From positions 1-64,000 of the forward strand of contig JAEERC010000041.1 in NCBI GenBank assembly GCA_016285645.1: a DNA stretch of 64,000 nucleotides, in the 5' to 3' direction. The notes under the pieces are model-generated. The model ran no database searches, was not told where the DNA came from, and saw only the letters and a list, made by a program, of their open reading frames with translations. Shown one piece after another: positions 1 through 64,000 of this stretch (position 1 is its first letter; every line of letters begins with the position of its first letter). Source of the stretch: Clostridiaceae bacterium (GTDB taxonomy: Bacteria > Bacillota > Clostridia > Oscillospirales > Acutalibacteraceae). Position numbers and translations under genes: made by a program.

Positions 1-1133
1 TCGCAATGATTCGTAAACGGGAACATATCCACCGGCTGAATTTTTTTCACCCTGTATCCCTCTTTTGTAAGGAACGCAAGGTCTCTCGAGAGCGTTTCCG
101 GGTTGCAGGAGATATACACAACCCTCTCCGGCGCGAGTTTCACAAGCGACGAGAGGAATTTTATGTCGCTCCCCGCTCTCGGCGGATCCATAAACACCAC
201 ATCCGCCTTGCCGCCGCTTTTCGCCGTCTCGCGCATGAATTCGCCCGCGTCCGCCTTGACGAACCGGATGTTCTTCACCCCGTTTGCCTTCGCGTTTGAC
301 ACGGCGTCCCTCACGGCGTCGCCGTTCAATTCAACGCCGGTTACGCTCTTCGCCGTTTTCGCGGCGACAATTCCTATGGTTCCCGTGCCGCAGTAGGCGT
401 CAATCACGGTTTTTCCCTGCGCTTCGGCGAACTCAACCGCCGTGCGGTAGAGGATTTCGGTCTGCGCGGGGTTTATCTGATAAAACGATTTCGGCGAAAT
501 TCGGAACCTGCAGCCGCAGAGTTCGTCCTCGATATATCCGTTTCCGTAAAGCACCTCGCTGCGCTCGCCGAGAAGCATACTCGTTTTGTGCGGATTTATG
601 TTGAAAACCACGGTTGTGACCTGCGGAAAGGTGTTCACGATTTTTTCCGCGATGCGGTTTTTCATCGGGAAACGCGGGTTCGCCCCGACCAGCACAACCA
701 TAATTTCATCGGTCGAAAAGCCCCTTTTCACAAGCACATGGCGCAGAAAGCCCCTGCCGCTGTCCTCGTTGTAGGGCAGTATTTTGAAATCCGGCAGAAT
801 CGAGCGGATAAACACGATTATTCTGTCCGCCGTCTCGTCCTCGGTGAGGCAGGAATCAACATTCACAACATTGTGCGTGCCCGCCTGATACACGCCCGAA
901 ACGATTTTCCCCGAGCGCGTCAGCTGAAACGCCGCCTGCACCTTGTTGCGGTAGTGAAACGGATTTTCCATGCCGATAATGTCGTTTACGCGGCAGAATT
1001 TACCGAGCAGCTTTATGCATTTCGCCGTCTTCCACGAAAGCTGCTCGTCATAGGTCATATTCATAAGCTGGCACCCGCCGCATTTTTTTGCGTGCGGGCA
1101 CGGGCTTTGTTTTTTTGATTTCGCCCCCGTCAT
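1..1133 (-). CDS. rlmD: 23S rRNA (uracil-C5)-methyltransferase, RlmD/TrmA family, 3' end cut off
   Basis: SAM-dependent enzyme that methylates C5 of a uridine, most likely in 23S rRNA. The frame is open to the window edge, about 377 codons. Visible motifs are an iron-sulfur Cys set near the N-terminus (C12, C18, G19-G20-C21 and a later Cys), the SAM-binding motif YCGTGTIGI, DPPRAG, and the catalytic-Cys motif YISCNPETL close to the truncated end. The ATG at 1133-1131 overlaps the stop of the upstream Dabb gene by one base (TGATG), so translation is probably coupled. The TRAM domain that usually precedes the Cys cluster is missing. The family is clear; whether it is RlmD, RlmC or RlmCD is not decidable here. 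Confidence 0.85.
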   Translation of the reverse strand, partial: MTGAKSKKQSPCPHAKKCGGCQLMNMTYDEQLSWKTAKCIKLLGKFCRVNDIIGMENPFHYRNKVQAAFQLTRSGKIVSGVYQAGTHNVVNVDSCLTEDETADRIIVFIRSILPDFKILPYNEDSGRGFLRHVLVKRGFSTDEIMVVLVGANPRFPMKNRIAEKIVNTFPQVTTVVFNINPHKTSMLLGERSEVLYGNGYIEDELCGCRFRISPKSFYQINPAQTEILYRTAVEFAEAQGKTVIDAYCGTGTIGIVAAKTAKSVTGVELNGDAVRDAVSNAKANGVKNIRFVKADAGEFMRETAKSGGKADVVFMDPPRAGSDIKFLSSLVKLAPERVVYISCNPETLSRDLAFLTKEGYRVKKIQPVDMFPFTNHC

Positions 1134-1426
1134 CAGCCGATTACGCAGTCAACCGCTACGCTCGTCTCGCGCACGGCGTGCATATGCGGCTTCACGACCG
1201 AGCAGTGGTACGGATCCTTCTGATAGTCGGCAAGCGCCTGCTCGTCCTCAACAACAACCTGCAGAATCACATCATATGAGCGCTCGGAATGAAGAAAATC
1301 CACACCCGCCTCGATTGACTTTATCTGAGGAACCTTCCCCTCCATGGAAAGGAGAACCTCCTTCGCCTTTTCGCAGTTTTCCGCGCTGTTGTCCTTAAGT
1401 TTAAAACAAACCGTATGTTTAATCAT
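1133..1426 (-). CDS. Dabb (stress-responsive A/B barrel) domain protein
   Basis: A 97-residue protein that fits the dimeric alpha/beta-barrel (Dabb) family in length and pattern: it opens with IKHTVCFKLKD, followed by an amphipathic helix and the segment SYDVILQVVVEDEQALADY. Members are small cytoplasmic dimers, and most have no known reaction. The start ATG at 1426 follows the ribosome binding site AAAGGAAAAG. Its stop overlaps the start of the methyltransferase gene by one base, so the two are probably one transcript. No catalytic role can be assigned from the sequence. Confidence 0.8.
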   Translation of the reverse strand: MIKHTVCFKLKDNSAENCEKAKEVLLSMEGKVPQIKSIEAGVDFLHSERSYDVILQVVVEDEQALADYQKDPYHCSVVKPHMHAVRETSVAVDCVIG

Positions 1427-1440
1427 ATCTTTTCCTTTCG

Positions 1441-1887
1441 GGTTTTATTCACAGTATAACTGCCTTAGTCTCGCGTAGGGCACGGATTCTTCCGTGCCGC
1501 TTTCGCGACCGTCCGTGAGGACGGTATTTTGCGCAGACTCCTTCCGTCACATCGTCACTGCGTTCCTCTGTGCCACCTGTCTCGCCTGCCGGCTCGGTCG
1601 GTGCTTCTGCCTATGGCAGAGGTCTCCACCGGAGACCCGCACCCCCATAGGAGGAGGCCACGACGGACGGAAGTTTTGTTGTAACCGTAGGGCGGCTCCC
1701 CCTAAAGCCGCCGTCTCCGCGACCGTCCGTGAGGACAAAGCCTTCCCATCGAGGTTATTCCCCTGTCAGGGGAAATGTCGTCGAAGACGACAAAAGGGTG
1801 CCCGTTTTTGGAGAAAAAAGGTGGGTGAGCGCTGCGAACCCGGATGAGGTGTGCCATCCGCCGCGGACGGAGTCCGACCTTAACTCC
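1441..1887. repeat. Mosaic dispersed repeat region, no gene
   Basis: This 447-base gap holds no credible gene. It is built from repeat modules that occur elsewhere in the window. The part at about 1476-1580 is, reverse-complemented, nearly the same as about 51388-51487. The part at about 1655-1680 corresponds to about 51358-51378. A structured module (1579-1645) is inserted between them. Small antisense frames here are repeat translations. Confidence 0.75.
1579..1645 (-). repeat. Structured GGTCTCC-hairpin repeat, copy A
   Basis: Read on the minus strand it starts GGGGTGCGGG, then has the hairpin GGTCTCC-GGT-GGAGACC, a second hairpin TCTGCC-ATA-GGCAGA, and the conserved tail GCACCGACCGAGCC. 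The same order is seen in copies at 23924-24008, 24251-24335 and 54829-54913. This copy lacks their outer 8-base inverted repeat. Confidence 0.8.
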
Positions 1888-3147
1888 TCACTTCTTTATC
1901 TTCTCCCAATACTCCTTCGCCGCCTGCTCAATCTTGTTGTCGCCGAATTCGTAATAGACGCGGTCCTTTATCGCGTCGGGAAGATACTGCTGTTTTACCC
2001 AGTGGTTCTCAAAACTGTGGGCATATTTGTAATTCTGCCCCTTGTTCGGGTTGTCCTCGCCATCATAATGCTTGTTCTGAAGCTGCCGCGGCACGGGCCC
2101 CGTGTTGCCCTTCTGAACATCCGAGAGCGCGTAGTCAATCGCCATCGCTCCCGAGTTGGATTTTGGCGAATTGCAAACGAGAATCACCGCGTCGGCGAGC
2201 GGTATTCTCGCCTCGGGCAGACCGACAGCCATCGCCATATCCACAGCCGCCTTCACAATGGGGATAACCTGCGGATAGGCGAGCCCCACATCCTCACACG
2301 CGCACACCATAAGCCGGCGGCAGGCGGAGGGCAGGTCGCCCGCCTCGAGTAAGCGCGCCAGATAGTGAAGCGCCGCCTGCGGGTCGGACCCGCGCATCGA
2401 TTTCTGATAGGCGGAGACAATGTCGTAGTGCTCGTCGCCGTCTCTGTCATAGCGCATGGCGCTTTTCTGCGTGAGTTCCTTCGCCGATTCAAGGGTGATT
2501 ACCCCGTCACCGTTCCCCTCGGCGGCAAGCGCGCACAGTTCCGCGGCGTTTATCGCCTTGCGCACATCCCCTCCGCACGAGCGTGAAATATAATCGGTCA
2601 CCCCGTCCTCGATTTCGTATTTTTCGTTGCGCTCCTCACTCATAAAGCCGAAGGCGCGCTCAACCGCCTTTTCGATTTCGGCGGGCTCAACGCTTTTGAA
2701 CTCAAACACCGTGCTTCGCGAAAGAATCGCGTTGTAAACATAGAAATACGGGTTCTCCGTTGTTGAGGCAATCAGCGTAATGGCGCCGTTTTCAATGTAT
2801 TCAAGCAGCGTCTGCTGCTGTTTTTTGTTGAAATACTGAATCTCGTCGAGATACAGCAGAATGCCGTTGGGCGCGAGGAAGGTGTCCAGCTTTGAAATGG
2901 CGTCCTTTATATCCGCCGTGCCCGCGGTGGTGCCGTTGAGCTTTACCAGACAGCGGTCGGTGGATTTCGCGATTATTCCCGCGAGCGTGGTCTTGCCCAC
3001 ACCGGGAGGGCCGTAGAACACCATATTCGGAAGCTCGCCCGATTTTATGATGTTCCCGAGCGGCTTTCCTTCGCCGAGCAGGTGTTTCTGCCCGACTATA
3101 TCTTCAATTTCCCCGGGGCGCAGCCTCTCCGCAAGAGGTACGGACAT
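1888..3147 (-). CDS. rarA: RarA (MgsA) AAA+ ATPase, replication-associated recombination protein
   Basis: Homologue of the clamp-loader-like ATPase that acts at stalled replication forks. At 419 residues it has the family's usual length. It starts MSVPLAERLRPGEIEDIVGQ, typical of RarA. It has Walker A GPPGVGKTT near residue 48, Walker B ILLYLDEIQ (commonly DEIH in the family), sensor region IASTTENPYF, and the C-terminal tetramerisation part with GSDPQAALHYLARLLEAGD and LPDAIKDRVYYEFG. The ATG at 3147 follows GGGGGA. It is an independent gene between glyS and the repeat region. Confidence 0.95.
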   Translation of the reverse strand: MSVPLAERLRPGEIEDIVGQKHLLGEGKPLGNIIKSGELPNMVFYGPPGVGKTTLAGIIAKSTDRCLVKLNGTTAGTADIKDAISKLDTFLAPNGILLYLDEIQYFNKKQQQTLLEYIENGAITLIASTTENPYFYVYNAILSRSTVFEFKSVEPAEIEKAVERAFGFMSEERNEKYEIEDGVTDYISRSCGGDVRKAINAAELCALAAEGNGDGVITLESAKELTQKSAMRYDRDGDEHYDIVSAYQKSMRGSDPQAALHYLARLLEAGDLPSACRRLMVCACEDVGLAYPQVIPIVKAAVDMAMAVGLPEARIPLADAVILVCNSPKSNSGAMAIDYALSDVQKGNTGPVPRQLQNKHYDGEDNPNKGQNYKYAHSFENHWVKQQYLPDAIKDRVYYEFGDNKIEQAAKEYWEKIKK

Positions 3148-3172
3148 TGTTATTCCCCCTTTATTTTAAATA

Positions 3173-3201
3173 AGCGGAGAGACATTATGCGCCTCTCCGC
3201 T
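3173..3201 (-). terminator. Rho-independent terminator after glyS
   Basis: Inverted repeat AGCGGAGAG ... CTCTCCGCT lies 7 bases beyond the glyS stop, followed on the minus strand by an A/T-rich stretch (TTATTTAAAAT). The T-run is broken, so strength is uncertain. Confidence 0.6.
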
Positions 3202-3207
3202 TTGTGA

Positions 3208-4587
3208 TTAAAACGCGATGTTTCTGCCGACATATTCGTCAAGCTCTTCAATCTTTATGCGCACCTGATCCATCGTGTCGCGGTCGCGCACGGTTACACA
3301 GCCGTCCTCAAGCGAGTCGAAGTCGAAGGTTATGCAAAGCGGCGTGCCGATTTCGTCCTCCCTGCGGTAGCGCTTGCCTATGGAGCCGGTCTCGTCGAAG
3401 TCAATCATATATTTCTTCGAAAGCGATTCATAGATCTTGAGAGCGTCGTCGCTGAGTTTCTTTGAAAGGGGCAGAACAGCCGCCTTGTAGGGAGCCACGG
3501 CGGGGCTTAAATGAAGCACCACTCTCGTGTCGTTCTTCTCGGCGTCGAGCACTTCCTCGTCATACGCCTCGCAGAGAAGCGCGAGCACGGTTCTGTCAAG
3601 GCCGTAGGTACTCTCTATGATGTAGGGTATGAATTTCTCGTTCGTTTCGGGGTCAAGATACTCGAGTTTCTGCCCGCTGTATTCCTGGTGACGGGTAAGG
3701 TCAAAATCGGTTCTGTTGTGTGTGCCGTTGATTTCGCCCCAGCCGAACGGGAACAGGAACTCAATGTCGCAGGCGGCTTTGGCGTAGTGCGCGAGTTTTT
3801 CGTGGTCGTGATAGCGCAGGTGCTCGGGAGCGATGCCAAGATCCTCAAAATACTTTCTGCCGTATTCCTTGAAGTAGTCGTAAAGTTCGGCGTCCGTGCC
3901 CTCCTTGCAGAAGGTCTGGAACTCCATCTGCTCAAACTCGATTGTGCGGAAGGTGAAGTTGCCGGGCGTGATTTCGTTGCGGAACGCCTTGCCTATCTGA
4001 CCGATTGAGAAGGGGAGTTTCGCGCGCATTGTGCGCTGAACGTTCTGGTAGTTCACATATTCGCCCTGAGCGTTTTCGGGGCGCAGATATATGATGCTCT
4101 TCGAGTCGTTCGTGACGCCCCTGAAGGTCTGGAACATAAGGTTGAACTCGCGGATGTCGGTGAAGTTGTGCTTTCCGCAGTTCGGGCAGGGAATTGAGTG
4201 ATCCTTTATATACTGGAACATCTCCTCCTTGGTCATGCCGTCGGCGTGCGCGTCGGGGTCGAAATCGTCAATCAGATTGTCGGCTCTGTGGCGCATCTTG
4301 CACTCCTTGCAGTCAAGAAGCGGGTCGGAGAAACTCGCCACATGGCCGCTCGCCTCCCACACTCTCGGGTGCATGAGGATATCCGCGTCAACCTCAAAGC
4401 TGTTTCTGCGCTCCTGAATAAATCTCTTTCTCCAGGTGTCCTTTACATTGTTCTTCATTCTCGCGCCGAGAGGGCCGTAGTCCCAGGTGTTCGCGAGCCC
4501 GCCGTATATGTCGCTTCCGGCGAAGATAAAGCCCCTGCTCTTGCAAAGGTTTACAATTTTTTCCATCGTTTTTTCGGTGTTTTCCAT
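3208..4587 (-). CDS. glyS: Glycyl-tRNA synthetase, single-chain alpha2 type
   Basis: Class II synthetase that charges tRNA-Gly. This is the single-chain eukaryote/archaea-like form found in many Firmicutes, not the two-subunit GlyQ/GlyS. The 460 residues start MENTEKTMEKIVNLCKSRGF with GSDIYGGLANTWDYGPLG, then class II motif 2 around FRNEITP and motif 3 TYGLDRTVLALL, then an anticodon-binding domain with HLSPAVAPYKAAVLPL. The start is taken at 4587 because AAGGAG sits 6 bases upstream; an in-frame extension to 4662 has no ribosome binding site. A sigma-A-type promoter is seen directly upstream. No T-box was seen. Confidence 0.96.
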   Translation of the reverse strand: MENTEKTMEKIVNLCKSRGFIFAGSDIYGGLANTWDYGPLGARMKNNVKDTWRKRFIQERRNSFEVDADILMHPRVWEASGHVASFSDPLLDCKECKMRHRADNLIDDFDPDAHADGMTKEEMFQYIKDHSIPCPNCGKHNFTDIREFNLMFQTFRGVTNDSKSIIYLRPENAQGEYVNYQNVQRTMRAKLPFSIGQIGKAFRNEITPGNFTFRTIEFEQMEFQTFCKEGTDAELYDYFKEYGRKYFEDLGIAPEHLRYHDHEKLAHYAKAACDIEFLFPFGWGEINGTHNRTDFDLTRHQEYSGQKLEYLDPETNEKFIPYIIESTYGLDRTVLALLCEAYDEEVLDAEKNDTRVVLHLSPAVAPYKAAVLPLSKKLSDDALKIYESLSKKYMIDFDETGSIGKRYRREDEIGTPLCITFDFDSLEDGCVTVRDRDTMDQVRIKIEELDEYVGRNIAF

Positions 4588-4620
4588 AATGCGCTCCTTA
4601 TATATACAATTCAAGGAAAT

Positions 4621-4649
4621 ATGATAAAACAATATAATAAAAATGTCAA
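4621..4649 (-). promoter_or_regulatory. Sigma-A-type promoter of glyS
   Basis: On the minus strand TTGACA (4649-4644), a 17-base spacer, and TATCAT (4626-4621), ending about 34 bases before the glyS start. The match to consensus is good and the spacing ideal. Confidence 0.75.
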
Positions 4650-4713
4650 TGATTAATATCAATTCACGGTTTTCGTTGCCGTAAAGCGAGACAGCATGTA
4701 CTTGACTCCCGAC

Positions 4714-4740
4714 AAAAAAAGACCCGCCGCGCGGCAGGTC
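4714..4740 (-). terminator. Rho-independent terminator after the HD gene
   Basis: On the minus strand GACCTGCCGC and GCGGCGGGTC form a GC-rich stem with one mismatch, followed by seven T. It begins 9 bases after the stop of the HD-domain gene. A T-rich stretch also lies on the other side, so it could work both ways. Confidence 0.8.
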
Positions 4741-4748
4741 TTTTTCTT

Positions 4749-5303
4749 TTATTCTCCGAAAACCTTTTTGAACAGTTCCATATACTCCTCATACGCCTCC
4801 GTGTAGCTGAGCTCGGAGATGTATTTGAGCACCGTTTCGTGATACCAGCGCTGTTCCTTCGGGTCCTTCTCGTTGAACCGCGCGAAAACAAGGTCGCCGA
4901 TTCTGTCATAATCGCAGTAAAGCGCGCGCATATTCGCGAGCTTGTCGGCAAGCCAGAGCTGCTTTATTTTGATGTCGCTGTCTTTAAGCTCGCGAAGACT
5001 CTCCTCCTTGCGGATTTTCCACGACTCGCTCGCACTTATTTCGGGGCGCTTGTTCTCCGTTTCGCCCGCGACTATTGCCGCTATATTTTCGCCGAAATTC
5101 TCAAGTATGTCTTGTGCCGTAACATCGGTGTCCTCAACCGTGTCGTGAAGAACCGCCGCCGCCATAACATCGATATCGTCGGTGATTCTGCCGGCGTTTA
5201 CCGCCACCTCGAGCGGATGAAGAATAAACGGGCTGCCGTCCTTGCGAAGCTGACCCTCGTGCGCTTTAACCGCGAAAATAATTGCTTTTTCAAGTGCGTT
5301 CAT
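4749..5303 (-). CDS. HD-domain phosphohydrolase, MESH1/SpoT-hydrolase-like
   Basis: A 184-residue protein that consists of a single HD domain like the (p)ppGpp hydrolase half of RelA/SpoT. Metal-binding motifs are present: FAVKAHEGQLRKDGSPFILHPLEVA near the N-terminus, the paired His-Asp in VLHDTVEDTD, and a later Asp in LADKLANMRAL. There is no synthetase, TGS or ACT domain, so it resembles a stand-alone small alarmone hydrolase. Substrate specificity is inferred from family similarity only. It is a single gene with its own terminator, and its start ATG is at 5303. Confidence 0.8.
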   Translation of the reverse strand: MNALEKAIIFAVKAHEGQLRKDGSPFILHPLEVAVNAGRITDDIDVMAAAVLHDTVEDTDVTAQDILENFGENIAAIVAGETENKRPEISASESWKIRKEESLRELKDSDIKIKQLWLADKLANMRALYCDYDRIGDLVFARFNEKDPKEQRWYHETVLKYISELSYTEAYEEYMELFKKVFGE

Positions 5304-5598
5304 TTTTCTGCCTCCAGATATTATTCCGGCATTGCCGGTGTGCTTTATTTATAACATGTCTCAACCGTACTGCCGTATCAGCCGTTTGAGTTTTTTTACC
5401 ACTAAAAAGATAACAGATTATAAACCCTTTGTCAATTATCCCCGCCCGGCGGAATATATGCTTTTATTTCTCCCCGAAAGCGGTTTTTCCCGGCCGTATT
5501 TCCCCGAAAATACCGTTTATTTTCATCCGTATATGCGCTATATTATAATCGCAGCAGGGAAAAAGCCCCTGCAAAAAAACCGGAAGGAGCTCAACGAA

Positions 5599-5820
5599 AT
5601 GAACGGCAGCGCAATCAGAACAATAGCAGTAATCGCGGTCGCGCTCTATTTCATAGCGCCCGACCTTCTGCCGGGACCGGTTGACGATGTAATCGTGGCG
5701 ATTCTCGCTTATATGCTTACAAAGAAGCTGACCGGCAGAAAAAGAGAGAGAACCGAACACGAATCGTGGTACGGTTCCGAGAAAGATATAAGAGGTGTTA
5801 ATTATGTGGACGAACAATAA
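5599..5820 (+). CDS. Small membrane protein, DUF1232/YkvA-like
   Basis: A 73-residue protein starting at ATG 5599 behind GGAAGGAGC. The hydrophobic segment IRTIAVIAVALYFIAPDLLPGPVDD and the following VIVAILAYML resemble the DUF1232 pattern in which a PxDLxPG motif is followed by DD. The C-terminal third is charged and hydrophilic. The last 17 bases overlap the start of the PspC gene, so the two are probably co-translated. The reading frame extends further upstream to 5332, but that part lacks a ribosome binding site. Function unknown. Confidence 0.65.
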   Translation: MNGSAIRTIAVIAVALYFIAPDLLPGPVDDVIVAILAYMLTKKLTGRKRERTEHESWYGSEKDIRGVNYVDEQ

Positions 5821-6001
5821 AAAATTATACAAGAGCACAACCGACCGCAAGCTTTTCGGAGTCTGCGGAGGCATAGCGGAATATTTCGGCATAGACTCCT
5901 CAATCGTGCGCCTCGGCCTTGTGCTGTTTGTACTCGCGGGCGGCAGCGGAGTGCTGTTCTATCTCATCGCGGCGCTTGTTCTGTCGGACAATCCCGATTA
6001 A
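5804..6001 (+). CDS. PspC-domain membrane protein
   Basis: A 65-residue protein with the PspC signature: a short basic start with LYKSTTDRKLFGVCGG, then IAEYFGIDSSIVRLG, then one membrane span LVLFVLAGGSGVLFYLIAALVL. PspC proteins are small inner-membrane proteins linked to envelope stress, but small stand-alone copies in Firmicutes are mostly uncharacterised. The start is taken at 5804 (ATG behind AAGAGGTG) rather than 5795. It overlaps the preceding gene by 17 bases. Confidence 0.85.
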   Translation: MWTNNKKLYKSTTDRKLFGVCGGIAEYFGIDSSIVRLGLVLFVLAGGSGVLFYLIAALVLSDNPD

Positions 6002-6313
6002 CCGGACCTTTCCCTTTTAAAAATACTTCCTTTTTATAAGTCTCCTTTCTTATTTTCTCTTCAACGGGCTGCCACCCTCGCGGCTGCCCGCAGGTCGCAA
6101 AGCCGGCGCTCCTGCCGGGTTAAACCCTCACTCACAAAGCCATTCATCTCCCCGTAAATAGGATAAACCACGCCGGCTGAGCGGTCTGCAAAATCCAACT
6201 TTGATTTAAACCTTTTTGTTTTTTCATTTGTTTTACTTCCTTTTCCTGTGCGGCGGGGTGCTTCATCCCGCCGTATACCCTTACCTCCCCCTTTTTTCAA
6301 GGAGCTGATTATA
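6002..6313. other. Intergenic stretch without a recognised gene
   Basis: This 312-base stretch starts pyrimidine-rich (6002-6060), and then has moderately GC-rich sequence. The minus-strand frame at 6061-6453 runs through it and antisense to the next gene, without a ribosome binding site or recognisable family. No RNA gene was seen. Confidence 0.5.
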
Positions 6314-6445
6314 ATGTATATTGAATATGAAAACCGTTCTTCGCGCAGGCGCCGCAGAGGATGCGCGGGCTGCGGATGCGGCGGATGCGGCACGCCTCTG
6401 CTTATTGCGGCAATCGCGGCGGCTGTGCTGATATTCCTGCGCTGA
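6314..6445 (+). CDS. 43-residue Cys/Gly-rich single-span membrane peptide
   Basis: Starts at ATG 6314 behind AAGGAG with 9-base spacing. The peptide has a polar start (MYIEYENRSS), a basic run RRRRR, a compact Cys/Gly motif (GCAGCGCGGCG, four Cys), and one C-terminal membrane span (LLIAAIAAAVLIF). A strong terminator begins 12 bases after the stop. The ribosome binding site, terminator and protein-like layout argue that it is expressed. The function is unknown; Cys clustering before a span could bind metal or carry an acyl group. Confidence 0.6.
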   Translation: MYIEYENRSSRRRRRGCAGCGCGGCGTPLLIAAIAAAVLIFLR

Positions 6446-6457
6446 TAAAACATAAGA

Positions 6458-6492
6458 CCGGGCTGCTCAGGCAGCCCGGCCGTTTCTTTTTT
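6458..6492 (+). terminator. Strong rho-independent terminator
   Basis: CCGGGCTGC-TCAG-GCAGCCCGG is a perfect 9-base-pair stem with a tetraloop, followed by a T-rich tail. It serves the 43-residue peptide gene and may also stop transcription from the convergent gene at 6496-7935. Confidence 0.85.
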
Positions 6493-6495
6493 TAC

Positions 6496-7935
6496 TTAAA
6501 TTTGGGGAGAATTATCCTTTTCAAAGAAAATCAGATAATCATCCATGGTGAAATCCAACATTCCATAAGCTGAGTTTGAAGTATCCTGAATGACAAATAC
6601 CTCAAATTCTCCGCCATTGGTGTTTGTAAATTGATATTTGAAATCACCATCGCCGTCGATTGTGATAAACTTCCATGTAAAATCAACCGTGGTGCCGTTA
6701 GTTAAGGTTACTTTTGCAGTATAATCGCCGTTTACAACCAATGATTGATTTAAAGACACCGTTTGTCTGGTTGTGCGAACTATCGTAGATTCTTCATTCC
6801 AGTCACCTATAATCAGCGTCTCGGCAAAAGGTCTTTCAACCGTGACCTTGCACTCGGCTTTGATTCCGTTTGACGCCGTCGCGGTAACTGTGCAGGTTCC
6901 GAGTCCTTTTGTGGCAATACTACCTTTTACATCAACCGTTGCGACCTTGTCGTTGTCTGTTTCCCAGGTTATTTTGCCATCTGTCACCTTTTCGGGCGTG
7001 ATTGTCGCGGTGAGCTGCATTGTATCGCCCATATTGAGCGTTATACTGCTCTGTGACAACTTGATTTCCTTTGGCTCAATAACTACGGTAACAATTATCT
7101 TGTCCGAAACACCCTTTTCGCTCGTTGCCTTGATTGTGCATTCGCCTTCGCCCACGGGCGTTACCTTGCCGTCCTTTACCGTCGCGACCTTCTCATCGGA
7201 TGAGGACCACGCAAGCCCCTCTTCCTTGTTGTTTTCGGGAAGAACGGTATATATCACTTCATACTCGGAGTCTATATCTATCGTTGTCGCGGGTGTCTCA
7301 AATTCCACCGAGGTTATCGGAATAGGTCTGAAGAATATAAAGGCAAGCGCTCCCGCTATAACAGCGAGCACGGCAAGGATCGCGACAATAAGCTTAGCCG
7401 AGCCTTTTTTCTTTTCCTTCTTCGGCTCGGGAGGAATATATGCCGGAGGAGCGGGAGGTGCCGGAGGCACGGGATTATACTGCCCGGTCTGATTAAAAGG
7501 AGGAGCCGGGTTGACCGGAGCGCTGTAGTCGTTCCGTACCGGAGGAGCCGGAGGAGCGGGAGGCGTGATGCTTTCCTGCGAAACTTCGGGTTCCGGCTCA
7601 ACAACGTTTTCCGCCGGTTCCTCTTTTACCTGCGGTTCCTCGTTAACGGGAATCTCAACGCTTTCCTGCGAAACTTCGGATTCCGGCTCAACATTGCTTT
7701 CTTTTACTTCTTCAACCGCCGGCTGTTCCGGAATTTCCGCCGGAACCTCATTCGCTGGTGGCGTGTTGTTTACGGGCGGTACTCCGTTTGACGCAAGCAG
7801 CACCGTCTTGTCGTCATCGGGAATGTTTGCCTGCCTTTCGGGCGCGGCAGACGAGCCTATCGGTAAAACCGGGGCTCCGCACTGTGTGCAGAATTTGTTG
7901 GTTCCTACATTTGCTCCGCATTTTGTACAGAACAT
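6496..7935 (-). CDS. Zinc-ribbon membrane protein with two bacterial Ig-like (BIG2) domains
   Basis: A 479-residue protein. Residues 2-22 form a zinc ribbon (CTKCGA ... CTQCGAPV). Then comes a long acidic Pro/Glu-rich linker (about 30-170), a Lys-rich stop, one membrane span (LIVAILAVLAVIAGALAFIFF, near 185-205), and an outside part with two BIG2 domains recognised by repeated SSSDEKVATV/ETDNDKVATV and GxxTxTATxxNG patterns. A C-terminal region of about 100 residues is unrecognised. ATG 7935 is preferred over TTG 7938 by ribosome-binding-site spacing. The layout suggests a cell-surface protein anchored with the ribbon inside. Related in plan to the three zinc-ribbon proteins at 35.6-40.7 kb. 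Confidence 0.8.
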   Translation of the reverse strand: MFCTKCGANVGTNKFCTQCGAPVLPIGSSAAPERQANIPDDDKTVLLASNGVPPVNNTPPANEVPAEIPEQPAVEEVKESNVEPESEVSQESVEIPVNEEPQVKEEPAENVVEPEPEVSQESITPPAPPAPPVRNDYSAPVNPAPPFNQTGQYNPVPPAPPAPPAYIPPEPKKEKKKGSAKLIVAILAVLAVIAGALAFIFFRPIPITSVEFETPATTIDIDSEYEVIYTVLPENNKEEGLAWSSSDEKVATVKDGKVTPVGEGECTIKATSEKGVSDKIIVTVVIEPKEIKLSQSSITLNMGDTMQLTATITPEKVTDGKITWETDNDKVATVDVKGSIATKGLGTCTVTATASNGIKAECKVTVERPFAETLIIGDWNEESTIVRTTRQTVSLNQSLVVNGDYTAKVTLTNGTTVDFTWKFITIDGDGDFKYQFTNTNGGEFEVFVIQDTSNSAYGMLDFTMDDYLIFFEKDNSPQI

Positions 7936-7972
7936 CAATTACTCCTCCTTAAAAAACTCATTATAAACATCT

Positions 7973-7998
7973 GCCCCGGTCCGACCGGGAACCGGGGC
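7973..7998 (-). terminator. Hairpin after the EF-G2 gene
   Basis: GCCCCGGT and ACCGGGGC form a perfect 8-base stem 12 bases beyond the stop of the EF-G2-type gene. The downstream T-run on the minus strand is weak. Confidence 0.6.
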
Positions 7999-8010
7999 AT
8001 AAAAACTTTA

Positions 8011-10065
8011 TCAGTCTTCTTCTTCAGCCGCTTTCTTAGCGTCTTCAATAACCTTCTGCGCTACATTCGCGGGGGCGTCTTCATAGCGTGTGAACTCGAG
8101 TGAATAGTGGCCTCTGCCCGCGGTAATCTGACGAAGAACCGTGGAGAAGTCGCTCATTTCAGCCATGGGAACTTCCGCTACAAGTTCCTGCATCTTGGGC
8201 TCGTCCGCCGCGCCCATGCCGAGAACTCTGCCGCGGCGCTTTGTAACGTCGCTCATAACATCGCCGAAGTTGTCGGCGGGCATATATGCCTTGAGTGTGC
8301 CGATGGGCTCAAGAATTGTGGGCTGGGCTTCGGGAACAGCCGCCTTGAAAGCGAGCTGAGCGGCGGTTTTGAACGCCATTTCCGAGGAGTCAACCGGATG
8401 GTAGGAGCCGAAATAGAGGGCGGCTTTGATGCCGACCATCGGATAACCCGCGATTATGCCCTTCGCGATGCTCTCGCGCAGACCCTTTTCAACAGCGGGG
8501 AAGTAGTTCTTGGGAACGGCGCCGCCTACAACCTCGTCGGAGGTGAACACGAAATCCTCTTCGCCGTCATAGGGCTCAAAGCGGATCCATACATCGCCGA
8601 ACTGACCGTGGCCGCCGGTCTGCTTCTTGTGGCGTCCCTGTTTCTCAACGGTCTTGCGGATTGTTTCCCTGTAAGCGACTCTGGGGTCGGAAAGTTCGAC
8701 CTCAACGCCGAATTTATTCTTGAGTTTGTTGACGATTGTGAGAATGTGCTGTTCGCCGAGACCTTCGAGAATCTGTTCCTTTGTTTCGGTGTCGGTATAG
8801 AACTTGATTGTCGAATCCTCTTCCGAAAGACGGGTGAAGCCGGCGGCTACCTTGTCCTCCTCGCCCTTCTTCTTTGCCTTTACGCACTTGCGCAGGCAGG
8901 GAGCCGGGAAGTCAACGGGAGCGAGTTCAACAACGTTTTTCTCGTCGCACATTGTGTCGTTTGTTCTGAAGCCGTCAAGCTTGGTAACAACGCCGATATC
9001 GCCTGCGGGAATAGCCGCCGCGTCCTCGGTCTTGCCGCCCTTTACGGTAACGATTTTGCCCATCTTCTGGCTCTCGCCTGTGCGGGCGTTGTATGCGGGA
9101 GTCGCGGCTGTGATTTTGCCGGAAACCACCTTGAAGAAGCTCATCTTGCCTACGAACGGGTCGGCTACGGTCTTGAAGCAGATTGCCGCGAGAGGTCCGT
9201 TTTCGTCGCACTTGAGGTCGCCTTCGCCCGCCGCGGAAGCAGCGTCCGGAGCGTAGGAGACGATGCCGTCAAGGATGAGGTCAACTGCGTCGGTGAGAAG
9301 ACCCGCGCAGGCGAATACGGGGTAGATGTCTCCGCCCGCGATGCCGGCCTTGAGACCCTTTGCGATTTCTTCGGGAGTGAGGGGCTCTTCCATGAAGAAT
9401 TTCTCCATAAGCTCCTCGTCGGCGGACGCGACCGCCTCTGTGAACATTGCCTTCATCTCTTCAACTTGGGCGTTGTCGGGAACGGGAACTTCCGTTGCCT
9501 TGCCGTTTGCGTATTTGAACGCCTTGCCTGTGGCGAAATCGACATAAGCGGTAACCGCGCCGCCCTCAACCACGGGAACGACTACGGGGCACGCCTGAGT
9601 CTCATATTCCGCCTTGATGGCGTCGAATGTCTTGTAGAAGTCGGTGTTTTCCGCGTCGCAGCGGGTAACGGCGAACATCTTGGCGATGCCTCTCTTTGAA
9701 GCCGCCTTGCACGCCTTTTCCGCGCCTACATCGAAGCCGGAGCCTGCCGCGAGAACAACGAGTACGCTTTCCGCCGCGCGGATTGCCTCGCTCACGCCGC
9801 CCTCAAAGTCGAAAAGACCGGGGGCGTCAAGTATATTGATTTTTGTATTCTTCCACTCCAGCGGAGCCATAGCGGAAGAGATTGATGTTTTGCGGGCTTT
9901 TTCCTCGGGGTCATAGTCGAGGGTTGTATTGCCGTCGGCTACCTTGCCGAGGCGTTCCGTCGCTTTCGCGAGGAAGAGCATGGCTTCCGCAAGAGTCGTC
10001 TTGCCTCTGCCGCCGTGACCTGCTATCGCCACGTTTCTGATGTCTTTTGCACTGTAGGCTTTCAA
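8011..10065 (-). CDS. EF-G2-type translational GTPase (FusA paralogue)
   Basis: A 684-residue protein with full EF-G domain order: GTP-binding domain, domain II, and domains III-V (EQILEGLGEQHI, DPRVAYRETI, GHGQFGDVWI). The G-motifs deviate from canonical EF-G: G1 is GHGGRGKTT, not AHVDAGKTT; G3 is DAPGLFDF, so the catalytic His of DTPGH is Leu; G4 is TRCD, not NKMD. These are features of the EF-G2 subfamily, whose members are paralogues and not the housekeeping translocase. TTG is the start, behind AAGGAGG. A promoter is seen upstream and a hairpin downstream, so it is monocistronic. Cellular role unknown. Confidence 0.85.
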   Translation of the reverse strand: MKAYSAKDIRNVAIAGHGGRGKTTLAEAMLFLAKATERLGKVADGNTTLDYDPEEKARKTSISSAMAPLEWKNTKINILDAPGLFDFEGGVSEAIRAAESVLVVLAAGSGFDVGAEKACKAASKRGIAKMFAVTRCDAENTDFYKTFDAIKAEYETQACPVVVPVVEGGAVTAYVDFATGKAFKYANGKATEVPVPDNAQVEEMKAMFTEAVASADEELMEKFFMEEPLTPEEIAKGLKAGIAGGDIYPVFACAGLLTDAVDLILDGIVSYAPDAASAAGEGDLKCDENGPLAAICFKTVADPFVGKMSFFKVVSGKITAATPAYNARTGESQKMGKIVTVKGGKTEDAAAIPAGDIGVVTKLDGFRTNDTMCDEKNVVELAPVDFPAPCLRKCVKAKKKGEEDKVAAGFTRLSEEDSTIKFYTDTETKEQILEGLGEQHILTIVNKLKNKFGVEVELSDPRVAYRETIRKTVEKQGRHKKQTGGHGQFGDVWIRFEPYDGEEDFVFTSDEVVGGAVPKNYFPAVEKGLRESIAKGIIAGYPMVGIKAALYFGSYHPVDSSEMAFKTAAQLAFKAAVPEAQPTILEPIGTLKAYMPADNFGDVMSDVTKRRGRVLGMGAADEPKMQELVAEVPMAEMSDFSTVLRQITAGRGHYSLEFTRYEDAPANVAQKVIEDAKKAAEEED

Positions 10066-10144
10066 ATAATTTTCCTCCTTAAGTTATGCCTTTCCGCCGG
10101 TGAGGCGGTCAGCCGCGATTTGATAAAACGCGATATCACGGGTT

Positions 10145-10173
10145 ATTATATCATAACGCTTTTTTTAATTCAA
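10145..10173 (-). promoter_or_regulatory. Sigma-A-type promoter of the EF-G2 gene
   Basis: On the minus strand TTGAAT (10173-10168), a 17-base spacer, and a perfect TATAAT (10150-10145). The leader to the TTG start is about 75 bases, with no strong secondary structure noticed. Confidence 0.7.
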
Positions 10174-10200
10174 TATAAAAATAATTTTTTTATTTTCAAT

Positions 10201-11598
10201 TTAATTCCCCGTGCCGGGCTTATCCGCCTGCCGGTTTTCCTCCGCCTTTTCCGCGGCTTTTTCCTGCGGGTCCGCGGGCGATTCGGGCGAGGGCTCCTGC
10301 TCGGTGAGCGAGAAGTTTCCCACTATCCTCTTCGGGTGTCTCACGGCGTCCGAGATTCCGCTTATGACGGGCTTTAAAAGCTCCTGCTCGGGCGGAATTT
10401 TTGTGGCAAGCTCGTGCTTTTCGCCGTAGAGATGAATGACGCCGTCCTCGTTTAATTTTTTGAGCACAACCATCGTTATCGGGAAGGCGAACATGCCTAT
10501 AACACCGATGGTTTCAAGCCCTATATACATACCCATAAGGGTCAGAATCGAGGGTATTCCGAGGTTGAAGCCGACAAGCTTCGGCTCGATTATCTGGCGT
10601 ATTATCGTGATGCACGCGTAGATTATCAAAAGCCCTATGCCCATACCGATTTCGTGCGAAATTATGAAGCTGTAGAGCGCCCAGGGAATAATCACCGTGC
10701 CCGTGCCGAATATCGGCAGTATGTCGAGCAGCGCCGTGAGAACGGCGACAAGAATGAGGTGTTCGCCTTCATACGCACCGCAGAGTTTCAGTATGAAAAG
10801 CCCGATTGTCAACTCCGCGAATGTGATGAAAATTATAACGGCGTAGCTTTTCACAAGTTGCCCGAGGGAGTATAAAGTGATGCGTTTTACCGTCGAAATC
10901 TTTTTGACGGTAGTCTTTTTGAGCGCCTTTTTCGCCGCCTCGGTGAGGTTGTCGTAGCCGACGGTCACAAAGAAGCAGGCAACAATGGTGATAATCGCCG
11001 CGAGGAGCTTTGAGGGCAGCGACATAGCCGTTGAAATAACGGGCTGGGCGATTGACGAGACATTGAATGACTTGCCCGAAATCGTGTCGGAAATCGTTGA
11101 GAATGAAAGCCCCGAAAGCTTTAAAAGCGAGGTGATTCCCGCTCCGTCCTCTGCGGATTTATACAGGCGGTCGAAGAAGTCCGCGGTCGCGGTTCTCGCC
11201 GCCGCTCCGGGCTCTCCGGGCACGGCCGAAACCACCCTGAGAGCGACATTTTCAATGTCTCTTACAAGCACGGGCAGATTCGACAGTTTCTTTGCCGCGA
11301 AGTCCTTGACATCCACCGCGCTCGTGTAAATTTTATAGCCGATAAGGGCTAACAGACCGAGCGCTATGAGCAGGAAAAGAATAAGGAAAACCGTCGAGAT
11401 AATTCCCTTTTTAATTTTGGTTTTTTCATTGATTTTGTTGATGGGTTTCTGAAGAATCACCGCCACCGCGAGAGCGAAAACGAACGGGAAAAACAGCCAG
11501 AAAGCGTACTTCAGAAACAGGAAAAACGCCGTCGCGAGCACAACGAGATACGCAATATTTATCAGCGTCGCGCGGCGGGATTCGGTTTCGGGAGCCAT
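10201..11598 (-). CDS. AI-2E family transporter / YtvI-like permease
   Basis: A 465-residue membrane protein with the AI-2E/YtvI/PerM pattern: two or three N-terminal spans (LINIAYLVVLATAFFLFLKY, FVFALAVAVIL), a cytoplasmic basic loop, a central extracytoplasmic region (about 105-200), then a group of spans with the family's typical LTALLDILPIFGTGTVIIP and the motif QIIEPKLVGFNLGIP. The last 60 residues are a hydrophilic tail rich in Pro/Glu. ATG 11598 follows AAGGAGG. Some relatives export autoinducer-2 or ions, others act in sporulation; the substrate is not predictable here. Confidence 0.85.
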   Translation of the reverse strand: MAPETESRRATLINIAYLVVLATAFFLFLKYAFWLFFPFVFALAVAVILQKPINKINEKTKIKKGIISTVFLILFLLIALGLLALIGYKIYTSAVDVKDFAAKKLSNLPVLVRDIENVALRVVSAVPGEPGAAARTATADFFDRLYKSAEDGAGITSLLKLSGLSFSTISDTISGKSFNVSSIAQPVISTAMSLPSKLLAAIITIVACFFVTVGYDNLTEAAKKALKKTTVKKISTVKRITLYSLGQLVKSYAVIIFITFAELTIGLFILKLCGAYEGEHLILVAVLTALLDILPIFGTGTVIIPWALYSFIISHEIGMGIGLLIIYACITIIRQIIEPKLVGFNLGIPSILTLMGMYIGLETIGVIGMFAFPITMVVLKKLNEDGVIHLYGEKHELATKIPPEQELLKPVISGISDAVRHPKRIVGNFSLTEQEPSPESPADPQEKAAEKAEENRQADKPGTGN

Positions 11599-11726
11599 AA
11601 TCCGCGCCTCCTTGTGTATAAATTGATTATTACCCGAATTATTTTACTGCATAAGTTATATAAAATCAACGAAAAACTGTGAATTCACAAAAAAAGATTA
11701 AAATAATACTTTAAAAAGTAATTTTT

Positions 11727-11756
11727 TTGTGATAATATTTAAAACTGCGATATTAT
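11727..11756 (+). promoter_or_regulatory. Promoter of the hom-lysC-hydG operon
   Basis: TTGTGA (11727-11732), an 18-base spacer and TATTAT (11751-11756), 36 bases before the hom start. It lies in an AT-rich divergent region between the permease gene and hom. No T-box, lysine riboswitch or attenuator was recognised in the short leader. Confidence 0.55.
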
Positions 11757-11792
11757 ACACATACGCAAGCCCGTATAAAAAGGAGAATTTTT

Positions 11793-13031
11793 ATGAACAT
11801 TGCAGTAATGGGTTACGGTGTCGTCGGCTCGGGCGTTGCCGAGGTTCTCGCGAAGAACCACGATCAGATAGTCAGAAAAAGCCGTCAGGACGACATGCAG
11901 CTCAAATATATTCTTGACAGGCGCACTTTCCCGGGCGATGTCAACGAGCACCTCGTCGTGTCCGATTTCTCAAAGATAATCGAGGACGACAGCGTGAAGA
12001 TTGTTGTTGAGACAATGGGCGGTCTTCACCCCGCGTACGAGTTCGTGCTCGAATGTCTCAACGCGGGCAAGAGCGTTGTCACCTCCAACAAGGAGCTCGT
12101 CGCCGAAAAGGGCTGCGAACTGCTCAAAGCCGCGCAGGAGCACAATGTAAACTTCCTGTTTGAGGCGAGCGTCGGCGGCGGCATACCGATTATCCGCCCG
12201 ATTACCCAGTGCCTCGCGGCAAACGACATAAACGAAATCGCGGGCATACTCAACGGCACAACGAACTTCATTCTTACAATGATGATAAAAGAGGGTATGG
12301 ACTTCGACGAGGCGCTTCGTCTCGCCCAGAGGAACGGCTACGCCGAGCGCGACCCGAGCGCGGATATCGAGGGTCACGACGCCTGCAGAAAAATCGCGAT
12401 TCTCGCGGCTCTCTGCTTCGGCAAGCATGTTTACCCCGCCGATATCGAAACCGAGGGCATAACAAAAATCACCCTCGCCGATGTCGATTACGCGGCGAAC
12501 TGGGGCGGAGTCATCAAACTCATAGCCAGAGCGAAGAAACTCGAAAACGGCAAAATCACAGCCATTGTCAGCCCCGCTTTTGTCGAATACGGCAGCCAGC
12601 TCGCGGGCGTTGACGATGTTTTCAACGCGATTCTCGTGCGCGGCGACGCCATAGGCGATGTCGTCTTCTACGGCAGGGGCGCGGGCAAGCTTCCCACGGC
12701 GAGCGCTGTTGTTGCCGATGTCATCGACTGCGCCGTTCACATCAAAGAGCGCAAGGATTTCGGCTGGGGCGAAGGCGAGGAGAACTATGTGCAGAGTTAT
12801 CTCGACACAGAAAACGCCCTCTATGTCCGCTTCACCTCGGACAATAAGGAAAAAGCCCTTTCCGACGCACAGGAAATTTTCGGCGGCGTGAAGGTTCTTG
12901 AAAGAAAGGACGCCCCCGCGAACGAAGGCGCTTTCGCCACCCCCGTCGCCAAAGAGGGCGACCTGCGTGAAAAACTCGCGAAGATTGACGGCATTACCGT
13001 TGAGAGCGTTATCCGCATTACCGATTATTGA
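11793..13031 (+). CDS. hom: Homoserine dehydrogenase
   Basis: NAD(P)-dependent reduction of aspartate semialdehyde to homoserine, the branch point to threonine and methionine. The 412 residues open with the Rossmann motif GYGVVGSGV, followed by catalytic-domain landmarks VVTSNKELVAEKG, the ILNGTTNFILT motif, and YAERDPSADIEGHDACRK. The C-terminus (about 335-412) is an ACT domain (LYVRFTSDNKEKALSDA), so feedback control by threonine is likely from family knowledge. ATG 11793 is behind AAAAGGAG. It is the first gene of an operon with lysC 27 bases downstream. Confidence 0.97.
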   Translation: MNIAVMGYGVVGSGVAEVLAKNHDQIVRKSRQDDMQLKYILDRRTFPGDVNEHLVVSDFSKIIEDDSVKIVVETMGGLHPAYEFVLECLNAGKSVVTSNKELVAEKGCELLKAAQEHNVNFLFEASVGGGIPIIRPITQCLAANDINEIAGILNGTTNFILTMMIKEGMDFDEALRLAQRNGYAERDPSADIEGHDACRKIAILAALCFGKHVYPADIETEGITKITLADVDYAANWGGVIKLIARAKKLENGKITAIVSPAFVEYGSQLAGVDDVFNAILVRGDAIGDVVFYGRGAGKLPTASAVVADVIDCAVHIKERKDFGWGEGEENYVQSYLDTENALYVRFTSDNKEKALSDAQEIFGGVKVLERKDAPANEGAFATPVAKEGDLREKLAKIDGITVESVIRITDY

Positions 13032-13058
13032 TAATTTGACCGGGAGGTTATTTAATAA

Positions 13059-14270
13059 ATGGCACTTATAGTTCAGAAATTCGGCGGCAGTTCCGTCAAG
13101 GATGCCGAGCGCGTGATGAATGTTGCGCGCATAGTCACAGACACATACAAAAACGGCAATCAGGTTGTTGTCGTGGTCTCCGCCCAGGGCGACACCACCG
13201 ATGACCTTATAGCGAAGGCGAAGGAGATAAACCCCGGCGCCTCCAAGCGCGAAATGGATATGCTTATGAGCGCGGGCGAGCAGATTTCAATAGCCCTTCT
13301 CGCGATGGCAATCGAAAAACTCGGCTGCCCCGCGAAATCGCTCCTCGGCTGGCAGGCGGGCTTCAACACGAACTCCGTTTACGGCAGCGCGAGAATCAAG
13401 AAGCTCGACACCCAGCGCATCAAAATGGAACTCGCCAACAGAAATATAGTCGTTGTGGCGGGCTTCCAGGGAATATGCAAATATGACGACATAACCACCC
13501 TCGGCAGAGGCGGCTCGGACACGAGCGCGGTTGCCATAGCCGCGGCGATGCACGCCGACAAATGCCAGATTTTCACCGATGTTGAAGGCGTTTTCACCGC
13601 CGACCCGCGCAAGATAAAGAACGCGAAGAAGCTTCAGGAAATCACCTACGACGAAATGCTCGAGCTCGCCACTCTCGGCGCGCAGGTGCTCAACAACCGC
13701 TCGGTTGAAATGGCGAAGAAATACAATGTTCAGCTTGAGGTGCTTTCAAGCTACACAAATAAACCCGGTACGATTGTCAAGGAGGTAACAAAAATGGAAA
13801 AAATGCTTATCAGAGGCGTAACAAAGGATACAGACGTAGCGAGAATCTCAATTATCGGCGTGCCCGATATCCCCGGCATCGCTTACAAGATTTTCGGCAA
13901 ACTCGCTTCCCAGAACATAAATGTTGACATCATCCTTCAGTCCGTCGGCAGAGACGGCACAAAGGATATCGCTTTCACCGTCAGCAAGGCGAACGGCCCC
14001 GCGGCGGTTGAACTGCTCGGCGGCTGCGACTTCCTTGACGGTCTCGCCATGAAGTGCGACACCGATGTTGCAAAGGTCAGCGTTGTGGGCGCGGGTATGG
14101 AAACACATCCCGGCACCGCCTCAACAATGTTCGAGGCGCTCTTTGACCGCGATATCAATATCCAGATGATTTCCACCAGCGAAATCAAAATCTCCGTTCT
14201 CATCGACGCGAAAGACGCGGACGACGCCGTCGCGGCGGTTCACAAGGCGTTCTTCCCCGAAGAGGACTGA
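13059..14270 (+). CDS. lysC: Aspartate kinase, alpha chain
   Basis: Catalyses ATP-dependent phosphorylation of aspartate, the first step to lysine, threonine and methionine. The 403 residues begin IVQKFGGSSV, contain LGRGGSDTSAVAIAAAM and FTDVEGVFTADPR, and end in two ACT domains (from about residue 255). The length fits the Bacillus aspartokinase II type. ATG 13059 follows GGGAGG. An internal in-frame start with a strong ribosome binding site is present at 13794. Its place directly after hom indicates coordinate control of the aspartate family. Confidence 0.97.
   Translation: MALIVQKFGGSSVKDAERVMNVARIVTDTYKNGNQVVVVVSAQGDTTDDLIAKAKEINPGASKREMDMLMSAGEQISIALLAMAIEKLGCPAKSLLGWQAGFNTNSVYGSARIKKLDTQRIKMELANRNIVVVAGFQGICKYDDITTLGRGGSDTSAVAIAAAMHADKCQIFTDVEGVFTADPRKIKNAKKLQEITYDEMLELATLGAQVLNNRSVEMAKKYNVQLEVLSSYTNKPGTIVKEVTKMEKMLIRGVTKDTDVARISIIGVPDIPGIAYKIFGKLASQNINVDIILQSVGRDGTKDIAFTVSKANGPAAVELLGGCDFLDGLAMKCDTDVAKVSVVGAGMETHPGTASTMFEALFDRDINIQMISTSEIKISVLIDAKDADDAVAAVHKAFFPEED
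13794..14270 (+). CDS. lysC: Aspartate kinase beta chain from an internal in-frame start
   Basis: Within lysC, AAGGAGG (13779-13785) stands 8 bases before an in-frame ATG at 13794, codon 246. The product would be 158 residues and consist only of the two ACT domains (MEKMLIRGVTKDTDVARISI onward). In Bacillus subtilis aspartokinase II the beta subunit is known to arise from such an internal start inside the same gene. Here the assignment is inferred from the ribosome binding site, the frame and the domain boundary. Confidence 0.7.
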   Translation: MEKMLIRGVTKDTDVARISIIGVPDIPGIAYKIFGKLASQNINVDIILQSVGRDGTKDIAFTVSKANGPAAVELLGGCDFLDGLAMKCDTDVAKVSVVGAGMETHPGTASTMFEALFDRDINIQMISTSEIKISVLIDAKDADDAVAAVHKAFFPEED

Positions 14271-14302
14271 GTTATACACCAACCCTTCACGGAGGTATCA
14301 AT

Positions 14303-14548
14303 ATGGAAACACGCGTTGCCATAATGGCGATAATAGTCGAAGACCCCGGTTGTGTTGAGGCGCTCAACGCCCTTCTTCACGAATACGGCGAATACATCAT
14401 CGGCAGAATGGGCATCCCCTACAAGGCAAAGGAGATAAACATCATCAGCATAGCCCTCGACGCCCCGCAGGATATAATCTCCGCGCTTTCGGGCAAAATC
14501 GGCAGGCTCGACAATGTCAGCGTAAAAATCGTATATTCAAACAAATAA
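14303..14548 (+). CDS. TM1266-type putative [FeFe]-hydrogenase system regulator
   Basis: An 81-residue protein of the small ACT-like/NikR-C-like family that is annotated as 'iron-only hydrogenase system regulator'. It begins METRVAIMAIIVED and contains the segment YIIGRMGIPYKAKEINIISIALDA, characteristic of that family. It lies 45 bases upstream of hydG, its usual neighbour. ATG 14303 follows CGGAGG. DNA binding has not been shown for this family to my knowledge, so 'regulator' is a name by association. It is probably on the hom-lysC transcript. Confidence 0.8.
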   Translation: METRVAIMAIIVEDPGCVEALNALLHEYGEYIIGRMGIPYKAKEINIISIALDAPQDIISALSGKIGRLDNVSVKIVYSNK

Positions 14549-14593
14549 TCAACTGAGGGGGAAGTCTCCTGACCCCGAAGAAAGGAAATAAAA

Positions 14594-16057
14594 ATGGCAG
14601 TTTATAATCCCAAATCACTCAAAGCGGAGGATTTCATCAACGATGAGGAAATCCGCCTGACGCTCGAATACGCGGAGCAGAACAAAAACAATGTCGAGTT
14701 AATCGACGAAATCCTCGAAAAGGCGCGCCCCGTCAAAAATGAAAACGGCGGCGGATGCACCTGCAGAGGGCTTACCCACCGTGAGGCGAGCGTGCTTCTC
14801 GCCTGCGAAATTCCCGAAAAGATTGAAAAAATGTACAAGGTAGCCGAGGAGATAAAGCTCGCCTTTTACGGCAACCGCATTGTTCTTTTCGCCCCGCTCT
14901 ACCTTTCAAACTACTGTGTCAACGGCTGTCTCTACTGCCCCTACCACCTCAAGAACAAGCACATCCCGCGCAAAAAACTCACTCAGGAGGAAGTGCGCGA
15001 GGAGGTCATAGCGCTTCAGGATTTAGGTCACAAACGCCTTGCGATTGAGGCGGGCGAGGATCCGGTCAACAACCCGATTGAGTACATCCTTGACTGCATC
15101 AACACGATTTACTCGGTTCACCATAAAAACGGCGACATCCGCAGGGTAAATGTCAACATCGCCGCCACAACGGTGGAAAACTACCGCAAGCTCAAGGAAG
15201 CGGGCATCGGCACATACATTCTTTTCCAGGAAACATACAATAAAGAGAGCTACGAATACCTGCACCCCACAGGCCCCAAGCACGATTACGCCTACCACAC
15301 CGAGGCAATGGACAGAGCCATGGACGGCGGCATAGACGATGTCGGTCTGGGCGTGCTCTTCGGGCTTGAGTCATATAAATACGAGTTCGCGGGTCTCATT
15401 ATGCACGCGGAACACCTCGAGGCGGTTCACGGCGTGGGTCCCCACACAATAAGCGTGCCGAGGGTAAAGCCCGCGGACGACATTGACCCCGACGAATTTG
15501 ACAATTCCATATCCGACGATATGTTCACGAAAATCGCCGCCTGCATACGCATAGCCGTTCCCTACACGGGTATGATTGTTTCCACCCGCGAAAACGAGCA
15601 GGTCCGCGCGAAGATGCTCAAAGTGGGCGTCTCCCAGGTCAGCGGCGGCTCGCGTACATCCGTGGGCGGCTACGCGGGCTACACTCCCGACGAACGCCCG
15701 CACGACACGGAGCAGTTCGATGTCAGCGACCAGCGCTCGCTCGACGAGGTTATCCACTGGCTCATTGACAACGGTCAGGTTCCCTCTTTCTGCACGGCTT
15801 GCTACCGCGAGGGCAGAACGGGCGACAGATTCATGTCGCTTTGCAAAAACGGTCAGATTCTCAACTGCTGCCACCCGAACGCCCTTATGACGCTCACCGA
15901 ATATCTCGTCGATTACGCCTCGCCCGAAACTAAAGAGGCGGGCTTCAGACTCATCGAAGAGGAATTGAAGCGCATTCCCAAGGACAAGGTCCGCGAAATC
16001 ACCGCTCAACACATTGAGGACATCAAAACCTCAGACAGCCGCGATTTCAGATTCTGA
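14594..16057 (+). CDS. hydG: [FeFe]-hydrogenase H-cluster maturase HydG
   Basis: Radical-SAM tyrosine lyase that makes the CO and CN ligands of the H-cluster. The 487 residues have the N-terminal radical-SAM cluster motif CVNGCLYC (CX3CX2C), and the C-terminal second-cluster motif CTACYREGRTGDRFMSLC with the following CC that separates HydG from the related thiamine enzyme ThiH. Conserved HydG stretches such as RKKLTQEEVREEV and SRTSVGGY are present. ATG 14594 is behind GAAAGGAAA. Its partners HydE and HydF are not in the window. It is the last gene of the operon after the TM1266-like gene. Confidence 0.95.
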   Translation: MAVYNPKSLKAEDFINDEEIRLTLEYAEQNKNNVELIDEILEKARPVKNENGGGCTCRGLTHREASVLLACEIPEKIEKMYKVAEEIKLAFYGNRIVLFAPLYLSNYCVNGCLYCPYHLKNKHIPRKKLTQEEVREEVIALQDLGHKRLAIEAGEDPVNNPIEYILDCINTIYSVHHKNGDIRRVNVNIAATTVENYRKLKEAGIGTYILFQETYNKESYEYLHPTGPKHDYAYHTEAMDRAMDGGIDDVGLGVLFGLESYKYEFAGLIMHAEHLEAVHGVGPHTISVPRVKPADDIDPDEFDNSISDDMFTKIAACIRIAVPYTGMIVSTRENEQVRAKMLKVGVSQVSGGSRTSVGGYAGYTPDERPHDTEQFDVSDQRSLDEVIHWLIDNGQVPSFCTACYREGRTGDRFMSLCKNGQILNCCHPNALMTLTEYLVDYASPETKEAGFRLIEEELKRIPKDKVREITAQHIEDIKTSDSRDFRF

Positions 16058-16097
16058 TTTTCAGATATTCAGATAACATGAAAGGAGAGTGAACGGC

Positions 16098-16394
16098 ATG
16101 AAAAGAAAAACACGCGTAACCGCGCTGCTGCTCGCGGCGCTTGTCGCCCTTGCCGTTGTATTCTCCTGCGCCGTCATAGTCTGTGAATCGGAACACGAAT
16201 GCTCCGGCGCGGACTGTGAAATCTGCCTTGCGGTCGCCTCCTGCGCGGGCTTTCTGCGTTTCGCAGGGCTTGCCGCGGCTGCGCTCGCGTTTGTTCTCGC
16301 GGCGTTTTTCCGCTGCGCGTCCGTTGTGCGCTCCCGCCGCGCTTCTTTCCGCAGGCAGTCACCCGTTATTCTCCGCGTAAAACTTCTCAACTGA
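16098..16394 (+). CDS. Small two-span membrane protein with Cys motif, zinc-operon neighbour
   Basis: A 98-residue protein. An N-terminal span (VTALLLAALVALAVVFSCAVIVC) is followed by a short loop with HECSGADCEICL, then a second span (FAGLAAAALAFVLAAFF) and a basic tail. Small proteins with this CxxxxCxxC loop occur beside zinc/manganese ABC transporters in Firmicutes, so metal binding in the external loop is plausible but unproven. ATG 16098 is preferred over GTG 16089, which touches the ribosome binding site AAAGGAGA. It precedes the znuA-like gene by 124 bases, which contain a structured element. Confidence 0.6.
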   Translation: MKRKTRVTALLLAALVALAVVFSCAVIVCESEHECSGADCEICLAVASCAGFLRFAGLAAAALAFVLAAFFRCASVVRSRRASFRRQSPVILRVKLLN

Positions 16395-16410
16395 ATAAAA
16401 CCATAAAATA

Positions 16411-16476
16411 ACAAGGGTAAAAATCTGCTTTTTCACAAAGCGGATTTGCCGTTTTACGGCGTACCCTTGTCTTTTT
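16411..16476 (+). promoter_or_regulatory. Three-way-junction structured leader upstream of the zinc operon
   Basis: Outer stem ACAAGGGTA (16411-16419) pairs perfectly with TACCCTTGT (16462-16470). Inside are two hairpins: ATCTGCTTT/AAAGCGGAT (16423-16431 with 16437-16445, one G-U pair) and GCCGT/ACGGC (16448-16452 with 16456-16460). A T-rich tail CTTTTT follows directly. It lies 48 bases before the znuA-like start. It could be a terminator for the previous gene, a riboswitch-like leader, or both. It does not match any riboswitch class I know. Confidence 0.55.
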
Positions 16477-16518
16477 ATACCCTTTTTCAACTATCGATTC
16501 ATAAGAGAGGTTTTATAT

Positions 16519-17484
16519 ATGAAAAAAATAATATCCATTATATTATGTGTTATCGCCGTCATATCTCTTTTCTCATCCTGCTCCTCCCCCGACGCCGCAG
16601 ATGACGGAAAACTCAAAATCGTTGCCACGGTCTTTCCGCAGTACGACTGGGTAAAAAACATTCTGGGCGACCGCTCCGTGAACGCGGATCTCACCCTTCT
16701 GCTCGACAGCGGCGTGGACCTTCACAGCTATCAGCCCACAGCCGACGACCTTGTAAAGATTTCGTCCTGCGATATGTTCATCTATGTAGGCGGCGAATCC
16801 GATGAATGGGTTGATGACGCTCTCGCTCAGGCGGTCAATAAGGATATGACCGTTATAAACCTGCTTGAGGTTCTCGGCGAAAGCGCGAAGGACGAGGAAA
16901 TAAAAGAGGGCATGCAGGCGGAAAAGGAGGAAGGCGGGGAAGAGGCGGAAAAGGACGAGCACGTCTGGCTCTCGCTTAAAAACGCCGCCGTACTCTGCGG
17001 ATATATAGCCGGAAAACTCGGCGAGAAAGATCCCGAAGGCAGAGCCGTCTATTCCGCAAACGCGGACGCCTACATCGAAAAACTGAACGCTCTCGATTCC
17101 CTCTATAAATCCGCCGTTGACGGGGCCGCGAACAAAACTCTGCTGTTCTGCGACCGATTCCCGTTCCGCTATCTCGCCGACGATTACGGTCTCGATTATT
17201 ACGCCGCTTTCGCGGGCTGCTCGGCTGAGAGCGAAGCGAGTTTTGAAACAATCACCTTCCTCGCCGGCAAGCTGAAAACTCTCGGGCTTAAAAATGTTGT
17301 TGTGCTCGAGGGCGGCAGCGGCAAAATCGCCTCAACCGTCATTTCAACCTCGGGGCTTGACGGCATCGGCACTGTCACGCTCAACTCAATGCAGTCGGTC
17401 ACCGCTCAGGATATCGAAAACGGAGCGGACTATATTGATATTATGACACAGAACCTTGAGGGTCTCAAAACGGCTCTCAGCTGA
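16519..17484 (+). CDS. znuA: Zinc-type metal ABC transporter, substrate-binding lipoprotein
   Basis: Cluster A-I metal-binding protein that delivers Zn2+ (or Mn2+) to the permease outside the membrane. The 321 residues start with a lipoprotein signal (MKKIISIILCVIAVISLFSSC, lipobox LFSSC). Metal ligands of the family are visible: His in VDLHSYQPT and His in DEHVWLSLKNA, and an Asp/Glu late in the protein. A very acidic loop (KEEGGEEAEKDE) precedes the second His, which is typical of zinc-specific members. ATG 16519 is behind AGAGAGG. The ATPase gene follows after 11 bases. Confidence 0.92.
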   Translation: MKKIISIILCVIAVISLFSSCSSPDAADDGKLKIVATVFPQYDWVKNILGDRSVNADLTLLLDSGVDLHSYQPTADDLVKISSCDMFIYVGGESDEWVDDALAQAVNKDMTVINLLEVLGESAKDEEIKEGMQAEKEEGGEEAEKDEHVWLSLKNAAVLCGYIAGKLGEKDPEGRAVYSANADAYIEKLNALDSLYKSAVDGAANKTLLFCDRFPFRYLADDYGLDYYAAFAGCSAESEASFETITFLAGKLKTLGLKNVVVLEGGSGKIASTVISTSGLDGIGTVTLNSMQSVTAQDIENGADYIDIMTQNLEGLKTALS

Positions 17485-17495
17485 GGAGAAACAAA

Positions 17496-18203
17496 ATGGC
17501 ACTTATTAAATGCGAAAACCTTTCGCTCGGCTATGACGGAAAAGCCATTGTCGAAAACCTCTCTTTTGAGGTCTCGGCGGGCGATTACCTGTGCATTGTC
17601 GGCGAAAACGGCTCGGGCAAAAGCACGCTTATGAAAACGCTGCTCGGTCTTCAGCGCCCTCTCGGCGGAACAATCGAAAGGGGCGACGGCCTTCAGAAAA
17701 ACGAAACGGGATATCTTCCGCAGCAGACGGTTGTGCAGAAGGACTTTCCCGCCTCGGTAAAGGAGGTTGTGCTGTCGGGCTGCCAGGGGCGGCTCGGTCT
17801 GCGCCCGTTCTACTCGAAGAGCGATAAGGCGCTTGCCGTGGAAAATATGGAAAAAATGGGCATAACCGCCCTCGCGGACAGGTGCTACCGCGAACTTTCG
17901 GGCGGTCAGCAGCAGCGTGTGCTCCTCGCCCGCGCCCTGTGCGCAACAGAAAAACTTCTGCTCCTCGACGAGCCCGTGTCCGGGCTTGACCCGAAGGTCA
18001 CCGCCGAGATGTATTCGCTCATAGAATCGCTCAACAAAAGCGGCGTCGCGGTCATTATGATTTCACACGACATTTCAGCCGCCGTAAAATACGCGAGCCA
18101 CATCCTTCATATAGGAAAAACCGTTTTTTACGGCACAAAGGCGGAATATCAGAAAAGCTCATACGCCTTAATGTTTGAGGAGGGCGGTGACGGCAATGCT
18201 TGA
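17496..18203 (+). CDS. znuC: Zinc-type metal ABC transporter, ATP-binding protein
   Basis: Cytoplasmic ATPase of the uptake system, 235 residues. Walker A GENGSGKST, Q-loop LPQQT, signature LSGGQQQR, Walker B LLLLDEP, D-loop SGLDP and the switch His in MISHD are all present, so it should be active. It is flanked by the binding protein and the permease, with the permease start overlapping its last 8 bases. ATG 17496 follows GAGGAG. Confidence 0.95.
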   Translation: MALIKCENLSLGYDGKAIVENLSFEVSAGDYLCIVGENGSGKSTLMKTLLGLQRPLGGTIERGDGLQKNETGYLPQQTVVQKDFPASVKEVVLSGCQGRLGLRPFYSKSDKALAVENMEKMGITALADRCYRELSGGQQQRVLLARALCATEKLLLLDEPVSGLDPKVTAEMYSLIESLNKSGVAVIMISHDISAAVKYASHILHIGKTVFYGTKAEYQKSSYALMFEEGGDGNA

Positions 18204-19041
18204 CAAACTCGTTCTCTACCTCGACTACCCGTTTGTGCGCTACGCCCTCATAGCGGGCACGCTCATCTCGCTCTGCTCCTCGCTTCTCGGCGTAACCCTT
18301 GTGCTGCGCAGGTTTTCGTTTATAGGCGACGGTCTGTCGCATGTCGCCTTCGGAGCGATGGCGGTCTCGGCTGTTGTCGGCCTGACAAACGATATGCCGC
18401 TGACTCTCGTCATAACCACAGCCGCCGCGGTTCTGCTCCTTCGCACGGGCGGAAAAACAAAAATCAAGGGCGATGCCGCCGTCGCGATGATATCGGTAGG
18501 TTCTCTCGCGATCGGCTACCTCATTATGAACATATTCGCGAAATCCTCTAACCTTTCGGGCGATGTCTGCTCGACCCTTTTCGGCTCAACATCGATTCTG
18601 ACCCTCACGGATATTGAGGTGTGGCTCTGCGTCGGGCTTTCCGTTGTTACGGTGGCGGCGTTCGTCTTCTTTTACAACCGCATTTTCGCCGTGACATTTG
18701 ATGAAAATTTCGCCTCGTCCGCGGGCACAAAAACGGGAGCGGTAAACCTCACCGTAGCCGTGATTGTCGCGGTTGTAATCGTTCTCGCGATGAACCTTGT
18801 CGGCTCGCTGCTCATCTCCGCCCTCGTCATTTTCCCCGCCCTCTCCGCAATGCGCGTTTTCCGAAGTTTCCGCGGCGTTACAATCTGTTCCGCCGCGCTG
18901 TCGGTCGGCTGTTCGGTCACGGGTATTCTCGCGTCCGTCCTTTTCGGCACGCCCGTCGGCTCAACCATAGTCGCGGTCGATATTGTTGTTTTCGCCGCGT
19001 TTTATCTGATAAGTCTTGTCAAAGGAGGCAGAAAATCATGA
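18196..19041 (+). CDS. znuB: Zinc-type metal ABC transporter, permease
   Basis: Integral membrane subunit of the ABC-3 family, 281 residues with 8-9 predicted spans. Family landmarks include LVLRRFSFIGDGLSHVAFGA near the start and the ASAGT-like segment FASSAGTKTGA, then SLLISALVIFPALSAMR. ATG 18196 is chosen because GGAGGGCGG lies just upstream; the longer in-frame start at 18175 lacks this. It overlaps the ATPase gene by 8 bases, and its stop overlaps the next start (ATGA). Confidence 0.93.
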   Translation: MLDKLVLYLDYPFVRYALIAGTLISLCSSLLGVTLVLRRFSFIGDGLSHVAFGAMAVSAVVGLTNDMPLTLVITTAAAVLLLRTGGKTKIKGDAAVAMISVGSLAIGYLIMNIFAKSSNLSGDVCSTLFGSTSILTLTDIEVWLCVGLSVVTVAAFVFFYNRIFAVTFDENFASSAGTKTGAVNLTVAVIVAVVIVLAMNLVGSLLISALVIFPALSAMRVFRSFRGVTICSAALSVGCSVTGILASVLFGTPVGSTIVAVDIVVFAAFYLISLVKGGRKS

Positions 19042-19505
19042 AAAAAACCTTATGTCTGTTACTCTCGCTTGTGTTTGTATTGTCGCTGTGCTCCTGCAAA
19101 GCGGAAAAAACCGAACCCGTCACCGAGACTCAGACGGCTGATTCCGCTTTTCAGACCGTCACGCTCAACGCTGCAGCGAAACCCGATATCGACCTCACCG
19201 CCCTGAGCAGCACAATGGTCTATTCCGAGGTTTACAATTTATGTGTAAAACCGGATGACTATGTGGGCAAAACCGTGCGTATGCGCGGCACTTTTCAGAC
19301 CGATGAAAATGAGGTTTACTATTTCTGCCTGATTCAGGATGCCACCGCCTGCTGCCAGCAGGGGCTCGAGTTCATCCTCGCCGGCGCCGAATACCCCGGC
19401 GGCTACCCCGCACTCGGCACGGAAATTACCGTGCAGGGCAGGTTCGAAACATACTATGAGGGCGAGCAGAAATACCCCCACCTCGTTGACGCCTTCCTCT
19501 GCTGA
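19038..19505 (+). CDS. Lipoprotein of the zinc operon, OB-fold-like
   Basis: A 155-residue secreted lipoprotein (MKKTLCLLLSLVFVLSLCSC, lipobox LCSC) encoded with a 4-base overlap after the permease, so it is co-translated with the uptake system. After a linker, the segment PDDYVGKTVRMRGTFQTDE and the end LGTEITVQGRFETYYEGEQKYPHLV look like an OB-fold of the kind found in small exported proteins. Cys residues (CLIQDATACC) could bind metal. A role in zinc capture is inferred from position only. Confidence 0.7.
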   Translation: MKKTLCLLLSLVFVLSLCSCKAEKTEPVTETQTADSAFQTVTLNAAAKPDIDLTALSSTMVYSEVYNLCVKPDDYVGKTVRMRGTFQTDENEVYYFCLIQDATACCQQGLEFILAGAEYPGGYPALGTEITVQGRFETYYEGEQKYPHLVDAFLC

Positions 19506-19523
19506 AAACAATCACATCCCCGG

Positions 19524-19554
19524 CGGGAGAGTCGTTGCGGCTCTCCCGTTTTTT
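19524..19554 (+). terminator. Rho-independent terminator of the zinc operon
   Basis: CGGGAGAG and CTCTCCCG form a perfect 8-base stem followed by six T, starting 18 bases after the last stop of the operon. Confidence 0.9.
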
Positions 19555-19623
19555 CAGGACGGTTTTTTACGGTTGAACGCGGCGGGACTGCGGAATGCCG
19601 CCCCGCGACACGGCACTCTTTGA

Positions 19624-19652
19624 TTGACTCCCCGCCCGTGTGATGATATAAT
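19624..19652 (+). promoter_or_regulatory. Sigma-A-type promoter of the LOR/SDH-domain gene
   Basis: TTGACT (19624-19629), a 17-base spacer and a perfect TATAAT (19647-19652), 30 bases before the ATG. The leader is very short. Confidence 0.75.
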
Positions 19653-19682
19653 AAAAAAAATATATAACGGCTGGTGGTTTAA

Positions 19683-20768
19683 ATGTTCGAACTCAGAAAA
19701 TACCGCGCCCCCGATTTTACCGCGCTTCCGGACGCTCCCGACGCGGTTTTCGTGCCCGCTCCGCGTGACGGCGTTGCCCCCGAGGGCTATCACGCGATGA
19801 GCATTTATCCCGAATATTTCAAAATAAACGGCAGTTGGATTCTCGCGGAGGAGAGCCGTATGGACTGTGTCGCCGTGCTCGAAAACGGCGCTGTATCCGT
19901 GCGCGAGTTCCGCCACTTGAAGCAGGGCGATCCCGTTGCCGTGGGCAGAACGGAAAACGGCGAAAACGGCATTTTCGTGCACCCCTTCGGCTTTGAGGAA
20001 AAAAAGCAGTCCGGCGATGTCTTTGCCTTCCGCACGGGCCGCTCGCGTGAAACCTCCTTCTCCAAGGATTACGACGAGTTGTACCACCTCCTCGATTATG
20101 AGAGGGATCACGGCAAAATCGTATGGGTTATGGGCCCCGCCTTCAGCTTTGACTCCGACGCGCGCAAGGCGATGAGCAAGCTTATTGAAAACGGCTATGT
20201 CCACTCCGTTATAGCGGGCAACGCCCTTGCCACTCACGACCTTGAGGGCGCCTATCTGCACACCGCGCTCGGCCAGGATATCTACACCCAGGAGCCGGTT
20301 GAGAACGGCCACTACAACCACCTCGACACCATAAACCGCGTGCGCTATTACGGAAGCGTGCCCGAATTCATAAAAAACGAAAACATTAACGACGGCATAA
20401 TTTACAGCTGCGAAAAATACGGAGTGCCCTATGTGCTCGGCGGCTCCATACGCGATGACGGCCCCCTGCCCCCGGTTTACGGCAACGCCTACGAGGCGCA
20501 GGACGCCATGCGAAACGAAGTGCGAACAGCCACCACGGTAATCTGTATGGCGACCACCCTCCACACAATAGCCACGGGCAATATGACCCCCTCCTTCCGC
20601 GTTATGCCGGACGGCACAATCCGCCAGATTTATTTCTTCTGCGTCGATATTTCCGAGTTTGTCGTCAACAAACTCGCCGACCGCGGCAGCCTGAGCGCGA
20701 AGGGCATAGTCACCAATGTTCAGGATTTCATAGTAAACCTCGCGAAAGGTCTCGGTCTGACCTGGTGA
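19683..20768 (+). CDS. LOR/SDH-domain protein, archaeal-type ornithine cyclodeaminase-like
   Basis: A 361-residue protein. The C-terminal 230 residues match the conserved region of 'LOR/SDH bifunctional enzyme' proteins and the archaeal/cyanobacterial ornithine cyclodeaminase-type domain. Recognisable parts are VIAGNALATHDLEGA, the NHLDTINRVRYYGS segment, VPYVLGGSIRDDGPLP and EAQDAMRNEVR. In that family an NAD-linked reaction on ornithine or a related amino acid is known or proposed. The N-terminal 130 residues are less conserved. It stands alone with its own promoter and no arginine or proline genes nearby, so the substrate is uncertain. ATG 19683 has only a weak GGTGGT before it. Confidence 0.75.
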   Translation: MFELRKYRAPDFTALPDAPDAVFVPAPRDGVAPEGYHAMSIYPEYFKINGSWILAEESRMDCVAVLENGAVSVREFRHLKQGDPVAVGRTENGENGIFVHPFGFEEKKQSGDVFAFRTGRSRETSFSKDYDELYHLLDYERDHGKIVWVMGPAFSFDSDARKAMSKLIENGYVHSVIAGNALATHDLEGAYLHTALGQDIYTQEPVENGHYNHLDTINRVRYYGSVPEFIKNENINDGIIYSCEKYGVPYVLGGSIRDDGPLPPVYGNAYEAQDAMRNEVRTATTVICMATTLHTIATGNMTPSFRVMPDGTIRQIYFFCVDISEFVVNKLADRGSLSAKGIVTNVQDFIVNLAKGLGLTW

Positions 20769-20813
20769 TTGTTCGCAAAAAGAAAAATAATTTCCGGTTC
20801 TTCAAAAAAATTA

Positions 20814-20842
20814 TTGACAAAGGCGTTTTTTGGTGTTAATAT
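20814..20842 (+). promoter_or_regulatory. Consensus sigma-A promoter of the T-box transcript
   Basis: Perfect TTGACA (20814-20819), a 17-base spacer and TAATAT (20837-20842). Transcription should start near 20849, which gives a leader of about 315 bases before the coding region. Confidence 0.85.
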
Positions 20843-20849
20843 CATTTTC

Positions 20850-21130
20850 AATCGAATAACCAAAGGCGATGACGAAGACGGAAAAGGCGATGAAGTCTTA
20901 CAGAGAGCCGGGGGCGCTGAAATCCCGGCAGACGGATGTCTTTCTCCCATCACTTCCGAGCTGAGAATCTGAACACCTTGAGCAATTAGGGTTCTCCGAG
21001 AATGCTGCGTCAGTGCATAGGGCTTGTCAGAGCCCGAAGAGAGGCGCTTTTATGCGCAATTTGAGTGGTACCGCGGGTATCGGATGAATTTTCCGGCTCG
21101 TCTCAAAGCAATTTGAGACGGGTCTTTTTT
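20850..21130 (+). promoter_or_regulatory. T-box riboswitch leader
   Basis: Stem I features are present: AGAGAGCCGGG, a distal-loop segment CGCTGAAATCCCGG, and a stem III-like hairpin GGGCTT-GTCA-GAGCCC. The hallmark T-box AGTGGTACCGCGG is at 21064-21076. It is followed by a perfect terminator, CGTCTCAAA-GCAA-TTTGAGACG (21099-21120) and a run of T. T-boxes sense uncharged tRNA and allow read-through. The specifier triplet cannot be assigned with confidence, because the usual AGUA/GAA specifier-loop motif is degenerate here. The downstream gene is not an aminoacyl-tRNA synthetase, which is unusual. Confidence 0.9.
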
Positions 21131-21166
21131 TTCCCGCCTCAGAAAAAACCGAAAGGGGAAAGAAAA

Positions 21167-23434
21167 ATGAGTAATCTTGCAGCAATGACCGGCCTTAAGG
21201 CCACAGCGGGCAGAATCCGCGAAATGCGCGAAATCCTGGGCTACACTCCCGAGCAGATGGCGGAAATGACCGAGGTCACTCCCGAGGAGTACACCGCCTA
21301 TGAGTCGGGCGAGACCGACCTTCCGTTCACTTTTATCCACAAGTGCGCGCTCGCCTTCAACATCGACATCACAGCCCTTATCGAAGGCCGCACAACCCAC
21401 CTTGCCTCCTATACGGTAACGCGCAGGGGTCAGGGTCACAACACGGCGAAAGAGGCGGGCATTATGATAAACAACCTCGCCCCCAAGTTCAAAAGCAAAC
21501 TCGCCGAGCCGTATTTTGTCAAATACGACTACTCCGCCGAGCTTCAGAACAAGCCGATTCACACCACGAAGCACGCGGGTCAGGAGTTTGACTACATCGT
21601 CTCCGGCACACTGCTTGTGCAGGTCGGCTCAAACAAGGAAATCCTTCACGAGGGCGACAGCATTTTTTATGATTCCTCAACGCCCCACGGTATGATAGCC
21701 GTTGACGGAGCGGACTGCACCTTCCTCGCCGTCGTCATCCCCGGCGAAAAGGCGAAGGAGGCGGAAATCCGCCAGAGCGTTGCCGACGCGCGCCCCGCCA
21801 CGGGTCTTATTGTTGACAAATACGCGAAATGCGAGGAGGACGAAAACGGCGCCCTCAGGAGCATTCACTTTGAGAATATCGAAAAATACAACTTCGGCTT
21901 CGACTGTGTTGACGCCATAGCCGACAAATATCCCGACAAGCTCGCGATGATTCACCTCGATATGCAGGAGCAGGAGCGCCGCTTCACCTTCAAGCAGATA
22001 AAACAGGAGAGCGCGCGGGTCGCGAATTATTTTACGTCGCTCGGCATCGGCAAAGGCGACAGGGTAATGCTCGTTCTCAGGCGTCACTACCAGTTCTGGC
22101 TCTCGATGGTCGCCCTTCACAAAATCGGCGCGGTGGCGATTCCCGCCACCTTCCAGTTAAAGGAACACGATTTTGTTTACAGATATAACGCCGCACATGT
22201 CAAGGCGATTGTCTGCACCGCCTTCGGCGATACGGCTCAGATAGCCGAGGAGGCGGCAAAGCAGTGCCCGAGCGTTGAGCTCAAAATCCTTGTAGGCGGC
22301 GAGAGAGAGGGCTGGCGCGACTTTGACGCGGAATATCCGCTCTACAGCTCTCACTATTTCCGCACGGAGGACACCCCCGGCGGCAGCGACACCGCCCTCA
22401 TCTTCTTCTCATCGGGCACAACGGGCAACCCGAAAATGGTCGAACACCGCCACACCTACTCGCTCGGTCACTTCGTAACCGCGAAATACTGGCACTGCTG
22501 CCAGAAGGACGGCCTGCACTTCACAATGAGCGACACCGGCTGGGGCAAGGCGCTCTGGGGCAAGCTCTACGGCCAGTGGATGTGCGAAGGCGCGGTCTTC
22601 GTAAACGATGAAATCCGCTTCCATCCCGAGCAGGTTCTCCCGCTCTTCGCGAAATATCAGATAACCACCTTCTGCGCTCCCCCGACAATCCTCAGAATGC
22701 TTATTAAAGAGGACATCACCAAATACGATTTCTCCTCCGTCAAGCATATGACAACCGCGGGCGAGGCGCTCAACCCCGAGGTCGCCATAAGATTCAAGGA
22801 GGCGACCGGTCTCGACATTATGGAGGGCTTCGGTCAGACCGAAACCACCCTCGTTGTCGGCAATCTTATCGGCACGGCGGCTCGGCTCGGCTCAATGGGC
22901 AAGGCGAGCCCGCAGTACAACGTGGACCTTGTTGACCCGGACGGCAACCCTGTCGCTGTTGGCGAAACGGGCGAACTCGTGGTTCGCATTGACGAGGGCG
23001 ACCCTGTCGGTCTTTTCAAGCAGTATATCGACGAGGATGAGAAAAACGAGGAGTGCCGCAGGCAGAAGATGTACCACACGGGCGATACCGCCTGGCGTGA
23101 TGAGGACGGCTATTTCTGGTATGTCGGCAGAGTTGACGACATCATCAAGTCCTCGGGCTACCGCATCGGACCCTTTGAGATTGAAAGCGTTATAATGGAA
23201 CTGCCCTATGTTCTTGAGTGCGGTGTTTCCGCCGCTCCCGATGAGGTCAGAGGTCAGATAGTCAAGGCGTCCGTCGTGCTCACAAAGGGCACAGAGGGCA
23301 CAGAGGAACTCAAGAAAGAGATTCAGGACTATGTCAAAGCCCACACCGCCCCCTACAAATATCCCCGCCTCGTCGTCTTCCGCGACGAACTCCCCAAAAC
23401 CATCAGCGGCAAAATACAGAGGAATTTACTTTGA
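21167..23434 (+). CDS. XRE-cupin-AMP-dependent acyl-CoA synthetase fusion
   Basis: A 755-residue three-part protein. Residues about 10-74 are an XRE-type helix-turn-helix (GRIREMREILGYTPEQMAEM ... YESGETDLP). Residues about 85-190 are a cupin (HAGQEFDYIVSG, HEGDSIFYDSSTPHGM). From about 235 it is a complete adenylate-forming enzyme of the acyl-CoA synthetase type: P-loop FFSSGTTGNPK, TTAGEALNP, GFGQTE, YHTGD, GYRIGPFEIES, and the C-terminal catalytic Lys in ISGKIQRNLL. It should adenylate a carboxylic acid and pass it to CoA. ATG 21167 follows AGGGGAAAG. Control by the T-box upstream suggests a link to an amino acid or its 2-oxo/carboxylic derivative. The HTH may be regulatory or only structural. 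Confidence 0.85.
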   Translation: MSNLAAMTGLKATAGRIREMREILGYTPEQMAEMTEVTPEEYTAYESGETDLPFTFIHKCALAFNIDITALIEGRTTHLASYTVTRRGQGHNTAKEAGIMINNLAPKFKSKLAEPYFVKYDYSAELQNKPIHTTKHAGQEFDYIVSGTLLVQVGSNKEILHEGDSIFYDSSTPHGMIAVDGADCTFLAVVIPGEKAKEAEIRQSVADARPATGLIVDKYAKCEEDENGALRSIHFENIEKYNFGFDCVDAIADKYPDKLAMIHLDMQEQERRFTFKQIKQESARVANYFTSLGIGKGDRVMLVLRRHYQFWLSMVALHKIGAVAIPATFQLKEHDFVYRYNAAHVKAIVCTAFGDTAQIAEEAAKQCPSVELKILVGGEREGWRDFDAEYPLYSSHYFRTEDTPGGSDTALIFFSSGTTGNPKMVEHRHTYSLGHFVTAKYWHCCQKDGLHFTMSDTGWGKALWGKLYGQWMCEGAVFVNDEIRFHPEQVLPLFAKYQITTFCAPPTILRMLIKEDITKYDFSSVKHMTTAGEALNPEVAIRFKEATGLDIMEGFGQTETTLVVGNLIGTAARLGSMGKASPQYNVDLVDPDGNPVAVGETGELVVRIDEGDPVGLFKQYIDEDEKNEECRRQKMYHTGDTAWRDEDGYFWYVGRVDDIIKSSGYRIGPFEIESVIMELPYVLECGVSAAPDEVRGQIVKASVVLTKGTEGTEELKKEIQDYVKAHTAPYKYPRLVVFRDELPKTISGKIQRNLL

Positions 23435-23440
23435 GAAAAA

Positions 23441-23464
23441 AGGACGGCGACGCCGTCCTTTTTT
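23441..23464 (+). terminator. Rho-independent terminator after the ligase gene
   Basis: GGACGGC-GAC-GCCGTCC (23442-23458), a perfect 7-base stem followed by six T and preceded by six A, 7 bases after the stop codon. Confidence 0.92.
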
Positions 23465-23498
23465 AATTGGCAATGAGCAAGGAGAAATGAGAAATTAA

Positions 23499-23671
23499 GG
23501 GGTGCGGGTCTCCGGTGGGGGCGAAGCGTCGAAGCGCGTCCTGCGGACGAAACAGCGAGACGCTGAGGTGAGCAAACAGGAGAATTGCGAAGCGCTCCAA
23601 GCGAGCAAGGCGACCTGCGTTTGCGAGGGGGATAATCAGCCGAAAGCACCGACCGAGCCGGGAGGCGAGAC
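23499..23671 (+). repeat. Structured repeat, copy B with an enlarged central arm
   Basis: Starts GGGGTGCGGGTCTCCGGTGG and ends with GCACCGACCGAGCCGGGAGG plus CGAGAC, like the other copies. In place of the short second hairpin it carries about 115 bases of extra sequence. This marks the second hairpin as the place where the element tolerates change. Confidence 0.7.
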
Positions 23672-23798
23672 AACAAAGCGCCTTTTATATGTCCTTACGG
23701 ACGTCCCTGTTGCGGGCGACAGGTTGTAAGAACCTGCCTACGGCAGAACCTTGTTACTCGCGCCGCTCGTAATATGCCCCTACGTAATAACTGAGTTA

Positions 23799-23880
23799 TG
23801 TCATTCCGAGGGAGAAACTTGTTTCGACCGTGGGAATCTCCAAAAAAGATTGCCACGTCGCTTCGCTCCTCGCAATGACA
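23799..23880 (+). repeat. Short inverted-repeat element, 'CEERSDVAI' type, copy 1
   Basis: About 82 bases bounded by imperfect terminal inverted repeats: TGTCATTCCGAGG at the left and CCTCGCAATGACA at the right. Its reverse strand reads in one frame as CHCEERSDVAIFFGDSHG, a spurious peptide known from many genomes that marks this widespread non-coding element. Confidence 0.8.
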
Positions 23881-23923
23881 GAATCGTTTTATCGATTCTG
23901 AGTTCTTACGGATGTCTTGTTGC

Positions 23924-24008
23924 GGCGGGATTGGGGTGCGGGTCTCCGGTGGAGACCTTCGGCGAAGCCGAAAGCACCGACCGAGCCGGGAGGCGAGACC
24001 ATCCCGCC
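23924..24008 (+). repeat. Structured repeat, copy C
   Basis: Outer inverted repeat GGCGGGAT/ATCCCGCC encloses GGTCTCC-GGT-GGAGACC and a second hairpin TTCGGC-GAA-GCCGAA. Compared with copies D and E, both arms of the second hairpin differ but still pair, so the pairing itself appears to be kept. Confidence 0.85.
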
Positions 24009-24125
24009 CTACGGTGTAAATGAAGTTCGTGTGAACAGGCGGGCGACAGGTTGTAAGAACCTGCCTACGGCAGAACCTTGTTACTCGCGCTGCTCGTAAT
24101 ATGCCCCTACGTAATAACTGAGTTA

Positions 24126-24207
24126 TGTCATTCCGAGGGAGAAACTTGTTTCGACCGTGGGAATCTCCAAAAAAGATTGCCACGTCGCTTTGCTCCTCGC
24201 AATGACA
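24126..24207 (+). repeat. Short inverted-repeat element, 'CEERSDVAI' type, copy 2
   Basis: Near-identical to 23799-23880; it lies in the second unit of the 327-base duplication. Confidence 0.8.
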
Positions 24208-24250
24208 GAATCGTTTTATCGATTCTGAGTTCTTACGGACGTCTTGTTGC

Positions 24251-24335
24251 GGCGGGATTGGGGTGCGGGTCTCCGGTGGAGACCTCTGCCGCAGGCAGAA
24301 GCACCGACCGAGCCGGGAGGCGAGACCATCCCGCC
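24251..24335 (+). repeat. Structured repeat, copy D
   Basis: Outer inverted repeat GGCGGGAT/ATCCCGCC, first hairpin GGTCTCC-GGT-GGAGACC, second hairpin TCTGCC-GCA-GGCAGA. Identical in plan and nearly in sequence to copy E at 54829-54913. It truncates the minus-strand fragment at 24336-24428. Confidence 0.85.
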
Positions 24336-24428
24336 GCTTTCACGCCCGACCGCTTCAGGACCTTTCGTGTCTTCGTAAGGCAATATTACGGATACAGTCG
24401 GGGATTGTCTTCCCCGTCCGGTATCCAT
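24336..24428 (-). pseudogene. N-terminal gene remnant, perhaps phage terminase large subunit
   Basis: ATG 24428 stands 8 bases behind a strong AGGAGG, but only 31 codons follow before the frame enters the structured repeat. The start MDTGRGRQSPTVSVILPYED and the next residues TKGPEAV recall the N-terminus of some Firmicute phage terminase large subunits, from memory only. A 15-codon frame (24478-24431) ends inside its ribosome binding site. Most likely a truncated remnant, not a functional gene. Confidence 0.35.
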
Positions 24429-24500
24429 GGAATTATCCTCCTGTAAATACTGTATGCTGTTTATCTGCCCTCAAAGGCATCACCTCTTTTCAGGTATAAG

Positions 24501-24524
24501 AAAACCGCCCCGAAGGACGGCTTT
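24501..24524 (-). terminator. Hairpin with T-run, probably bidirectional
   Basis: CCGTCC-TTCG-GGGCGG on the minus strand (with G-U pairs) followed by TTTT, 39 bases after the stop of the 63-residue gene. A, T runs on both sides would allow action in both directions. Confidence 0.5.
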
Positions 24525-24563
24525 TAAATAAACAATTCTCAATTTTCATCCGTTGTGTTTCAG

Positions 24564-24755
24564 TTAGAACATTACTCCTCTTTCTACCGCTTCCAACTCT
24601 CTTTTTAAAATTATATTATAAACCGAAGAATAGGCGTCTTCTAACTCGTCATAGTCTGATTCAGGCACCTGTTTTAAAAGCGTCACATAAACATGCAGCG
24701 CTTGTTCCGATGTCATATCATTATTAAAATATTTTTCAAACTTAGACTTTGCCAC
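24564..24755 (-). CDS. 63-residue hypothetical protein next to toxin remnant
   Basis: A small acidic, helical protein (MAKSKFEKYFNNDMTSEQAL ... YDELEDAYSSVYNIILKREL). Its start is 2 bases after the stop of the 84-residue gene, so the pair is co-transcribed. Such small acidic proteins follow toxin modules as immunity or accessory genes. I do not recognise the family. The base composition is more AT-rich than in the surrounding core genes, consistent with acquired DNA. Confidence 0.6.
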   Translation of the reverse strand: MAKSKFEKYFNNDMTSEQALHVYVTLLKQVPESDYDELEDAYSSVYNIILKRELEAVERGVMF

Positions 24756-24757
24756 AA

Positions 24758-25012
24758 TCAGCCCTCGATTTCTGCAAGCATTGCCTTATATATTTCCTCT
24801 TCACTCAATTCGTCAATGAAAAACAAATCTCCGTCTTCCCATGTTTCGGCATATTCAATCACAAGCGCACCATTCTCGACATCAAGGGTTAGTATGCGAA
24901 AGGGCACGCCCGACTTATTTAGAAAAAATCTTTCCCCGTTAATATTTGTGGTAGGATATACTTCTAACAATTTCTGTTCAATTTTATTTTTAATCAAAAA
25001 TCTCGCTTCCAT
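24758..25012 (-). CDS. 84-residue hypothetical protein, candidate immunity protein
   Basis: Starts MEARFLIKNKIEQKLLEVYP and ends IYKAMLAEIEG, with an acidic middle (EYAETWEDGDLFFIDELSEE). Its start overlaps the end of the toxin-like frame by 23 bases, the usual tight arrangement of a toxin and its immunity gene. No family recognised. Immunity function is inferred from position and acidity only. Confidence 0.6.
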   Translation of the reverse strand: MEARFLIKNKIEQKLLEVYPTTNINGERFFLNKSGVPFRILTLDVENGALVIEYAETWEDGDLFFIDELSEEEIYKAMLAEIEG

Positions 25013-25190
25013 TGCAACTATACCTCTTCAGTCCTATTTTTCCATTACCAATTTTCCAATACTTGCCGCCATGTCGTTTGTTCTTACCCGGATGATATTG
25101 AAAAATCCCGTCTCCCCCAAAATTAATAACATAACCGCCGTCATTCTCAAATGGCTTCCATTTCGAACTCCCTTTTTTGAGCGGTGTCAC
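24990..25190 (-). pseudogene. Orphan C-terminal module of a polymorphic toxin
   Basis: A 66-codon basic frame from GTG 25190 with FENDGGYVINFGGDGIFQYH, then PGKNKRHGGKYWKIGNGKIG. This has the look of the C-terminal toxin module of polymorphic or contact-dependent toxins (xHPGKxKRHGGxYWK pattern). In-frame TAA and TGA stops lie just upstream, no secretion part is attached, and no clear ribosome binding site is seen. It is probably a detached, silent toxin tip kept beside its immunity gene. Confidence 0.5.
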
Positions 25191-25411
25191 ATCATATCCG
25201 GCTCATTAATATTATACTCCTCCAGGACGGCTTTTACAATATCATTTTCGCGGTTCGATTTATGTTATATTAAAGGACTTCGACGATTTTATTAATGTAG
25301 GGAACGCCGTTCGGCGTTCCGGGCAAAACGAAGTTTTGCGCCGTAGGGGCGGGTGTGGCGAAGCCGACGCAGCCCTCCATTAATCCGGAATTATCCTATC
25401 ATCCGTTTTTC
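25191..25411. repeat. Spacer with a GC-rich repeat fragment
   Basis: No gene is seen. The part at about 25298-25380 has small inverted repeats typical of the dispersed repeats in this genome (GGAACGCCG-TTC-GGCGTTCC, CAAAACGAAGTTTTG). The rest is AT-rich and leads to the promoters of the SRP RNA. Confidence 0.5.
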
Positions 25412-25440
25412 TTGACATTTCCCCTTCCTTCTGTTATTAT
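25412..25440 (+). promoter_or_regulatory. Upstream sigma-A promoter of the SRP RNA-dnaX region
   Basis: Perfect TTGACA (25412-25417), 17-base spacer, TATTAT (25435-25440). It is the distal of two tandem promoters before the SRP RNA. Confidence 0.7.
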
Positions 25441-25484
25441 ATGGCAGAAAATTCTTTTTATAATATATTCTTATTAAAAACTAC

Positions 25485-25513
25485 TTGATATTGTTCTTAT
25501 TTTATTTTATAAT
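25485..25513 (+). promoter_or_regulatory. Proximal sigma-A promoter of the SRP RNA
   Basis: TTGATA (25485-25490), 17-base spacer, perfect TATAAT (25508-25513). Predicted start near 25520-25523, a few bases before the base-paired 5' end of the RNA. Confidence 0.8.
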
Positions 25514-25528
25514 AAATAGAACAGTGTC

Positions 25529-25670
25529 GGGCTTTGTTTGGGACATAAGACGGCAGGTCCTGCACGGCGAAGCGCCGTGAACCATGTCAGGCGGGGAACC
25601 GAGCAGCATTAAGCGGGCCGTTTTGTGCGATGCAGTTCGCCTGCCGCCTTATGTCCGAGGCAGAGCCCTT
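25529..25670 (+). ncRNA. ffs: Signal recognition particle RNA (bacterial SRP RNA)
   Basis: The domain IV core is clear: ATGTCAGGCGGGGAACCGAG followed by CAGCATTAAGC, with the GGAA-type loop and the asymmetric bulge that binds Ffh. The 5' segment GGGCTTTG pairs with the 3' segment AGAGCCC, and GGACATAAG pairs with CTTATGTCC, so the molecule is a rod of about 140 bases that ends at a T-run (25669-25673). Location just upstream of dnaX is the usual one in Firmicutes. Confidence 0.9.
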
Positions 25671-25696
25671 TTTATTTTACTTTTCAGGGGATTATT

Positions 25697-27355
25697 ATGT
25701 ATCAGGCGCTTTACAGAAAATGGAGACCGGGAAAATTCAGCGAAGTGTCCGGCCAGCCGCAGGTCACCCTCACGCTTTTAAACGAGCTAAGGGGCGGCAG
25801 GGTCTCGCACGCCTATCTTTTCACCGGCTCGCGCGGAACGGGCAAAACCTCCTGCGCGAAAATTCTCGCCAAAGCGGTCAACTGTGAAAGCCCCATTGAC
25901 GGCGAACCCTGCGGTCAATGCGAACTCTGCCGTATGGCGGACGACGGCTCCGCCCCCGATATCTACGAAATCGACGCGGCCTCCAACAACGGCGTTGACA
26001 ACATCCGCGACATCCGCGAGGAGGTAAATATCACTCCCCTTCGCGGCAAATACCGCGTGTATATAATCGATGAGGTTCACATGCTCTCACAGGGCGCGTT
26101 CAACGCCCTGCTCAAAACCCTTGAGGAGCCCCCCGCCCATGTTATATTCATCCTCGCCACAACCGAGGTTCACAAACTCCCCGCTACCGTGCTTTCGCGC
26201 TGCCAGCGCTTTGATTTCAAGCGCATCTCCCCCGAGGATATTTCGGCGCGCCTTATTCAGATAGCCGAAGGCGAGGGCGTAAAAATCACCACAGACGCGG
26301 CTGCACTCATTGCCCGTCTTGCGGACGGCGGCATGCGCGACGCTGTTTCGCTGCTTGACCGCTGCTGCGCCAGGGGCACGGATATAGACTCCTCCGTTGT
26401 AAGCAGCGCCGCGGGCATAGCGGGCACAAGGCACCTTTTTGAAATGTCCGGCTATATCTCAAAGGGCGACACTCCCGCCTGCATCTCGCTTGTTGACACC
26501 CTCCACCGCGAGGCGTGCGACATTGAAAGCCTGTGCACGGAGCTGACCGTACACTACCGCAATCTTATGATTGCCAAAACCGTAAAAAACTGCGCCGATC
26601 TCATAATCGTCTCAGCCGATGAGCTCAACGAATTAAAACAGCGCTCGTCCGAATACAAACTCTCAAAAATCCTCTCCTGTCTCGACATTCTTCAGGAGAC
26701 GGGCAAAAGCATAAAGGGCGCCGTAAACAAAAAGATTCTTCTCGAGTCCGCGGTTATCCGTATGTGCTCGCCCGCTCTCTCCGCTTCGGACAATGTTCTG
26801 AATCAGAGAATATCCGAACTCGAAAAAGAGATTGAAAACCTCAAAAAAATGATTTCGGGCGGCACGGTGAAAATCGAGAAATCCCCGGCCCCTGCTGTAA
26901 ATGAGGAAACTCCCGCCGAAAAAGCGGAAACCCCCGCGGAAGAAAGTCCTGCTCCCGTTAAAAATAACGAACCGGAGACCTTTTCCGAGGAAGCGAATGA
27001 AAAAGTCGAAGAATCCGCCTCCCCCGAACCTCAGCAGGAAGCGGAAAACGGCGATTTCACCCTCTGGCAGAACGCGGTTGACCTTCTTCAGAAAAACGAT
27101 ATGCCGCTCTATATGATGCTAAAAGACACCTCCGCCACGGTAATAAACGGCGAAAGTCTCATAATCCACACTGACAATGTGCTGCTTCATCAGTTCATTA
27201 TGGGCGAATCGCACGCAAGGGAGCTTATGATAGCGATTCATCAGGTGACCGGCAAAAAATACAAATTGAAAATAGACGACAAAACTGCAAAAAAAGAAAA
27301 AGCGAAAAACCCGCTTGAGGATTTAAAGAATAAAATAAACCAATTCAATTCCTGA
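25697..27355 (+). CDS. dnaX: DNA polymerase III subunits gamma/tau (clamp loader)
   Basis: ATPase of the clamp loader that opens the beta clamp. 552 residues: MYQALYRKWRPGKFSEVSGQ, Walker A GSRGTGKTS, a four-Cys zinc module (C ... CGQCELC), Walker B YIIDEVHML, SRC motif LSRCQRFDF, then clamp-loader domain III, a Pro/Glu-rich linker (about 395-450), and a C-terminal tau-like domain. Start ATG 25697 follows CAGGGGA; the longer frame begins inside the SRP RNA. No typical frameshift signal for a short gamma form was noticed. Followed by ybaB and recR, as in most Firmicutes. Confidence 0.97.
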   Translation: MYQALYRKWRPGKFSEVSGQPQVTLTLLNELRGGRVSHAYLFTGSRGTGKTSCAKILAKAVNCESPIDGEPCGQCELCRMADDGSAPDIYEIDAASNNGVDNIRDIREEVNITPLRGKYRVYIIDEVHMLSQGAFNALLKTLEEPPAHVIFILATTEVHKLPATVLSRCQRFDFKRISPEDISARLIQIAEGEGVKITTDAAALIARLADGGMRDAVSLLDRCCARGTDIDSSVVSSAAGIAGTRHLFEMSGYISKGDTPACISLVDTLHREACDIESLCTELTVHYRNLMIAKTVKNCADLIIVSADELNELKQRSSEYKLSKILSCLDILQETGKSIKGAVNKKILLESAVIRMCSPALSASDNVLNQRISELEKEIENLKKMISGGTVKIEKSPAPAVNEETPAEKAETPAEESPAPVKNNEPETFSEEANEKVEESASPEPQQEAENGDFTLWQNAVDLLQKNDMPLYMMLKDTSATVINGESLIIHTDNVLLHQFIMGESHARELMIAIHQVTGKKYKLKIDDKTAKKEKAKNPLEDLKNKINQFNS

Positions 27356-27365
27356 GGAGGATAAT

Positions 27366-27707
27366 ATGAAAGCGAGAATACCCAACCAGCCCAATCGCGG
27401 CGATATGATGAAAATGATTCAGGATATGCAGGACAATATGGCCCGCATAACCGAAGAAGTCGAGCAGAGTGAGTTTGTAACCTCCGCGGGCGGCGGCGCC
27501 GTTGAGGCGAAAGTCAGCGGCAAGCACGAACTGCTCTCCCTCACAATCAAACCCGAGGTTGTTGACCCCGAGGATACCGAAATGCTCGAGGATCTCATTA
27601 TGTCCGCGGTCAATGAGAGCATCCGCAAGGCAAACGAAGCCATGGAAAAGGGTATGGAAGAAGCGAAGGGCGGTCTCGGCGGTCTTTCAATTCCCGGCCT
27701 GTTCTGA
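27366..27707 (+). CDS. ybaB: YbaB/EbfC nucleoid-associated protein
   Basis: A 113-residue DNA-binding dimer of the YbaB/EbfC family. The pattern MKMIQDMQDNMARITEEVEQ with the following strand VTSAGGGAVEAKVSGKHELLSLTIKPEVVD and LEDLIMSAVNESIRKANEA is characteristic. It is encoded between dnaX and recR, its normal place; its start is 8 bases after the dnaX stop, and recR begins 3 bases after its own stop. GAGGAGG provides the ribosome binding site. Confidence 0.95.
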   Translation: MKARIPNQPNRGDMMKMIQDMQDNMARITEEVEQSEFVTSAGGGAVEAKVSGKHELLSLTIKPEVVDPEDTEMLEDLIMSAVNESIRKANEAMEKGMEEAKGGLGGLSIPGLF

Positions 27708-27710
27708 TAT

Positions 27711-28310
27711 ATGGACAATTTCGCCGCTCCGCTTGAGGAGCTTATAGATTCATTTGCCTCCCTGCCCTCAATCGGCAGGAAGAGCGCCCAGCGGCTCGCC
27801 TTCCACATGCTTTCAATGGATGACGCCTCGGCGCAGAAGTTCATTGATTCCGTTACAAACGCGCGGTCAAAGATTCACCGCTGTCCGGTCTGCTGCAACC
27901 TGACGGATAAGGATATATGCAGCATCTGCTCCTCTCCCTCGCGCAACAAGAGCACAATCTGCGTTGTCGAAAACCCGAAGGATGTAATAGCCATTGAAAA
28001 AACCCACGAATATAACGGCGTATATCACGTGCTTCACGGCGCAATATCGCCTTTGAACGATATCGGAGTGGAGGACATCTGCGCGAAAGAGTTAATTCTC
28101 CGCCTTCAGGACGATTCCGTAAAGGAAATCATTATGGCAACAAACACCACCGTTGAGGGCGAGGCAACCGCCGTGTATCTCTCCCACCTTTTAAAGCCGA
28201 TAGGCGTAAAAGTCACCCGGCTTGCCTACGGCGTGCCCGTCGGAGCGGATCTGGAATACGCCGATGAGGTAACTCTGGTGAGGGCGATTGAGGGAAGGCA
28301 GGAGCTTTAA
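27711..28310 (+). CDS. recR: Recombination mediator RecR
   Basis: Acts with RecF and RecO to load RecA at gaps. 199 residues: N-terminal helix-hairpin-helix (SIGRKSAQRLAFHML), four-Cys zinc finger (CPVCCNLTDKDICSIC), then a Toprim domain (ICVVENPKDVIAIE) and a Walker-like C-terminal part (LAYGVPVGADLEYADEVTL). It directly follows ybaB and directly precedes the putative replication origin. Confidence 0.97.
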   Translation: MDNFAAPLEELIDSFASLPSIGRKSAQRLAFHMLSMDDASAQKFIDSVTNARSKIHRCPVCCNLTDKDICSICSSPSRNKSTICVVENPKDVIAIEKTHEYNGVYHVLHGAISPLNDIGVEDICAKELILRLQDDSVKEIIMATNTTVEGEATAVYLSHLLKPIGVKVTRLAYGVPVGADLEYADEVTLVRAIEGRQEL

Positions 28311-28317
28311 TAAAAAT

Positions 28318-28562
28318 CCTTCCACATCTTATCCACGTGAAAATGTTAAAACTTTTTCACCGTTCGTTCCACAATCCACCCACAATACTTCAACATTTCA
28401 ACATCACGGTCAGAACAGCCCGTTTTGTTCAACACCGTTTCAACATTCAGACCACTCCCACTCAGCGCTCGAATCCCTTTATTTAAAGCGCTTTCGGCAC
28501 TTTCCCACAAATTCCACAGACTCTACTACTACTACTGTAATATTTATTTCAATTATTCATAC
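28318..28562 (+). other. oriC: Putative replication origin (oriC) unwinding region upstream of dnaN
   Basis: No gene lies between recR and dnaN. The region has DnaA-box-like sequences: TTATCCACG (28329-28337), TTCCACA (28367-28373), TTTCCCACA (28501-28509) and TTCCACA (28512-28518). The last is followed by ACTCT-type bases and five DnaA-trio triplets, CTACTACTACTACTG (28523-28537), then an AT-rich stretch TAATATTTATTTC. In Bacillus subtilis the basal unwinding system has this order and polarity, DnaA boxes, then trios, then AT-rich DNA, just upstream of dnaN. No box is a perfect consensus match, and dnaA is not adjacent. Confidence 0.65.
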
Positions 28563-28579
28563 TCAAAGGAGGATAAACC

Positions 28580-29689
28580 ATGAAATTCGCCTGCAACACA
28601 GCCGAGTTTTCACAGGCATGTCAGAATGTCTCCAGAGCCGCTTCGGGCAAAACATCAATTCCCGCCATAGAGGGTATTTTGATCACCGCTTACAACTCAA
28701 CTCTCACCCTCACGGGCTATGACCTTGAAATGGGCATAACCACGGTTATTCCGTCAAAGAACGATGAGGACGGCTCAATAGTATTGAACGCCCGTATGCT
28801 CAGCGACATTTTACGCAAGATGCCCGGTGAATTTGTCTCAATCGAGAGTGATTCAAGGCAGATAGCCGTAATCAAGAGCGGAGATGTCAAATATCAGCTC
28901 ATCGGTATTGAAGCGGGCGATTATCCCGAGTTACCCTCCGTGTCAAACGGCTACCCCGTCAATGTTGACCGCGAGATACTCAAGGATATGATTCAGAAGA
29001 CCATATTCAGCGTATCTGTTCACGACGCCAAAATCGTTCACACCGGCGTAAAATTCGAGGTCGGCGAAAACAGCCTGCGCCTTGTAGCCATTGACGGCGT
29101 GCGTCTCGCTCTGAGAAACGAGACAATAACATATTCAGACGAGCCGCTTTCATTCGTAGTGCCCGCCAAAACCCTTTCCGAGGTTGTGAAACTCATGGGC
29201 GAGGGCGAAGGCAACATTACAATTAATGTAGGCAAGCGCCACATCATATTCGAAATAGGCACATATTCGATTATTTCACGACTTCTCGACGGCGAGTTCG
29301 TTCACTATGAGGCGTCCTTCCCGAAGGTTTCAAACACCGTTGTAAGAGTAAACACCCGCGCCCTGCTTGAAAGCATTGACCGCGCTTCGCTTATTATCAC
29401 CGACAGAATCAAATCCCCCGTAAAATGTGTATTTGCGGATAACCTTATAAATATTTCGAGTGAGACCGCTATAGGCAGCGCTAACGACAAAATAGCGGCT
29501 GATATTCAGGGTGAAAACGTCACTCTCGGCTTCAACAACCGTCTTCTTCTTGAGGCGCTCAGAGTATGTGACACAGACGAGGTCCGCATTCTCATAGCCA
29601 ACAAGGCGGCTCCCATTCTCATCTGCCCGCCCGAAGGCGAGTCCTTCATCTTCCTCATCTGCCCCGTAAGACTCAAAAATGAAAATTAA
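28580..29689 (+). CDS. dnaN: DNA polymerase III beta clamp
   Basis: Sliding clamp that tethers the replicative polymerase. 369 residues with the three repeated clamp domains; visible landmarks are MKFACNTAEFSQACQNVSRA, LTGYDLEMGI, GDYPELP, FSVSVHDAKIVHTGVKFEV, DGVRLAL and the C-terminal ICPPEGESFIFLICPVRL. ATG 28580 follows AAAGGAGG with ideal spacing. Its final 11 bases overlap the start of yaaA, so the two are translationally coupled. Confidence 0.97.
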   Translation: MKFACNTAEFSQACQNVSRAASGKTSIPAIEGILITAYNSTLTLTGYDLEMGITTVIPSKNDEDGSIVLNARMLSDILRKMPGEFVSIESDSRQIAVIKSGDVKYQLIGIEAGDYPELPSVSNGYPVNVDREILKDMIQKTIFSVSVHDAKIVHTGVKFEVGENSLRLVAIDGVRLALRNETITYSDEPLSFVVPAKTLSEVVKLMGEGEGNITINVGKRHIIFEIGTYSIISRLLDGEFVHYEASFPKVSNTVVRVNTRALLESIDRASLIITDRIKSPVKCVFADNLINISSETAIGSANDKIAADIQGENVTLGFNNRLLLEALRVCDTDEVRILIANKAAPILICPPEGESFIFLICPVRLKNEN

Positions 29690-29918
29690 AGTAAAAGTCG
29701 CCGAAAAAAAGCGCGTTTCAAAGCATATCGACACCGATTTCATAAAACTCGACTCCTTCCTCAAAATGTGCGATGCCGTTCAGACGGGCGGCCACGCGAA
29801 AATCGTCATTCAGGATGAAGAGGTGCGCGTAAACGGCGAAATCTGCACCCAGCGCGGCAAAAAACTGCGCAGGGGCGACAGTGTCGAATATAATAATACA
29901 ATATATACATTGGACTAA
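29679..29918 (+). CDS. yaaA: S4-domain RNA-binding protein YaaA/RlbA
   Basis: A 79-residue S4-type RNA-binding protein. The motif KLDSFLKMCDAVQTGGHAK followed by EVRVNGEICTQRGKKLRRGD is the typical S4 fold. It lies between dnaN and recF, its standard place in Firmicutes, overlapping dnaN by 11 bases and ending 3 bases before recF. A role in ribosome function is suggested for relatives. The first 20 residues are basic. Confidence 0.92.
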   Translation: MKIKVKVAEKKRVSKHIDTDFIKLDSFLKMCDAVQTGGHAKIVIQDEEVRVNGEICTQRGKKLRRGDSVEYNNTIYTLD

Positions 29919-29921
29919 GTT

Positions 29922-31025
29922 ATGAAGGTAATCAGCCACAGCGCAGACGGTTTCCGCAACCTTAAAAACACCGATATTCAGGCGCACCCCTCAATGAATA
30001 TCATCTTCGGCGAAAACGGTCAGGGAAAAACCAATATAATTGAAAGTATATGGCTGTTTACCGGCTGTTACAGTTTCCGCACGCACAAAAACGCCGAACT
30101 TGTGTGCAAAAACTCCCCTTTCGCGCGTTCACAGCTTGTTTTTTCATCAAATGAGCGCGAGCAGACCGCGCAGATGAAGATTACCAAAATCAAGGAGATA
30201 AAGCTTAACGGAGCGGACTGCACCTCCCCCCGCGAGATGATAGGCAAATTCAGCTGTGTCGTTTTCTCGCCCTCAACCCTGTCAATAATTCAGGGCGCCC
30301 CCGGCGAAAGAAGACGCCTGACCGATGTGGCGATAAGTTTAATAAAACCGAACTACGCCGTGCTTATGTCACGCTATCTGCGCACCCTCGACCAGCGCAA
30401 CGCCTTAATCAAAAAAATCAGCGAAAAGAGTTATCCCCTTTCAACGCTCGACGCCTGGGACGAAGCGCTCAGCACGCTCGGAGCGGCTGTAATCTCCTAC
30501 CGTCTCGACTATATTGAAAAATTAAAGGAAAAAGCCGCCGCTATTTACGGCGGAATAAGTTCATCGCGTGAAAAATTCGCCCTCGAATACTCGTTTTTGA
30601 AGTCAAAGGGCGAAACCGATGAAAAACGAATAAAAGAGATACTCTTCAACGACCTTGTCGCGTCGCGCGAAGCGGATTTAAGGCGCCTGTACACGGCGGG
30701 CGGTCCGCACAGCGACGACCTCATAATCACCCTGGACGGCGGTGAGGCGCGCGCCTACGGCTCACAGGGTCAGAAGCGCTCCTGCGCCCTCGCTCTGAAA
30801 CTCGGCGAGGCAATGGTTATGGAAGAGGTTACGGGCGAAGCCCCCGTAGTTCTGCTCGACGATGTTATGAGCGAGCTTGACGAGGGCAGGCAGAGATTTA
30901 TTTTAAACTACCTTGACGCCTGGCAGGTTTTTATCACCTGCTGCGACCCCTCCGCCCTGCTGCGCAGCGAAACAGGAAAAATATTTGAGGTCAAAAACGG
31001 CACGGTCGAGGAAAAAACAGTCTGA
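29922..31025 (+). CDS. recF: DNA replication and repair protein RecF
   Basis: SMC-like ATPase that works with RecO and RecR. 367 residues: Walker A FGENGQGKTNIIE, signature-like YGSQGQKRSCALALKLGE, Walker B VVLLDDVMSELD and the switch region QVFITCCD. The central region is the usual RecF arm (LRTLDQRNALIKK). It begins 3 bases after yaaA. The next gene is a RemB-like protein, but gyrB, which usually follows, is missing. Confidence 0.96.
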   Translation: MKVISHSADGFRNLKNTDIQAHPSMNIIFGENGQGKTNIIESIWLFTGCYSFRTHKNAELVCKNSPFARSQLVFSSNEREQTAQMKITKIKEIKLNGADCTSPREMIGKFSCVVFSPSTLSIIQGAPGERRRLTDVAISLIKPNYAVLMSRYLRTLDQRNALIKKISEKSYPLSTLDAWDEALSTLGAAVISYRLDYIEKLKEKAAAIYGGISSSREKFALEYSFLKSKGETDEKRIKEILFNDLVASREADLRRLYTAGGPHSDDLIITLDGGEARAYGSQGQKRSCALALKLGEAMVMEEVTGEAPVVLLDDVMSELDEGRQRFILNYLDAWQVFITCCDPSALLRSETGKIFEVKNGTVEEKTV

Positions 31026-31041
31026 ATAAACGGAGAAAACA

Positions 31042-31314
31042 ATGTTCCTTCACATAGGACTTGACAAAGTGATACTGACCGACGACATTGTCGGAATTTT
31101 CGACCTTGACAACACCACTGTTTCAAAACACACGCGCGATTATCTCTCAAAAAGCGAAAAGAGCAAAACGGTTGTCAATGTCTGCACGGATTTACCCAAA
31201 TCCTTCATAGTCTGTAAAAACCCCGCAAGGGATAAAAAAACCGTCTATATTACCCAGCTCGGCACAGCCACGCTTTTAAAGCGCCTCGGCAGCGCCTCAA
31301 GCGGGTTAAAATAA
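31042..31314 (+). CDS. remB: RemB-like (DUF370) protein
   Basis: A 90-residue protein of the RemA/RemB (DUF370) family: MFLHIGLDKVILTDDIVGIF, DLDNTT, and the end VYITQLGTATLLKRL. In Bacillus subtilis RemB (YaaB) lies after recF and takes part in matrix-gene control. The gene starts 16 bases after recF behind CGGAG and probably belongs to the same transcript. Confidence 0.88.
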   Translation: MFLHIGLDKVILTDDIVGIFDLDNTTVSKHTRDYLSKSEKSKTVVNVCTDLPKSFIVCKNPARDKKTVYITQLGTATLLKRLGSASSGLK

Positions 31315-31325
31315 AGGAGAATACT

Positions 31326-31481
31326 ATGTTCAGCTACGCGATTGTTCTTTTGAACATCATCATTTCAAACCTCACGGGCAAAGACACCGAGCTTCTTCTG
31401 TTCTTTACGGAAATGAGCGCCAAAGCCCAGGAGGGAATCGCCTACCTTGTAAACGAAGCGGTCAATTTTCTCGGTTTTTAA
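31326..31481 (+). CDS. 51-residue peptide after remB
   Basis: ATG 31326 stands behind AAAGGAG, 11 bases after the remB stop. The product starts MFSYAIVLLNIIISNLTGKD and continues with TELLLFFTEMSAKAQEGIAYL, so it is a short, mostly hydrophobic or amphipathic peptide ending NFLGF. The tight spacing and strong ribosome binding site indicate translation with the recF-remB genes. No family is recognised. Confidence 0.6.
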   Translation: MFSYAIVLLNIIISNLTGKDTELLLFFTEMSAKAQEGIAYLVNEAVNFLGF

Positions 31482-31591
31482 CCGAAAATCACGGTCTTCC
31501 GCACTTGAAATGACCTGAATATGCGTTCAGAGTGCTGCGCACGCACTCTCACCGCAATTTTTATTAACAATTAAATAATAAACAAACACAA

Positions 31592-31622
31592 ACGGCACGG
31601 ATATATCCGTGCCGTTTTGTTT
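31592..31622 (+). terminator. Rho-independent terminator of the dnaX-remB block
   Basis: ACGGCACGGAT and ATCCGTGCCGT form a perfect 11-base stem with a 2-base centre, followed by TTTGTTT. It ends the plus-strand replication-gene block. A smaller hairpin AGAGTGC/GCACTCT lies upstream near 31530-31550. Confidence 0.8.
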
Positions 31623-31731
31623 AATCGTAAATGAGCAATGAACAATTAAGCGGCGCAAAGCGCCGGATTGTATACGCAGGGGCGGATATCATCCGCCCGC
31701 CAATTGAGGCGCGGTTTTTTCAGTAACGGGC
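31623..31731. repeat. Short repeat-derived spacer
   Basis: Contains small palindromes such as GGCGCAAAGCGCC and GGGCGGAT-ATC-ATCCGCCC, as in other repeat stretches of the window. No gene. Confidence 0.45.
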
Positions 31732-31761
31732 AAAAAAGCACGGCGGATAATCTCCGCCGTG
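31732..31761 (-). terminator. Rho-independent terminator of the ABC exporter genes
   Basis: CACGGCGGA and TCCGCCGTG form a perfect 9-base stem 6 bases after the stop at 31767, followed on the minus strand by C and six T. Confidence 0.88.
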
Positions 31762-31766
31762 AATCA

Positions 31767-33491
31767 TTAAATATCCTGCCCCTCAAGGGCTATTATTTTA
31801 TCTGCCGCCGAAAGTATGGCGCTGCGGTGCGAAATTACAATCACCCCGCGGGTGAGCGATATTGTTTTAAGCCGCTCAATCAGGAACTTTTCATATTCCC
31901 CGTCCACATGCGAAAACGATTCGTCCAGAATCAGAAATCTGCTGCCGTGGTAAAGCGCCCTGGCAATAAGAAGTGTCTGAACCTGCCCCGATGAAAGGGA
32001 ACCGGGACTGTATATTTCGCCCTGTGCGTTTTCAAAAATCTTATCCAACATCAGAAATTTTGTGACTTCGCGGATTTTTTCCTCATTCACCCGGCTGTCG
32101 GGATAGGCGATATTACGCTGTAATGACAGACCGTGTATTTTTGCCTCCTGCGAGATTACCGAAAACAATTCGCGGTATTCACGCGTATCAAAGCTGCCGA
32201 TATTGATATTGTTGAGCGCAATAGACCCGCTTTCGGGAGTGTAAAGACGGAGAATGAGTTTTATCAGGGTTGTTTTGCCCGCCGCCGTGGCACCGGTAAC
32301 AACGGTTATGCCGCTGTCGGGAATATCGGCGTCAAAATGTTCAATTATTTTTGTGCGTCCTGTCATATAGCGGAATGAAACATCCCTGAGTGAAAGAGTG
32401 TTTGTTTCGCCCAATACAGGTTTGTTGCCGCCGCCGTCCTCATCGGGAGCGTCAAAATAATCATAAATGTTCATAAGCGCGCCGCCGAACAGACGAAAAA
32501 CGGTTTTTGACGACGAAATCTGAGTAAGCGGTGTTTCCATACGGCGAAGATAAATGATAACCGAGAGCAGAACACCTATTGTGATGCTGCCGCTGTTGAG
32601 CTGTGAAGCGGAAAGAAAGACGGCAAGCGCTATTGTAATTCCCGAAAACAGAACCGCTGCGTGCTGCCTTACAGCCGAATACTTTCTGCCGTTATAAATC
32701 CCTGCCGCCGCGGCGCCGTCCGATGAAGCGAACCTTTCTTTTATATATTCCGAGCTGCCGGCCACCCTGAGAAGGGAGGCGTTTCTGTAAAACTCGCCGA
32801 TATCCGGCACGGGTTGCGCTGTTTTGGCTCCGAGTGCCGCGTTTGTTTCAAAATAAGAGACAATCAGTTCAAAAATGACTGCGCACGGAACGGTCAGGCA
32901 GGCAACGAGTCCGAGAATAATGCTTTTTGTAAAAATCATCACAAGTATCGCGCCCGTCATAAATACCGCGGGCAGGGTCTGTGTAAGAAGCAGACTGAAA
33001 CTCTGATTCAGAATGTCAATCTTACCTGTCGCTGTTTCAAATGTTTCCGATTTTGATTTTATATCAAAGCGTTCAACGCGGATTTTTGCCGTTTTTTCAA
33101 AGGAGCGCACGCGCAGGGAGTCGGCAACGGACGAACAGCAGGATGCGGCAAATGAGTTCTGAAGGTAGGTTATAACCGTATATGCGGTTACCGCCAGGCA
33201 GAGATTGACAATAAGCCGCGTAAGAACAGCGCTGTCGATATCAGGTTCGCCCGAGGCAAATGACGAGATGATTGAAGCGACAAAAAGGTCAATAAGGTCG
33301 CTTATAATCAACGGTATCTGCACAAATACGAATGCCGAAAGCACGGAAAACAGAACAATAAACGCAAGGCGAAGCCACTGTTTTTTGTAATCGTGGAAGA
33401 ATCTGAAATAGGGAGGAGCGAAAACGGTGTCGGAGCCCCCTGCCCTTTCCGCGTCGAAATTGACGGAAAAAGCCGAGCTTTTATTTGCCAT
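31767..33491 (-). CDS. ABC transporter half, exporter type
   Basis: A 574-residue half-transporter: six-span membrane domain (about 35-330) and ATPase domain. Walker A is VTGATAAGKTT, the signature is LSSGQVQ instead of LSGGQ, Walker B and catalytic Glu are FLILDES, and the switch His is in VIVISHRS. The non-standard signature and the partner's altered Walker B suggest a heterodimer with one degenerate ATP site, as in many Firmicute exporters. It starts 18 bases after the partner gene. Substrate unknown; no peptide precursor gene was seen beside it. Confidence 0.88.
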   Translation of the reverse strand: MANKSSAFSVNFDAERAGGSDTVFAPPYFRFFHDYKKQWLRLAFIVLFSVLSAFVFVQIPLIISDLIDLFVASIISSFASGEPDIDSAVLTRLIVNLCLAVTAYTVITYLQNSFAASCCSSVADSLRVRSFEKTAKIRVERFDIKSKSETFETATGKIDILNQSFSLLLTQTLPAVFMTGAILVMIFTKSIILGLVACLTVPCAVIFELIVSYFETNAALGAKTAQPVPDIGEFYRNASLLRVAGSSEYIKERFASSDGAAAAGIYNGRKYSAVRQHAAVLFSGITIALAVFLSASQLNSGSITIGVLLSVIIYLRRMETPLTQISSSKTVFRLFGGALMNIYDYFDAPDEDGGGNKPVLGETNTLSLRDVSFRYMTGRTKIIEHFDADIPDSGITVVTGATAAGKTTLIKLILRLYTPESGSIALNNINIGSFDTREYRELFSVISQEAKIHGLSLQRNIAYPDSRVNEEKIREVTKFLMLDKIFENAQGEIYSPGSLSSGQVQTLLIARALYHGSRFLILDESFSHVDGEYEKFLIERLKTISLTRGVIVISHRSAILSAADKIIALEGQDI

Positions 33492-33509
33492 GTTTACGCC
33501 CCCTTTCCT

Positions 33510-35570
33510 TTATTGTAAACTGATTGTTTTATCGGCGAACTCATCCGCCCCCGGCGAGTGGGTCACAAGTATGACAATTGAATTGCCGAAATTCCTTTTT
33601 ATGTTGCCCGCGACCCGTCTGAAGGTTTCACTGTCAAGAGAACTCAGGCAGTCATCGAGCAGATATATATCCGCTTTTTTGGAGAGCGCGCAGGCAAGCG
33701 AGATTCTGCTCCTCTGCCCGCCGCTGTAATGCTCGCCGCCGTTTGAAAGAAAGGTGCCGAGCGCCGTGTCCGTGTCTCCGAGAAAACCGCAGGCGGCGGT
33801 TTCCAGCGCCGTGCCGGCGTTTTCCTCACGCCCGCCGTAAAACAGCATGTTGCTCCGTAAGGTATCGGAGAAAATAACGGGCTGAGTCGGGGCGAGCGAC
33901 ACAAATTTTTCCGGATAGTTTTCATCAAGATTTTCAATGTTTCCGCCGTTTATGAGTATATTGCCGCCGTACACTCCGTTTTCGCGCAGAAGCGCGTTTA
34001 TAAGCGATGTCTTTCCGCTGCCCGAGCTTCCGTTTATCACAACAAACTCACCGCGGTTTGCCGTGAAAGATATCTCCCTTGAGTTTTCGAAAAGTCTGAC
34101 ACGGTCAAACACAACCGATTCAACATTTGCGGCGGTCTGTTCCCCGTGCGATATCCGCGGTTCCTCCTCATCGAGCACTGCAAACACTTTTTTATACTGT
34201 ATAAGCGCCTCCGGTCCGAAAAGAACGGTCGCGCCGAGGGTTGTCAGCGAGGTTATCACGATTATGGCAATCTGCATATATGCCACAATATCGTCCATTG
34301 TAAGCCCCGCGCTGAGCATTCTGTTTCCACTCCACAGAACAACGGCGGCAGTGAGGATATTCACAAAAAATCCGATGGAGCCCACAGCGAAATACACGCT
34401 TTTCATTACCGAGCGCTCGTCTCTGCGTATTCCGGCGGAAGCGTTTGCAACCTTTTCCTTTACAAAGTATTCCCCTTTTTCCGCGCGTATCTGAATAATG
34501 TCCGAAAGCTGTTCCTCAATGGTTTCGCTGTATTCGAGATAATTTTCATCCATACGGAGGTATTTTCCGTAGGAGAGTTTGTAAACAACAAAAATCACAA
34601 TGAACACGGCAACGGCGCACAGCAGTATGAGCAGACTTATAAAACGCTGATTTATAAAGGTCATTATTCCGCCTATAAGAATGACCGAAACGGAATAGAC
34701 AATAAGCGAGATTAAGAAATTGAGCGATATTCCCACCCGCGCCACGCTGTTCTGATATATATCCCGTATCTCCTCGGCGGAGAATTTTACTTTTCCGTTT
34801 TCCGAAAACGAAAAAAGTCTGTTTCGCAGTTCGCCGCGCAAAGAGGATTCCGCGTCCGTTGAGCATTTCGCCGTAAAAATCCCCGAAACAACCGCGCACG
34901 CGAACTGCAGAGCCGAAACGGCAATGATTTTAATAAGTGATTTTGTAAGATAAGCCGACTGTACCGCGTCGCAGTCCATACCGGCATCGGCGTAAATATA
35001 CGGCAGAAACACAGCCGCCACCTGCTGCTTGAGAAGTCCGTCCGCCCGCTGAGCCGCCTCATAGCACTCCGCCCGGTCGCTTTCGGTAAGATTCAGCCGT
35101 CCCGCGTAAATCAGAAGCGAGCGCATAGAGATTTTTTCAGCAAACATATTGTATGAATCGAGACTCTTGAGGTTTGTCGTTTTGTTTATCTCATAGAGCG
35201 CGCAGGTCGCCGCGTCACAAAACAGTTCGCGGGCTGTCTGCGTATCGGCGTTATCCTTAAGCCAGAAGCATTTTTTGTTTGTGGCGTATTTTCCGTTTGC
35301 GGAATACGGGCTTTCGTCCTTCAGTTCGTAAAGCCCGCTGAGCTGTGCCCCCTTTTCTTCGGGAAGAACAAGCAAAAACAGAGCAAAAGCGTCCCGGCTC
35401 ATACCGATGGGATATGAGTCGGGATAACCTTTACCCTGCAGTCCTGTACCGACGGCTCTGCCTATAAGCACGGGAACCGCGAGGCAACATACTGCCTGCA
35501 GCACGGCAAGAACCAGCGCGGTAACGCAGATTATTCTGTTTTCCCTGAAGCTTTTCAGGAGGCGTTTCAT
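33510..35570 (-). CDS. ABC transporter half with large extracellular insert
   Basis: A 686-residue half-transporter. After span 1 (IICVTALVLAVLQAVCCLAVPVL) comes an insert of about 150 residues before span 2, predicted outside the cell (YELKDESPYSANGKYATNKK and following). The ATPase domain has Walker A GSSGSGKTS, signature YSGGQRSR, Walker B YLLDDCLSSLD (Asp in place of catalytic Glu) and switch His VTHSPG. Together with the 574-residue neighbour it should form a heterodimer. Such extracellular inserts occur in a Clostridia-specific group of exporters. ATG 35570; the stop is 18 bases before the partner. Confidence 0.85.
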   Translation of the reverse strand: MKRLLKSFRENRIICVTALVLAVLQAVCCLAVPVLIGRAVGTGLQGKGYPDSYPIGMSRDAFALFLLVLPEEKGAQLSGLYELKDESPYSANGKYATNKKCFWLKDNADTQTARELFCDAATCALYEINKTTNLKSLDSYNMFAEKISMRSLLIYAGRLNLTESDRAECYEAAQRADGLLKQQVAAVFLPYIYADAGMDCDAVQSAYLTKSLIKIIAVSALQFACAVVSGIFTAKCSTDAESSLRGELRNRLFSFSENGKVKFSAEEIRDIYQNSVARVGISLNFLISLIVYSVSVILIGGIMTFINQRFISLLILLCAVAVFIVIFVVYKLSYGKYLRMDENYLEYSETIEEQLSDIIQIRAEKGEYFVKEKVANASAGIRRDERSVMKSVYFAVGSIGFFVNILTAAVVLWSGNRMLSAGLTMDDIVAYMQIAIIVITSLTTLGATVLFGPEALIQYKKVFAVLDEEEPRISHGEQTAANVESVVFDRVRLFENSREISFTANRGEFVVINGSSGSGKTSLINALLRENGVYGGNILINGGNIENLDENYPEKFVSLAPTQPVIFSDTLRSNMLFYGGREENAGTALETAACGFLGDTDTALGTFLSNGGEHYSGGQRSRISLACALSKKADIYLLDDCLSSLDSETFRRVAGNIKRNFGNSIVILVTHSPGADEFADKTISLQ

Positions 35571-35599
35571 CTAAAAAAGCCCTTTCTGCCGCGAGTCAA

Positions 35600-37540
35600 T
35601 TACCAGTAATAGTCATAACCGCCGTCTGTCGGATTGTTGTATTCATATTCGCTCTTTACTTCGGTGGAAACATATCCCCCGATACCCGAGGTACATACTA
35701 TAACCTGATTTTCCATTCCGTAGTATGATTTTGAGGTGTCAACGCCGCTGAGTTTTAAAAGAGATCCGCCCGCCGCGGCTTCGTTGAATGTAAGCCCTGA
35801 ATCGAGGGTGAGGGTTATTTTTCCGTTCCCGTCAACACCGATTGTAATAAGCCCCGTCGCGCCGTAGGCGCTGTTTGTGAACCTGAGATTGCCGAGACTG
35901 AACTGCGCGTCCGCTGTTTCTTCCAGTTTGCTCACCGCGGAATTAAACGCGTTGTAGGAATCGTAATAAGCGTGGTCCTCAACAATTGATGAGAGATAAA
36001 TCGAAGTTGTAAAACGCGGGGCGAGGAACATCACGGGGCCGTCTTCATCGGGAACATCTTTGGCGTTGTCTACTTTATAGGCGTTATCGGCCTTTTTGAA
36101 CATCTTTTCCGCTTTGCTGAAATCATCTTCGGTAATTTTGGTGCCGTTAATATCGGTTACCTTGAGTGAGAATATTTCCTCATTTCCGTATTTTGCCGTT
36201 ACGGAAGCAAGGCGGTTGTTTTCAATTTCAACATGACCTTTTAAGGTTTCGCCGTCGAAATCGTCAAGATAATATTGTGATTCTTCACACAATGAGGCAA
36301 ACAGGGAACCGGGAAGAGCCTTTTTGATTGTTTGAGAGTTTTTGAAAAAGTCATAAAAGGCGTCGGCGGTATCTCCGCCGTTAATCTTATAGTCAAAGGA
36401 ATTGCCGGAGCGGTCCTCTGTGTCAATTTCAACCGCGTCCTCGGGAAGCTCGGCAAGAAAATCCGCCGCCTGCGTGAACGCGTCGTTGACGGTCACTCCC
36501 TCGGGATTGATTTTTACAAACTCCTCATCGGTTATGCCGAACTGCGTTTTGCCGCGCTCCACGGCGCTGTTGTACGCGGCGCACATGCAGTCCGCGAAGG
36601 TGTTCAGCGCATCGCGGTTTACGCGGTTGTCCTTGATGATTGAAAAATAGCTGCTTTCAAAATTGCTGTCGGTAATCAGTTCATTGTAGGTGTCAACCGT
36701 GAAGTTATAATACGCGACTCTCGAGTTGTTTCCCTTGTAGCTGTCTTCCATCAGATCAAAGTAGGCGTCTTCAAGGTCGGCTCTGTGGTCACAGAGTTCC
36801 TTGACATCCACAGACCAGTTGCTGTATCCGCCGTCTTCCGCGACAATAAGTCTGCCGTCTGTCATCGCGGCGCGGCCCAGAACTTCTCCGTCTTCTTTTA
36901 CTTCAATATAAGCCTGCGTTGACGGAATATCCTTGCCGAAAGTTACCTTGCCGCTGACTTTTATTTCATGATAAACTTCACATTCAAACGAAAAACTCTT
37001 CGTGTTGAAAATGAGATTGTCCGCCGCCGCGAAGGCGTTCATAAGCGGATAATTCTCATCCTTTTTGCCCATTTTCTTCGCCGCTTTGGCAAAGGCGTTG
37101 TCGCTCGCGTATCCGTTGCCGAACAGGTTTGACAAAAACGGGATGTGCGGCCCTGCGAAAATACCCGTGAGAACCAACGCAACAACCAGTACGCAGGCAA
37201 TAACGGGCGCAAGCGGGAATTTGCCCTTCTTGCCGTTCTTTGCCTTCTTCGCTTTCGCCTTTTTACCGGGCGGAGCCGGAGGTACGGGCGGACGGTTAAT
37301 TACATAATTCCCCTGCCCCTGCTGCTGATATCCGCCGTATTGCTGAGCGCCGTAGCCGTTCTGACCGCCCTGCTGATATCCGTTGTTCTGATACTGCTGA
37401 TAACCGCCGAACTGCTGATTCGCGTTTTGCTGATAGCCGTAAACGCCGGGATTCTGAACGGGAGCCTGCAACGCGCTACCGCAAAACGGGCATACGGCAA
37501 GTCCGTCGTCAACCTGAGAACCGCATTTTCCGCAAAACAT
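35600..37540 (-). CDS. Zinc-ribbon membrane protein with Q/G/Y-rich linker (paralogue 1)
   Basis: A 646-residue protein. A zinc ribbon (CGKCGSQVDDGLAVCPFCG) is followed by a low-complexity linker of Gln, Gly, Tyr and Asn (about 35-85), a Pro stretch, a Lys-rich segment, one membrane span (APVIACVLVVALVLTGIFAG), and an extracytoplasmic part of about 500 residues, rich in Asp/Glu and without a recognised domain. The extracytoplasmic part shares its plan and short stretches with 37710-39617. ATG 37540 has AAAGGAG with 7-base spacing; TTG 37546 is less likely. Its stop is 29 bases before the exporter gene, so co-transcription is plausible. Confidence 0.75.
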   Translation of the reverse strand: MFCGKCGSQVDDGLAVCPFCGSALQAPVQNPGVYGYQQNANQQFGGYQQYQNNGYQQGGQNGYGAQQYGGYQQQGQGNYVINRPPVPPAPPGKKAKAKKAKNGKKGKFPLAPVIACVLVVALVLTGIFAGPHIPFLSNLFGNGYASDNAFAKAAKKMGKKDENYPLMNAFAAADNLIFNTKSFSFECEVYHEIKVSGKVTFGKDIPSTQAYIEVKEDGEVLGRAAMTDGRLIVAEDGGYSNWSVDVKELCDHRADLEDAYFDLMEDSYKGNNSRVAYYNFTVDTYNELITDSNFESSYFSIIKDNRVNRDALNTFADCMCAAYNSAVERGKTQFGITDEEFVKINPEGVTVNDAFTQAADFLAELPEDAVEIDTEDRSGNSFDYKINGGDTADAFYDFFKNSQTIKKALPGSLFASLCEESQYYLDDFDGETLKGHVEIENNRLASVTAKYGNEEIFSLKVTDINGTKITEDDFSKAEKMFKKADNAYKVDNAKDVPDEDGPVMFLAPRFTTSIYLSSIVEDHAYYDSYNAFNSAVSKLEETADAQFSLGNLRFTNSAYGATGLITIGVDGNGKITLTLDSGLTFNEAAAGGSLLKLSGVDTSKSYYGMENQVIVCTSGIGGYVSTEVKSEYEYNNPTDGGYDYYW

Positions 37541-37664
37541 AAACAATCTCCTTTGCCGCAGAAATTATTATAAAGTATAACAAAATAATTATAATATATC
37601 GGTTATTATTTTTCAAGGCGAAAACCGCAAAAACAAAAAGCGCGGCCCGCAGCCCGTAAACGGC

Positions 37665-37697
37665 AAAAACTCCCGGGCTGTATGCGCAGCCCGGGAG
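37665..37697 (-). terminator. Strong rho-independent terminator after paralogue 2
   Basis: CTCCCGGGCTG and CAGCCCGGGAG form a perfect 11-base stem, 12 bases beyond the stop of the gene at 37710-39617, followed by TTTTT on the minus strand. It separates the two paralogues into different transcripts. Confidence 0.9.
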
Positions 37698-37709
37698 AAA
37701 TCATGTCCG

Positions 37710-39617
37710 TCAGTTCGATGTCATATTAAATGTATAACCGCCGTAGCCGTCAGGCGTTATCGTTATTGTATAAACCGTATTCGAATGAACGGTTTTTGAC
37801 CGGTCAATTCCGCAGACATTGATAAAATCATCCCATGAGGATAATTCACTGCCGTAGGGAAGGTAAAGTCCCGTCTGCGTAACGGCAATCGGTCCGTTGC
37901 CGCCCGCCGCCTGTACCGTAACGGTAGCCGTGCCCGTGGTTGCGATGTTGCCGAGAGCGCACTCCGATTTTACTACTGCCAGCACATCCTCAGCCACTGA
38001 AGCGATATTGGCATCTCGGGATGTTTGAACAGCTCGGACATATTGCGGCGCAATTATAGCGATGGGGGCAAGACGCGGAAGGAAATACATGCCAATCGTA
38101 GGATTTATATTTTCAATGTCGTTATAAATGTCGTCATAATCCTCAATTTCATTTTTATCATCACATTTTTTATACTTTTTCTCAACCGCTTTATAATCGT
38201 CTTCGCTTATCTTTGTGCGGTTTATGTCGGAAACGGTCAGCGAGAGAACCGTTTCATTGTCATATTTCACGGTCAGCGATTTGAGATAGTTCTTTTCAAT
38301 CTCAACATGTCCCTTTAATGTGCCGTCGGCATATCTCTTGACATATTCAAGTTCCTCAACCATATCTTCAAACCATTCCGCGGGGAGGGCTCCCTTTATT
38401 TCCGGGGAATTTTTGACATAGTCATAAAGCGCGTCCGCCGCGTCATTAAGGTCGATTTCATAGTCAAAGGAATTTGCCGAGCTTCCGTCCTTCTCAATCT
38501 CAACAACATCCTCGGGCAGCGTGGCAACAAAGTCCGCCGCAAGCGAATAGATGTCAACAAAACTAAGACCTTCGGGATTTACTTTGTACGGTTTAAGATC
38601 CCCATTACTTTCTGCCATGCGCTCGAGCGTTGAATTGTATGTTGAGCTTGCCGTTGCCACCAGATAATTCAGAGCGTCGCGGTTTAAGCCCTTGTTGCTT
38701 ATAACAGAGAACCAGTATTCGTCAAGTTTGCCGCCGTCGTCTGTACTGTTATAGATATCAACCATTTCGTTGAACACATCAACAACGTTTTCTTCCCTGG
38801 CCTGTTTTTCCAATTTGTCCCAGAGTTCATCCTCATATTTTGCCCTGTTTTCATAGAGCTTGGCTACATTTACAAGAGCACCTTCACCGTCAGCAACGCC
38901 ATAGTCCTTATCATAATAATAAGCGGTAAAAACGCCGTCAAACATAGCGCCTTCATAGCAATCGTCCCAATCGGTTTCGCATGAAAAAGCAAGTTTATGT
39001 TTAGGAATGCTCTCGCCCCAGACAACCCTGCCGGAAACCTTCGCCTCGTCATAAGCCTTTGCTTCAAATGTAAAACTCTTCGCGTTGAAAAGCAGGTTGT
39101 CAACCGATGCCAGCGCGTTTACGAGCGGATAGTTGTTGTCCTTCTTCTTCATCTCTTTTGCCGTTTTGGCAAAGGCGTTGTCCTTCGCGTAACCGGTCAT
39201 TATGTTCGGCGCAACAACAATTCCCGCGGCAATCAGCGCAATAACAAGCACGCAGGCAATAATCGCCTTGAGCGGGAACTTGCCCTTTTTGCCGTTCTTT
39301 GCCTTTTTCGCTTTTTTCTGAGGCTGCGGCGCGGGCGCGGGCGACTGATTAATTACAAAACTCCCCTGCCCCTGCTGCTGATATCCTCCGTACTGCCGGT
39401 TCGCGTTTTGCTCAACGCCGTATGCTTCCTGCGCGTTCTGCTGATAGCCGTAACTGTTCCCGTACTGATTCTGCTGATTCTGCGCCTGTGCGTAGCCGCC
39501 GAAGGCGTCCTGCTGCCGGTTGCCGGCTGAAAAATTAAAATTCTGAACCGGTGTGTCGCAGTTCGGGCAGACTGTCAGACTGTCATCAATCTTTTTGCCG
39601 CAATGTGAACAAAACAT
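37710..39617 (-). CDS. Zinc-ribbon membrane protein with Q/G/Y-rich linker (paralogue 2)
   Basis: A 635-residue paralogue of 35600-37540. Zinc ribbon CSHCGKKIDDSLTVCPNC, Q/N/Y/G-rich linker, then shared stretches YGGYQQQGQG and KKAKNGKKGKFPL, one span (IIACVLVIALIAAGIVVA), and a long acidic outside region. Segments such as TVSDINRTKISEDDY and LKGHVEIEKNYLKSL match the sister protein. ATG 39617 is behind AAAGGAG. It probably sits in the membrane with the ribbon inside and the large domain outside. Not recognised as a characterised family. Confidence 0.75.
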   Translation of the reverse strand: MFCSHCGKKIDDSLTVCPNCDTPVQNFNFSAGNRQQDAFGGYAQAQNQQNQYGNSYGYQQNAQEAYGVEQNANRQYGGYQQQGQGSFVINQSPAPAPQPQKKAKKAKNGKKGKFPLKAIIACVLVIALIAAGIVVAPNIMTGYAKDNAFAKTAKEMKKKDNNYPLVNALASVDNLLFNAKSFTFEAKAYDEAKVSGRVVWGESIPKHKLAFSCETDWDDCYEGAMFDGVFTAYYYDKDYGVADGEGALVNVAKLYENRAKYEDELWDKLEKQAREENVVDVFNEMVDIYNSTDDGGKLDEYWFSVISNKGLNRDALNYLVATASSTYNSTLERMAESNGDLKPYKVNPEGLSFVDIYSLAADFVATLPEDVVEIEKDGSSANSFDYEIDLNDAADALYDYVKNSPEIKGALPAEWFEDMVEELEYVKRYADGTLKGHVEIEKNYLKSLTVKYDNETVLSLTVSDINRTKISEDDYKAVEKKYKKCDDKNEIEDYDDIYNDIENINPTIGMYFLPRLAPIAIIAPQYVRAVQTSRDANIASVAEDVLAVVKSECALGNIATTGTATVTVQAAGGNGPIAVTQTGLYLPYGSELSSWDDFINVCGIDRSKTVHSNTVYTITITPDGYGGYTFNMTSN

Positions 39618-39665
39618 AAATACTCTCCTTTAATATATTAAACTTAATTAAAACCACCGAGTTGA

Positions 39666-40685
39666 TTATGCGTTTTCAAAACTCAAATAAAAATATTTGT
39701 CTGTCGTGTAGCTTTCTCCCGTGTTCTCGTTTACACAGGTAACCTTGAATTTCAGTTCGTCAATGCTGTCGTAGGTTTCCGCAATCGTAAAATACACGGT
39801 TTTGCTCTCATATGCTCCGAAATACTGCGGAGCGTAGGTCAGAGACTGAATGTATTTTTCGCCGTTTATGTAAATATCCTCAAGTGAAATCCGTACATTC
39901 GCGTTCTGCTTATTCTCGATATTCACACAGAGCAGACTGTAGTAATACTGCATGTCGGGTGTTGTTCCGAGGGAATCGAAGGTCATTTTGAAATAATCGG
40001 TTACAAAGGAATCGCCTTCGACCTTTTCGCTGTCCTGCGCCTCTTCGCCGGCAAACAGCCCGCCGCCGGAGTCCGCGCTTCCGGCCGAGCCCGAGCCGCC
40101 GCTTCCGAAATGGACTATAAGAGCAACAACCGCAACAACCGTCAGCAGTGCCACCGCCGCTACCGCGATTGTCGGCAGCACGCTTTTGCGTTTCTTGCCC
40201 GCCTTAATCGCGGGCACAGCCGCCGGTTCGGGAGTTTTCACCGCCGCCGAAGGATAAGCCGGAGCGGCAAACATTGCCTGTGCCGCGGGTTTTGCCGCGG
40301 AAGGAGCGGTGTAGTTCCCGGTAACGGGTTCCTGCCTTACGAACGCGGGCTGAGGATTCGTTTTTGCCTGAGCGGGAGCGTCCGGCTGACCGCCGAAGGT
40401 CAACTGCGTCATTTTCGCGATTTCCTTTTCAAAGGCGTCCGCCCCGAGTGCCTCGGTCCGGTCCTGCGCGTTTTCGGCAGCGGGAGTGTGTGCCTCAGCC
40501 GCAGCCGTTTCCTTCGCGTTGAATCTGTCCGCCTCGGTTTTCATTTTGAAAGCGCATTCCCTGCAGAGGTTATATGTTTTTGATTTGCCGTTGTTTTCCG
40601 CGGTCACGGCAATCAACATGTCAAACGGCTTTTTACAGGAGTCGCAGACCCCCGCCCCGCCTTTCAGATAGCTGAGATTAATCAA
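39666..40685 (-). CDS. Zinc-binding membrane protein, third member of the cluster
   Basis: A 339-residue protein. The N-terminus has two Cys pairs (CDSCKKPFD and CRECAFKMK) that suit a zinc-binding module. A long Ala/Pro/Glu-rich linker follows (about 60-165), then one span (VLPTIAVAAVALLTVVAVVALI), a Gly/Ser-rich turn (FGSGGSGSAGSADSGGG) and an outside domain of about 120 residues that looks like an Ig-like/DUF4352 fold (YYSLLCVNIENKQNANVRIS). The start is TTG 40685 behind GGGGGT; the next Met comes after the first Cys pair, so TTG is preferred. 48 bases separate it from paralogue 2. Confidence 0.7.
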   Translation of the reverse strand: MINLSYLKGGAGVCDSCKKPFDMLIAVTAENNGKSKTYNLCRECAFKMKTEADRFNAKETAAAEAHTPAAENAQDRTEALGADAFEKEIAKMTQLTFGGQPDAPAQAKTNPQPAFVRQEPVTGNYTAPSAAKPAAQAMFAAPAYPSAAVKTPEPAAVPAIKAGKKRKSVLPTIAVAAVALLTVVAVVALIVHFGSGGSGSAGSADSGGGLFAGEEAQDSEKVEGDSFVTDYFKMTFDSLGTTPDMQYYYSLLCVNIENKQNANVRISLEDIYINGEKYIQSLTYAPQYFGAYESKTVYFTIAETYDSIDELKFKVTCVNENTGESYTTDKYFYLSFENA

Positions 40686-40989
40686 AATAATACCCCCGTG
40701 AACGGTAAACTTTAATTTCCTTTACCTATTTTTTCAGAAAAACGGAAAAAATGCAATACCTTTAATAAAACATTATCATAATTATTAATGCAATCTTAAG
40801 AACTCGGAACCCGCTCAGGGCAGATTCGATTTATGTTTTATCGCAAAAATAATAAATTATAAAAGTTTTGTGTTGAAAGGTATTCGGTGGTCAATAATAA
40901 ATGTAATAAAATATGTATTATAATAAAATCTTTTTTCGGCAAGACACACAGCCCCGCTTTTGCGGTTTAAACCGCGAAAGCGCACAGAC
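40686..40989. other. AT-rich intergenic region with a long hairpin
   Basis: About 300 bases without a gene. AT-rich, presumably holding the promoter of the minus-strand zinc-ribbon genes. A hairpin built from CGCTTTTGCGGTTT and AAACCGCGAAAGCG (40954-40981) is present and could stop transcription. Nothing else is recognised. Confidence 0.5.
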
Positions 40990-41023
40990 AAACAAAACCC
41001 CGTGTTCAATCAATAAACACGGG
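40990..41023 (-). terminator. Rho-independent terminator of the par-cupin transcript
   Basis: CCCGTGTT and AACACGGG (40999-41006 with 41016-41023) lie 19 bases after the cupin stop, with the T-rich GTTTTGTTTG following on the minus strand. Confidence 0.75.
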
Positions 41024-41041
41024 ATATAATGTATTATTCTC

Positions 41042-41389
41042 TCACGCGTAAACAATCAGCGCGATTACATCGACGGTTTCATCGGTTCTGTTGGCGATGG
41101 AGTGGCCCGTACCCGCGGGGCAGATGAGAACATCGCCGGGGTACGCCTGCTTTTCCTCGCCGCCGTCGTTATAAACCGGGCAGCCGCGCTCAACGAAGAA
41201 AATTTCGCTGTCGGTTTCGTGAATATGCCAGCCGATTGAACAGCCGGGCTCAAGAGTGATGCGGCTGAAGAGTCTGCCCTTGCCGTAAAACTCCTCTTTT
41301 TCCATAAAATTCGTTATTCTGACCGTGCCGTCGCCATCGCGCATGTGCTCGCGCAGTTCAATTCTGCAATCGTCCGCTTTTCTTATCAT
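41042..41389 (-). CDS. Single-domain cupin protein
   Basis: A 115-residue cupin. Motif 1 is present as GCSIGWHIHETDSEIFFVERG (His, His, Glu) and motif 2 as PGDVLICPAGTGHSI, so a metal site is likely. The start is 3 bases after the parB stop, which indicates co-transcription with parA and parB. The function cannot be deduced. Similar small cupins act as sugar-phosphate binding or regulatory proteins. ATG 41389. Confidence 0.82.
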   Translation of the reverse strand: MIRKADDCRIELREHMRDGDGTVRITNFMEKEEFYGKGRLFSRITLEPGCSIGWHIHETDSEIFFVERGCPVYNDGGEEKQAYPGDVLICPAGTGHSIANRTDETVDVIALIVYA

Positions 41390-41392
41390 AAC

Positions 41393-42271
41393 TCAGTCCT
41401 CCAGCTGTCCGAGAACCCTTGCTATGGCGGCGAGGTCCTCGTTATTGTAAAAATCTATTTCGAGCGTGCCGCCCTCTTTTTTGCCCGAGCCCGAAATCTT
41501 TACCTTTCTGTGAAGCGTGTCTCTGAGCGAAAGCTCAACCTCATCGTAAAACGGTATTTTCGCTGTTTTCTTTCCGGCTTTCTTTTTCGGGGCGGCGAGA
41601 AGCGATTTCACAAGCGCCTCCGTCTGCCTGACCGAGAGTTTTTTCGCGATTATTTCACGCGCCGCCTCAACGATTGTTTTGTCGTCATCCAGCGCGGCGA
41701 GAGCCCTCGCGTGGCCTGCGCTCAACTCCCCTGCCGCCACGCTCTCAAGCACCGTGGCGGGCAGTTTCAGAAGCCGCAGCGCGTTCGCGACCGCGGGTCT
41801 CGATTTGCCGACCTTTTCGCTCACCTGCTCCTGAGTCAGGTTGTAGTCCTCCATAAGTCTGCGCATGCCCTGCGCCTCTTCAACGGGGTTTAAATCCGCC
41901 CTTTGCAGGTTTTCAACAAGCGCGAAAACCGCGGCGTCCTCGTCGGTCATCTCCTTTATAACCGCGGGCACTTCGCTGAGCCCCGCCGCTCTCGCGGCTC
42001 TCCAGCGCCTTTCACCCGCCACCAACTGGTAGCTTCCGTCCGGCATCGGGCGGACAAGCAGCGGCTGAAGCACGCCGTGACTGCGTATGCTCTCGGCGAG
42101 CGCCGTCAGCTCCTCCTCGTTGAATTTCTTTCTCGGCTGTTCCTTGTTCGGAGTTATTTCGAGAATTTTCAGTTTTACCGCCGCCGCGGAGGAAAGCTCC
42201 TCGACCGCGTTGTTTATAAACAGGGTGTCAAATCCCGTGCCGAGACCGCCCTTTTTCTTTGCTGCCGCCAT
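41393..42271 (-). CDS. parB: Chromosome-partitioning protein ParB
   Basis: CTP-dependent clamp that loads at parS and spreads along DNA. 292 residues: N-terminal CTPase domain with GERRWRAARAAGL and ENLQRADLNPVEEAQGM, a helix-turn-helix (YNLTQEQVSEKVGKSRPAVA), and a C-terminal dimerisation domain that is Lys-rich. It follows parA by 12 bases. Two perfect parS sites lie at 43171-43186 and 44648-44663. Confidence 0.97.
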   Translation of the reverse strand: MAAAKKKGGLGTGFDTLFINNAVEELSSAAAVKLKILEITPNKEQPRKKFNEEELTALAESIRSHGVLQPLLVRPMPDGSYQLVAGERRWRAARAAGLSEVPAVIKEMTDEDAAVFALVENLQRADLNPVEEAQGMRRLMEDYNLTQEQVSEKVGKSRPAVANALRLLKLPATVLESVAAGELSAGHARALAALDDDKTIVEAAREIIAKKLSVRQTEALVKSLLAAPKKKAGKKTAKIPFYDEVELSLRDTLHRKVKISGSGKKEGGTLEIDFYNNEDLAAIARVLGQLED

Positions 42272-42283
42272 ATCAGCGCCTCC

Positions 42284-43051
42284 TTATTCTTTGTTTCTCG
42301 CCGCGAATTCCTCCGCGAGCGAAATGTATGCCGCCGCCCCGCGCGAGGTTCTGTCATAGTAAATTACGGGCTCGCCGTAACTCGGCGCCTCGCTTAAGCG
42401 CACATTCCTCGGTATAACCGTGGAATAGACCTTTTTCGGGAAGCATCTTTTGACTTCGGCCACAACCTGTTGTGTAAGGTTGAGTCTGCCGTCATACATA
42501 GTGAGGACTACGCCCTCCATCTCTATATAGGGATTGTAGAGCCGCTTGACCGTTCTGACGGTGGTCACAAGCTGTGAAAGCCCCTCCAGCGCGTAGTATT
42601 CGCATTGAATCGGCACAAGCAGCGAATCCGCGGCGACCAGGGCGTTTATTGTGATAAGCCCGAGCGAAGGCGGACAGTCGAGAAAAATAAAATCAAAGTC
42701 CCCTTTCACCGCCGCGAGCGCCGTTTTGAGCCGCGCCTCGCGTTTTTCAACATCCGCGAGTTCCAGTTCCGCGCCGGCGAGTTCCATGTTTGAAGGCATA
42801 AGGAACACATTTTTATAGGGCGTCTGCAGAATGACCTCCTGCGCGGGCGCCGTGCCGAGAAGCGCGTCGTAGGTTGACGCCGTGAGTTCCCTCTTGTTTA
42901 TTCCGAGACCGCTTGTCGAATTGCCCTGCGGATCCACATCCGCGAGCAGCACACGGTAACCGAGCGAGCCCAGCGAGGCGGCAAGGTTCACCGCGGTTGT
43001 CGTTTTGCCGACTCCGCCCTTCTGATTGACAAGCGCAACTGTTTTTGACAT
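42284..43051 (-). CDS. parA: Chromosome-partitioning ATPase ParA (Soj)
   Basis: Deviant Walker A ATPase that drives segregation together with ParB and regulates initiation in Bacillus. 255 residues with VNQKGGVGKTTT, DVDPQGNSTSGLG, FIFLDCPPSLG and the C-terminal TVIPRNVRLSEAPSYGEPV, all typical of chromosomal Soj. Its gene is first of the parA-parB-cupin unit. A perfect TATAAT-type element lies 60 bases upstream. Confidence 0.97.
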   Translation of the reverse strand: MSKTVALVNQKGGVGKTTTAVNLAASLGSLGYRVLLADVDPQGNSTSGLGINKRELTASTYDALLGTAPAQEVILQTPYKNVFLMPSNMELAGAELELADVEKREARLKTALAAVKGDFDFIFLDCPPSLGLITINALVAADSLLVPIQCEYYALEGLSQLVTTVRTVKRLYNPYIEMEGVVLTMYDGRLNLTQQVVAEVKRCFPKKVYSTVIPRNVRLSEAPSYGEPVIYYDRTSRGAAAYISLAEEFAARNKE

Positions 43052-43111
43052 TTAATCATCCTTTTTTACGTTTTTCGGGCGGAAAATCATCTTTTTCACG
43101 CCGCAAAATGA

Positions 43112-43117
43112 ATTATA
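43112..43117 (-). promoter_or_regulatory. Possible -10 element of the parA promoter
   Basis: TATAAT on the minus strand about 60 bases before parA, in AT-rich DNA. No good -35 match was seen, so this is tentative. Confidence 0.4.
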
Positions 43118-43170
43118 GCATATAAAAAATGAAAAATAAAGAGAAAAAACAAAAAAGAACACCTTCGTAA

Positions 43171-43186
43171 TGTTTCACGTGAAACA
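43171..43186. promoter_or_regulatory. parS: parS site 1
   Basis: Perfect 16-base palindrome TGTTTCACGTGAAACA, identical to the known bacterial parS consensus bound by ParB. It lies between parA and the small-protein gene, and its last base is shared with the T-run of the neighbouring terminator. Confidence 0.97.
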
Positions 43187-43209
43187 AAAAAGCACCTCCG
43201 CGGAGATGC
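43186..43209 (-). terminator. Rho-independent terminator after the small-protein gene
   Basis: GCATCTC-CGCG-GAGGTGC on the minus strand (one G-U pair) followed by six T that abut parS site 1. It ends the mre-to-rsmG block before parA. Confidence 0.75.
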
Positions 43210-43224
43210 TTCATTCTGTTGTGC

Positions 43225-43539
43225 TCAGACTTCTTTTTTGATGTTGATGTAGTTTATTGAGTCGCCGTTGATAATCTGCGTGGTCTTTTTGCCCTCGAGC
43301 ATTATCCAGTTATCCTCGAGTCTTACCAGCGTGCCCTCAAAGCCCATCGCCGAGCCCGCGGTGACCACGGTGACCTTCTTGCCGATATAAGCTCGTAACA
43401 TTTCAGTTGGCATTTTTCTCTTTATTCCTTTCTTGAGATTTCGTTTCTTGATTACAATTCTGCGTCTGCGGGCGGTTGCCGAGGCGGACATCATAAGCAG
43501 AATGAAAAACAGGATAAAATAAGACCAGTACCAGGGAAT
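43225..43539 (-). CDS. Small membrane-anchored LSm-like protein, probable AUU start
   Basis: The frame from 43539 encodes 104 residues: a hydrophobic start (PWYWSYFILFFILLMM), a run of Arg/Lys (RRRRIVIKKR), and a small beta-barrel-like domain (MLRAYIGKKVTVVTAGSAMG ... WIMLEGKKT) of the kind found in short clostridial proteins annotated DUF6897 (from memory). The only well-placed start behind GGAGGTGG (7-base spacing) is ATT at 43539. ATG starts at 43494 or 43413 lack good ribosome binding sites, or leave the hydrophobic stretch unexplained. It begins 30 bases after rsmG. Confidence 0.6.
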   Translation of the reverse strand: MPWYWSYFILFFILLMMSASATARRRRIVIKKRNLKKGIKRKMPTEMLRAYIGKKVTVVTAGSAMGFEGTLVRLEDNWIMLEGKKTTQIINGDSINYINIKKEV

Positions 43540-43569
43540 AGTACCACCTCCAATTATGTTTTACACGGC

Positions 43570-44277
43570 TCAGAGAGGTTTTCTGGATATCTGAGCCGAA
43601 GGCCTCGGATATTTCGGGGGAGAGGGGGAGGCCTTTTCGATTATTACGAGATTCCGCTCGATTCCGTCCGCGAGCGTGAATTCCCTGCATTCGGCGAATC
43701 TGCCGCCGAGAGTTCTGACCGCCGTGCGCGAGAGGGCGAGCTCCTCATCGGCTTTCGAGCCCTTCATCGATATAAATTTTCCGCCCGCTTTTACAAAGGG
43801 CAGGCAGTACTCGCACAGCACATTGAGAGAGGCAACAGCCCGTGAAACAGCGAAATCAAAGCTTTCGCGCAGGTCGCCTCTGCCGTATTCCTCGGCTCTG
43901 CCGTGGATGAGATTTATTGAGAGCCCGAGTTCGCTTACGGCGGATTCGACGAAATTCAGTTTTTTGCCCGTCGAATCGAGGGCGGTGATTTTTAAATCCG
44001 GGCGGTAAATCAGCAGAGGAACGGCGGGAAAACCCGCGCCCGTGCCGATATCTATAACGCCCGCTCCCTCGGGAAAATCGACAGCCGGAAACAGGGTGAG
44101 GCAGTCAACGAGGTGTTTTGTGACAATCTCATCGGGGTCTTTTATGGCGGTGAGGTTGAATTTTTCGTTTGTTTCAACCAGCAACCGCGAAAAGAGGTCA
44201 AACTGCTCCGCCTGATTGTCGCTCAGGTTCACGCCTATGGCGGCGGCTTGAGAGAGGAGTTTCTTCTTGTCAATCAT
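43570..44277 (-). CDS. rsmG: 16S rRNA m7G527 methyltransferase RsmG (GidB)
   Basis: SAM-dependent methylation of G527 in 16S rRNA. 235 residues: FNLTAIKDPDEIVTKHLVDCL, SAM motif VIDIGTGAGFPAVPL, DSTGKKLNFVE and RAVASLNVLCEYCLPFVKAGG, all standard. It overlaps the mnmG end by 8 bases, so the two are translationally coupled. The C-terminal tail is Ser/Pro-rich. Confidence 0.96.
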   Translation of the reverse strand: MIDKKKLLSQAAAIGVNLSDNQAEQFDLFSRLLVETNEKFNLTAIKDPDEIVTKHLVDCLTLFPAVDFPEGAGVIDIGTGAGFPAVPLLIYRPDLKITALDSTGKKLNFVESAVSELGLSINLIHGRAEEYGRGDLRESFDFAVSRAVASLNVLCEYCLPFVKAGGKFISMKGSKADEELALSRTAVRTLGGRFAECREFTLADGIERNLVIIEKASPSPPKYPRPSAQISRKPL

Positions 44278-46144
44278 TGCCCGCGCCCCTTTCGAGATAA
44301 ATCAGCAGAACGTTTATGTCCGCCGGGCTGACTCCCGAAATGCGGGAAGCCCTGCCGATATTTTCGGGACGGATTTTGCCGAGTTTTTCAATCGCCTCAA
44401 GGCGAAGGCCCGTGACTTTTGAATAGTCGATGTCGTCGGGCAGAAGTTTAACTTCGAGGCGGCGCATTTCGTTTATCTGCTGCTGCTGATGTTTTATATA
44501 GCCCTCATATTTCAGATCGAGTTCGACCTGCTCGAATATTGAGCGGTCAAGGTCGGGGCGGGAGGGGTCGTATTGCGTAAGGGAATCATAGCTTAACTGC
44601 GGGCGTTTGAGGAGATCCGAAAGCTTCGCGCCCGTGGTCAGCGGAGATGTTTCACGTGAAACAAGCATTTCGTTGATATCTTCCGAGGGGGCTATGACAA
44701 TGCTCTCAACGCGCCCGCGCTCTTTTTCAATAAGATTGAGTTTTTCTTTGAAGGCGGCGTAACGCTCCTCGCTTATAAGTCCCTGCTCATAGCCGAGAGG
44801 GGTGAGCCGGCGGTCGGCATTGTCCTGACGCAGCACAAGGCGGTATTCCGAGCGTGAGGTCATCATACGGTAGGGATCGGAACAGCCCTTGGTGACAAGG
44901 TCGTCAATCAGCGTGCCGATGTAGGAACTGCCGCGGTCGAGAATGAACGGCTTTTTACCCAACACCTTGTTGGCGGCGTTGATACCGGCTACAAGACCTT
45001 GCGCCGCCGCCTCCTCATATCCGCTGGAGCCGTTGAACTGACCCGCGCCGAAAAGGCCTTCAAAATCGTGGAATTCCAGACTCGCGCGCAGGCAGAGAGG
45101 GTCAACGCAATCGTATTCTATGGCGTAGGCGGTGCGCATCACCTCGGCGTTCCGAAGCCCGGGAATTGAATGCAGTATTTTCAGCTGAACATCCTCGGGA
45201 AGCGAGGAGGAAAGCCCCTGAATATAGAGCTCCCCGGTGTTCCGGCCGCAGGGCTCGACAAAGAGCTGGTGCCTTTCCTTTTCGGAGAAGCGCACTATTT
45301 TATCCTCAATGCTGGGGCAGTATCTCGGACCGACGCCGTCAATTCTGCCTGAATAGAGCGGAGAGCGGTCGAGGTTGTCGAGTATTATTTTTTTGGTTTC
45401 CTCTCCCGTGTAGGTTATGTAGCAGGGGAGTTTGTTTTCGATTTCTTCCTTTGTGGTAAACGAGAACGGGGTTGTTACCTCATCACCCGGCTGAAGCTCC
45501 ATTTCGCTTAAATCGACGCTTCGTCTGTTTACGCGGGGAGGGGTGCCCGTTTTGAAACGGCGGGTGAGCACGCCGAGTTTTTTGAGGGCGAGGGCGAGTT
45601 CGGTTGAGGGGAACATGCCGTCCGGACCGCTGTCGTAACAGACATCGCCAACATAGACCTTGCCCGCGAGGAAGGTACCCGTGGCTATAATCACGCATTT
45701 CGCGCTGTAAACCGCCTCAAGGCGCGTCTTTAAATACCAGAGCCCTTCTTCTCTGTATAAATCAATTATCTCCGCCTGACGGAGATACAGGTTTTGCTGG
45801 TTTTCGAGAACATTTTTCATATAGGCGGAATATTCGCGGCGGTCAATCTGGGCGCGCAGGGAGTGAACCGCGGGCCCTTTTCCGAGGTTGAGCATACGGT
45901 TCTGCAGGGTGTTCTTATCCGCGGCAACGCCCATTTCTCCGCCGAGGGCGTCAATCTCGCGCACGAGATGACCCTTGGAGGTTCCGCCGATTGACGGGTT
46001 GCAGGGCATATTGCCCACCCAGTCCAGATTGATTGTGAACACGGCGGTGCGGCAGCCGAGACGCGCCGCGGCAAGCCCCGCTTCAATACCCGCGTGGCCC
46101 GCGCCGATAACCGCTATGTCAAATTGTGATGCAAAATATTCCAT
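44270..46144 (-). CDS. mnmG: tRNA uridine-34 modification enzyme MnmG (GidA)
   Basis: FAD-dependent partner of MnmE that installs the 5-carboxymethylaminomethyl group on wobble uridine. 624 residues: FAD motif VIGAGHAGIEAGLAAARLG, MPCNPSIGGTSKGHLVREID, GTFLAGKVYVG, PRYCPSIEDKIVRF, and the C-terminal helical domain. A parS site lies within the gene (44648-44663). ATG 46144. The MnmE gene lies upstream but is separated by a GDSL-esterase gene. Confidence 0.97.
   Translation of the reverse strand: MEYFASQFDIAVIGAGHAGIEAGLAAARLGCRTAVFTINLDWVGNMPCNPSIGGTSKGHLVREIDALGGEMGVAADKNTLQNRMLNLGKGPAVHSLRAQIDRREYSAYMKNVLENQQNLYLRQAEIIDLYREEGLWYLKTRLEAVYSAKCVIIATGTFLAGKVYVGDVCYDSGPDGMFPSTELALALKKLGVLTRRFKTGTPPRVNRRSVDLSEMELQPGDEVTTPFSFTTKEEIENKLPCYITYTGEETKKIILDNLDRSPLYSGRIDGVGPRYCPSIEDKIVRFSEKERHQLFVEPCGRNTGELYIQGLSSSLPEDVQLKILHSIPGLRNAEVMRTAYAIEYDCVDPLCLRASLEFHDFEGLFGAGQFNGSSGYEEAAAQGLVAGINAANKVLGKKPFILDRGSSYIGTLIDDLVTKGCSDPYRMMTSRSEYRLVLRQDNADRRLTPLGYEQGLISEERYAAFKEKLNLIEKERGRVESIVIAPSEDINEMLVSRETSPLTTGAKLSDLLKRPQLSYDSLTQYDPSRPDLDRSIFEQVELDLKYEGYIKHQQQQINEMRRLEVKLLPDDIDYSKVTGLRLEAIEKLGKIRPENIGRASRISGVSPADINVLLIYLERGAGND
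44648..44663. promoter_or_regulatory. parS: parS site 2, inside mnmG
   Basis: Second perfect TGTTTCACGTGAAACA palindrome, within the mnmG coding region. parS inside coding sequence near the origin is known in other Firmicutes. Confidence 0.96.
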
Positions 46145-46214
46145 AATTCTCCAAAAGAAAAAAGATGCGTTTTGCCGAAACTCCGGTGGAGTGATTCAAG
46201 AAAAGAGATTCCGA

Positions 46215-47003
46215 TTAATAGAAAAAGAAATAATAGATGAAACGGTACTCGTCAATGCCCTCTTTGAGGATGACGGGCTCCGCCGTGTCGCTGAGACCGA
46301 GATCCCTGAGTTTCGCGAGCACGGCTTTCGCAATCAGCACATTACCTTTTGCGTTGGGGTGAATGGTGTCAATCGCCATTATTCCGCGCTCGGTGCTCAG
46401 CGCCGTGTAAACATCAACGATTTCGTAGGCGCCGGGGTTTTCGCGGAGATATTTGTAAATGCAGTTGTTGAGCGGCATTATGCCGTTGTCGAAGGCGGAG
46501 CGGAGCGCTCCCTTCTGGGGATTGTACAGAGTCTGAACAAGGATGAGAGCGTCGGGATTGAGGGCTTTTATTTCCTTGATGATATTGCAGAAATTGGGGT
46601 AAAAGCTGTCAACAATATTGTCCGCGAGGGAGTCAAAGCCGAGAGCTGACATTATTACGGCGGGAATGTAGAGCGGGTTTTTGATAAAATCGTTGCCGCC
46701 GATTGAAATGCTGATTATATCCGCTTCCTGAATATCCGCGCGCACAGAGCCGCCGCCGGTGATTTTTGAAAGCAGCTGCCCGCTTTTTATGCCCTTGACG
46801 GCGTCGTTTTTGTAGTTGTAGCCGTTGGTGTTCGCCACAATTCTGCCGTAGCACGCCTCCTCGTTGTTGAGCACGCCCGCGCCGTAGGCGATGGAGTCGC
46901 CGAGCAGCAGGTAGTTGAGAGGTTCGGCTGTTTCGGCGAACGCGGGGGCGCAGAGCGCGAAGAGCATGGCGAAAACGGTGAGGATTGAGAGAAGTTTTTT
47001 CAT
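46215..47003 (-). CDS. Secreted SGNH/GDSL-family hydrolase
   Basis: A 262-residue exported esterase-like protein. Signal peptide MKKLLSILTVFAMLFALCAP with cleavage near AFAETAEP. SGNH blocks: block I LLLGDSIAYGAG (catalytic Ser), block III ISIGGNDF (Gly/Asn), block V DTIHPNAKG (Asp and His). All catalytic residues are present, so it should be active on an ester such as an acyl group on lipid, polysaccharide or peptidoglycan. It lies between mnmE and mnmG, which are otherwise neighbours in most Firmicutes. ATG 47003. Confidence 0.88.
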   Translation of the reverse strand: MKKLLSILTVFAMLFALCAPAFAETAEPLNYLLLGDSIAYGAGVLNNEEACYGRIVANTNGYNYKNDAVKGIKSGQLLSKITGGGSVRADIQEADIISISIGGNDFIKNPLYIPAVIMSALGFDSLADNIVDSFYPNFCNIIKEIKALNPDALILVQTLYNPQKGALRSAFDNGIMPLNNCIYKYLRENPGAYEIVDVYTALSTERGIMAIDTIHPNAKGNVLIAKAVLAKLRDLGLSDTAEPVILKEGIDEYRFIYYFFFY

Positions 47004-47037
47004 GATTATCGTCCTTTGATGTGGATTGGTGATGTTT

Positions 47038-48405
47038 TTATTTTCCCACGCAGAAGCGGGAGAAGACGGAATCGATGACGGCGTCGGCGGCTTTTTCGCC
47101 TGTGAGCTCGAGCAGGCTGTCCACAGCGCACTGGGCGCAGACCGTGACCGCGTCGAGAGTCATACCCGAATCGATAGCCGAGACCGCCTCGCTGAGATAT
47201 TCAACCGCCTTTACGCAGCAGATGCGCTGGCGCTCGCCGGAGAGGCAGGGGCTTTCGGGGTCGAAGTTCTCCGCGCTGAGCAGACGGGAGACGGCGTTTT
47301 CAAGTTCCTTTTCGCCCTCGCCCGTGGAGGCGGAGATTTCGACGGTTTCACTGACGTATTTTTCTATTTCGGAAATATCGAGTTTCCTTTCGAGATCTGT
47401 TTTATTTACGACGCCTATGCTCAGCCTGCCCTCGCATTCCTTAAGCACGGCTATATCGTCTTCTGTGAGCGGCTCGGAGGAATCAAAGACCGCGAGTATG
47501 AGAGAGGCGCGCTGCATACGCTTTTTCGCGCGGTCAACGCCTATGCTCTCAACTATGTCACCCGTTTCGTGTATGCCCGCGGTGTCGGCGAGGCGCAGAA
47601 TCATTGAGCCGAGGCGAACGCTCTCCTCAACTATGTCGCGGGTTGTGCCCGCAACCTCTGTTACAATGGAGCGCTCGGAGCCCGCGAGCAGATTCATAAG
47701 CGTTGATTTGCCCACATTCGGTCTGCCCGCTATGGCGGTGTCGACGCCTTCTGTAAATACCCTGCCCGCGTCGTAACGCTCAACGGTCTCGTTGAGTTCG
47801 GCTATGGCGGAGGTGAAAACCTTTTTCATATCTGCGGGGGAGGTGTCCTCAATTTCGTCATAGGGGAAATCGACCCAGGCGGCGAGAGAGGCGAGAACAC
47901 AGGATATGCTGTCGGCAATGGCGTGAATTTTTTTGCTCAGCCTGCCGTCAAGGGTGTTGAGGGCTGCCCTTGCCGCCTGCTCGCCCTGAGCGGAGATGAG
48001 TTTCATAACCGATTCGCTTTCCGCCAGATCGATTTTGCCGTTTAAAAAGGCGCGCTTTGTGAATTCGCCCGCTTGAGCGGGAACGGCGCCCGCTTCCAGA
48101 GCCGCCCGCAGGACCGCCTTTGTTATATAGAGCCCGCCGTGGCAGGTGATTTCGGCAACATTTTCGCCCGTGTAACTGTGGGGAGCGCGAAAAACGAGGC
48201 AGACCGCCTCGTCAATCTGTTTTCCGCCGCCCGTGACCCTGCCGTAATGCGCGCGGTAGCCGGGGGAGGCGGTCAGATCCGCTCCGCTGACGGGCGTGAA
48301 TATTTTATTCGCGATTTCTATCGCCCTGTCGCCCGAGAGGCGCACAACACCGAGGGCGCCCGCCGATTCGGGGGTGGAGATTGCGGCGATTGTCGGGTTT
48401 TCCAT
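47038..48405 (-). CDS. mnmE: tRNA modification GTPase MnmE (TrmE)
   Basis: Potassium-activated GTPase that works with MnmG on wobble uridines. 455 residues: N-terminal folate-binding domain (TIAAISTPESAGALGVVRLSG), G1 GRPNVGKST, G2/G3 TTRDIVEE and DTAGIHE, G4 NKTD, and the C-terminal CxGK motif FCVGK. It starts 3 bases after minD and ends 34 bases before the esterase gene. Confidence 0.97.
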   Translation of the reverse strand: MENPTIAAISTPESAGALGVVRLSGDRAIEIANKIFTPVSGADLTASPGYRAHYGRVTGGGKQIDEAVCLVFRAPHSYTGENVAEITCHGGLYITKAVLRAALEAGAVPAQAGEFTKRAFLNGKIDLAESESVMKLISAQGEQAARAALNTLDGRLSKKIHAIADSISCVLASLAAWVDFPYDEIEDTSPADMKKVFTSAIAELNETVERYDAGRVFTEGVDTAIAGRPNVGKSTLMNLLAGSERSIVTEVAGTTRDIVEESVRLGSMILRLADTAGIHETGDIVESIGVDRAKKRMQRASLILAVFDSSEPLTEDDIAVLKECEGRLSIGVVNKTDLERKLDISEIEKYVSETVEISASTGEGEKELENAVSRLLSAENFDPESPCLSGERQRICCVKAVEYLSEAVSAIDSGMTLDAVTVCAQCAVDSLLELTGEKAADAVIDSVFSRFCVGK

Positions 48406-48408
48406 AGT

Positions 48409-49134
48409 TTAATCCTCAAAAAGCGGCACGCGCTCGCCGTTCATTCGCAGTGAAATGCGGGCGAACGCCTTTGACGCGGGTGAATTCTTATCGGGCTGTT
48501 TACCTGTGACGCTCGATTCGGTAATCGCTCTGTCCTCGGGTACTACGCCTATGAGCTTTGCCGAGACGGCGTCGATGCAGTCGTCAATATTGAGAAGGCG
48601 GTGCTTCACAACGGGCTTTTCGACAAAGCGGTTTATTATGAGCGAAATCTTTTCCTTTCCGCTCTTGCGCAGTCTGAGCGCGGCACAGGCGCAGGAGCGC
48701 ACGCAGACGGAATCGGGAGTGGTGACGACAACCGCGTTTTCCGCCTGGGAGCAGGCGAGGTCAAAGCCCCTGCCGAGCCCCGCGGGTGCGTCGATAAATA
48801 TAAAATCAAAATCACTTTCGAGGGCGGAGAAAAGCTGCGAGAGCGCCTCGGGAGTGAACTTTTCGTCATATTCGGGGGGCGCGGGGAAGAAGGCGAGATT
48901 GCCGATGTTGATAACCGCGTCCTTAATTGAGCATCTGCCGAGTACTACATCGCCCCAGTCGAAAACGACCGTTTCGGTAACGCCGAGCATAAGGTCCAGC
49001 GAGCGCAGCCCGATATCGAAATCGGCGAGAAGCACGCGCAGACCCTTTTCATTCATACAGCGGGCAAGCCCGAGAGCGACGGAGGATTTGCCGACTCCGC
49101 CTTTTCCCGAAGCGAAAACATATCTTTCTGCCAT
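48409..49134 (-). CDS. minD: MinD-type septum-site ATPase
   Basis: Deviant Walker A ATPase of the MinD group. 241 residues: FASGKGGVGKSSVALGLA, LADFDIGLRSLDLMLG, FIFIDAPAGLG and VTTPDSVCVRS. The location after mrdA and mreBCD supports a division-site role. The usual MinC partner is not next to it, and the C-terminus (ISLRMNGERVPLFED) lacks an obvious basic amphipathic helix. It begins 11 bases after mrdA. Confidence 0.88.
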   Translation of the reverse strand: MAERYVFASGKGGVGKSSVALGLARCMNEKGLRVLLADFDIGLRSLDLMLGVTETVVFDWGDVVLGRCSIKDAVINIGNLAFFPAPPEYDEKFTPEALSQLFSALESDFDFIFIDAPAGLGRGFDLACSQAENAVVVTTPDSVCVRSCACAALRLRKSGKEKISLIINRFVEKPVVKHRLLNIDDCIDAVSAKLIGVVPEDRAITESSVTGKQPDKNSPASKAFARISLRMNGERVPLFED

Positions 49135-49145
49135 TGGAATCTCCT

Positions 49146-51197
49146 TTAACTTATGAGAACATTGTCCGCCTGAGCCAATTCCGGCTTTTCGGGGGCGGCG
49201 AAATAGTATTCGTAAATGTCGGCGGCGACGGGAGCCACATAGACACCCGAAATCATACCCTCGCCCACAACAGCCACGGCAATCTGCGGGTCGTCATAGG
49301 GGGCGAAGGAGATGAAAAAGCCGTTGTTGATTTTGGTGGATACGCCGTCGAGGATTCTGTACTCCTGCGAGGTTCCTGTTTTGGCGGCGGGGTCAACCCT
49401 TCTCGGAAGGTGCCAGAAATATTTCTGGCAGTAGCCCGTGGCGCACACCTTGTGCATACCCGTGCGCACTATGTCGAAGGTCTCCTTCGAAATTCCCGTT
49501 TCGCACATCACCTCGGGCTTGTTTTCGAGGACGATGCTCGAATTGTCGTGGCGCAGAACGGATTTAACGAAGCGGGTGCGGTAGCGGGTGCCGCCGTTGG
49601 CGATTGTGGCGCAGTAGTTTGCCAGCTGAATGGGCGAGACGAGGTTGCCCGCCTGACCGATGGCTGACTGAACCGTGTAGCCGGGAAGCCACGCCTGATT
49701 GAGCGAGGCGCGGTATTCGGGGGAGTCGAGCACGCCCGTCGCCTCGCGGAGTTCGCAGCCCGTCTTCTGACCGAAGCCGAACATTGTTCTGTATTCGTTC
49801 ATCTTGGTAATGCCGAGGTTTCTGCCGACAACATAGAAAAATGTGTTGCAGCTTTCGGCTATGGCGTTTATTACATTGACATAGCTTGTTTCGTGCGCCT
49901 GCTCGCATTTGAAGACCTGGTCAAAATATTTGTATGTGCCCGAGCAGTAGACGGTGTAATTTGTATCGATAAGCCCTTCCTCGAGAGCCGCGCAGGCAAC
50001 CGAGGGCTTCATTGTGGAGCCGGGTGCGTAGGTGCTCAGCAGCGCTCTGTTCCACAGAGGATCGCCGTCTGTTTCGGTGAGGGCTTTGTAATTGTCGTAA
50101 TATGTTGAAATGTTGTAGGTGGGGTAGGACGCGCAGGCGAGAACCTCGCCCGTGTGTATGTCTATTACCACAACGGCGCCGGCGGATGTGACCATATTGC
50201 CCTTTGTGCCCGCGTATTCGCCCAGCGCCTTCGAGAGGGAGCGCTGGGCGACCTTCTGAAGTTCGGTGTCGATTGTGAGAACAACGGTGTTGCCCTGCTC
50301 CGGGTCCTGAGTGACCTCAGTGCCCGTGACATTGCCCGCGGAATCGGTATAGACCGTTTTTGTGCCGGGCTTGCCGCGCAGGTAGTCCTCCATGGCGTAC
50401 TCAATGCCGTTTTTGCCGACGGTGTCGTTTATGGAGTAGCCGTTTTCCTTGAGTTCGGCGTATTCCTCGGCGTTTATGGCGCCGACAGTGCCGAGAATGT
50501 GCGGGGCTACGGTGCCGTCAACATAATCGCGGTAGGGCACAACCTCAACATCCACGCCGCGGTAGAACACGCTGTTTTCCTTTATGGTTGCGACGGTGTA
50601 GTCGTCAACATCGTCGGCGAAGGTATATCGCGTGGAAAGACCGAAGCCGATTTCCTTCATCGCGAGGCAGACGGAGCCGATTTTGAGCGCCTCTGCAACG
50701 GAATAATCCTCGAGACCGTAGCGGGAGACAATGGCGTCAAAACAGTTCTGCGCCGTGGCGTATTCGTTTAAATTGAGCATATCCTTGCCCTTGATTTTGG
50801 CTATATCGGAATCGCGGTCCTCCTCAAAAACGACCTTGCCGTCGGAGTCGAGGGTCATCGGGAGGGTGTAGTTCCACGCCTCGCCCGCCTTTTCGAGTTT
50901 GCGGATGAGGGCGATTATTATTTTATTGCGCTCGGGCTGCTCCTCGGCGGTGGGGAAATAAGCGCCGTCGAACACGAGAGCGTAGCCCTGGTGGTTTTCA
51001 ACGAGGGGAGTGCCGTATCTGTCAACAATCTCGCCGCGGGCGGAGGGAATGGACGCCGTACGCTGTGACACGGCGTTGCTCATCGCGCGGTATTCGCTGC
51101 CGTTGACTATCTGAAGGCGCACGAGGTCGCCGAGAAATACGCCGAACACGGCGAGCAGGATTATAACGGCGGTCAGACGCCGCGCCTTTGATGACAT
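49146..51197 (-). CDS. mrdA: Penicillin-binding protein 2, elongation transpeptidase
   Basis: Class B PBP that cross-links peptidoglycan in the elongasome. 683 residues: one N-terminal anchor (LTAVIILLAVFGVFLGDLV), a dimerisation domain starting SIPSARGEIVDRYGTPL, and a transpeptidase with the three active-site motifs STMK (APGSTMKPSV), SCN (AESCNTFF) and KTG (AAKTGTSQEY). ATG 51197 follows AAAGGAG. In most relatives it lies directly after mreD; here a 340-base repeat stretch intervenes. Confidence 0.95.
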   Translation of the reverse strand: MSSKARRLTAVIILLAVFGVFLGDLVRLQIVNGSEYRAMSNAVSQRTASIPSARGEIVDRYGTPLVENHQGYALVFDGAYFPTAEEQPERNKIIIALIRKLEKAGEAWNYTLPMTLDSDGKVVFEEDRDSDIAKIKGKDMLNLNEYATAQNCFDAIVSRYGLEDYSVAEALKIGSVCLAMKEIGFGLSTRYTFADDVDDYTVATIKENSVFYRGVDVEVVPYRDYVDGTVAPHILGTVGAINAEEYAELKENGYSINDTVGKNGIEYAMEDYLRGKPGTKTVYTDSAGNVTGTEVTQDPEQGNTVVLTIDTELQKVAQRSLSKALGEYAGTKGNMVTSAGAVVVIDIHTGEVLACASYPTYNISTYYDNYKALTETDGDPLWNRALLSTYAPGSTMKPSVACAALEEGLIDTNYTVYCSGTYKYFDQVFKCEQAHETSYVNVINAIAESCNTFFYVVGRNLGITKMNEYRTMFGFGQKTGCELREATGVLDSPEYRASLNQAWLPGYTVQSAIGQAGNLVSPIQLANYCATIANGGTRYRTRFVKSVLRHDNSSIVLENKPEVMCETGISKETFDIVRTGMHKVCATGYCQKYFWHLPRRVDPAAKTGTSQEYRILDGVSTKINNGFFISFAPYDDPQIAVAVVGEGMISGVYVAPVAADIYEYYFAAPEKPELAQADNVLIS

Positions 51198-51537
51198 CGG
51201 TTTTTCTCCTTTCGTTGAGAGTGAGCCGCGCAGAGGCGGAGATTAATGCCGAATTCCGAATTCCGGATTAAGGGCTTACGCCGGTTGATATGTCCTCACG
51301 GACGGTCGGGTGGCGGCGGTGTTAGGGAACACCGCCCTACGTCTACAGCAAACCTTCCGTTCGTCGTGGCCTCCTCCTTTGGGGGAGGTGGCACAGAGGA
51401 ACGAAGTGACGATGTGACGGAAGGAGTCTGCGCAAAAATTTGTCCGCACGGACGGTCGGGTGGCGGCACGGAAGAATCCGTGCCCTACGGTGTAAATGAG
51501 TTTTGTTATGAATAAGGCAAAGTTTTGTGCCGGTTCT
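51198..51537. repeat. Dispersed repeat between mreD and mrdA
   Basis: No gene. Two modules with CACGGACGGTCGGGTGGCGG occur at about 51297 and 51448. The stretch 51388-51487 (GTGGCACAGAGGAACGAAGT onward) is nearly the same as the reverse complement of 1476-1580, and 51350-51380 matches about 1655-1680 in the same way. It holds internal inverted repeats such as GGCGGTGTT-AGG-GAACACCGCC and GGCACGGA-AGAA-TCCGTGCC. Confidence 0.8.
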
Positions 51538-52119
51538 TCAGTTTGCGAAGTCGGTTTTTTCGAGGTTTTCGTGAACGGAGGTGTCCTTCGTGAACGCCTG
51601 CTCTATGAAAAACACAACCGCGAATACCGCGGGGGAGAGGGCGAGGGTGAAAATGAAGGACGGAAGATAATACCTGAGCAGGAAGGCAGCCGCCGAATCG
51701 AGACCGCCGAGGATGTAGCGCCGCAACCAGTCCGCTGTTACAAAGGCGGCGGTCGCCGCGGTGGAAAGAATCGTGTTTGTGAGAATGTTGGCTCGCATAA
51801 GATTATTCAGAAGCGAGCCCGCGGCAAAGCCCGTTATCACGAGAAAAATCGCGTGAAGGTCGCCGCCCGGGGTATAAATGTCCCAGAGCGCTCCCGCGAA
51901 CAGGCCGAAAAAGATGCCTCCCATATCCTTTTCGTAAAGGGCGATGCTCACCACTGCGGGCACGAGCAGATACGCCTTTGAACCGAAAAAGGTCGGGAAA
52001 AGCCCCGGCGTGTTCTGAAGAACGCTCAGAAGAAGTATGAAGGCGGCAAGGCAGAAGCGCCGCCAGAAGTTCGGGTGCCCCTTCTGATAAAAGGGGTTGT
52101 TGTGCAGTAAAGGATTCAT
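51538..52119 (-). CDS. mreD: Rod shape-determining protein MreD
   Basis: A 193-residue membrane protein with five or six spans (FCLAAFILLLSVLQNTPG, YLLVPAVVSIALYE, FFGLFAGALWDI and others). The segment GLFAGALWDIYTPGGDLHAI resembles the G(L/A)xxG(x)xxD motif of MreD. It follows mreC by 20 bases. The sequence is less conserved than in MreB and MreC, so the call rests on both pattern and position. Confidence 0.9.
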   Translation of the reverse strand: MNPLLHNNPFYQKGHPNFWRRFCLAAFILLLSVLQNTPGLFPTFFGSKAYLLVPAVVSIALYEKDMGGIFFGLFAGALWDIYTPGGDLHAIFLVITGFAAGSLLNNLMRANILTNTILSTAATAAFVTADWLRRYILGGLDSAAAFLLRYYLPSFIFTLALSPAVFAVVFFIEQAFTKDTSVHENLEKTDFAN

Positions 52120-52139
52120 GGCAGTTCCTTAAAAAGGCG

Positions 52140-52982
52140 TCATTCGGCGCCCTGATTTTCGAATGAGGTTATTACGAATACGCCCGTGAGGGTGCTGAAA
52201 TCCACGGCGGGCTCAATGACTGCCGCCGCGCTTATATCGAGAGTGGCGTCGTTTATGGTCTGAACCGTGCCGATGACGAGATCCGCGGGATAAACTCCGC
52301 CGACACCCGAAGTGCAGACGATGCCGCCCACGGTGATGGCTGTTGTGCCCTCGAGGTTGGGCATATGGCAAAGGCCCTTCCTGCCGAGTTCGGCGGTGGA
52401 GGTGACATAGCCCGTGGTTACGGTGCGTATTTCATAGCAGCTGACATTTACATCGGGGTTTAAAATCGTTTTGACCGTGCACACGGTGGGCGACACGGAT
52501 GTTACAACGCCTACAAGGTTGCCGCCGTAGATTACGGGGTCCTGAACCTTGATGCCCGCTATGCTGCCCCTGTTGAGAGTGAACTCTGAGGCAAAATCGA
52601 GAGAATCGCGGCCGATGATGTTCGCCTCGCAATACTGCTGGTCGGGGTGAAGGCGCTTTAACTCGAGGAATTCCCTGTAAAGCTCGTTCTGGCGCTTCAT
52701 ATCCTCGTAGTCAACAAGCTGATTGCGCAGGGAATCAACCTCCGCCTGCAGTTCGTCGCGCTCCTTGCTTATTACGCTTGAGGAGCGGAAGGAGAAGGGG
52801 AGGTCGGCAAGCTCGCGCGAAGCCGCCGCCGCGAGATTCTGGGCGGGGCTGAACACAAAACTCACCGCTTTGTTAAGCGGCGAGGAGGCGCTGTGGGAAA
52901 ACACCGAAATAAGGGAGCCCAGCACAAGCGCGGCAATAACCGATATGAAAATTTTGAAAGCAGGTCTGCGGAAAAATCGCAT
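52140..52982 (-). CDS. mreC: Rod shape-determining protein MreC
   Basis: Scaffold of the cell-wall elongation machinery outside the membrane. 280 residues: one N-terminal span (IFISVIAALVLGSLISVF), a coiled-coil (KERDELQAEVDSLRNQLVDY), and the beta-rich domain with ANIIGRDSLDFASEFTLNRG, DPVIYGGNLVGVV and TSGVGGVYPADLVIGTV. Begins 14 bases after mreB. Confidence 0.95.
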   Translation of the reverse strand: MRFFRRPAFKIFISVIAALVLGSLISVFSHSASSPLNKAVSFVFSPAQNLAAAASRELADLPFSFRSSSVISKERDELQAEVDSLRNQLVDYEDMKRQNELYREFLELKRLHPDQQYCEANIIGRDSLDFASEFTLNRGSIAGIKVQDPVIYGGNLVGVVTSVSPTVCTVKTILNPDVNVSCYEIRTVTTGYVTSTAELGRKGLCHMPNLEGTTAITVGGIVCTSGVGGVYPADLVIGTVQTINDATLDISAAAVIEPAVDFSTLTGVFVITSFENQGAE

Positions 52983-52996
52983 TGCGCCCTCCGGAA

Positions 52997-54013
52997 TCAG
53001 ATGTATTTTTTGTTGCCGAGAACCTCAACGGCGTTGCCGTCAAGGCACACGCCCGTGCCGCGCACAACGCAGTCGAGCGGATCGGGAGCGACCATAACGG
53101 GAGTTTTTGTCTCAACCGAGATAAGACGGTCCAGCCCGCGCAGCATGGCGCCGCCGCCCGTCAGGGTAATGCCGTGGTCTATGATATCCGCCGAGAGTTC
53201 GGGCGGAGTTTTTTCGAGAGTCTGTTTTACGGCTTCGACAATCAGCGCCACCGGGTCCGCGAGTGCCTCACGGATTTCCTCGCTGGTGATATCGACATTT
53301 TTGGGCAGACCGTTTGAGAGGTCCCTGCCCTTGACATTGAGGGTGCCCTCGCCGTCGTAGGGGTATGCCGAGCCGATTTTTATTTTGACATCCTCGGCGG
53401 TGCGCTCGCCGATGAGCATATTGTATTTCTTCTTGATATAGTTTACTATCGCCTCGTCGAAGCTGTCGCCCGCTACACGCACGCTTTTGGCGGTTACAAC
53501 GTCGCCCAGCGAGATTACGGCCACTTCGCTTGTGCCGCCGCCGATATCAACGACCATACTGCCGGCCGCCTCCGTTACGGGAAGACCCGCGCCGATGGCT
53601 GCCGCCATGGGCTCTTCAATGAGACTTACGAATTTTGCGCCCGCGCTTTTTGCCGCGTCATAGACCGCCTTGCGCTCAACCTCGGTGACGCCCGAGGGGA
53701 TGCAGATAAGTATTCTTGTGCGGGTGAAGGGGGATTTGACCGACACGCGCTTTATGAACTCTTTTATCATATCGGCGGTTATGTCAAAATCCGCTATAAC
53801 GCCGTTCTTGAGGGGACGCACCGCGGTTATCGAGCCGGGGGTGCGGCCTATCATTTCCTTTGCCTCGGTACCGACGGCAACAACTTTCGGCGGATTCATC
53901 TTGCGGTCCACCGCTACAACGGAGGGCTCGCGCGTGACGATGCCCCTGCCTTTGACATAGACGAGAGTGTTCGCCGTGCCTAAATCAATGCCAATGTCCT
54001 GAGTGAATAACAT
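52997..54013 (-). CDS. mreB: Rod shape-determining protein MreB
   Basis: Bacterial actin that organises lateral wall growth. 338 residues: phosphate 1 motif [32 protein letters not shown], phosphate 2 motif [14 protein letters not shown] and adenosine motif [17 protein letters not shown] 54013 follows AGGAGGAG. First gene of the mreB-mreC-mreD set, preceded by a lipoprotein gene 17 bases upstream that may share its transcript. Confidence 0.97.
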
Positions 54014-54029
54014 CGGGGCTCCTCCTTAA

Positions 54030-54740
54030 TTAATAAAACTCGATTGTGTTGAGAACATCCTCAAAGGTTTTGTCCGCGGTTTTCGCGTCTTTTGAGTAGC
54101 ATATTACGCCGTAGGTCGCGGTTTTGCCCGTGAAACTGTAGAAGCTGAGCACGCGGGTTTCGATTTTTTCGGAGGTGACATCGCATCTCTCGCGCGTGGC
54201 GTCAACGCCCGCTATCTTTATGTCGTCCTTTTTCTCTTTGTTTACGGTGACGCCGCTCTTTATGAGATTGAACAGGTCATGCATCGGGGGCTGCCCGTCG
54301 TCGTGCTCCGTGTCGTCGAGAAGGCGGGTGTAGATAACGATTTTGTCGGTTTCGTTTTTATCGGTGGAGTCGATAACGATATACTCGTAACTGTGGTCGC
54401 CCATCCAGCCCTTGGGAATGCCTACGGAGAAGGTCGCGGTCTCGACTTTGTCATCGAGCACGAGGGCGTGGGTCAGGGGAACCGCCTCGGTTTTGACTTC
54501 GCCGCTTTCTTCTGTGACGGCGTAACCGTTCGCGTCCGTAACAACGGCAACCGCCTGGTTGTTTTCGTTGCGGGCTATATCGCCGTTTTCATCGGTCTGG
54601 AGCACTGCGTCGCCCTGACCCGCGGGGAGGGTGACATCGGTGGCGTCCTGAGGTTTCTTTTTGCAGCCCGACATAACGCCCGTGATAACCGCGAGCAGAA
54701 GTACGAAGCAGGTGAGAGTTTTAAGTATGGATTTGTTCAT
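54030..54740 (-). CDS. Secreted lipoprotein of unknown function
   Basis: A 236-residue lipoprotein (signal with lipobox VMSGC at about residue 25). After an acidic linker (about 35-85) comes a compact domain with FSVGIPKGWMGDHSYEYIVI and VLSFYSFTGKTATYGVICYS, which resembles domains in surface lipoproteins that have a PsbP/DUF-like fold. No enzyme motif was seen. Its stop is 16 bases before mreB, so it may be expressed with the shape genes. Confidence 0.7.
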   Translation of the reverse strand: MNKSILKTLTCFVLLLAVITGVMSGCKKKPQDATDVTLPAGQGDAVLQTDENGDIARNENNQAVAVVTDANGYAVTEESGEVKTEAVPLTHALVLDDKVETATFSVGIPKGWMGDHSYEYIVIDSTDKNETDKIVIYTRLLDDTEHDDGQPPMHDLFNLIKSGVTVNKEKKDDIKIAGVDATRERCDVTSEKIETRVLSFYSFTGKTATYGVICYSKDAKTADKTFEDVLNTIEFY

Positions 54741-54948
54741 TTTTTTGTCCTCCGGGAAAAATTAGTTGGAAATGAGAAGTGAGAAATGAGGAGTTGAGGA
54801 CGGGCTCCGCCCGTACCCGATTGTATGCGGCGGGATTGGGGTGCGGGTCTCCGGTGGAGACCTCTGCCGCAGGCAGAAGCACCGACCGAGCCGGGAGGCG
54901 AGACCATCCCGCCCTACGGCGAGTTTTGATACGGAGTTGTATGATATC
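54741..54948. repeat. Repeat-filled spacer between lipoprotein and kinase genes
   Basis: Contains the structured repeat copy E (54829-54913) and an adjacent GC-rich palindrome GGACGGGCTCCGCCCGTACC near 54799. Antisense frames ending in SRLGRCFCLRQRSPPETRTP are spurious translations of the repeat. Confidence 0.7.
54829..54913 (+). repeat. Structured repeat, copy E
   Basis: Outer inverted repeat GGCGGGAT/ATCCCGCC, hairpins GGTCTCC-GGT-GGAGACC and TCTGCC-GCA-GGCAGA, then GCACCGACCGAGCCGGGAGG. Practically identical to copy D 30 kb away, which indicates recent movement or gene conversion. Confidence 0.85.
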
Positions 54949-56547
54949 TTACTGTTTATTAAGAGCGGAGAAGGCGGCTTTGTTTGCCTTGTAGAGGGTT
55001 TTGTAAACCTCGAAGTTTTTGTCGTAAACCGCTTTGTTGTCCTTGTTGGGGTTGAATTTCTTGACCGCGGGGATGAGGGGCTTTGACGCCTCGATATTCT
55101 CGAGGAAGCCGAGACCGACAGCCACAAGAACCGCCGCGCCCACGGCGCCGATGTTCTGGGGTGACTCGACCGTTTCAATGACCTTGCCCGTGCAGTCCGA
55201 AAGAATCTGGCAGGTGACATCCGAGAGAGCGCCGCCGCCTACGAAACGGACAACATCGGAGGATTTGACCTTTTTGTCCTCTGTCTCAAGGAACCAGCGA
55301 AGGTGCATGCACACGCCTTCGACCACGGAGCGGATGATATCCTTCTTACCGGTGTCGAGACTGATGTTGAAGAACATTCCTCTGGCGTTCGGGTCCTCGA
55401 ACGGGCAGCGGTTGCCGTGAAGCCAGGGGGTGAAGATAACGCCGTTGCTGCCTGCGGGAACCTCGGAAATAATCTTTGAAAGATAATCGTAAAGACTTGT
55501 ATATACGGATTCCTTGCTTTCGGCAACGTGGGTTTTTTCAAGATAGATGCCGATTTCATCGAGAGCGAGGTGATCCTTTACCCATTCAAGGCATTTGCCC
55601 GCCGTTTCAAGTTCGGCGAAGTAGTTGAATCTGCCGGGGTCGGAGTTGACAACCGCGGCTATCATGGCGGAGGTGTCGACAATACTTCTGTCAACAACCG
55701 TTCCGACCCAGCCGGATGTGCCCTGATAGATGTGTGTGTCGCCCAGAGCGGACGCACCCGCGCCCACGCCTATAAGGGAGGCATCGCCGCCGCCGCCGAA
55801 TACCGCCGTACCCGCAGCCAGACCGAGCTCGGAAGCCGCCTTTTCGGTAAGACCGCCGACTTTGTCGGTACATTTCACAAGGCGGGGGAGGTGTTTGGGA
55901 TTTACCTCAAGGAGTTCCGCTATCTTTTCACTCCAGCAGCCGTTTTTGTAGTCATACATAAGCGTACCGAAGGCGGAATCCTGAGTCATAACGAACTCGC
56001 CGGTCATACGGGAGATAAGATATTCCTTTACATCGAGCCATTTGTAAACCTTTGAGAAGGCGTCGGGGTCGTTGTCCTTGAGCCAGGCGTATTTGTAGGC
56101 GGGGTCCTTTACGCTGGCGGAAACGGCGCCCGTGATTTTGAGCGAGGGGAGCAGTTTTTTGATGTTCGCGCCGGCAATCTGCGGGCCGTAGGCCATAATC
56201 CTCTTGAGCTGTTCGGTTGCGCGCTGATCCATATAGCTGAATGCGCGGTGAACGGGAACGCCGTCTTTGTCAACAAGAACGAGACCCTGCATCTGCGAGC
56301 AGAAGGAAATGCCTTCAACACGGTCGGGAGTGACCGCTGTTTTTGTGAAGAGCTCCTTCGTGGTTTCGCACATCGCGCTCCACCATTCGTCGGGATCCTG
56401 CTCGGCTCCGCCGCCGGGGAGAATGTAGAGCTCGTAGCCGCGCATGGCGTCCGCCACGAGACTGATTGTTTCGTCAATACGGAACAGGCAGGTTTTTACA
56501 CCCGTTGTGCCGATGTCGTAAGCTAAAACATAGATGGGATTTTTCAT
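54949..56547 (-). CDS. FGGY-family carbohydrate kinase, xylulokinase-like
   Basis: ATP-dependent sugar or polyol kinase. 532 residues: N-terminal phosphate motif LAYDIGTTGVKTCLF, then FCSQMQGLVLVDKDG, AFSYMDQRATEQ, C-terminal domain VRFVGGGALSDVTCQILSDC (adenosine motif) and VESPQNIGAVGAAVLV. The pattern is closest to xylulokinase, but FGGY specificity cannot be read from the sequence alone. It is divergent from the DeoR regulator and the 2-oxoacid dehydrogenase genes. ATG 56547 behind AAAGGAG. Confidence 0.85.
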   Translation of the reverse strand: MKNPIYVLAYDIGTTGVKTCLFRIDETISLVADAMRGYELYILPGGGAEQDPDEWWSAMCETTKELFTKTAVTPDRVEGISFCSQMQGLVLVDKDGVPVHRAFSYMDQRATEQLKRIMAYGPQIAGANIKKLLPSLKITGAVSASVKDPAYKYAWLKDNDPDAFSKVYKWLDVKEYLISRMTGEFVMTQDSAFGTLMYDYKNGCWSEKIAELLEVNPKHLPRLVKCTDKVGGLTEKAASELGLAAGTAVFGGGGDASLIGVGAGASALGDTHIYQGTSGWVGTVVDRSIVDTSAMIAAVVNSDPGRFNYFAELETAGKCLEWVKDHLALDEIGIYLEKTHVAESKESVYTSLYDYLSKIISEVPAGSNGVIFTPWLHGNRCPFEDPNARGMFFNISLDTGKKDIIRSVVEGVCMHLRWFLETEDKKVKSSDVVRFVGGGALSDVTCQILSDCTGKVIETVESPQNIGAVGAAVLVAVGLGFLENIEASKPLIPAVKKFNPNKDNKAVYDKNFEVYKTLYKANKAAFSALNKQ

Positions 56548-56727
56548 AAAGCCGCTCCTTTTGTGACCTCCTGTTTACGAAGGCGTGTTTTTTTCAGCCC
56601 GCCCCGGGGGACGGTACAGATATACAGTTTGATTATATATTAAAATAAAAGATATATCAATAAAAAATTTGTAAATATTTTTTAAAGGGCAGGGGAAAGA
56701 AGAGATGTGAAAAAGCGGGAAAATTTC

Positions 56728-56755
56728 TTGACAAAATGTGAAACTGTGATAAAAT
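56728..56755 (+). promoter_or_regulatory. Promoter of the deoR-dehydrogenase operon
   Basis: Perfect TTGACA (56728-56733), a 16-base spacer and TAAAAT (56750-56755). Around it are AT-rich repeats such as TTAAAAGTCACAAAAGTTAAC that could be operator sites for the DeoR protein; this is inference. Confidence 0.65.
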
Positions 56756-56826
56756 CGTATTGATTTTGTTAAAAGTCACAAAAGTTAACAGATTATAATT
56801 GTGAATTCAGAAGGAGGGTATCCGAT

Positions 56827-57585
56827 TTGGGAGGACAGAGAAGAGAGATAATTCTTGACATTCTGCGTGAGAAGGGATATGTGAACCTGCACGCGCTTGA
56901 GGAGATGTTCCCCGATGTGTCGAGCATGACGCTGCGCAGGGATATTGAGTTCCTCGAGAACATAGGCGAGGCGGCGAAAGTGCGCGGAGGAGCGAAGTAT
57001 ATCGGGAACAGAACCGATGTTGAGGATGTTTACGAACTGCGCGAGGTGCGCAACCGCGCGGCAAAGGAAAAAATCGCGGCGGCGGCTCTCAGATACGCCG
57101 AAACGGGCTGCTCAATGTTCATTGATTCGGGCACAACGGGTATGATTTTCGCCAAAGCCCTGCCCGACACGCCCTATTATATCCTGACGAGCGGACCGAA
57201 CGTCGCCTGCGAACTCGCGAAAAGATTCAAGCCGTCCGTGACGATAGTCGGCGGACAGGTCAGCAGAAACACGCTTTCCGTTTCGGGCGGGCAATCGCTT
57301 GATTTCATAAGGAATTTCAACATTGAAATCGCTTTCCTCGCGGCTTCGGCATTTTCGGTTGAAAACGGTTTTACCGTGGGCAACGCCGATGAGTGCGAGC
57401 TTAAAAAAGCGGTTGTGGCGAAGGCAAAAAAGAAGATTGTGCTGTGCGACAGCGCGAAGCTCGAAAAGAGCATGCCCTTCACCTTCGCTTCGCTGGAGGA
57501 CATCGATATTATCATAACCGAGCGCGAGCCGGACAAGGCGGTTCTTGCCGCGGCAGAGGCGTCGGGAACGGAGATAGTTTGGTAA
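56827..57585 (+). CDS. DeoR-family transcriptional regulator
   Basis: A 252-residue regulator. The N-terminal helix-turn-helix has REIILDILREKGYVNLHALE and SMTLRRDIEFLE, the family signature. The C-terminal DeoRC sugar-phosphate-binding domain has FIDSGTTGMIFAKAL, LTSGPNVACELAKRF and CDSAKLEKS. TTG 56827 is the start, behind AAGGAGGG. DeoR proteins usually respond to a phosphorylated sugar. The divergent FGGY kinase could make that ligand, and the downstream dehydrogenase genes would be the target. Confidence 0.9.
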   Translation: MGGQRREIILDILREKGYVNLHALEEMFPDVSSMTLRRDIEFLENIGEAAKVRGGAKYIGNRTDVEDVYELREVRNRAAKEKIAAAALRYAETGCSMFIDSGTTGMIFAKALPDTPYYILTSGPNVACELAKRFKPSVTIVGGQVSRNTLSVSGGQSLDFIRNFNIEIAFLAASAFSVENGFTVGNADECELKKAVVAKAKKKIVLCDSAKLEKSMPFTFASLEDIDIIITEREPDKAVLAAAEASGTEIVW

Positions 57586-57597
57586 GGAGGAAATGAT

Positions 57598-58920
57598 ATG
57601 GCAACACCCGTAATGATGCCGAATGTAGGCATAACGGTTGAAACCTGCGTGCTCACCGAATGGCTCAAAAAGAAGGGCGAAACGGTGGCAGAGGGCGAAA
57701 TCCTTTTCAGGTACGAGACGGACAAATCCACACTTGAGCAGGAGGCGCCCGTGTCGGGCACACTGCTTGAAATATTCTTCGGCGAGGATTCCGACGTGCC
57801 CGTAATGACCAATGTGTGCGTTATAGGGAACGAGGGCGAGAGCGTTGAGGAGTTCAGACCGTCCGCGGGCGGGGATTCAGCCCCCGTTGAGGAAAAGCCC
57901 GAAGAAAAAGCGCGGGAAAACAATATTGTAATTAATAATTACGAAAATAATGAAGCCGCCGCTCCGGCAGCGGAAAACGCGGGCTTCATAAAGGCGTCGC
58001 CCAGAGCCAAAGCGCTTGCGCAGAAAACGGGCGTGGCGCTTAAATACACGGCGGGCACAGGCCCGCAGGGCAGAATAATAGAGCGCGATGTGCGCGCGGC
58101 TGTCGCCTCCGGCAGATTTTCAAGCGGCGCCGCCGCGGGCGAATACAACGGCGGCACGGGCTCGGGAATGGGCGGAAGATTCACCGTCTCCGACATCGGC
58201 TCGGGTTCGGCGGCTTACACGGATGAGAAGATGCCGCTCATACGCCGCACCATTGCGAAGCAGATGAGCGCGTCACTGCAGACGGCTGCGCAGCTTACCC
58301 ACACACTCTCGTTTGACGCCACCGACATTCTCGCCTTCCGCAAGGCGGTCAAGGACGGCACCGCGGGCGTTGAGGGAAACATTACGCTCAACGATATGAT
58401 TCTCTATGTTGTTTCAAGGGTTCTCGCGAAGCCCGAGCACAGGGCACTCAACGCGCATCTGCTCGAAAACGATGTTATGAGATATTTCAGCGGCGTTCAT
58501 ATGGGCGTTGCGGTTGACACAGATAAGGGGCTTCTCGTGCCCACGCTGTTTGACTGCGACAAAAAGCCGCTTTCTGTTATTTCAAAGGAGGCAAAGGAGC
58601 TTGCTGCGAAATGCAGGAACGGAGCGGCTCTGCCCGACGAACTGAAGGGCGGCACATTCACCGTTTCAAACCTCGGGGCATACGGAATTGAGCACTTTAC
58701 GCCCGTTATAAACATTCCGCAGACAGCCATTCTCGGCGTGAACACGATAACCACGCGCATCAAGGCGGAAAACGGCGGAATACGCACTTACCAGGCGATG
58801 GGACTTTCGCTGACCTACGACCACAGAGCGGTGGACGGCGGTCCCGCTTCGAGATTCCTTTCGGAACTTAAAGAAACGCTCGAAAACTTCACGCGGTTCC
58901 TGAAGGAACAGGAGGGTTGA
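57598..58920 (+). CDS. 2-oxoacid dehydrogenase complex E2 (dihydrolipoyl acyltransferase)
   Basis: Core of a pyruvate, acetoin or branched-chain dehydrogenase complex. 440 residues: lipoyl domain with the lipoylated Lys in ETDKSTLEQEAPVSG, an Ala/Glu/Pro-rich linker with NNIVINNYENNEAA, a peripheral-subunit-binding domain (ASPRAKALAQKTGVALKYTA), and a catalytic domain ending with the active-site motif DHRAVDGG. Starts 12 bases after deoR; E3 follows after 1 base. No lipoate ligase was seen in the window. Confidence 0.92.
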   Translation: MATPVMMPNVGITVETCVLTEWLKKKGETVAEGEILFRYETDKSTLEQEAPVSGTLLEIFFGEDSDVPVMTNVCVIGNEGESVEEFRPSAGGDSAPVEEKPEEKARENNIVINNYENNEAAAPAAENAGFIKASPRAKALAQKTGVALKYTAGTGPQGRIIERDVRAAVASGRFSSGAAAGEYNGGTGSGMGGRFTVSDIGSGSAAYTDEKMPLIRRTIAKQMSASLQTAAQLTHTLSFDATDILAFRKAVKDGTAGVEGNITLNDMILYVVSRVLAKPEHRALNAHLLENDVMRYFSGVHMGVAVDTDKGLLVPTLFDCDKKPLSVISKEAKELAAKCRNGAALPDELKGGTFTVSNLGAYGIEHFTPVINIPQTAILGVNTITTRIKAENGGIRTYQAMGLSLTYDHRAVDGGPASRFLSELKETLENFTRFLKEQEG

Positions 58921-58921
58921 T

Positions 58922-60295
58922 ATGGAAATATATGATCTTGTTATTTTAGGCGGAGGCCCCGCGGGCTACAACGCGGCATACCGCGCGGCGGCGGGCGGAA
59001 TGAAGACCGCCGTTATGGAAAAAAGGGCGCTCGGCGGAGTCTGCCTCAACGAGGGCTGCGTGCCTTCAAAGGCGCTTCTCAACAGCGCGAAGATTTACGA
59101 TTACGCGAAACACGGAGCGGACTACGGCGTTACCTTTGAGGGCGCGAACCTCAATCAGGAAGCCGTAATCGGGCGCAAGAACAAGGTTGTCGCCTCGCTC
59201 GTGGGCGGAATCGGAATGAAGATGAAAAAACTCGGCGTCACGGTTATAAACGCCGAAGGAAAAATACTTTCGAAGAGCGGCGAGGGCTTTGTTCTTCAGG
59301 CGGGAGATACCGAAATCGCGGGCAGAAAACTGCTCATAGCGACGGGCTCGGCCCCCGTGATTCCTCCCATACCGGGGCTTAAAGAGGGGCTTGACTCCGG
59401 CTTTGTTATGACGAACCGCGAGATTCTCGACTTAACCGAAATACCCGCGAAGCTCGTTGTCATAGGCGGCGGAGTAATAGGGCTTGAGATGGCTTCTTAT
59501 TTCAATTCCGCGGGCAGCGAAGTGACCGTAATCGAGATGCTCGACAAAATCGCCGGCCCGACGGATAAGGAGATATCCGAAATACTCAGAAAGAACTATG
59601 AGAAAAAGGGCGTTGTGTTCAGACTCGGCTGCAAGGTTACCGCGGTTGAGGCGGACGGCGTTGTTTATGAGGACAAGAACGGCGCTCAGGTGAAGGCGGC
59701 GGCGGACAAGGTGCTCTGCTCCATAGGCAGACGCGCGGTTACCGCCGACATAGGTCTTGAGAAAATCGGCGTTGAAACCGAGAGAGGCGCCGTAAAAACA
59801 GACGATTACATGCGCACCAATGTGCCCGGCGTTTACGCGGCGGGAGACGTGAACGGAAAGAGCATGCTCGCCCACACGGCGTACAGAGAGGGCGAGGTTG
59901 CCGTAAACAATATGCTCGCGAAACGCGACAGAATGCGCTACAACGCGATACCCTCGGTCATTTACACAAACCCCGAGGTCGCGAGTGTGGGATATACTCT
60001 TGACGACGCCGTAAAGGCGGGCATAGACGCCGCCTGCGTGAACCTTTCGCTTCGCTATTCGGGCAGATATGTTGCCGAAAACGAGGGCGGAGACGGCATA
60101 GTCAAGGTGGTTTATGACAAAAAATACAGCAGGATTGTCGGTATTCACATGATCGGTTCCTACGCCTCCGAAATCATTTACGGAGCGGCGCTTATGATTG
60201 AGACCGAAACCGACATCGCTTCGCTTAAGGAGCTCGTTTTCCCGCATCCGACCGTGGGCGAGGTAATCCGCGAGGCGCTGTTTGAAATCAGATAA
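58922..60295 (+). CDS. lpdA: Dihydrolipoyl dehydrogenase (E3)
   Basis: FAD-dependent reoxidation of dihydrolipoamide with NAD+. 457 residues: FAD motif LGGGPAGYNAAYRAA, redox-active disulfide GGVCLNEGCVPSKALL, NAD motif VIGGGVIGLEMASYFNSAG, APGVYAAGDVNG-like MRTNVPGVYAAGDVNG, and the C-terminal catalytic His-Glu region FPHPTVGEVIREAL. No fused lipoyl domain. The E1 gene follows after 17 bases. Confidence 0.95.
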   Translation: MEIYDLVILGGGPAGYNAAYRAAAGGMKTAVMEKRALGGVCLNEGCVPSKALLNSAKIYDYAKHGADYGVTFEGANLNQEAVIGRKNKVVASLVGGIGMKMKKLGVTVINAEGKILSKSGEGFVLQAGDTEIAGRKLLIATGSAPVIPPIPGLKEGLDSGFVMTNREILDLTEIPAKLVVIGGGVIGLEMASYFNSAGSEVTVIEMLDKIAGPTDKEISEILRKNYEKKGVVFRLGCKVTAVEADGVVYEDKNGAQVKAAADKVLCSIGRRAVTADIGLEKIGVETERGAVKTDDYMRTNVPGVYAAGDVNGKSMLAHTAYREGEVAVNNMLAKRDRMRYNAIPSVIYTNPEVASVGYTLDDAVKAGIDAACVNLSLRYSGRYVAENEGGDGIVKVVYDKKYSRIVGIHMIGSYASEIIYGAALMIETETDIASLKELVFPHPTVGEVIREALFEIR

Positions 60296-60312
60296 GGAAA
60301 GGAAGAAGAAAA

Positions 60313-62784
60313 ATGCCTAAATCACAATATGTCAAACCCGGACCGCAGTTTGAAAAGAGAACCATAAAGCTCAGGGATATTCCCGTGTGCGCCTATGACA
60401 GGAGCATCGAGGATGAGAAGGCGGTTTATTCGAGAGACGACTTTCTCGGGATGTATGCCGATATGGCGGCAATCCGCGAGTTTGAGACAATGCTTCTGAC
60501 AATTAAGCAGAAGGGCAACTATAACGACAAGGAATTCACATATCCCGGCCCCGCGCATCTCGCGGTAGGTCAGGAGGCGACAGCCGTCGGTCAGGCGTAC
60601 ACCCTCGGTGTTGACGACTATATCTTCGGCACGCACCGCAGCCATCACGAGGTTATTGCCAAGGCGTTTTCCGCCATCAAAAAACTCAGCGACGACGAAC
60701 TGCTGAAAATAATGCAGGAATACAACGACGGCAAGAACTTTGAGGTCATAAAGAAATACACGAAGTCGAACGGCGACATCAAGGAGATGGCGAGGGAGTA
60801 TTTCATTTTCGGTCTCTGCTGCGAACTTTTCGCCAAGGATATGGGCTTTTCGCGCGGACTCGGCGGAAGCATGCACGCTTTCTTCCTGCCCTTCGGTATT
60901 TTCCCGAACAACGCGATAGTCGGCGGAGCGGCTCCGATTGCCACGGGCGTTGCGCTCTACAAGAAATGCAACAAGAAAAAGGGCATAGTCGTTGCCAACG
61001 CGGGCGACGGCGCGGCGGCGAGAGGCCCCGTCTATGAGGCGATGACCTTCGCGAATATGGACCAGTTCAACGACCTCTGGGAGGACGGCTACAAGGGCGG
61101 ACTTCCGATTATCTACAACTTCAACAACAACTTCTACGGCATGGGCGGCCAGACAAAGGGCGAAACCATGGGCTACGACGAGGTTGCCCGTCTCGGAGCA
61201 ATCAGCAAAACAGGTATGCACGCCGAGCGCGTGAACGGCTGGAATGTTTTCGCCGTAATCGACGCTTACAAGAGGGAGAGAGAACTCATAGAAAAGGGCG
61301 AGGGCCCCGCTCTGCTTGAGCTTGTTACCTACCGTTTCTCGGGTCACTCGACATCCGACGCGAGTTCCTACAGAACAAAGGAAGAGGTTGAGGAATGGCA
61401 GCAGTACGACCCGCTGACCGTGTTCCCGGCTCAGCTTGCCGAAGCGGGCATAGCCACCAAAGAGGAGCTTGACGCCCTCAACGAGGCGGTTATAGACCGC
61501 AACCGCAGAATGTTCGACCTCGCCTCCGATTTAAACGTTGCCCCCTATACGGACTACAACGAGCATCCCGATTTTATTGAGAGCGTTATGTTCTCAAACA
61601 AGAAAATCGAAAAGATGGACGACAGACCCGTTGAGGTCAACCAGACAAAAGAGGAAAACGAGAGATATCAGAAGATAGCGAAACTTTCGAGAAGCGCCTA
61701 CGGCGAGGACGGAAAACTGCTTCCGAAAATGCGCGTTTACAACATCCGTGACGGTCTTTTCGAGGCGATTGCGGACAAATACTACGAGGATCCCACGCTC
61801 ATAAGCTACGGCGAGGATGTGCGTGACTGGGGCGGCGCTTTCGCCGTTTACAGAGGACTCACCGAAGCCCTTCCCTATCACCGTCTGTTCAACTCGCCCA
61901 TAGCGGAGAGCGCGATAGTCGGCTCGGCCGTGGGTTACGCTCTCGCGGGCGGCAGAGTCATAACCGAGCTTATGTACTGCGATTTCATCGTCTGCTCGGG
62001 CGATGAGGTTTTCAACCAGATGGCAAAATGGCAGGCGATGAGCGCGGGCAAGCTTACAATGCCCTTCGTTCTGCGCGTGTCCGTCGGCATGAAATACGGC
62101 GCTCAGCACTCGCAGGACTGGACCTCGCTGTGCGCTCATGTGCCCGGCCTGAAGGTCATTTACCCCGTAACTCCCTACGACGCCAAAGGTCTTATGACCG
62201 CGGCGCTCAACGGCACGGATCCCGTTGTGTGCTTCGAGAGCCAGAAGATTTACGATATGGGCGAGCGCTTTGTTGAGGGCGGCGTGCCCGAGGGCAGCTA
62301 TGAGGTGGAAATCGGCGAGCCCGCGATACGCAGAACAGGCAGCGACCTCACTATCCTCACAATCGGCCCCACACTCTATCCCGCGCTTGACGCGGCTGAA
62401 AAACTTGAGAAGGAATTCGGCATTTCCGCCGAGGTTATTGACGCGAGAAGCGTTGTTCCCTTCAACTATGAAAAGGTCATTGAATCCGTAAAGAAGACGG
62501 GCAGAATCCTGCTCGCGAGCGATGCCTGCGCAAGGGGAAGCATATTGAACGATATGGCGCAGAACATCACAAGTCTCGCGTTCGATTATCTCGACGCGCC
62601 GCCCGTAATCGTGGGCGCGCAGAACTGGATTACTCCCGCGAGCGAGTATTCCGAGCAGTTCTATCCGCAGGTTGACTGGTTCCTTGACGCCGTTCACGAA
62701 AGAATCGTCCCCCTCAAGGGCTACACGGCTAAAAAGAGCTATACCGACACCGAACTTCTCAGAAAAGCGAAAAAAGGCGTATAA
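60313..62784 (+). CDS. 2-oxoacid dehydrogenase E1, fused alpha and beta subunits
   Basis: Thiamine-diphosphate-dependent decarboxylase. 823 residues join the two usual polypeptides. Residues about 40-420 are the alpha part (GTHRSHHEVIAKAF, GLGGSMHAF, thiamine motif NAGDGAAARGPVYEAMTFAN with FNNNFYG). Residues about 470-800 are the beta part (LISYGEDVRDWGGAFAVYRG, PIAESAIVGSAVGYALAGGR, YGAQHSQDWTSL, VIDARSVVPFNYEKV). The linker includes MDDRPVEVNQTKEENERYQK. The alpha part is longer than in standard E1 alpha. The substrate (pyruvate, acetoin or another 2-oxoacid) is not settled; the operon order deoR-E2-E3-E1 is unusual. Confidence 0.9.
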   Translation: MPKSQYVKPGPQFEKRTIKLRDIPVCAYDRSIEDEKAVYSRDDFLGMYADMAAIREFETMLLTIKQKGNYNDKEFTYPGPAHLAVGQEATAVGQAYTLGVDDYIFGTHRSHHEVIAKAFSAIKKLSDDELLKIMQEYNDGKNFEVIKKYTKSNGDIKEMAREYFIFGLCCELFAKDMGFSRGLGGSMHAFFLPFGIFPNNAIVGGAAPIATGVALYKKCNKKKGIVVANAGDGAAARGPVYEAMTFANMDQFNDLWEDGYKGGLPIIYNFNNNFYGMGGQTKGETMGYDEVARLGAISKTGMHAERVNGWNVFAVIDAYKRERELIEKGEGPALLELVTYRFSGHSTSDASSYRTKEEVEEWQQYDPLTVFPAQLAEAGIATKEELDALNEAVIDRNRRMFDLASDLNVAPYTDYNEHPDFIESVMFSNKKIEKMDDRPVEVNQTKEENERYQKIAKLSRSAYGEDGKLLPKMRVYNIRDGLFEAIADKYYEDPTLISYGEDVRDWGGAFAVYRGLTEALPYHRLFNSPIAESAIVGSAVGYALAGGRVITELMYCDFIVCSGDEVFNQMAKWQAMSAGKLTMPFVLRVSVGMKYGAQHSQDWTSLCAHVPGLKVIYPVTPYDAKGLMTAALNGTDPVVCFESQKIYDMGERFVEGGVPEGSYEVEIGEPAIRRTGSDLTILTIGPTLYPALDAAEKLEKEFGISAEVIDARSVVPFNYEKVIESVKKTGRILLASDACARGSILNDMAQNITSLAFDYLDAPPVIVGAQNWITPASEYSEQFYPQVDWFLDAVHERIVPLKGYTAKKSYTDTELLRKAKKGV

Positions 62785-62793
62785 AAATCGGCA

Positions 62794-62823
62794 AACCGGG
62801 ACTTCGCACAGGCAGTCCCGGTT
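62794..62823 (+). terminator. Hairpin after the E1 gene
   Basis: AACCGGGACT and AGTCCCGGTT form a perfect 10-base stem 10 bases after the E1 stop, followed by a short T-rich end. The T-run is brief, so partial read-through to the next gene is possible. Confidence 0.65.
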
Positions 62824-62845
62824 TTCGGCTTTGTGAGGGAGAAAT

Positions 62846-64000
62846 ATGGGAGAAAGAATAAAGGATAAAACGGAAATAACGGCGGGGATGAAGGCGCTCG
62901 GCGTAATAGCGGGCGCTGCGCTCGGCGGCATGATGTGGCGGTTTCGCGGCACTCACGGCTACGGCGGCTCGTGGGGGCTCATAGCCGTCGGCACGGCGCT
63001 CAATCTGCTTATTTACGCGTTTTACGGCAAAAGAATAAAACACGGCTTTAAACTTCTGCCCGTTCTCGCAATCAGCGCGGGGCTTACCGTAACGGGCTGG
63101 GGAGCGTGCAATTCGCTGCTCTCGGGCAGCATTTCGTCAATTGCCGCCTTTCCCGACGGGGCGGAGAAGGTTCTGCCCTTCGGTCAGGGTTCGGCTCTCG
63201 CGGTTATGCTGCTTATGGGCTTCGGGCTCTCCTGCCTTTTCGGCACATTCTGCGGCACGCTGTTCTCGAACCGCGGTTACAAGGCGTACCACTATCTGAT
63301 TTATATAGCGGTGTTTTTCGCCGTTTCGTATATTTTCAAAGCGACGCTCTCGCACGCGCTCATAAAAGTTATCGCTCCGCAGGCGGTTGAATACTTTAAA
63401 GACGGCATTGCCGCGGCGGGTAAAAGCGGCTCGCCGTGGAAGGTGTATATGAGCCACTTCGACAACATTCCGTGGGGTAAGAAAATACCATTCGGCAGGT
63501 GCTATTTTGAAATAATCGAGCACATTTCGCACTCGGCGGGGGCGCTCGCCCTTGTTGTGACGGCACTCGCCGTGTTTAAGGATAAGATTACGGCGGCTGT
63601 GTCGCTGGCGTTTGATTTTGTGTGCGCGTTCGCCATTACCGCCGCCGACTTTTTCAATGTTTCGGGCACCGGCGCGGGCGTTATCGCGAAAATTCCGAAA
63701 CTGCGCCCCTTTACGGAAAACAGCTGGAGCACCTGGGAGTTTTTCACGGGCTTTTTCATCGGGCTCGGGCTTATGCTCATTCTCGCTTTCGCGTCGAAAA
63801 CCCCCGTTAATAAGGAATCGCAGACAAGCGGAAAAAAGGCGGGCGCGAAAACGCGGCTTTTCGGCGCGTTCACGGCATTTACCTACCTTTTCGCGGTGGT
63901 TCCGATGAGGGCGGCAGCGCTTCACATAACGGATTTTCTCGAAGAATCGGGTGTTATAAAAGACGAGAGCCCGTTTGACATTATCGGCACGGTGCTGCTG
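62846..64000 (+). CDS. Multi-span membrane protein, unrecognised, 3' end cut off
   Basis: ATG 62846 stands behind GAGGGAG; the frame is open for 385 codons to the window edge. The protein starts MGERIKDKTEITAGMKALGV and has at least eight hydrophobic spans. Landmarks are MMWRFRGTHGYGGSWG in the first part, SCLFGTFCGTLFSNRGY, FFNVSGTGAGVIAKIP, and ENSWSTWEFFTGFFIG. Conserved-looking Trp, His and Gly in short loops suggest an enzyme or transporter active site in the membrane. I do not recognise the family. It lies after the dehydrogenase operon behind a modest hairpin. Confidence 0.75.
   Translation, partial: MGERIKDKTEITAGMKALGVIAGAALGGMMWRFRGTHGYGGSWGLIAVGTALNLLIYAFYGKRIKHGFKLLPVLAISAGLTVTGWGACNSLLSGSISSIAAFPDGAEKVLPFGQGSALAVMLLMGFGLSCLFGTFCGTLFSNRGYKAYHYLIYIAVFFAVSYIFKATLSHALIKVIAPQAVEYFKDGIAAAGKSGSPWKVYMSHFDNIPWGKKIPFGRCYFEIIEHISHSAGALALVVTALAVFKDKITAAVSLAFDFVCAFAITAADFFNVSGTGAGVIAKIPKLRPFTENSWSTWEFFTGFFIGLGLMLILAFASKTPVNKESQTSGKKAGAKTRLFGAFTAFTYLFAVVPMRAAALHITDFLEESGVIKDESPFDIIGTVLL

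Follow-up and report, generated by a model that had tools for sequence, protein, structure and literature searches.

What does a T-box leader control when the gene behind it is not one for an aminoacyl-tRNA synthetase? This question is raised by a locus within the 64,000-nt stretch of DNA analysed here (hereinafter, the window; the start of contig JAEERC010000041.1 of a Clostridiaceae bacterium from gut or rumen, GCA_016285645.1), where, as a first-pass annotation had proposed, a promoter, a T-box leader with the hallmark core and a terminator precede a gene for a 755-residue protein fusing an XRE-type helix-turn-helix (HTH), a cupin and an AMP-forming ligase (Table 1). All these elements were confirmed, and the fusion held: HTH_19, Cupin_2, AMP-binding and AMP-binding_C each scored over the Pfam cut-off and were the only domains matched, the catalytic domain of an aminoacyl-tRNA synthetase being absent.

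Table 1. Features of the T-box–ligase locus, in window coordinates
Feature	Coordinates	Strand	Basis
Sigma-70-type promoter, TTGACA-17-TAATAT, extended -10 (TG ahead of -10)	20814..20842	+	Sequence scan
T-box leader: Stem I, Stem III, antiterminator	20860..21108	+	RF00230 covariance match and covariation
Specifier codon AUC (Ile)	20949..20951	+	Conservation and register from own-genome T-boxes
T-box core AGTGGTACCGCGG, exact	21064..21076	+	
UGGU bulge, pairs with tRNA acceptor end ACCA	21066-21069	+	Within T-box core
Intrinsic terminator, stem of 13 pairs (21095-21124) then T8	21095..21132	+	
Ribosome binding site AAAGGGGA	21152..21159	+	Sequence
HTH-cupin-acyl-CoA ligase, 755 aa, predicted 2-methylbutyrate--CoA ligase	21167..23434	+	
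XRE-type helix-turn-helix, residues 16-74	21212..21388	+	PF12844, PF01381
Cupin, residues 134-190	21566..21736	+	PF07883
AMP-forming acyl-CoA ligase domains, residues 251-749	21917..23413	+	PF00501, PF13193; alignment to 3etc
Hairpin GGACGG-CGACG-CCGTCC and T-run, immediately 3' of ligase stop codon	23442..23464	+	Sequence

The leader matches the T-box model RF00230 over its entire length (model positions 1-219 of 219) with 84.5 bits, corresponding to E-values of 6.6e-19 for the stretch and 7.4e-19 for the whole genome. Because this score lies under the curated Rfam gate of 93 bits, the default Rfam scan of the window missed the leader and reported the SRP RNA alone; three other T-boxes of the same genome likewise fall under the gate. 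The core sequence, AGTGGTACCGCGG, has no other exact copy within the window, and a T-box core was found upstream of 155 of the 162 homologous ligase genes for which at least 420 nt of upstream sequence were available. Upon inspection, at least two of the seven exceptions carry slightly altered cores and others lie directly behind another gene. The UGGU bulge is kept in all 159 leaders (159/159), and among 30 aligned homologous leaders compensatory changes, whereby a pair is kept though both of its sides have changed, are seen at 18 of the 36 consensus pairs. The terminator and the antiterminator compete for positions 21097-21107, and a TTGACA-type promoter occupies the equivalent position in nearly all homologous leaders listed. 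The leader is a genuine transcriptional T-box attached to the ligase gene beyond chance; its response to uncharged tRNA is inferred.

Since the hairpin and T-run directly follow the stop codon, the ligase gene is taken as monocistronic in the window, an inference from sequence alone; the stem was seen by reading the sequence and is absent from the terminator-scan listing. Directly upstream of the promoter, positions 19683-20768 encode a variant nickel-pincer-nucleotide-dependent ornithine cyclodeaminase (NF052526, 615 bits), and just downstream of the ligase gene a 297-nt unit is repeated in tandem (23712-24335; two copies, 97% identity, spacing 327), a further partial copy lying at 23638. Elsewhere in the window, the small SRP RNA (25551-25649) stands directly before genes assigned from their translations as dnaX-like (25625-27355), recR-like and dnaN-like. 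The window also encodes HydG, the [FeFe]-hydrogenase maturase (14594-16057; 903 bits), preceded by an aspartate kinase gene (13059-14270) and a small ORF (14303-14548); the presence of HydG makes a source or sink of reduced ferredoxin likely in the cell.

The specifier had been regarded in the first-pass annotation as degenerate and the tRNA as open, with a covariance search against the Rfam T-box model and specifier prediction suggested as a check. The former gave the RF00230 match of 84.5 bits and the latter a readable isoleucine codon, AUC, so that this part of the annotation failed. AUC is found in 97 of 97 leaders of the window ligase type, even though the search pattern left the specifier triplet unconstrained, and the flanking bases vary (C, T or A before; C, A or G after). 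The alternative frames, CAU/UAU or UCA/UCC, were ruled out, given that AUC is constant and the bases on either side are variable. The register (triplet, one base, five bases, GAG) was calibrated on five T-boxes of the same genome (Ala, Trp, Leu, Cys and Phe), where the triplet so read is GCC for alaS, UGG for a TrpB-like gene, CUC for a LeuA-like one, UGC for cysE-cysS (in which CGG takes the place of GAG) and UUC in a leader whose gene is lost at the contig end; this spacing does not hold for the thrS leader of the genome, the helix of which is longer. Our register concurs with TBDB, which places the specifier at positions 2-4 counted from the loop's 3' end, and AUC constitutes 99% of the Ile specifiers in TBDB (PMC7778990). 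As in the Ile-class T-boxes (RF00230) before ileS or ilv operons, Stem I presents AUC, the bulge is UGGU and a terminator alternates with an antiterminator; instead of a synthetase, a transporter or the acetohydroxyacid pathway, however, the window leader governs an acyl-CoA ligase. No tRNA-Ile(GAU) was present among the tRNA loci recovered in the draft genome, the gene probably residing in a missing rRNA operon. The leader is likely to be specific for tRNA-Ile, as inferred from sequence.

The codon tracks the protein. Leaders of the other ligase clade (n = 53) carry GUA (46), GUC (6) or GUG (1), all of them valine codons, indicating that synonymous codons have been exchanged. In a tree built from the ligase proteins only, the two sides correspond to the Ile versus Val codon in 144 of 144 genes, with a support of 99 and a single change. 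The genome carries one ligase of each clade, the Val-type paralogue (G000:C66:37580-39841) being 59% identical to the window ligase and located directly behind its own T-box; tRNA-Val(UAC) with A73 was recovered from the genome. At the thresholds used, the sole position of the ligase domain that splits the clades is residue 460, next to Lys461 and Trp464 of the pocket, where 94 of 95 Ile-type genes, like MacS, have Gly and all 33 Val-type genes covering the position have Ala. Conceivably, the larger Ala would suit a smaller acid, isobutyrate, although residues specific to the two clades could have been fixed by descent alone. Action of the Val-type paralogue on isobutyrate, for valine, appears likely, its substrate being inferred.

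As to the chemistry, the PDB chain closest to the ligase is 3etc (E = 7e-178, aligned over 514 residues), which we take to be MacS of Methanosarcina acetivorans, an enzyme that favours 2-methylbutyrate (PMC10455477). Alignment to 3etc places G460, K461, W464 and G556 in the pocket and reveals the Macs signature, namely, Trp464, equivalent to MacS Trp259, and Gly556 at the position of Acs Trp416, both residues being present in every homologue that covers them; homologues also conserve the catalytic K749 and the tyrosines of the CoA site. Thus, the two proteins share the ligase domain, the Trp259 and Gly pocket signature, the CoA-site tyrosines and the catalytic lysine, whereas MacS is archaeal and lacks the HTH-cupin fusion. 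The top NCBIfam model is MbcS of Staphylococcus aureus (NF047394; 436.2 bits), the substrates of which are 2-methylbutyrate and isobutyrate (PMC10026030), the same as those predicted here. However, the equivalog cut-off of 850 bits is not reached, so the ligase is a relative of MbcS rather than a member of the family and, furthermore, MbcS supplies fatty-acid synthesis. Activation of 2-methylbutyrate by the window ligase is the likely prediction, with no enzyme data available and the activity inferred.

Operon partners suggest where the resulting acyl-CoA might go. The usual order in relatives (80 loci) is LIG[AUC]-LIG[GUN]-(BCAT)-P-loop ATPase-VorB-POR beta-POR gamma, where LIG is the ligase and BCAT the branched-chain aminotransferase; representatives from these operons scored 543.8 bits for VorB and 396 bits for ilvE_II, both over the cut-off. 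One cultured carrier, Erysipelotrichaceae bacterium NK3D112 (L093), has the arrangement LIG[AUC]-LIG[GUC]-VOR. In the genome under study, the window ligase, its paralogue and the VOR operon are spread over three contigs, such that the operon link rests on the relatives; contig C12 carries the BCAT-ATPase-VOR operon, although BCAT apparently begins on C31. The P-loop ATPase, a CbiA/ParA-like protein of ~220 aa (L135:9180-9869 in the genome under study; L084:6512-7171 and 42 more loci), is usually found between the ligases or the aminotransferase and VorB. Its role is unknown; it might, possibly, insert a cofactor or a cluster. A further T-box, specific for Leu (CUC), stands ahead of a LeuA-like synthase (L002; G000:C48:4109-4343), and in two relatives (L011/L012) a LeuA-like synthase with a Leu T-box lies directly behind the Ile ligase; it is possible that this gene extends 2-oxoisovalerate toward leucine.

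The canonical genes tell a complementary story. No ilvD was detectable in this genome, no genuine ilvC was found (best score 19.8 bits versus about 250-270 in true carriers) and no ilvA exceeded the cut-off (70.7 versus 378.75 bits), with the caveat that the genome is a draft, 97.9% complete, in which a gene counted absent could have been missed. Consequently, isoleucine would be either made by the carboxylation route or imported. Across 59 relatives, the fused ligase is present in 36 of the 43 without ilvD versus 6 of the 16 with ilvD (Fisher p 0.001); the two genes tend to avoid each other, the exception being the six ilvD-positive relatives that carry the fused ligase.

The overall reading that we consider likely is a tRNA-controlled ligase serving the synthesis of isoleucine from 2-methylbutyrate, and of valine from isobutyrate, via reductive carboxylation. 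When isoleucine is short, uncharged tRNA-Ile would be bound at two points, AUC pairing with its anticodon and UGGU with its ACCA end; the antiterminator would form and transcription would continue into the ligase gene. The ligase would then convert 2-methylbutyrate, a fermentation product of isoleucine released by other bacteria, into 2-methylbutyryl-CoA, which a ferredoxin-dependent VorB-type oxidoreductase would carboxylate reductively to 3-methyl-2-oxopentanoate, the substrate from which the branched-chain aminotransferase would produce isoleucine; a parallel path from isobutyrate to valine would involve the paralogue with the Val T-box. Of this scheme, the sequence data establish the T-box and its codons, the agreement between codon and ligase clade, the genes sharing the operon in sister genomes, the presence of VOR and aminotransferase genes in this genome and the failure to detect ilvC, ilvD or ilvA there; which substrates are used, which way the oxidoreductase runs and whether uncharged tRNA triggers the switch are matters of inference. 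The first-pass inference that a CoA ligase under T-box control points to an amino-acid-linked carboxylic acid pathway sensing starvation is hence supported and narrowed to Ile tRNA, 2-methylbutyrate and isoleucine synthesis, whereas its statement that this is not a known amino-acid biosynthesis gene needs correction, the gene being best seen as a biosynthesis gene of a non-canonical route.

The chemistry of this route has precedents. Rumen anaerobes and Methanobrevibacter convert 2-methylbutyrate to isoleucine and isobutyrate to valine (PMC2812497; PMC7356843), and for rumen bacteria reductive carboxylation leading to Ile, Val and Leu has been on record since 1969-71 (Robinson and Allison 1969; Allison and Peel 1971, cited in PMC2812497 and PMC7356843). 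The sequence of acid, CoA ester, CO2 plus reduced ferredoxin, 2-oxoacid and amino acid is shared; what differs is that a ligase pair under tRNA-specific control is proposed here for step one. No report joining a T-box with this ligase or route was found in the accessible literature searched, but subscription papers (e.g. Vitreschak 2008) were outside this search and priority could not be fully judged.

Several other explanations deserve consideration. First, 2-methylbutyryl-CoA might prime branched-chain fatty acids, the Ile T-box merely reporting scarcity of the usual precursor. In favour of this possibility, the best NCBIfam match is MbcS, the known role of which in S. aureus is such priming (PMC10026030). 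However, the sister operons include BCAT and a VorB-type oxidoreductase, enzymes on the path from an acyl-CoA to an amino acid, the undetected ilvC, ilvD and ilvA leave isoleucine to this route or import, and the paralogue bears a Val T-box, making the priming scenario very unlikely. Equally improbable is activation of propionate or another short acid, with the derived 2-oxobutyrate feeding isoleucine synthesis: although related acyl-CoA synthetases adenylate various short acids (PMC10455477), the passage from 2-oxobutyrate to isoleucine requires IlvC and IlvD, which were not found in the genome. We give as little credence to a catabolic operon, in which the oxidoreductase would degrade branched 2-oxoacids and the ligase would run in reverse. 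The 2-oxoacid:ferredoxin oxidoreductases are reversible, but a T-box turns genes on when charged tRNA is scarce, which is the wrong sign for catabolism, and the separate HTH-cupin and ligase genes of relatives, possibly catabolic, lack a T-box. Finally, an orphan T-box left by a deleted aminoacyl-tRNA synthetase and without regulatory bond to the ligase, which the first-pass annotation had named as what would refute it, is all but excluded and was rejected despite synthetases being the commonest genes behind T-boxes (PMC2494555), as the core is conserved across species at 155 of 162 homologues, the stems covary and the specifier switches with the ligase paralogue.

The fused N-terminal region remains to be accounted for. 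Fused ligases are rare in a 300-genome sample of the phylum, most relatives either encoding the HTH-cupin separately, ahead of the ligase, or carrying just the ligase. Among the loci examined, the T-box was found only at those with fused ligases and not at those with separate HTH-cupin and ligase genes, so that the fusion and the RNA switch seem to come as a pair in this lineage. The HTH and cupin folds, but not their mutual placement, are backed by an AlphaFold model of residues 1-224 (pLDDT 80.5, pTM 0.54), and the best match to the HTH-cupin model is HppE (E = 1.9e-14). Like HppE (1zz9, 2bnm), an HTH-cupin Fe(II) epoxidase, and the Vibrio regulator 1y9q, the window protein has the HTH-then-cupin order and the same placement of the His-x3-Glu...His set; unlike them, it is fused to a ligase. 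H136, E140 and H174, which align with the metal-ligand places of HppE, are invariant in 153 of 153 homologues. Accordingly, the 2-His-1-Glu set of an HppE-type metal site is present in the cupin at the sequence level, with metal binding inferred. An O2-dependent epoxidase is an unlikely function, given that the organism was judged anaerobic from its gene content. No palindromic HTH operator was noticed near the promoter when homologous leaders were viewed by eye, without a formal motif search, only the promoter being conspicuous. A bolder reading, offered tentatively and as one joint claim against which the balance still tips, holds that the HTH-cupin would be a metal-binding sensor of the acid or acyl-CoA, rendering the ligase self-regulating; that two layers of control would operate, tRNA charging through the T-box and the substrate or metal state through the protein's own DNA-binding domain; and that the specifier codon would label the acid of each ligase, the pair supplying the hitherto missing entry reaction through which bacteria of the gut and rumen obtain isoleucine and valine from branched volatile fatty acids.

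The need of rumen organisms for branched volatile fatty acids as precursors of Ile, Val and Leu has been known for more than 50 years, and isoacids have been studied as feed additives. Specific genes, a regulator and an RNA-readable prediction of substrates can now be offered for the activation step, in a lineage that seemingly depends on it. More generally, reading the T-box codon offers a way to assign substrates to enzyme paralogues for which comparing sequences was not enough.

Follow-up and report, generated by a model that had tools for sequence, protein, structure and literature searches.

In Bacillus subtilis, the basal unwinding system (BUS) of the chromosome origin is incC, located between dnaA and dnaN (PMC6669920; PMC8287927). 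Box-bound DnaA seeds an ATP-dependent oligomer along a run of DnaA-trios, opening the AT-rich DNA (PMC6669920). In C. difficile, dnaA lies between oriC1 and oriC2, both of which are required for melting in vitro, and the origin context rnpA-rpmH-dnaA-dnaN is given as conserved in Firmicutes (PMC7561715). Other arrangements are known. Cyanobacterial oriC adjoins dnaN rather than dnaA (DoriC 10, PMC6323995; Ori-Finder, PMC2275245), and oriC of E. coli is separate from dnaA (PMC8287927).

We analysed a 64,000-nucleotide window from the draft genome of a Clostridiaceae bacterium, in which recR, not dnaA, precedes dnaN. The recR–dnaN spacer (28311–28579, forward strand) is, from its sequence and from comparison across the genus, very probably the unwinding core of the origin, of the incC/oriC2 type, left with dnaN when a rearrangement removed dnaA. 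As in incC, tandem DnaA-boxes are followed by a short spacer, 3'-GAT-5' trios and AT-rich DNA, with dnaN next and the same polarity; unlike incC, recR occupies the place of dnaA, the boxes are weaker (in this genome) and dnaA lies elsewhere. The oriC2 region of C. difficile has an almost identical trio run, CACCTACTACTATTACTACTATGA, immediately ahead of dnaN (PMC7561715), but here dnaA does not stand between origin parts and no oriC1 is at hand. The position of oriC beside dnaN with dnaA elsewhere recalls the cyanobacteria; those are, however, an unrelated lineage with a TTTTCCACA box, whereas the change seen here falls within a family that mostly keeps dnaA and dnaN together. The E. coli origin is also not at dnaA, but has a weak BUS score and another layout, in contrast to the standard trio type found here. 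A dnaN-side origin with a distant dnaA is already known from cyanobacteria, while separation of a trio module from dnaA within this Bacillota clade seems undescribed: literature searches, limited and of incomplete coverage, returned no published account of this dnaA/dnaN-origin split.

Layout of the recR–dnaN spacer

The spacer lies in a run of forward-strand genes comprising dnaX (25697–27355; NF004046), ybaB for a nucleoid-associated protein (27366–27707; PF02575), recR (27711–28310; TIGR00615), dnaN for the DNA polymerase III beta clamp (28580–29689; Pfam PF00712, PF02767 and PF02768), a gene for a small S4-domain protein (29679–29918; PF13275) and recF (29922–31025; PF02463), whose homologs occupy the corresponding position in relatives. 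Within the spacer, a distal DnaA-box-like sequence, TTATCCACG (28329–28337, one mismatch), is followed by a tandem pair consisting of the better TTTCCCACA (28501–28509, two mismatches) and AATTCCACA (28510–28518, three mismatches), all on the forward strand. The 4-bp spacer GACT (28519–28522) leads to CTACTACTACTACTG (28523–28537), which is unique in the genome. Its complement, 3'-GATGATGATGATGAC-5', reads as four perfect 3'-GAT-5' trios and one GAC, which still obeys the NAN rule, so that the run corresponds to the DnaA-trio consensus. The first trio is 13 bp from the better box and 4 bp from the second. A stretch of 79% A+T (28538–28571), the presumed unwinding region, separates the trios from dnaN. 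The five consecutive trios lie exactly where the earlier note had placed them, and the AT-rich stretch and dnaN follow as it described. A scan of the spacer for promoters and terminators found none.

The note had also likened the order and polarity of these elements to the B. subtilis system, and the published rule for BUS elements (PMC8287927) bears this out. The rule specifies a DnaA-box with ≤2 mismatches, a second box with ≤4, a spacer of 0–16 bp and ≥3 NAN trios, mostly 3'-GAT-5'. At the spacer, the tandem boxes carry 2 and 3 mismatches, the gap is 13 bp from TTTCCCACA or 4 bp from AATTCCACA, and the trios number five (four GAT, one GAC). When 180 kb of this genome were scanned by this rule on both strands, the spacer site ranked first with a score of 7; the runner-up scored 4. 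The sequence CTACTACTACTA occurred once in the whole 2.63-Mb draft assembly, as did its reversed letters. The looser pattern CACA-N2-14-CTANTANTANT matched here only, twice with overlap; read backwards as a control it gave five matches, making this pattern alone weak evidence. The several DnaA-box-like sequences described in the earlier note were only marginal in this genome. Forward boxes with ≤2 mismatches numbered two in the 260 bp before the trios, where 1.0 was expected (P 0.28); pooled over 30 genus members, the corresponding stretches contained 116 against 26 expected.

Conservation of the trio array and location of dnaA

The trio array was found 53–148 bp upstream of dnaN in 30/30 dnaN loci of the genus, with recR next upstream in every one of them. 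Absence of the motif upstream of dnaN in close relatives, which the earlier note had named as grounds for rejecting its proposal, was looked for; all 30 carried it, and the note's view that chance hardly accounts for the run is upheld. In array variants of genus loci, for example CTACTATTACTACTA and CTACTACAACTACTA, almost all triplets keep their middle base. On alignment of the genus loci by their arrays, the box, spacer and trio columns were far more conserved than the columns downstream of the array. The place, polarity and spacing of boxes and trios were retained beyond the genus in many other genera, where most relatives carry the same array in the dnaA–dnaN gap. The genera of four further genomes (G087, G063, G014 and G048) share the synteny seen here, with recR preceding dnaN and dnaA on a separate contig. 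As to this recR–dnaN order, which may have arisen once or repeatedly, a tree of DnaN forced at least two changes and a DnaN+RecF tree allowed a single one (p-AU 0.13).

The dnaA gene of this genome lies on another contig (C60). Downstream of it is ftsY, identified by sequence, and upstream are rpmH-rnpA-yidD in divergent orientation. The two genes were on different contigs in 39/39 genus members having both, all of them drafts; in G165 the contig extents place dnaA and dnaN at least ~295 kb apart. The bipartite layout of Bacillota, with dnaA between two box regions, is therefore not found here, dnaA being on contig C60. We examined the regions upstream of 27 genus dnaA loci, namely the 350 bp upstream of dnaA in this genome (L001) and 26 others. 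None contained trios. Boxes numbered 38 against 37.3 expected, that is, chance level (four in this genome alone), so the genus shows no box cluster of the kind that marks the dnaA-upstream part of a bipartite origin. In linked relatives, the corresponding regions were enriched, with 48 boxes against 24.6 expected. Disappearance of box enrichment where dnaA left the origin suggests, from these sequence counts, that dnaA autoregulation may have weakened. The conserved array, its place in the dnaA–dnaN gap of linked relatives and the location of dnaA elsewhere together support the earlier proposal that the origin lies directly downstream of recR and not at dnaA. Contig C23 of G001 carries both dnaA (at 35 kb) and dnaN (at 66 kb), on opposite strands and with 30 kb between them; the two genes may have come apart independently there.

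GC skew and alternative origin positions

Cumulative GC skew, which the earlier note had suggested as a check, gave a divided result. A clear minimum of the contig falls at 43432, in the gap separating parA from rsmG and 14.9 kb (~15 kb) from the trios, and the skew on either side is opposite in sign regardless of gene direction. The 20-kb skew step at the trios of this contig was unremarkable. Both observations count against an origin at the spacer, as do the near-chance boxes of this genome and two relatives, G172 and G187, in which the minimum does not fit the position of the array. The offset is partly attributable to a lineage-specific island of ~9.6 kb between recF and parB (31400–41000, reverse strand), which holds two ABC transporter genes and two neighbouring zinc-ribbon paralogs. 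One of the ABC transporter genes (33510–35570) had two distant matches in 44 other genus genomes, and almost every genus member, even the nearest, lacks it. With 31401–41000 left out, 5.25 kb separated the minimum from the start of dnaN.

In most of the relatives compared, the trio element is associated with the GC-skew switch. The minimum lay 1.2–6.8 kb from the array in 7/9 genus relatives: at ≤1.3 kb in G164, G173 and G015, at 4.1 kb in G145, and at 6.4–6.8 kb in G165, G155 and G186, of which G155 and G186, being short contigs, add little. With this genome included, proximity of minimum and array gave a Fisher p of 0.003, a rough figure that assumes uniform positions. This comparison left out G087, G133, G001 and G063. 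The minimum was 38 bp from dnaN in the linked relative G009; the linked control G103 had a local minimum inside the dnaA–dnaN gap, within an asymmetric overall profile. All genus genomes are drafts, so the skew profiles are those of contigs and not of whole chromosomes, which also counts against the proposal.

The active origin could alternatively lie at or near the skew minimum (~43.4 kb), with the dnaN-side trios a relic or serving only dnaN regulation. The clear sign change independent of gene direction favours this, as does a parS-like TGTTTCACGTGAAACA (43171–43186) nearby, next to parB and parA (41393–43051, reverse strand). Nevertheless, we regard it as unlikely. Trios are absent from the parA–rsmG gap, its boxes number just three, each with two mismatches, and a small ORF occupies much of it. 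The rsmG–parA junction is far from the minimum in G015 and G009, where the minimum is at or near the trios, and in this genome the lineage-specific island parts recF from parB. A relic, moreover, would not retain its array in 30/30 genus members. A second perfect TGTTTCACGTGAAACA site was noted at 44648, inside mnmG.

An origin beside dnaA, as in typical Bacillota, with the dnaN-side element out of use, is less likely still. It would agree with the Firmicutes context described as conserved (PMC7561715) and with dnaA still adjoining rpmH here, and a local skew step does occur at dnaA in G165. The skew minimum, however, is not at dnaA in this genome, G163 or G165, and the 27 dnaA loci have no trios upstream and boxes at chance level. 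It is barely credible that the trios are a trinucleotide repeat that arose by chance within an unremarkable dnaN promoter: slippage produces such runs and box density is near chance in this genome alone, but the place, polarity and box–trio spacing are retained in 30/30 genus members and many other genera, and variants such as those above are not expected from slippage alone.

Proposed mechanism and rearrangement of the origin region

We favour the recR–dnaN spacer as the unwinding core, and by analogy with B. subtilis incC we infer that DnaA binding, unwinding and initiation take place there. DnaA would bind the tandem boxes (28501–28518), from which an ATP-bound oligomer would extend along the complementary strand over the trios (28523–28537). 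Stretching of that strand by the oligomer would open the AT-rich DNA (28538–28571) toward dnaN, and the helicase would be loaded there. The DnaA of this genome aligns along its length with PDB chain 8btg_A (E 6e-108), which we take to be B. subtilis DnaA. In the alignment, RDHTTV is retained in the box-binding domain and I190 of the chain reads Val.

In an ancestor of the genus, which may also have given rise to a few neighbouring genera, a rearrangement may have carried off dnaA together with rpmH-rnpA-yidD and put dnaX-ybaB-recR ahead of the trio element. With its gene moved away, DnaA would act from a distance, at an origin of one part, whereas B. subtilis and C. difficile have an origin region on either side of dnaA. 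It is conceivable, though somewhat less than probable, that dnaA has gone from the origin for good, with a one-part origin, genus-wide loss of box enrichment at the dnaA promoter, and a DnaA supply uncoupled from early duplication of its own gene. In that case, initiation would have to be controlled otherwise than in B. subtilis. The whole genus and some neighbouring genera split the rnpA-rpmH-dnaA-dnaN context, and the trio module remained with dnaN; the split can serve as a natural experiment on what part of an origin defines it and whether a two-part layout is needed. Methods that assume an origin at dnaA, such as genome rotation and coverage-based estimates of growth rate, would err here, by at least ~295 kb in G165.

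Other features were noted around the spacer. A gene for the small SRP RNA (RF00169) lies at 25551–25649, just 5' of dnaX, and a 327-bp unit is present in almost two tandem copies (97% identity) at 23638–24335, with a 34-bp part occurring three times. The block pbp2-minD-mnmE-mnmG-rsmG-parA-parB is found to the right of recF and inverted in the window (41393–51197), and to the left of dnaX in G015 (L075–L080 on contig C11). This difference in placement indicates that the surroundings of the proposed origin have been reshuffled within the genus, with recR-dnaN-recF remaining fixed.
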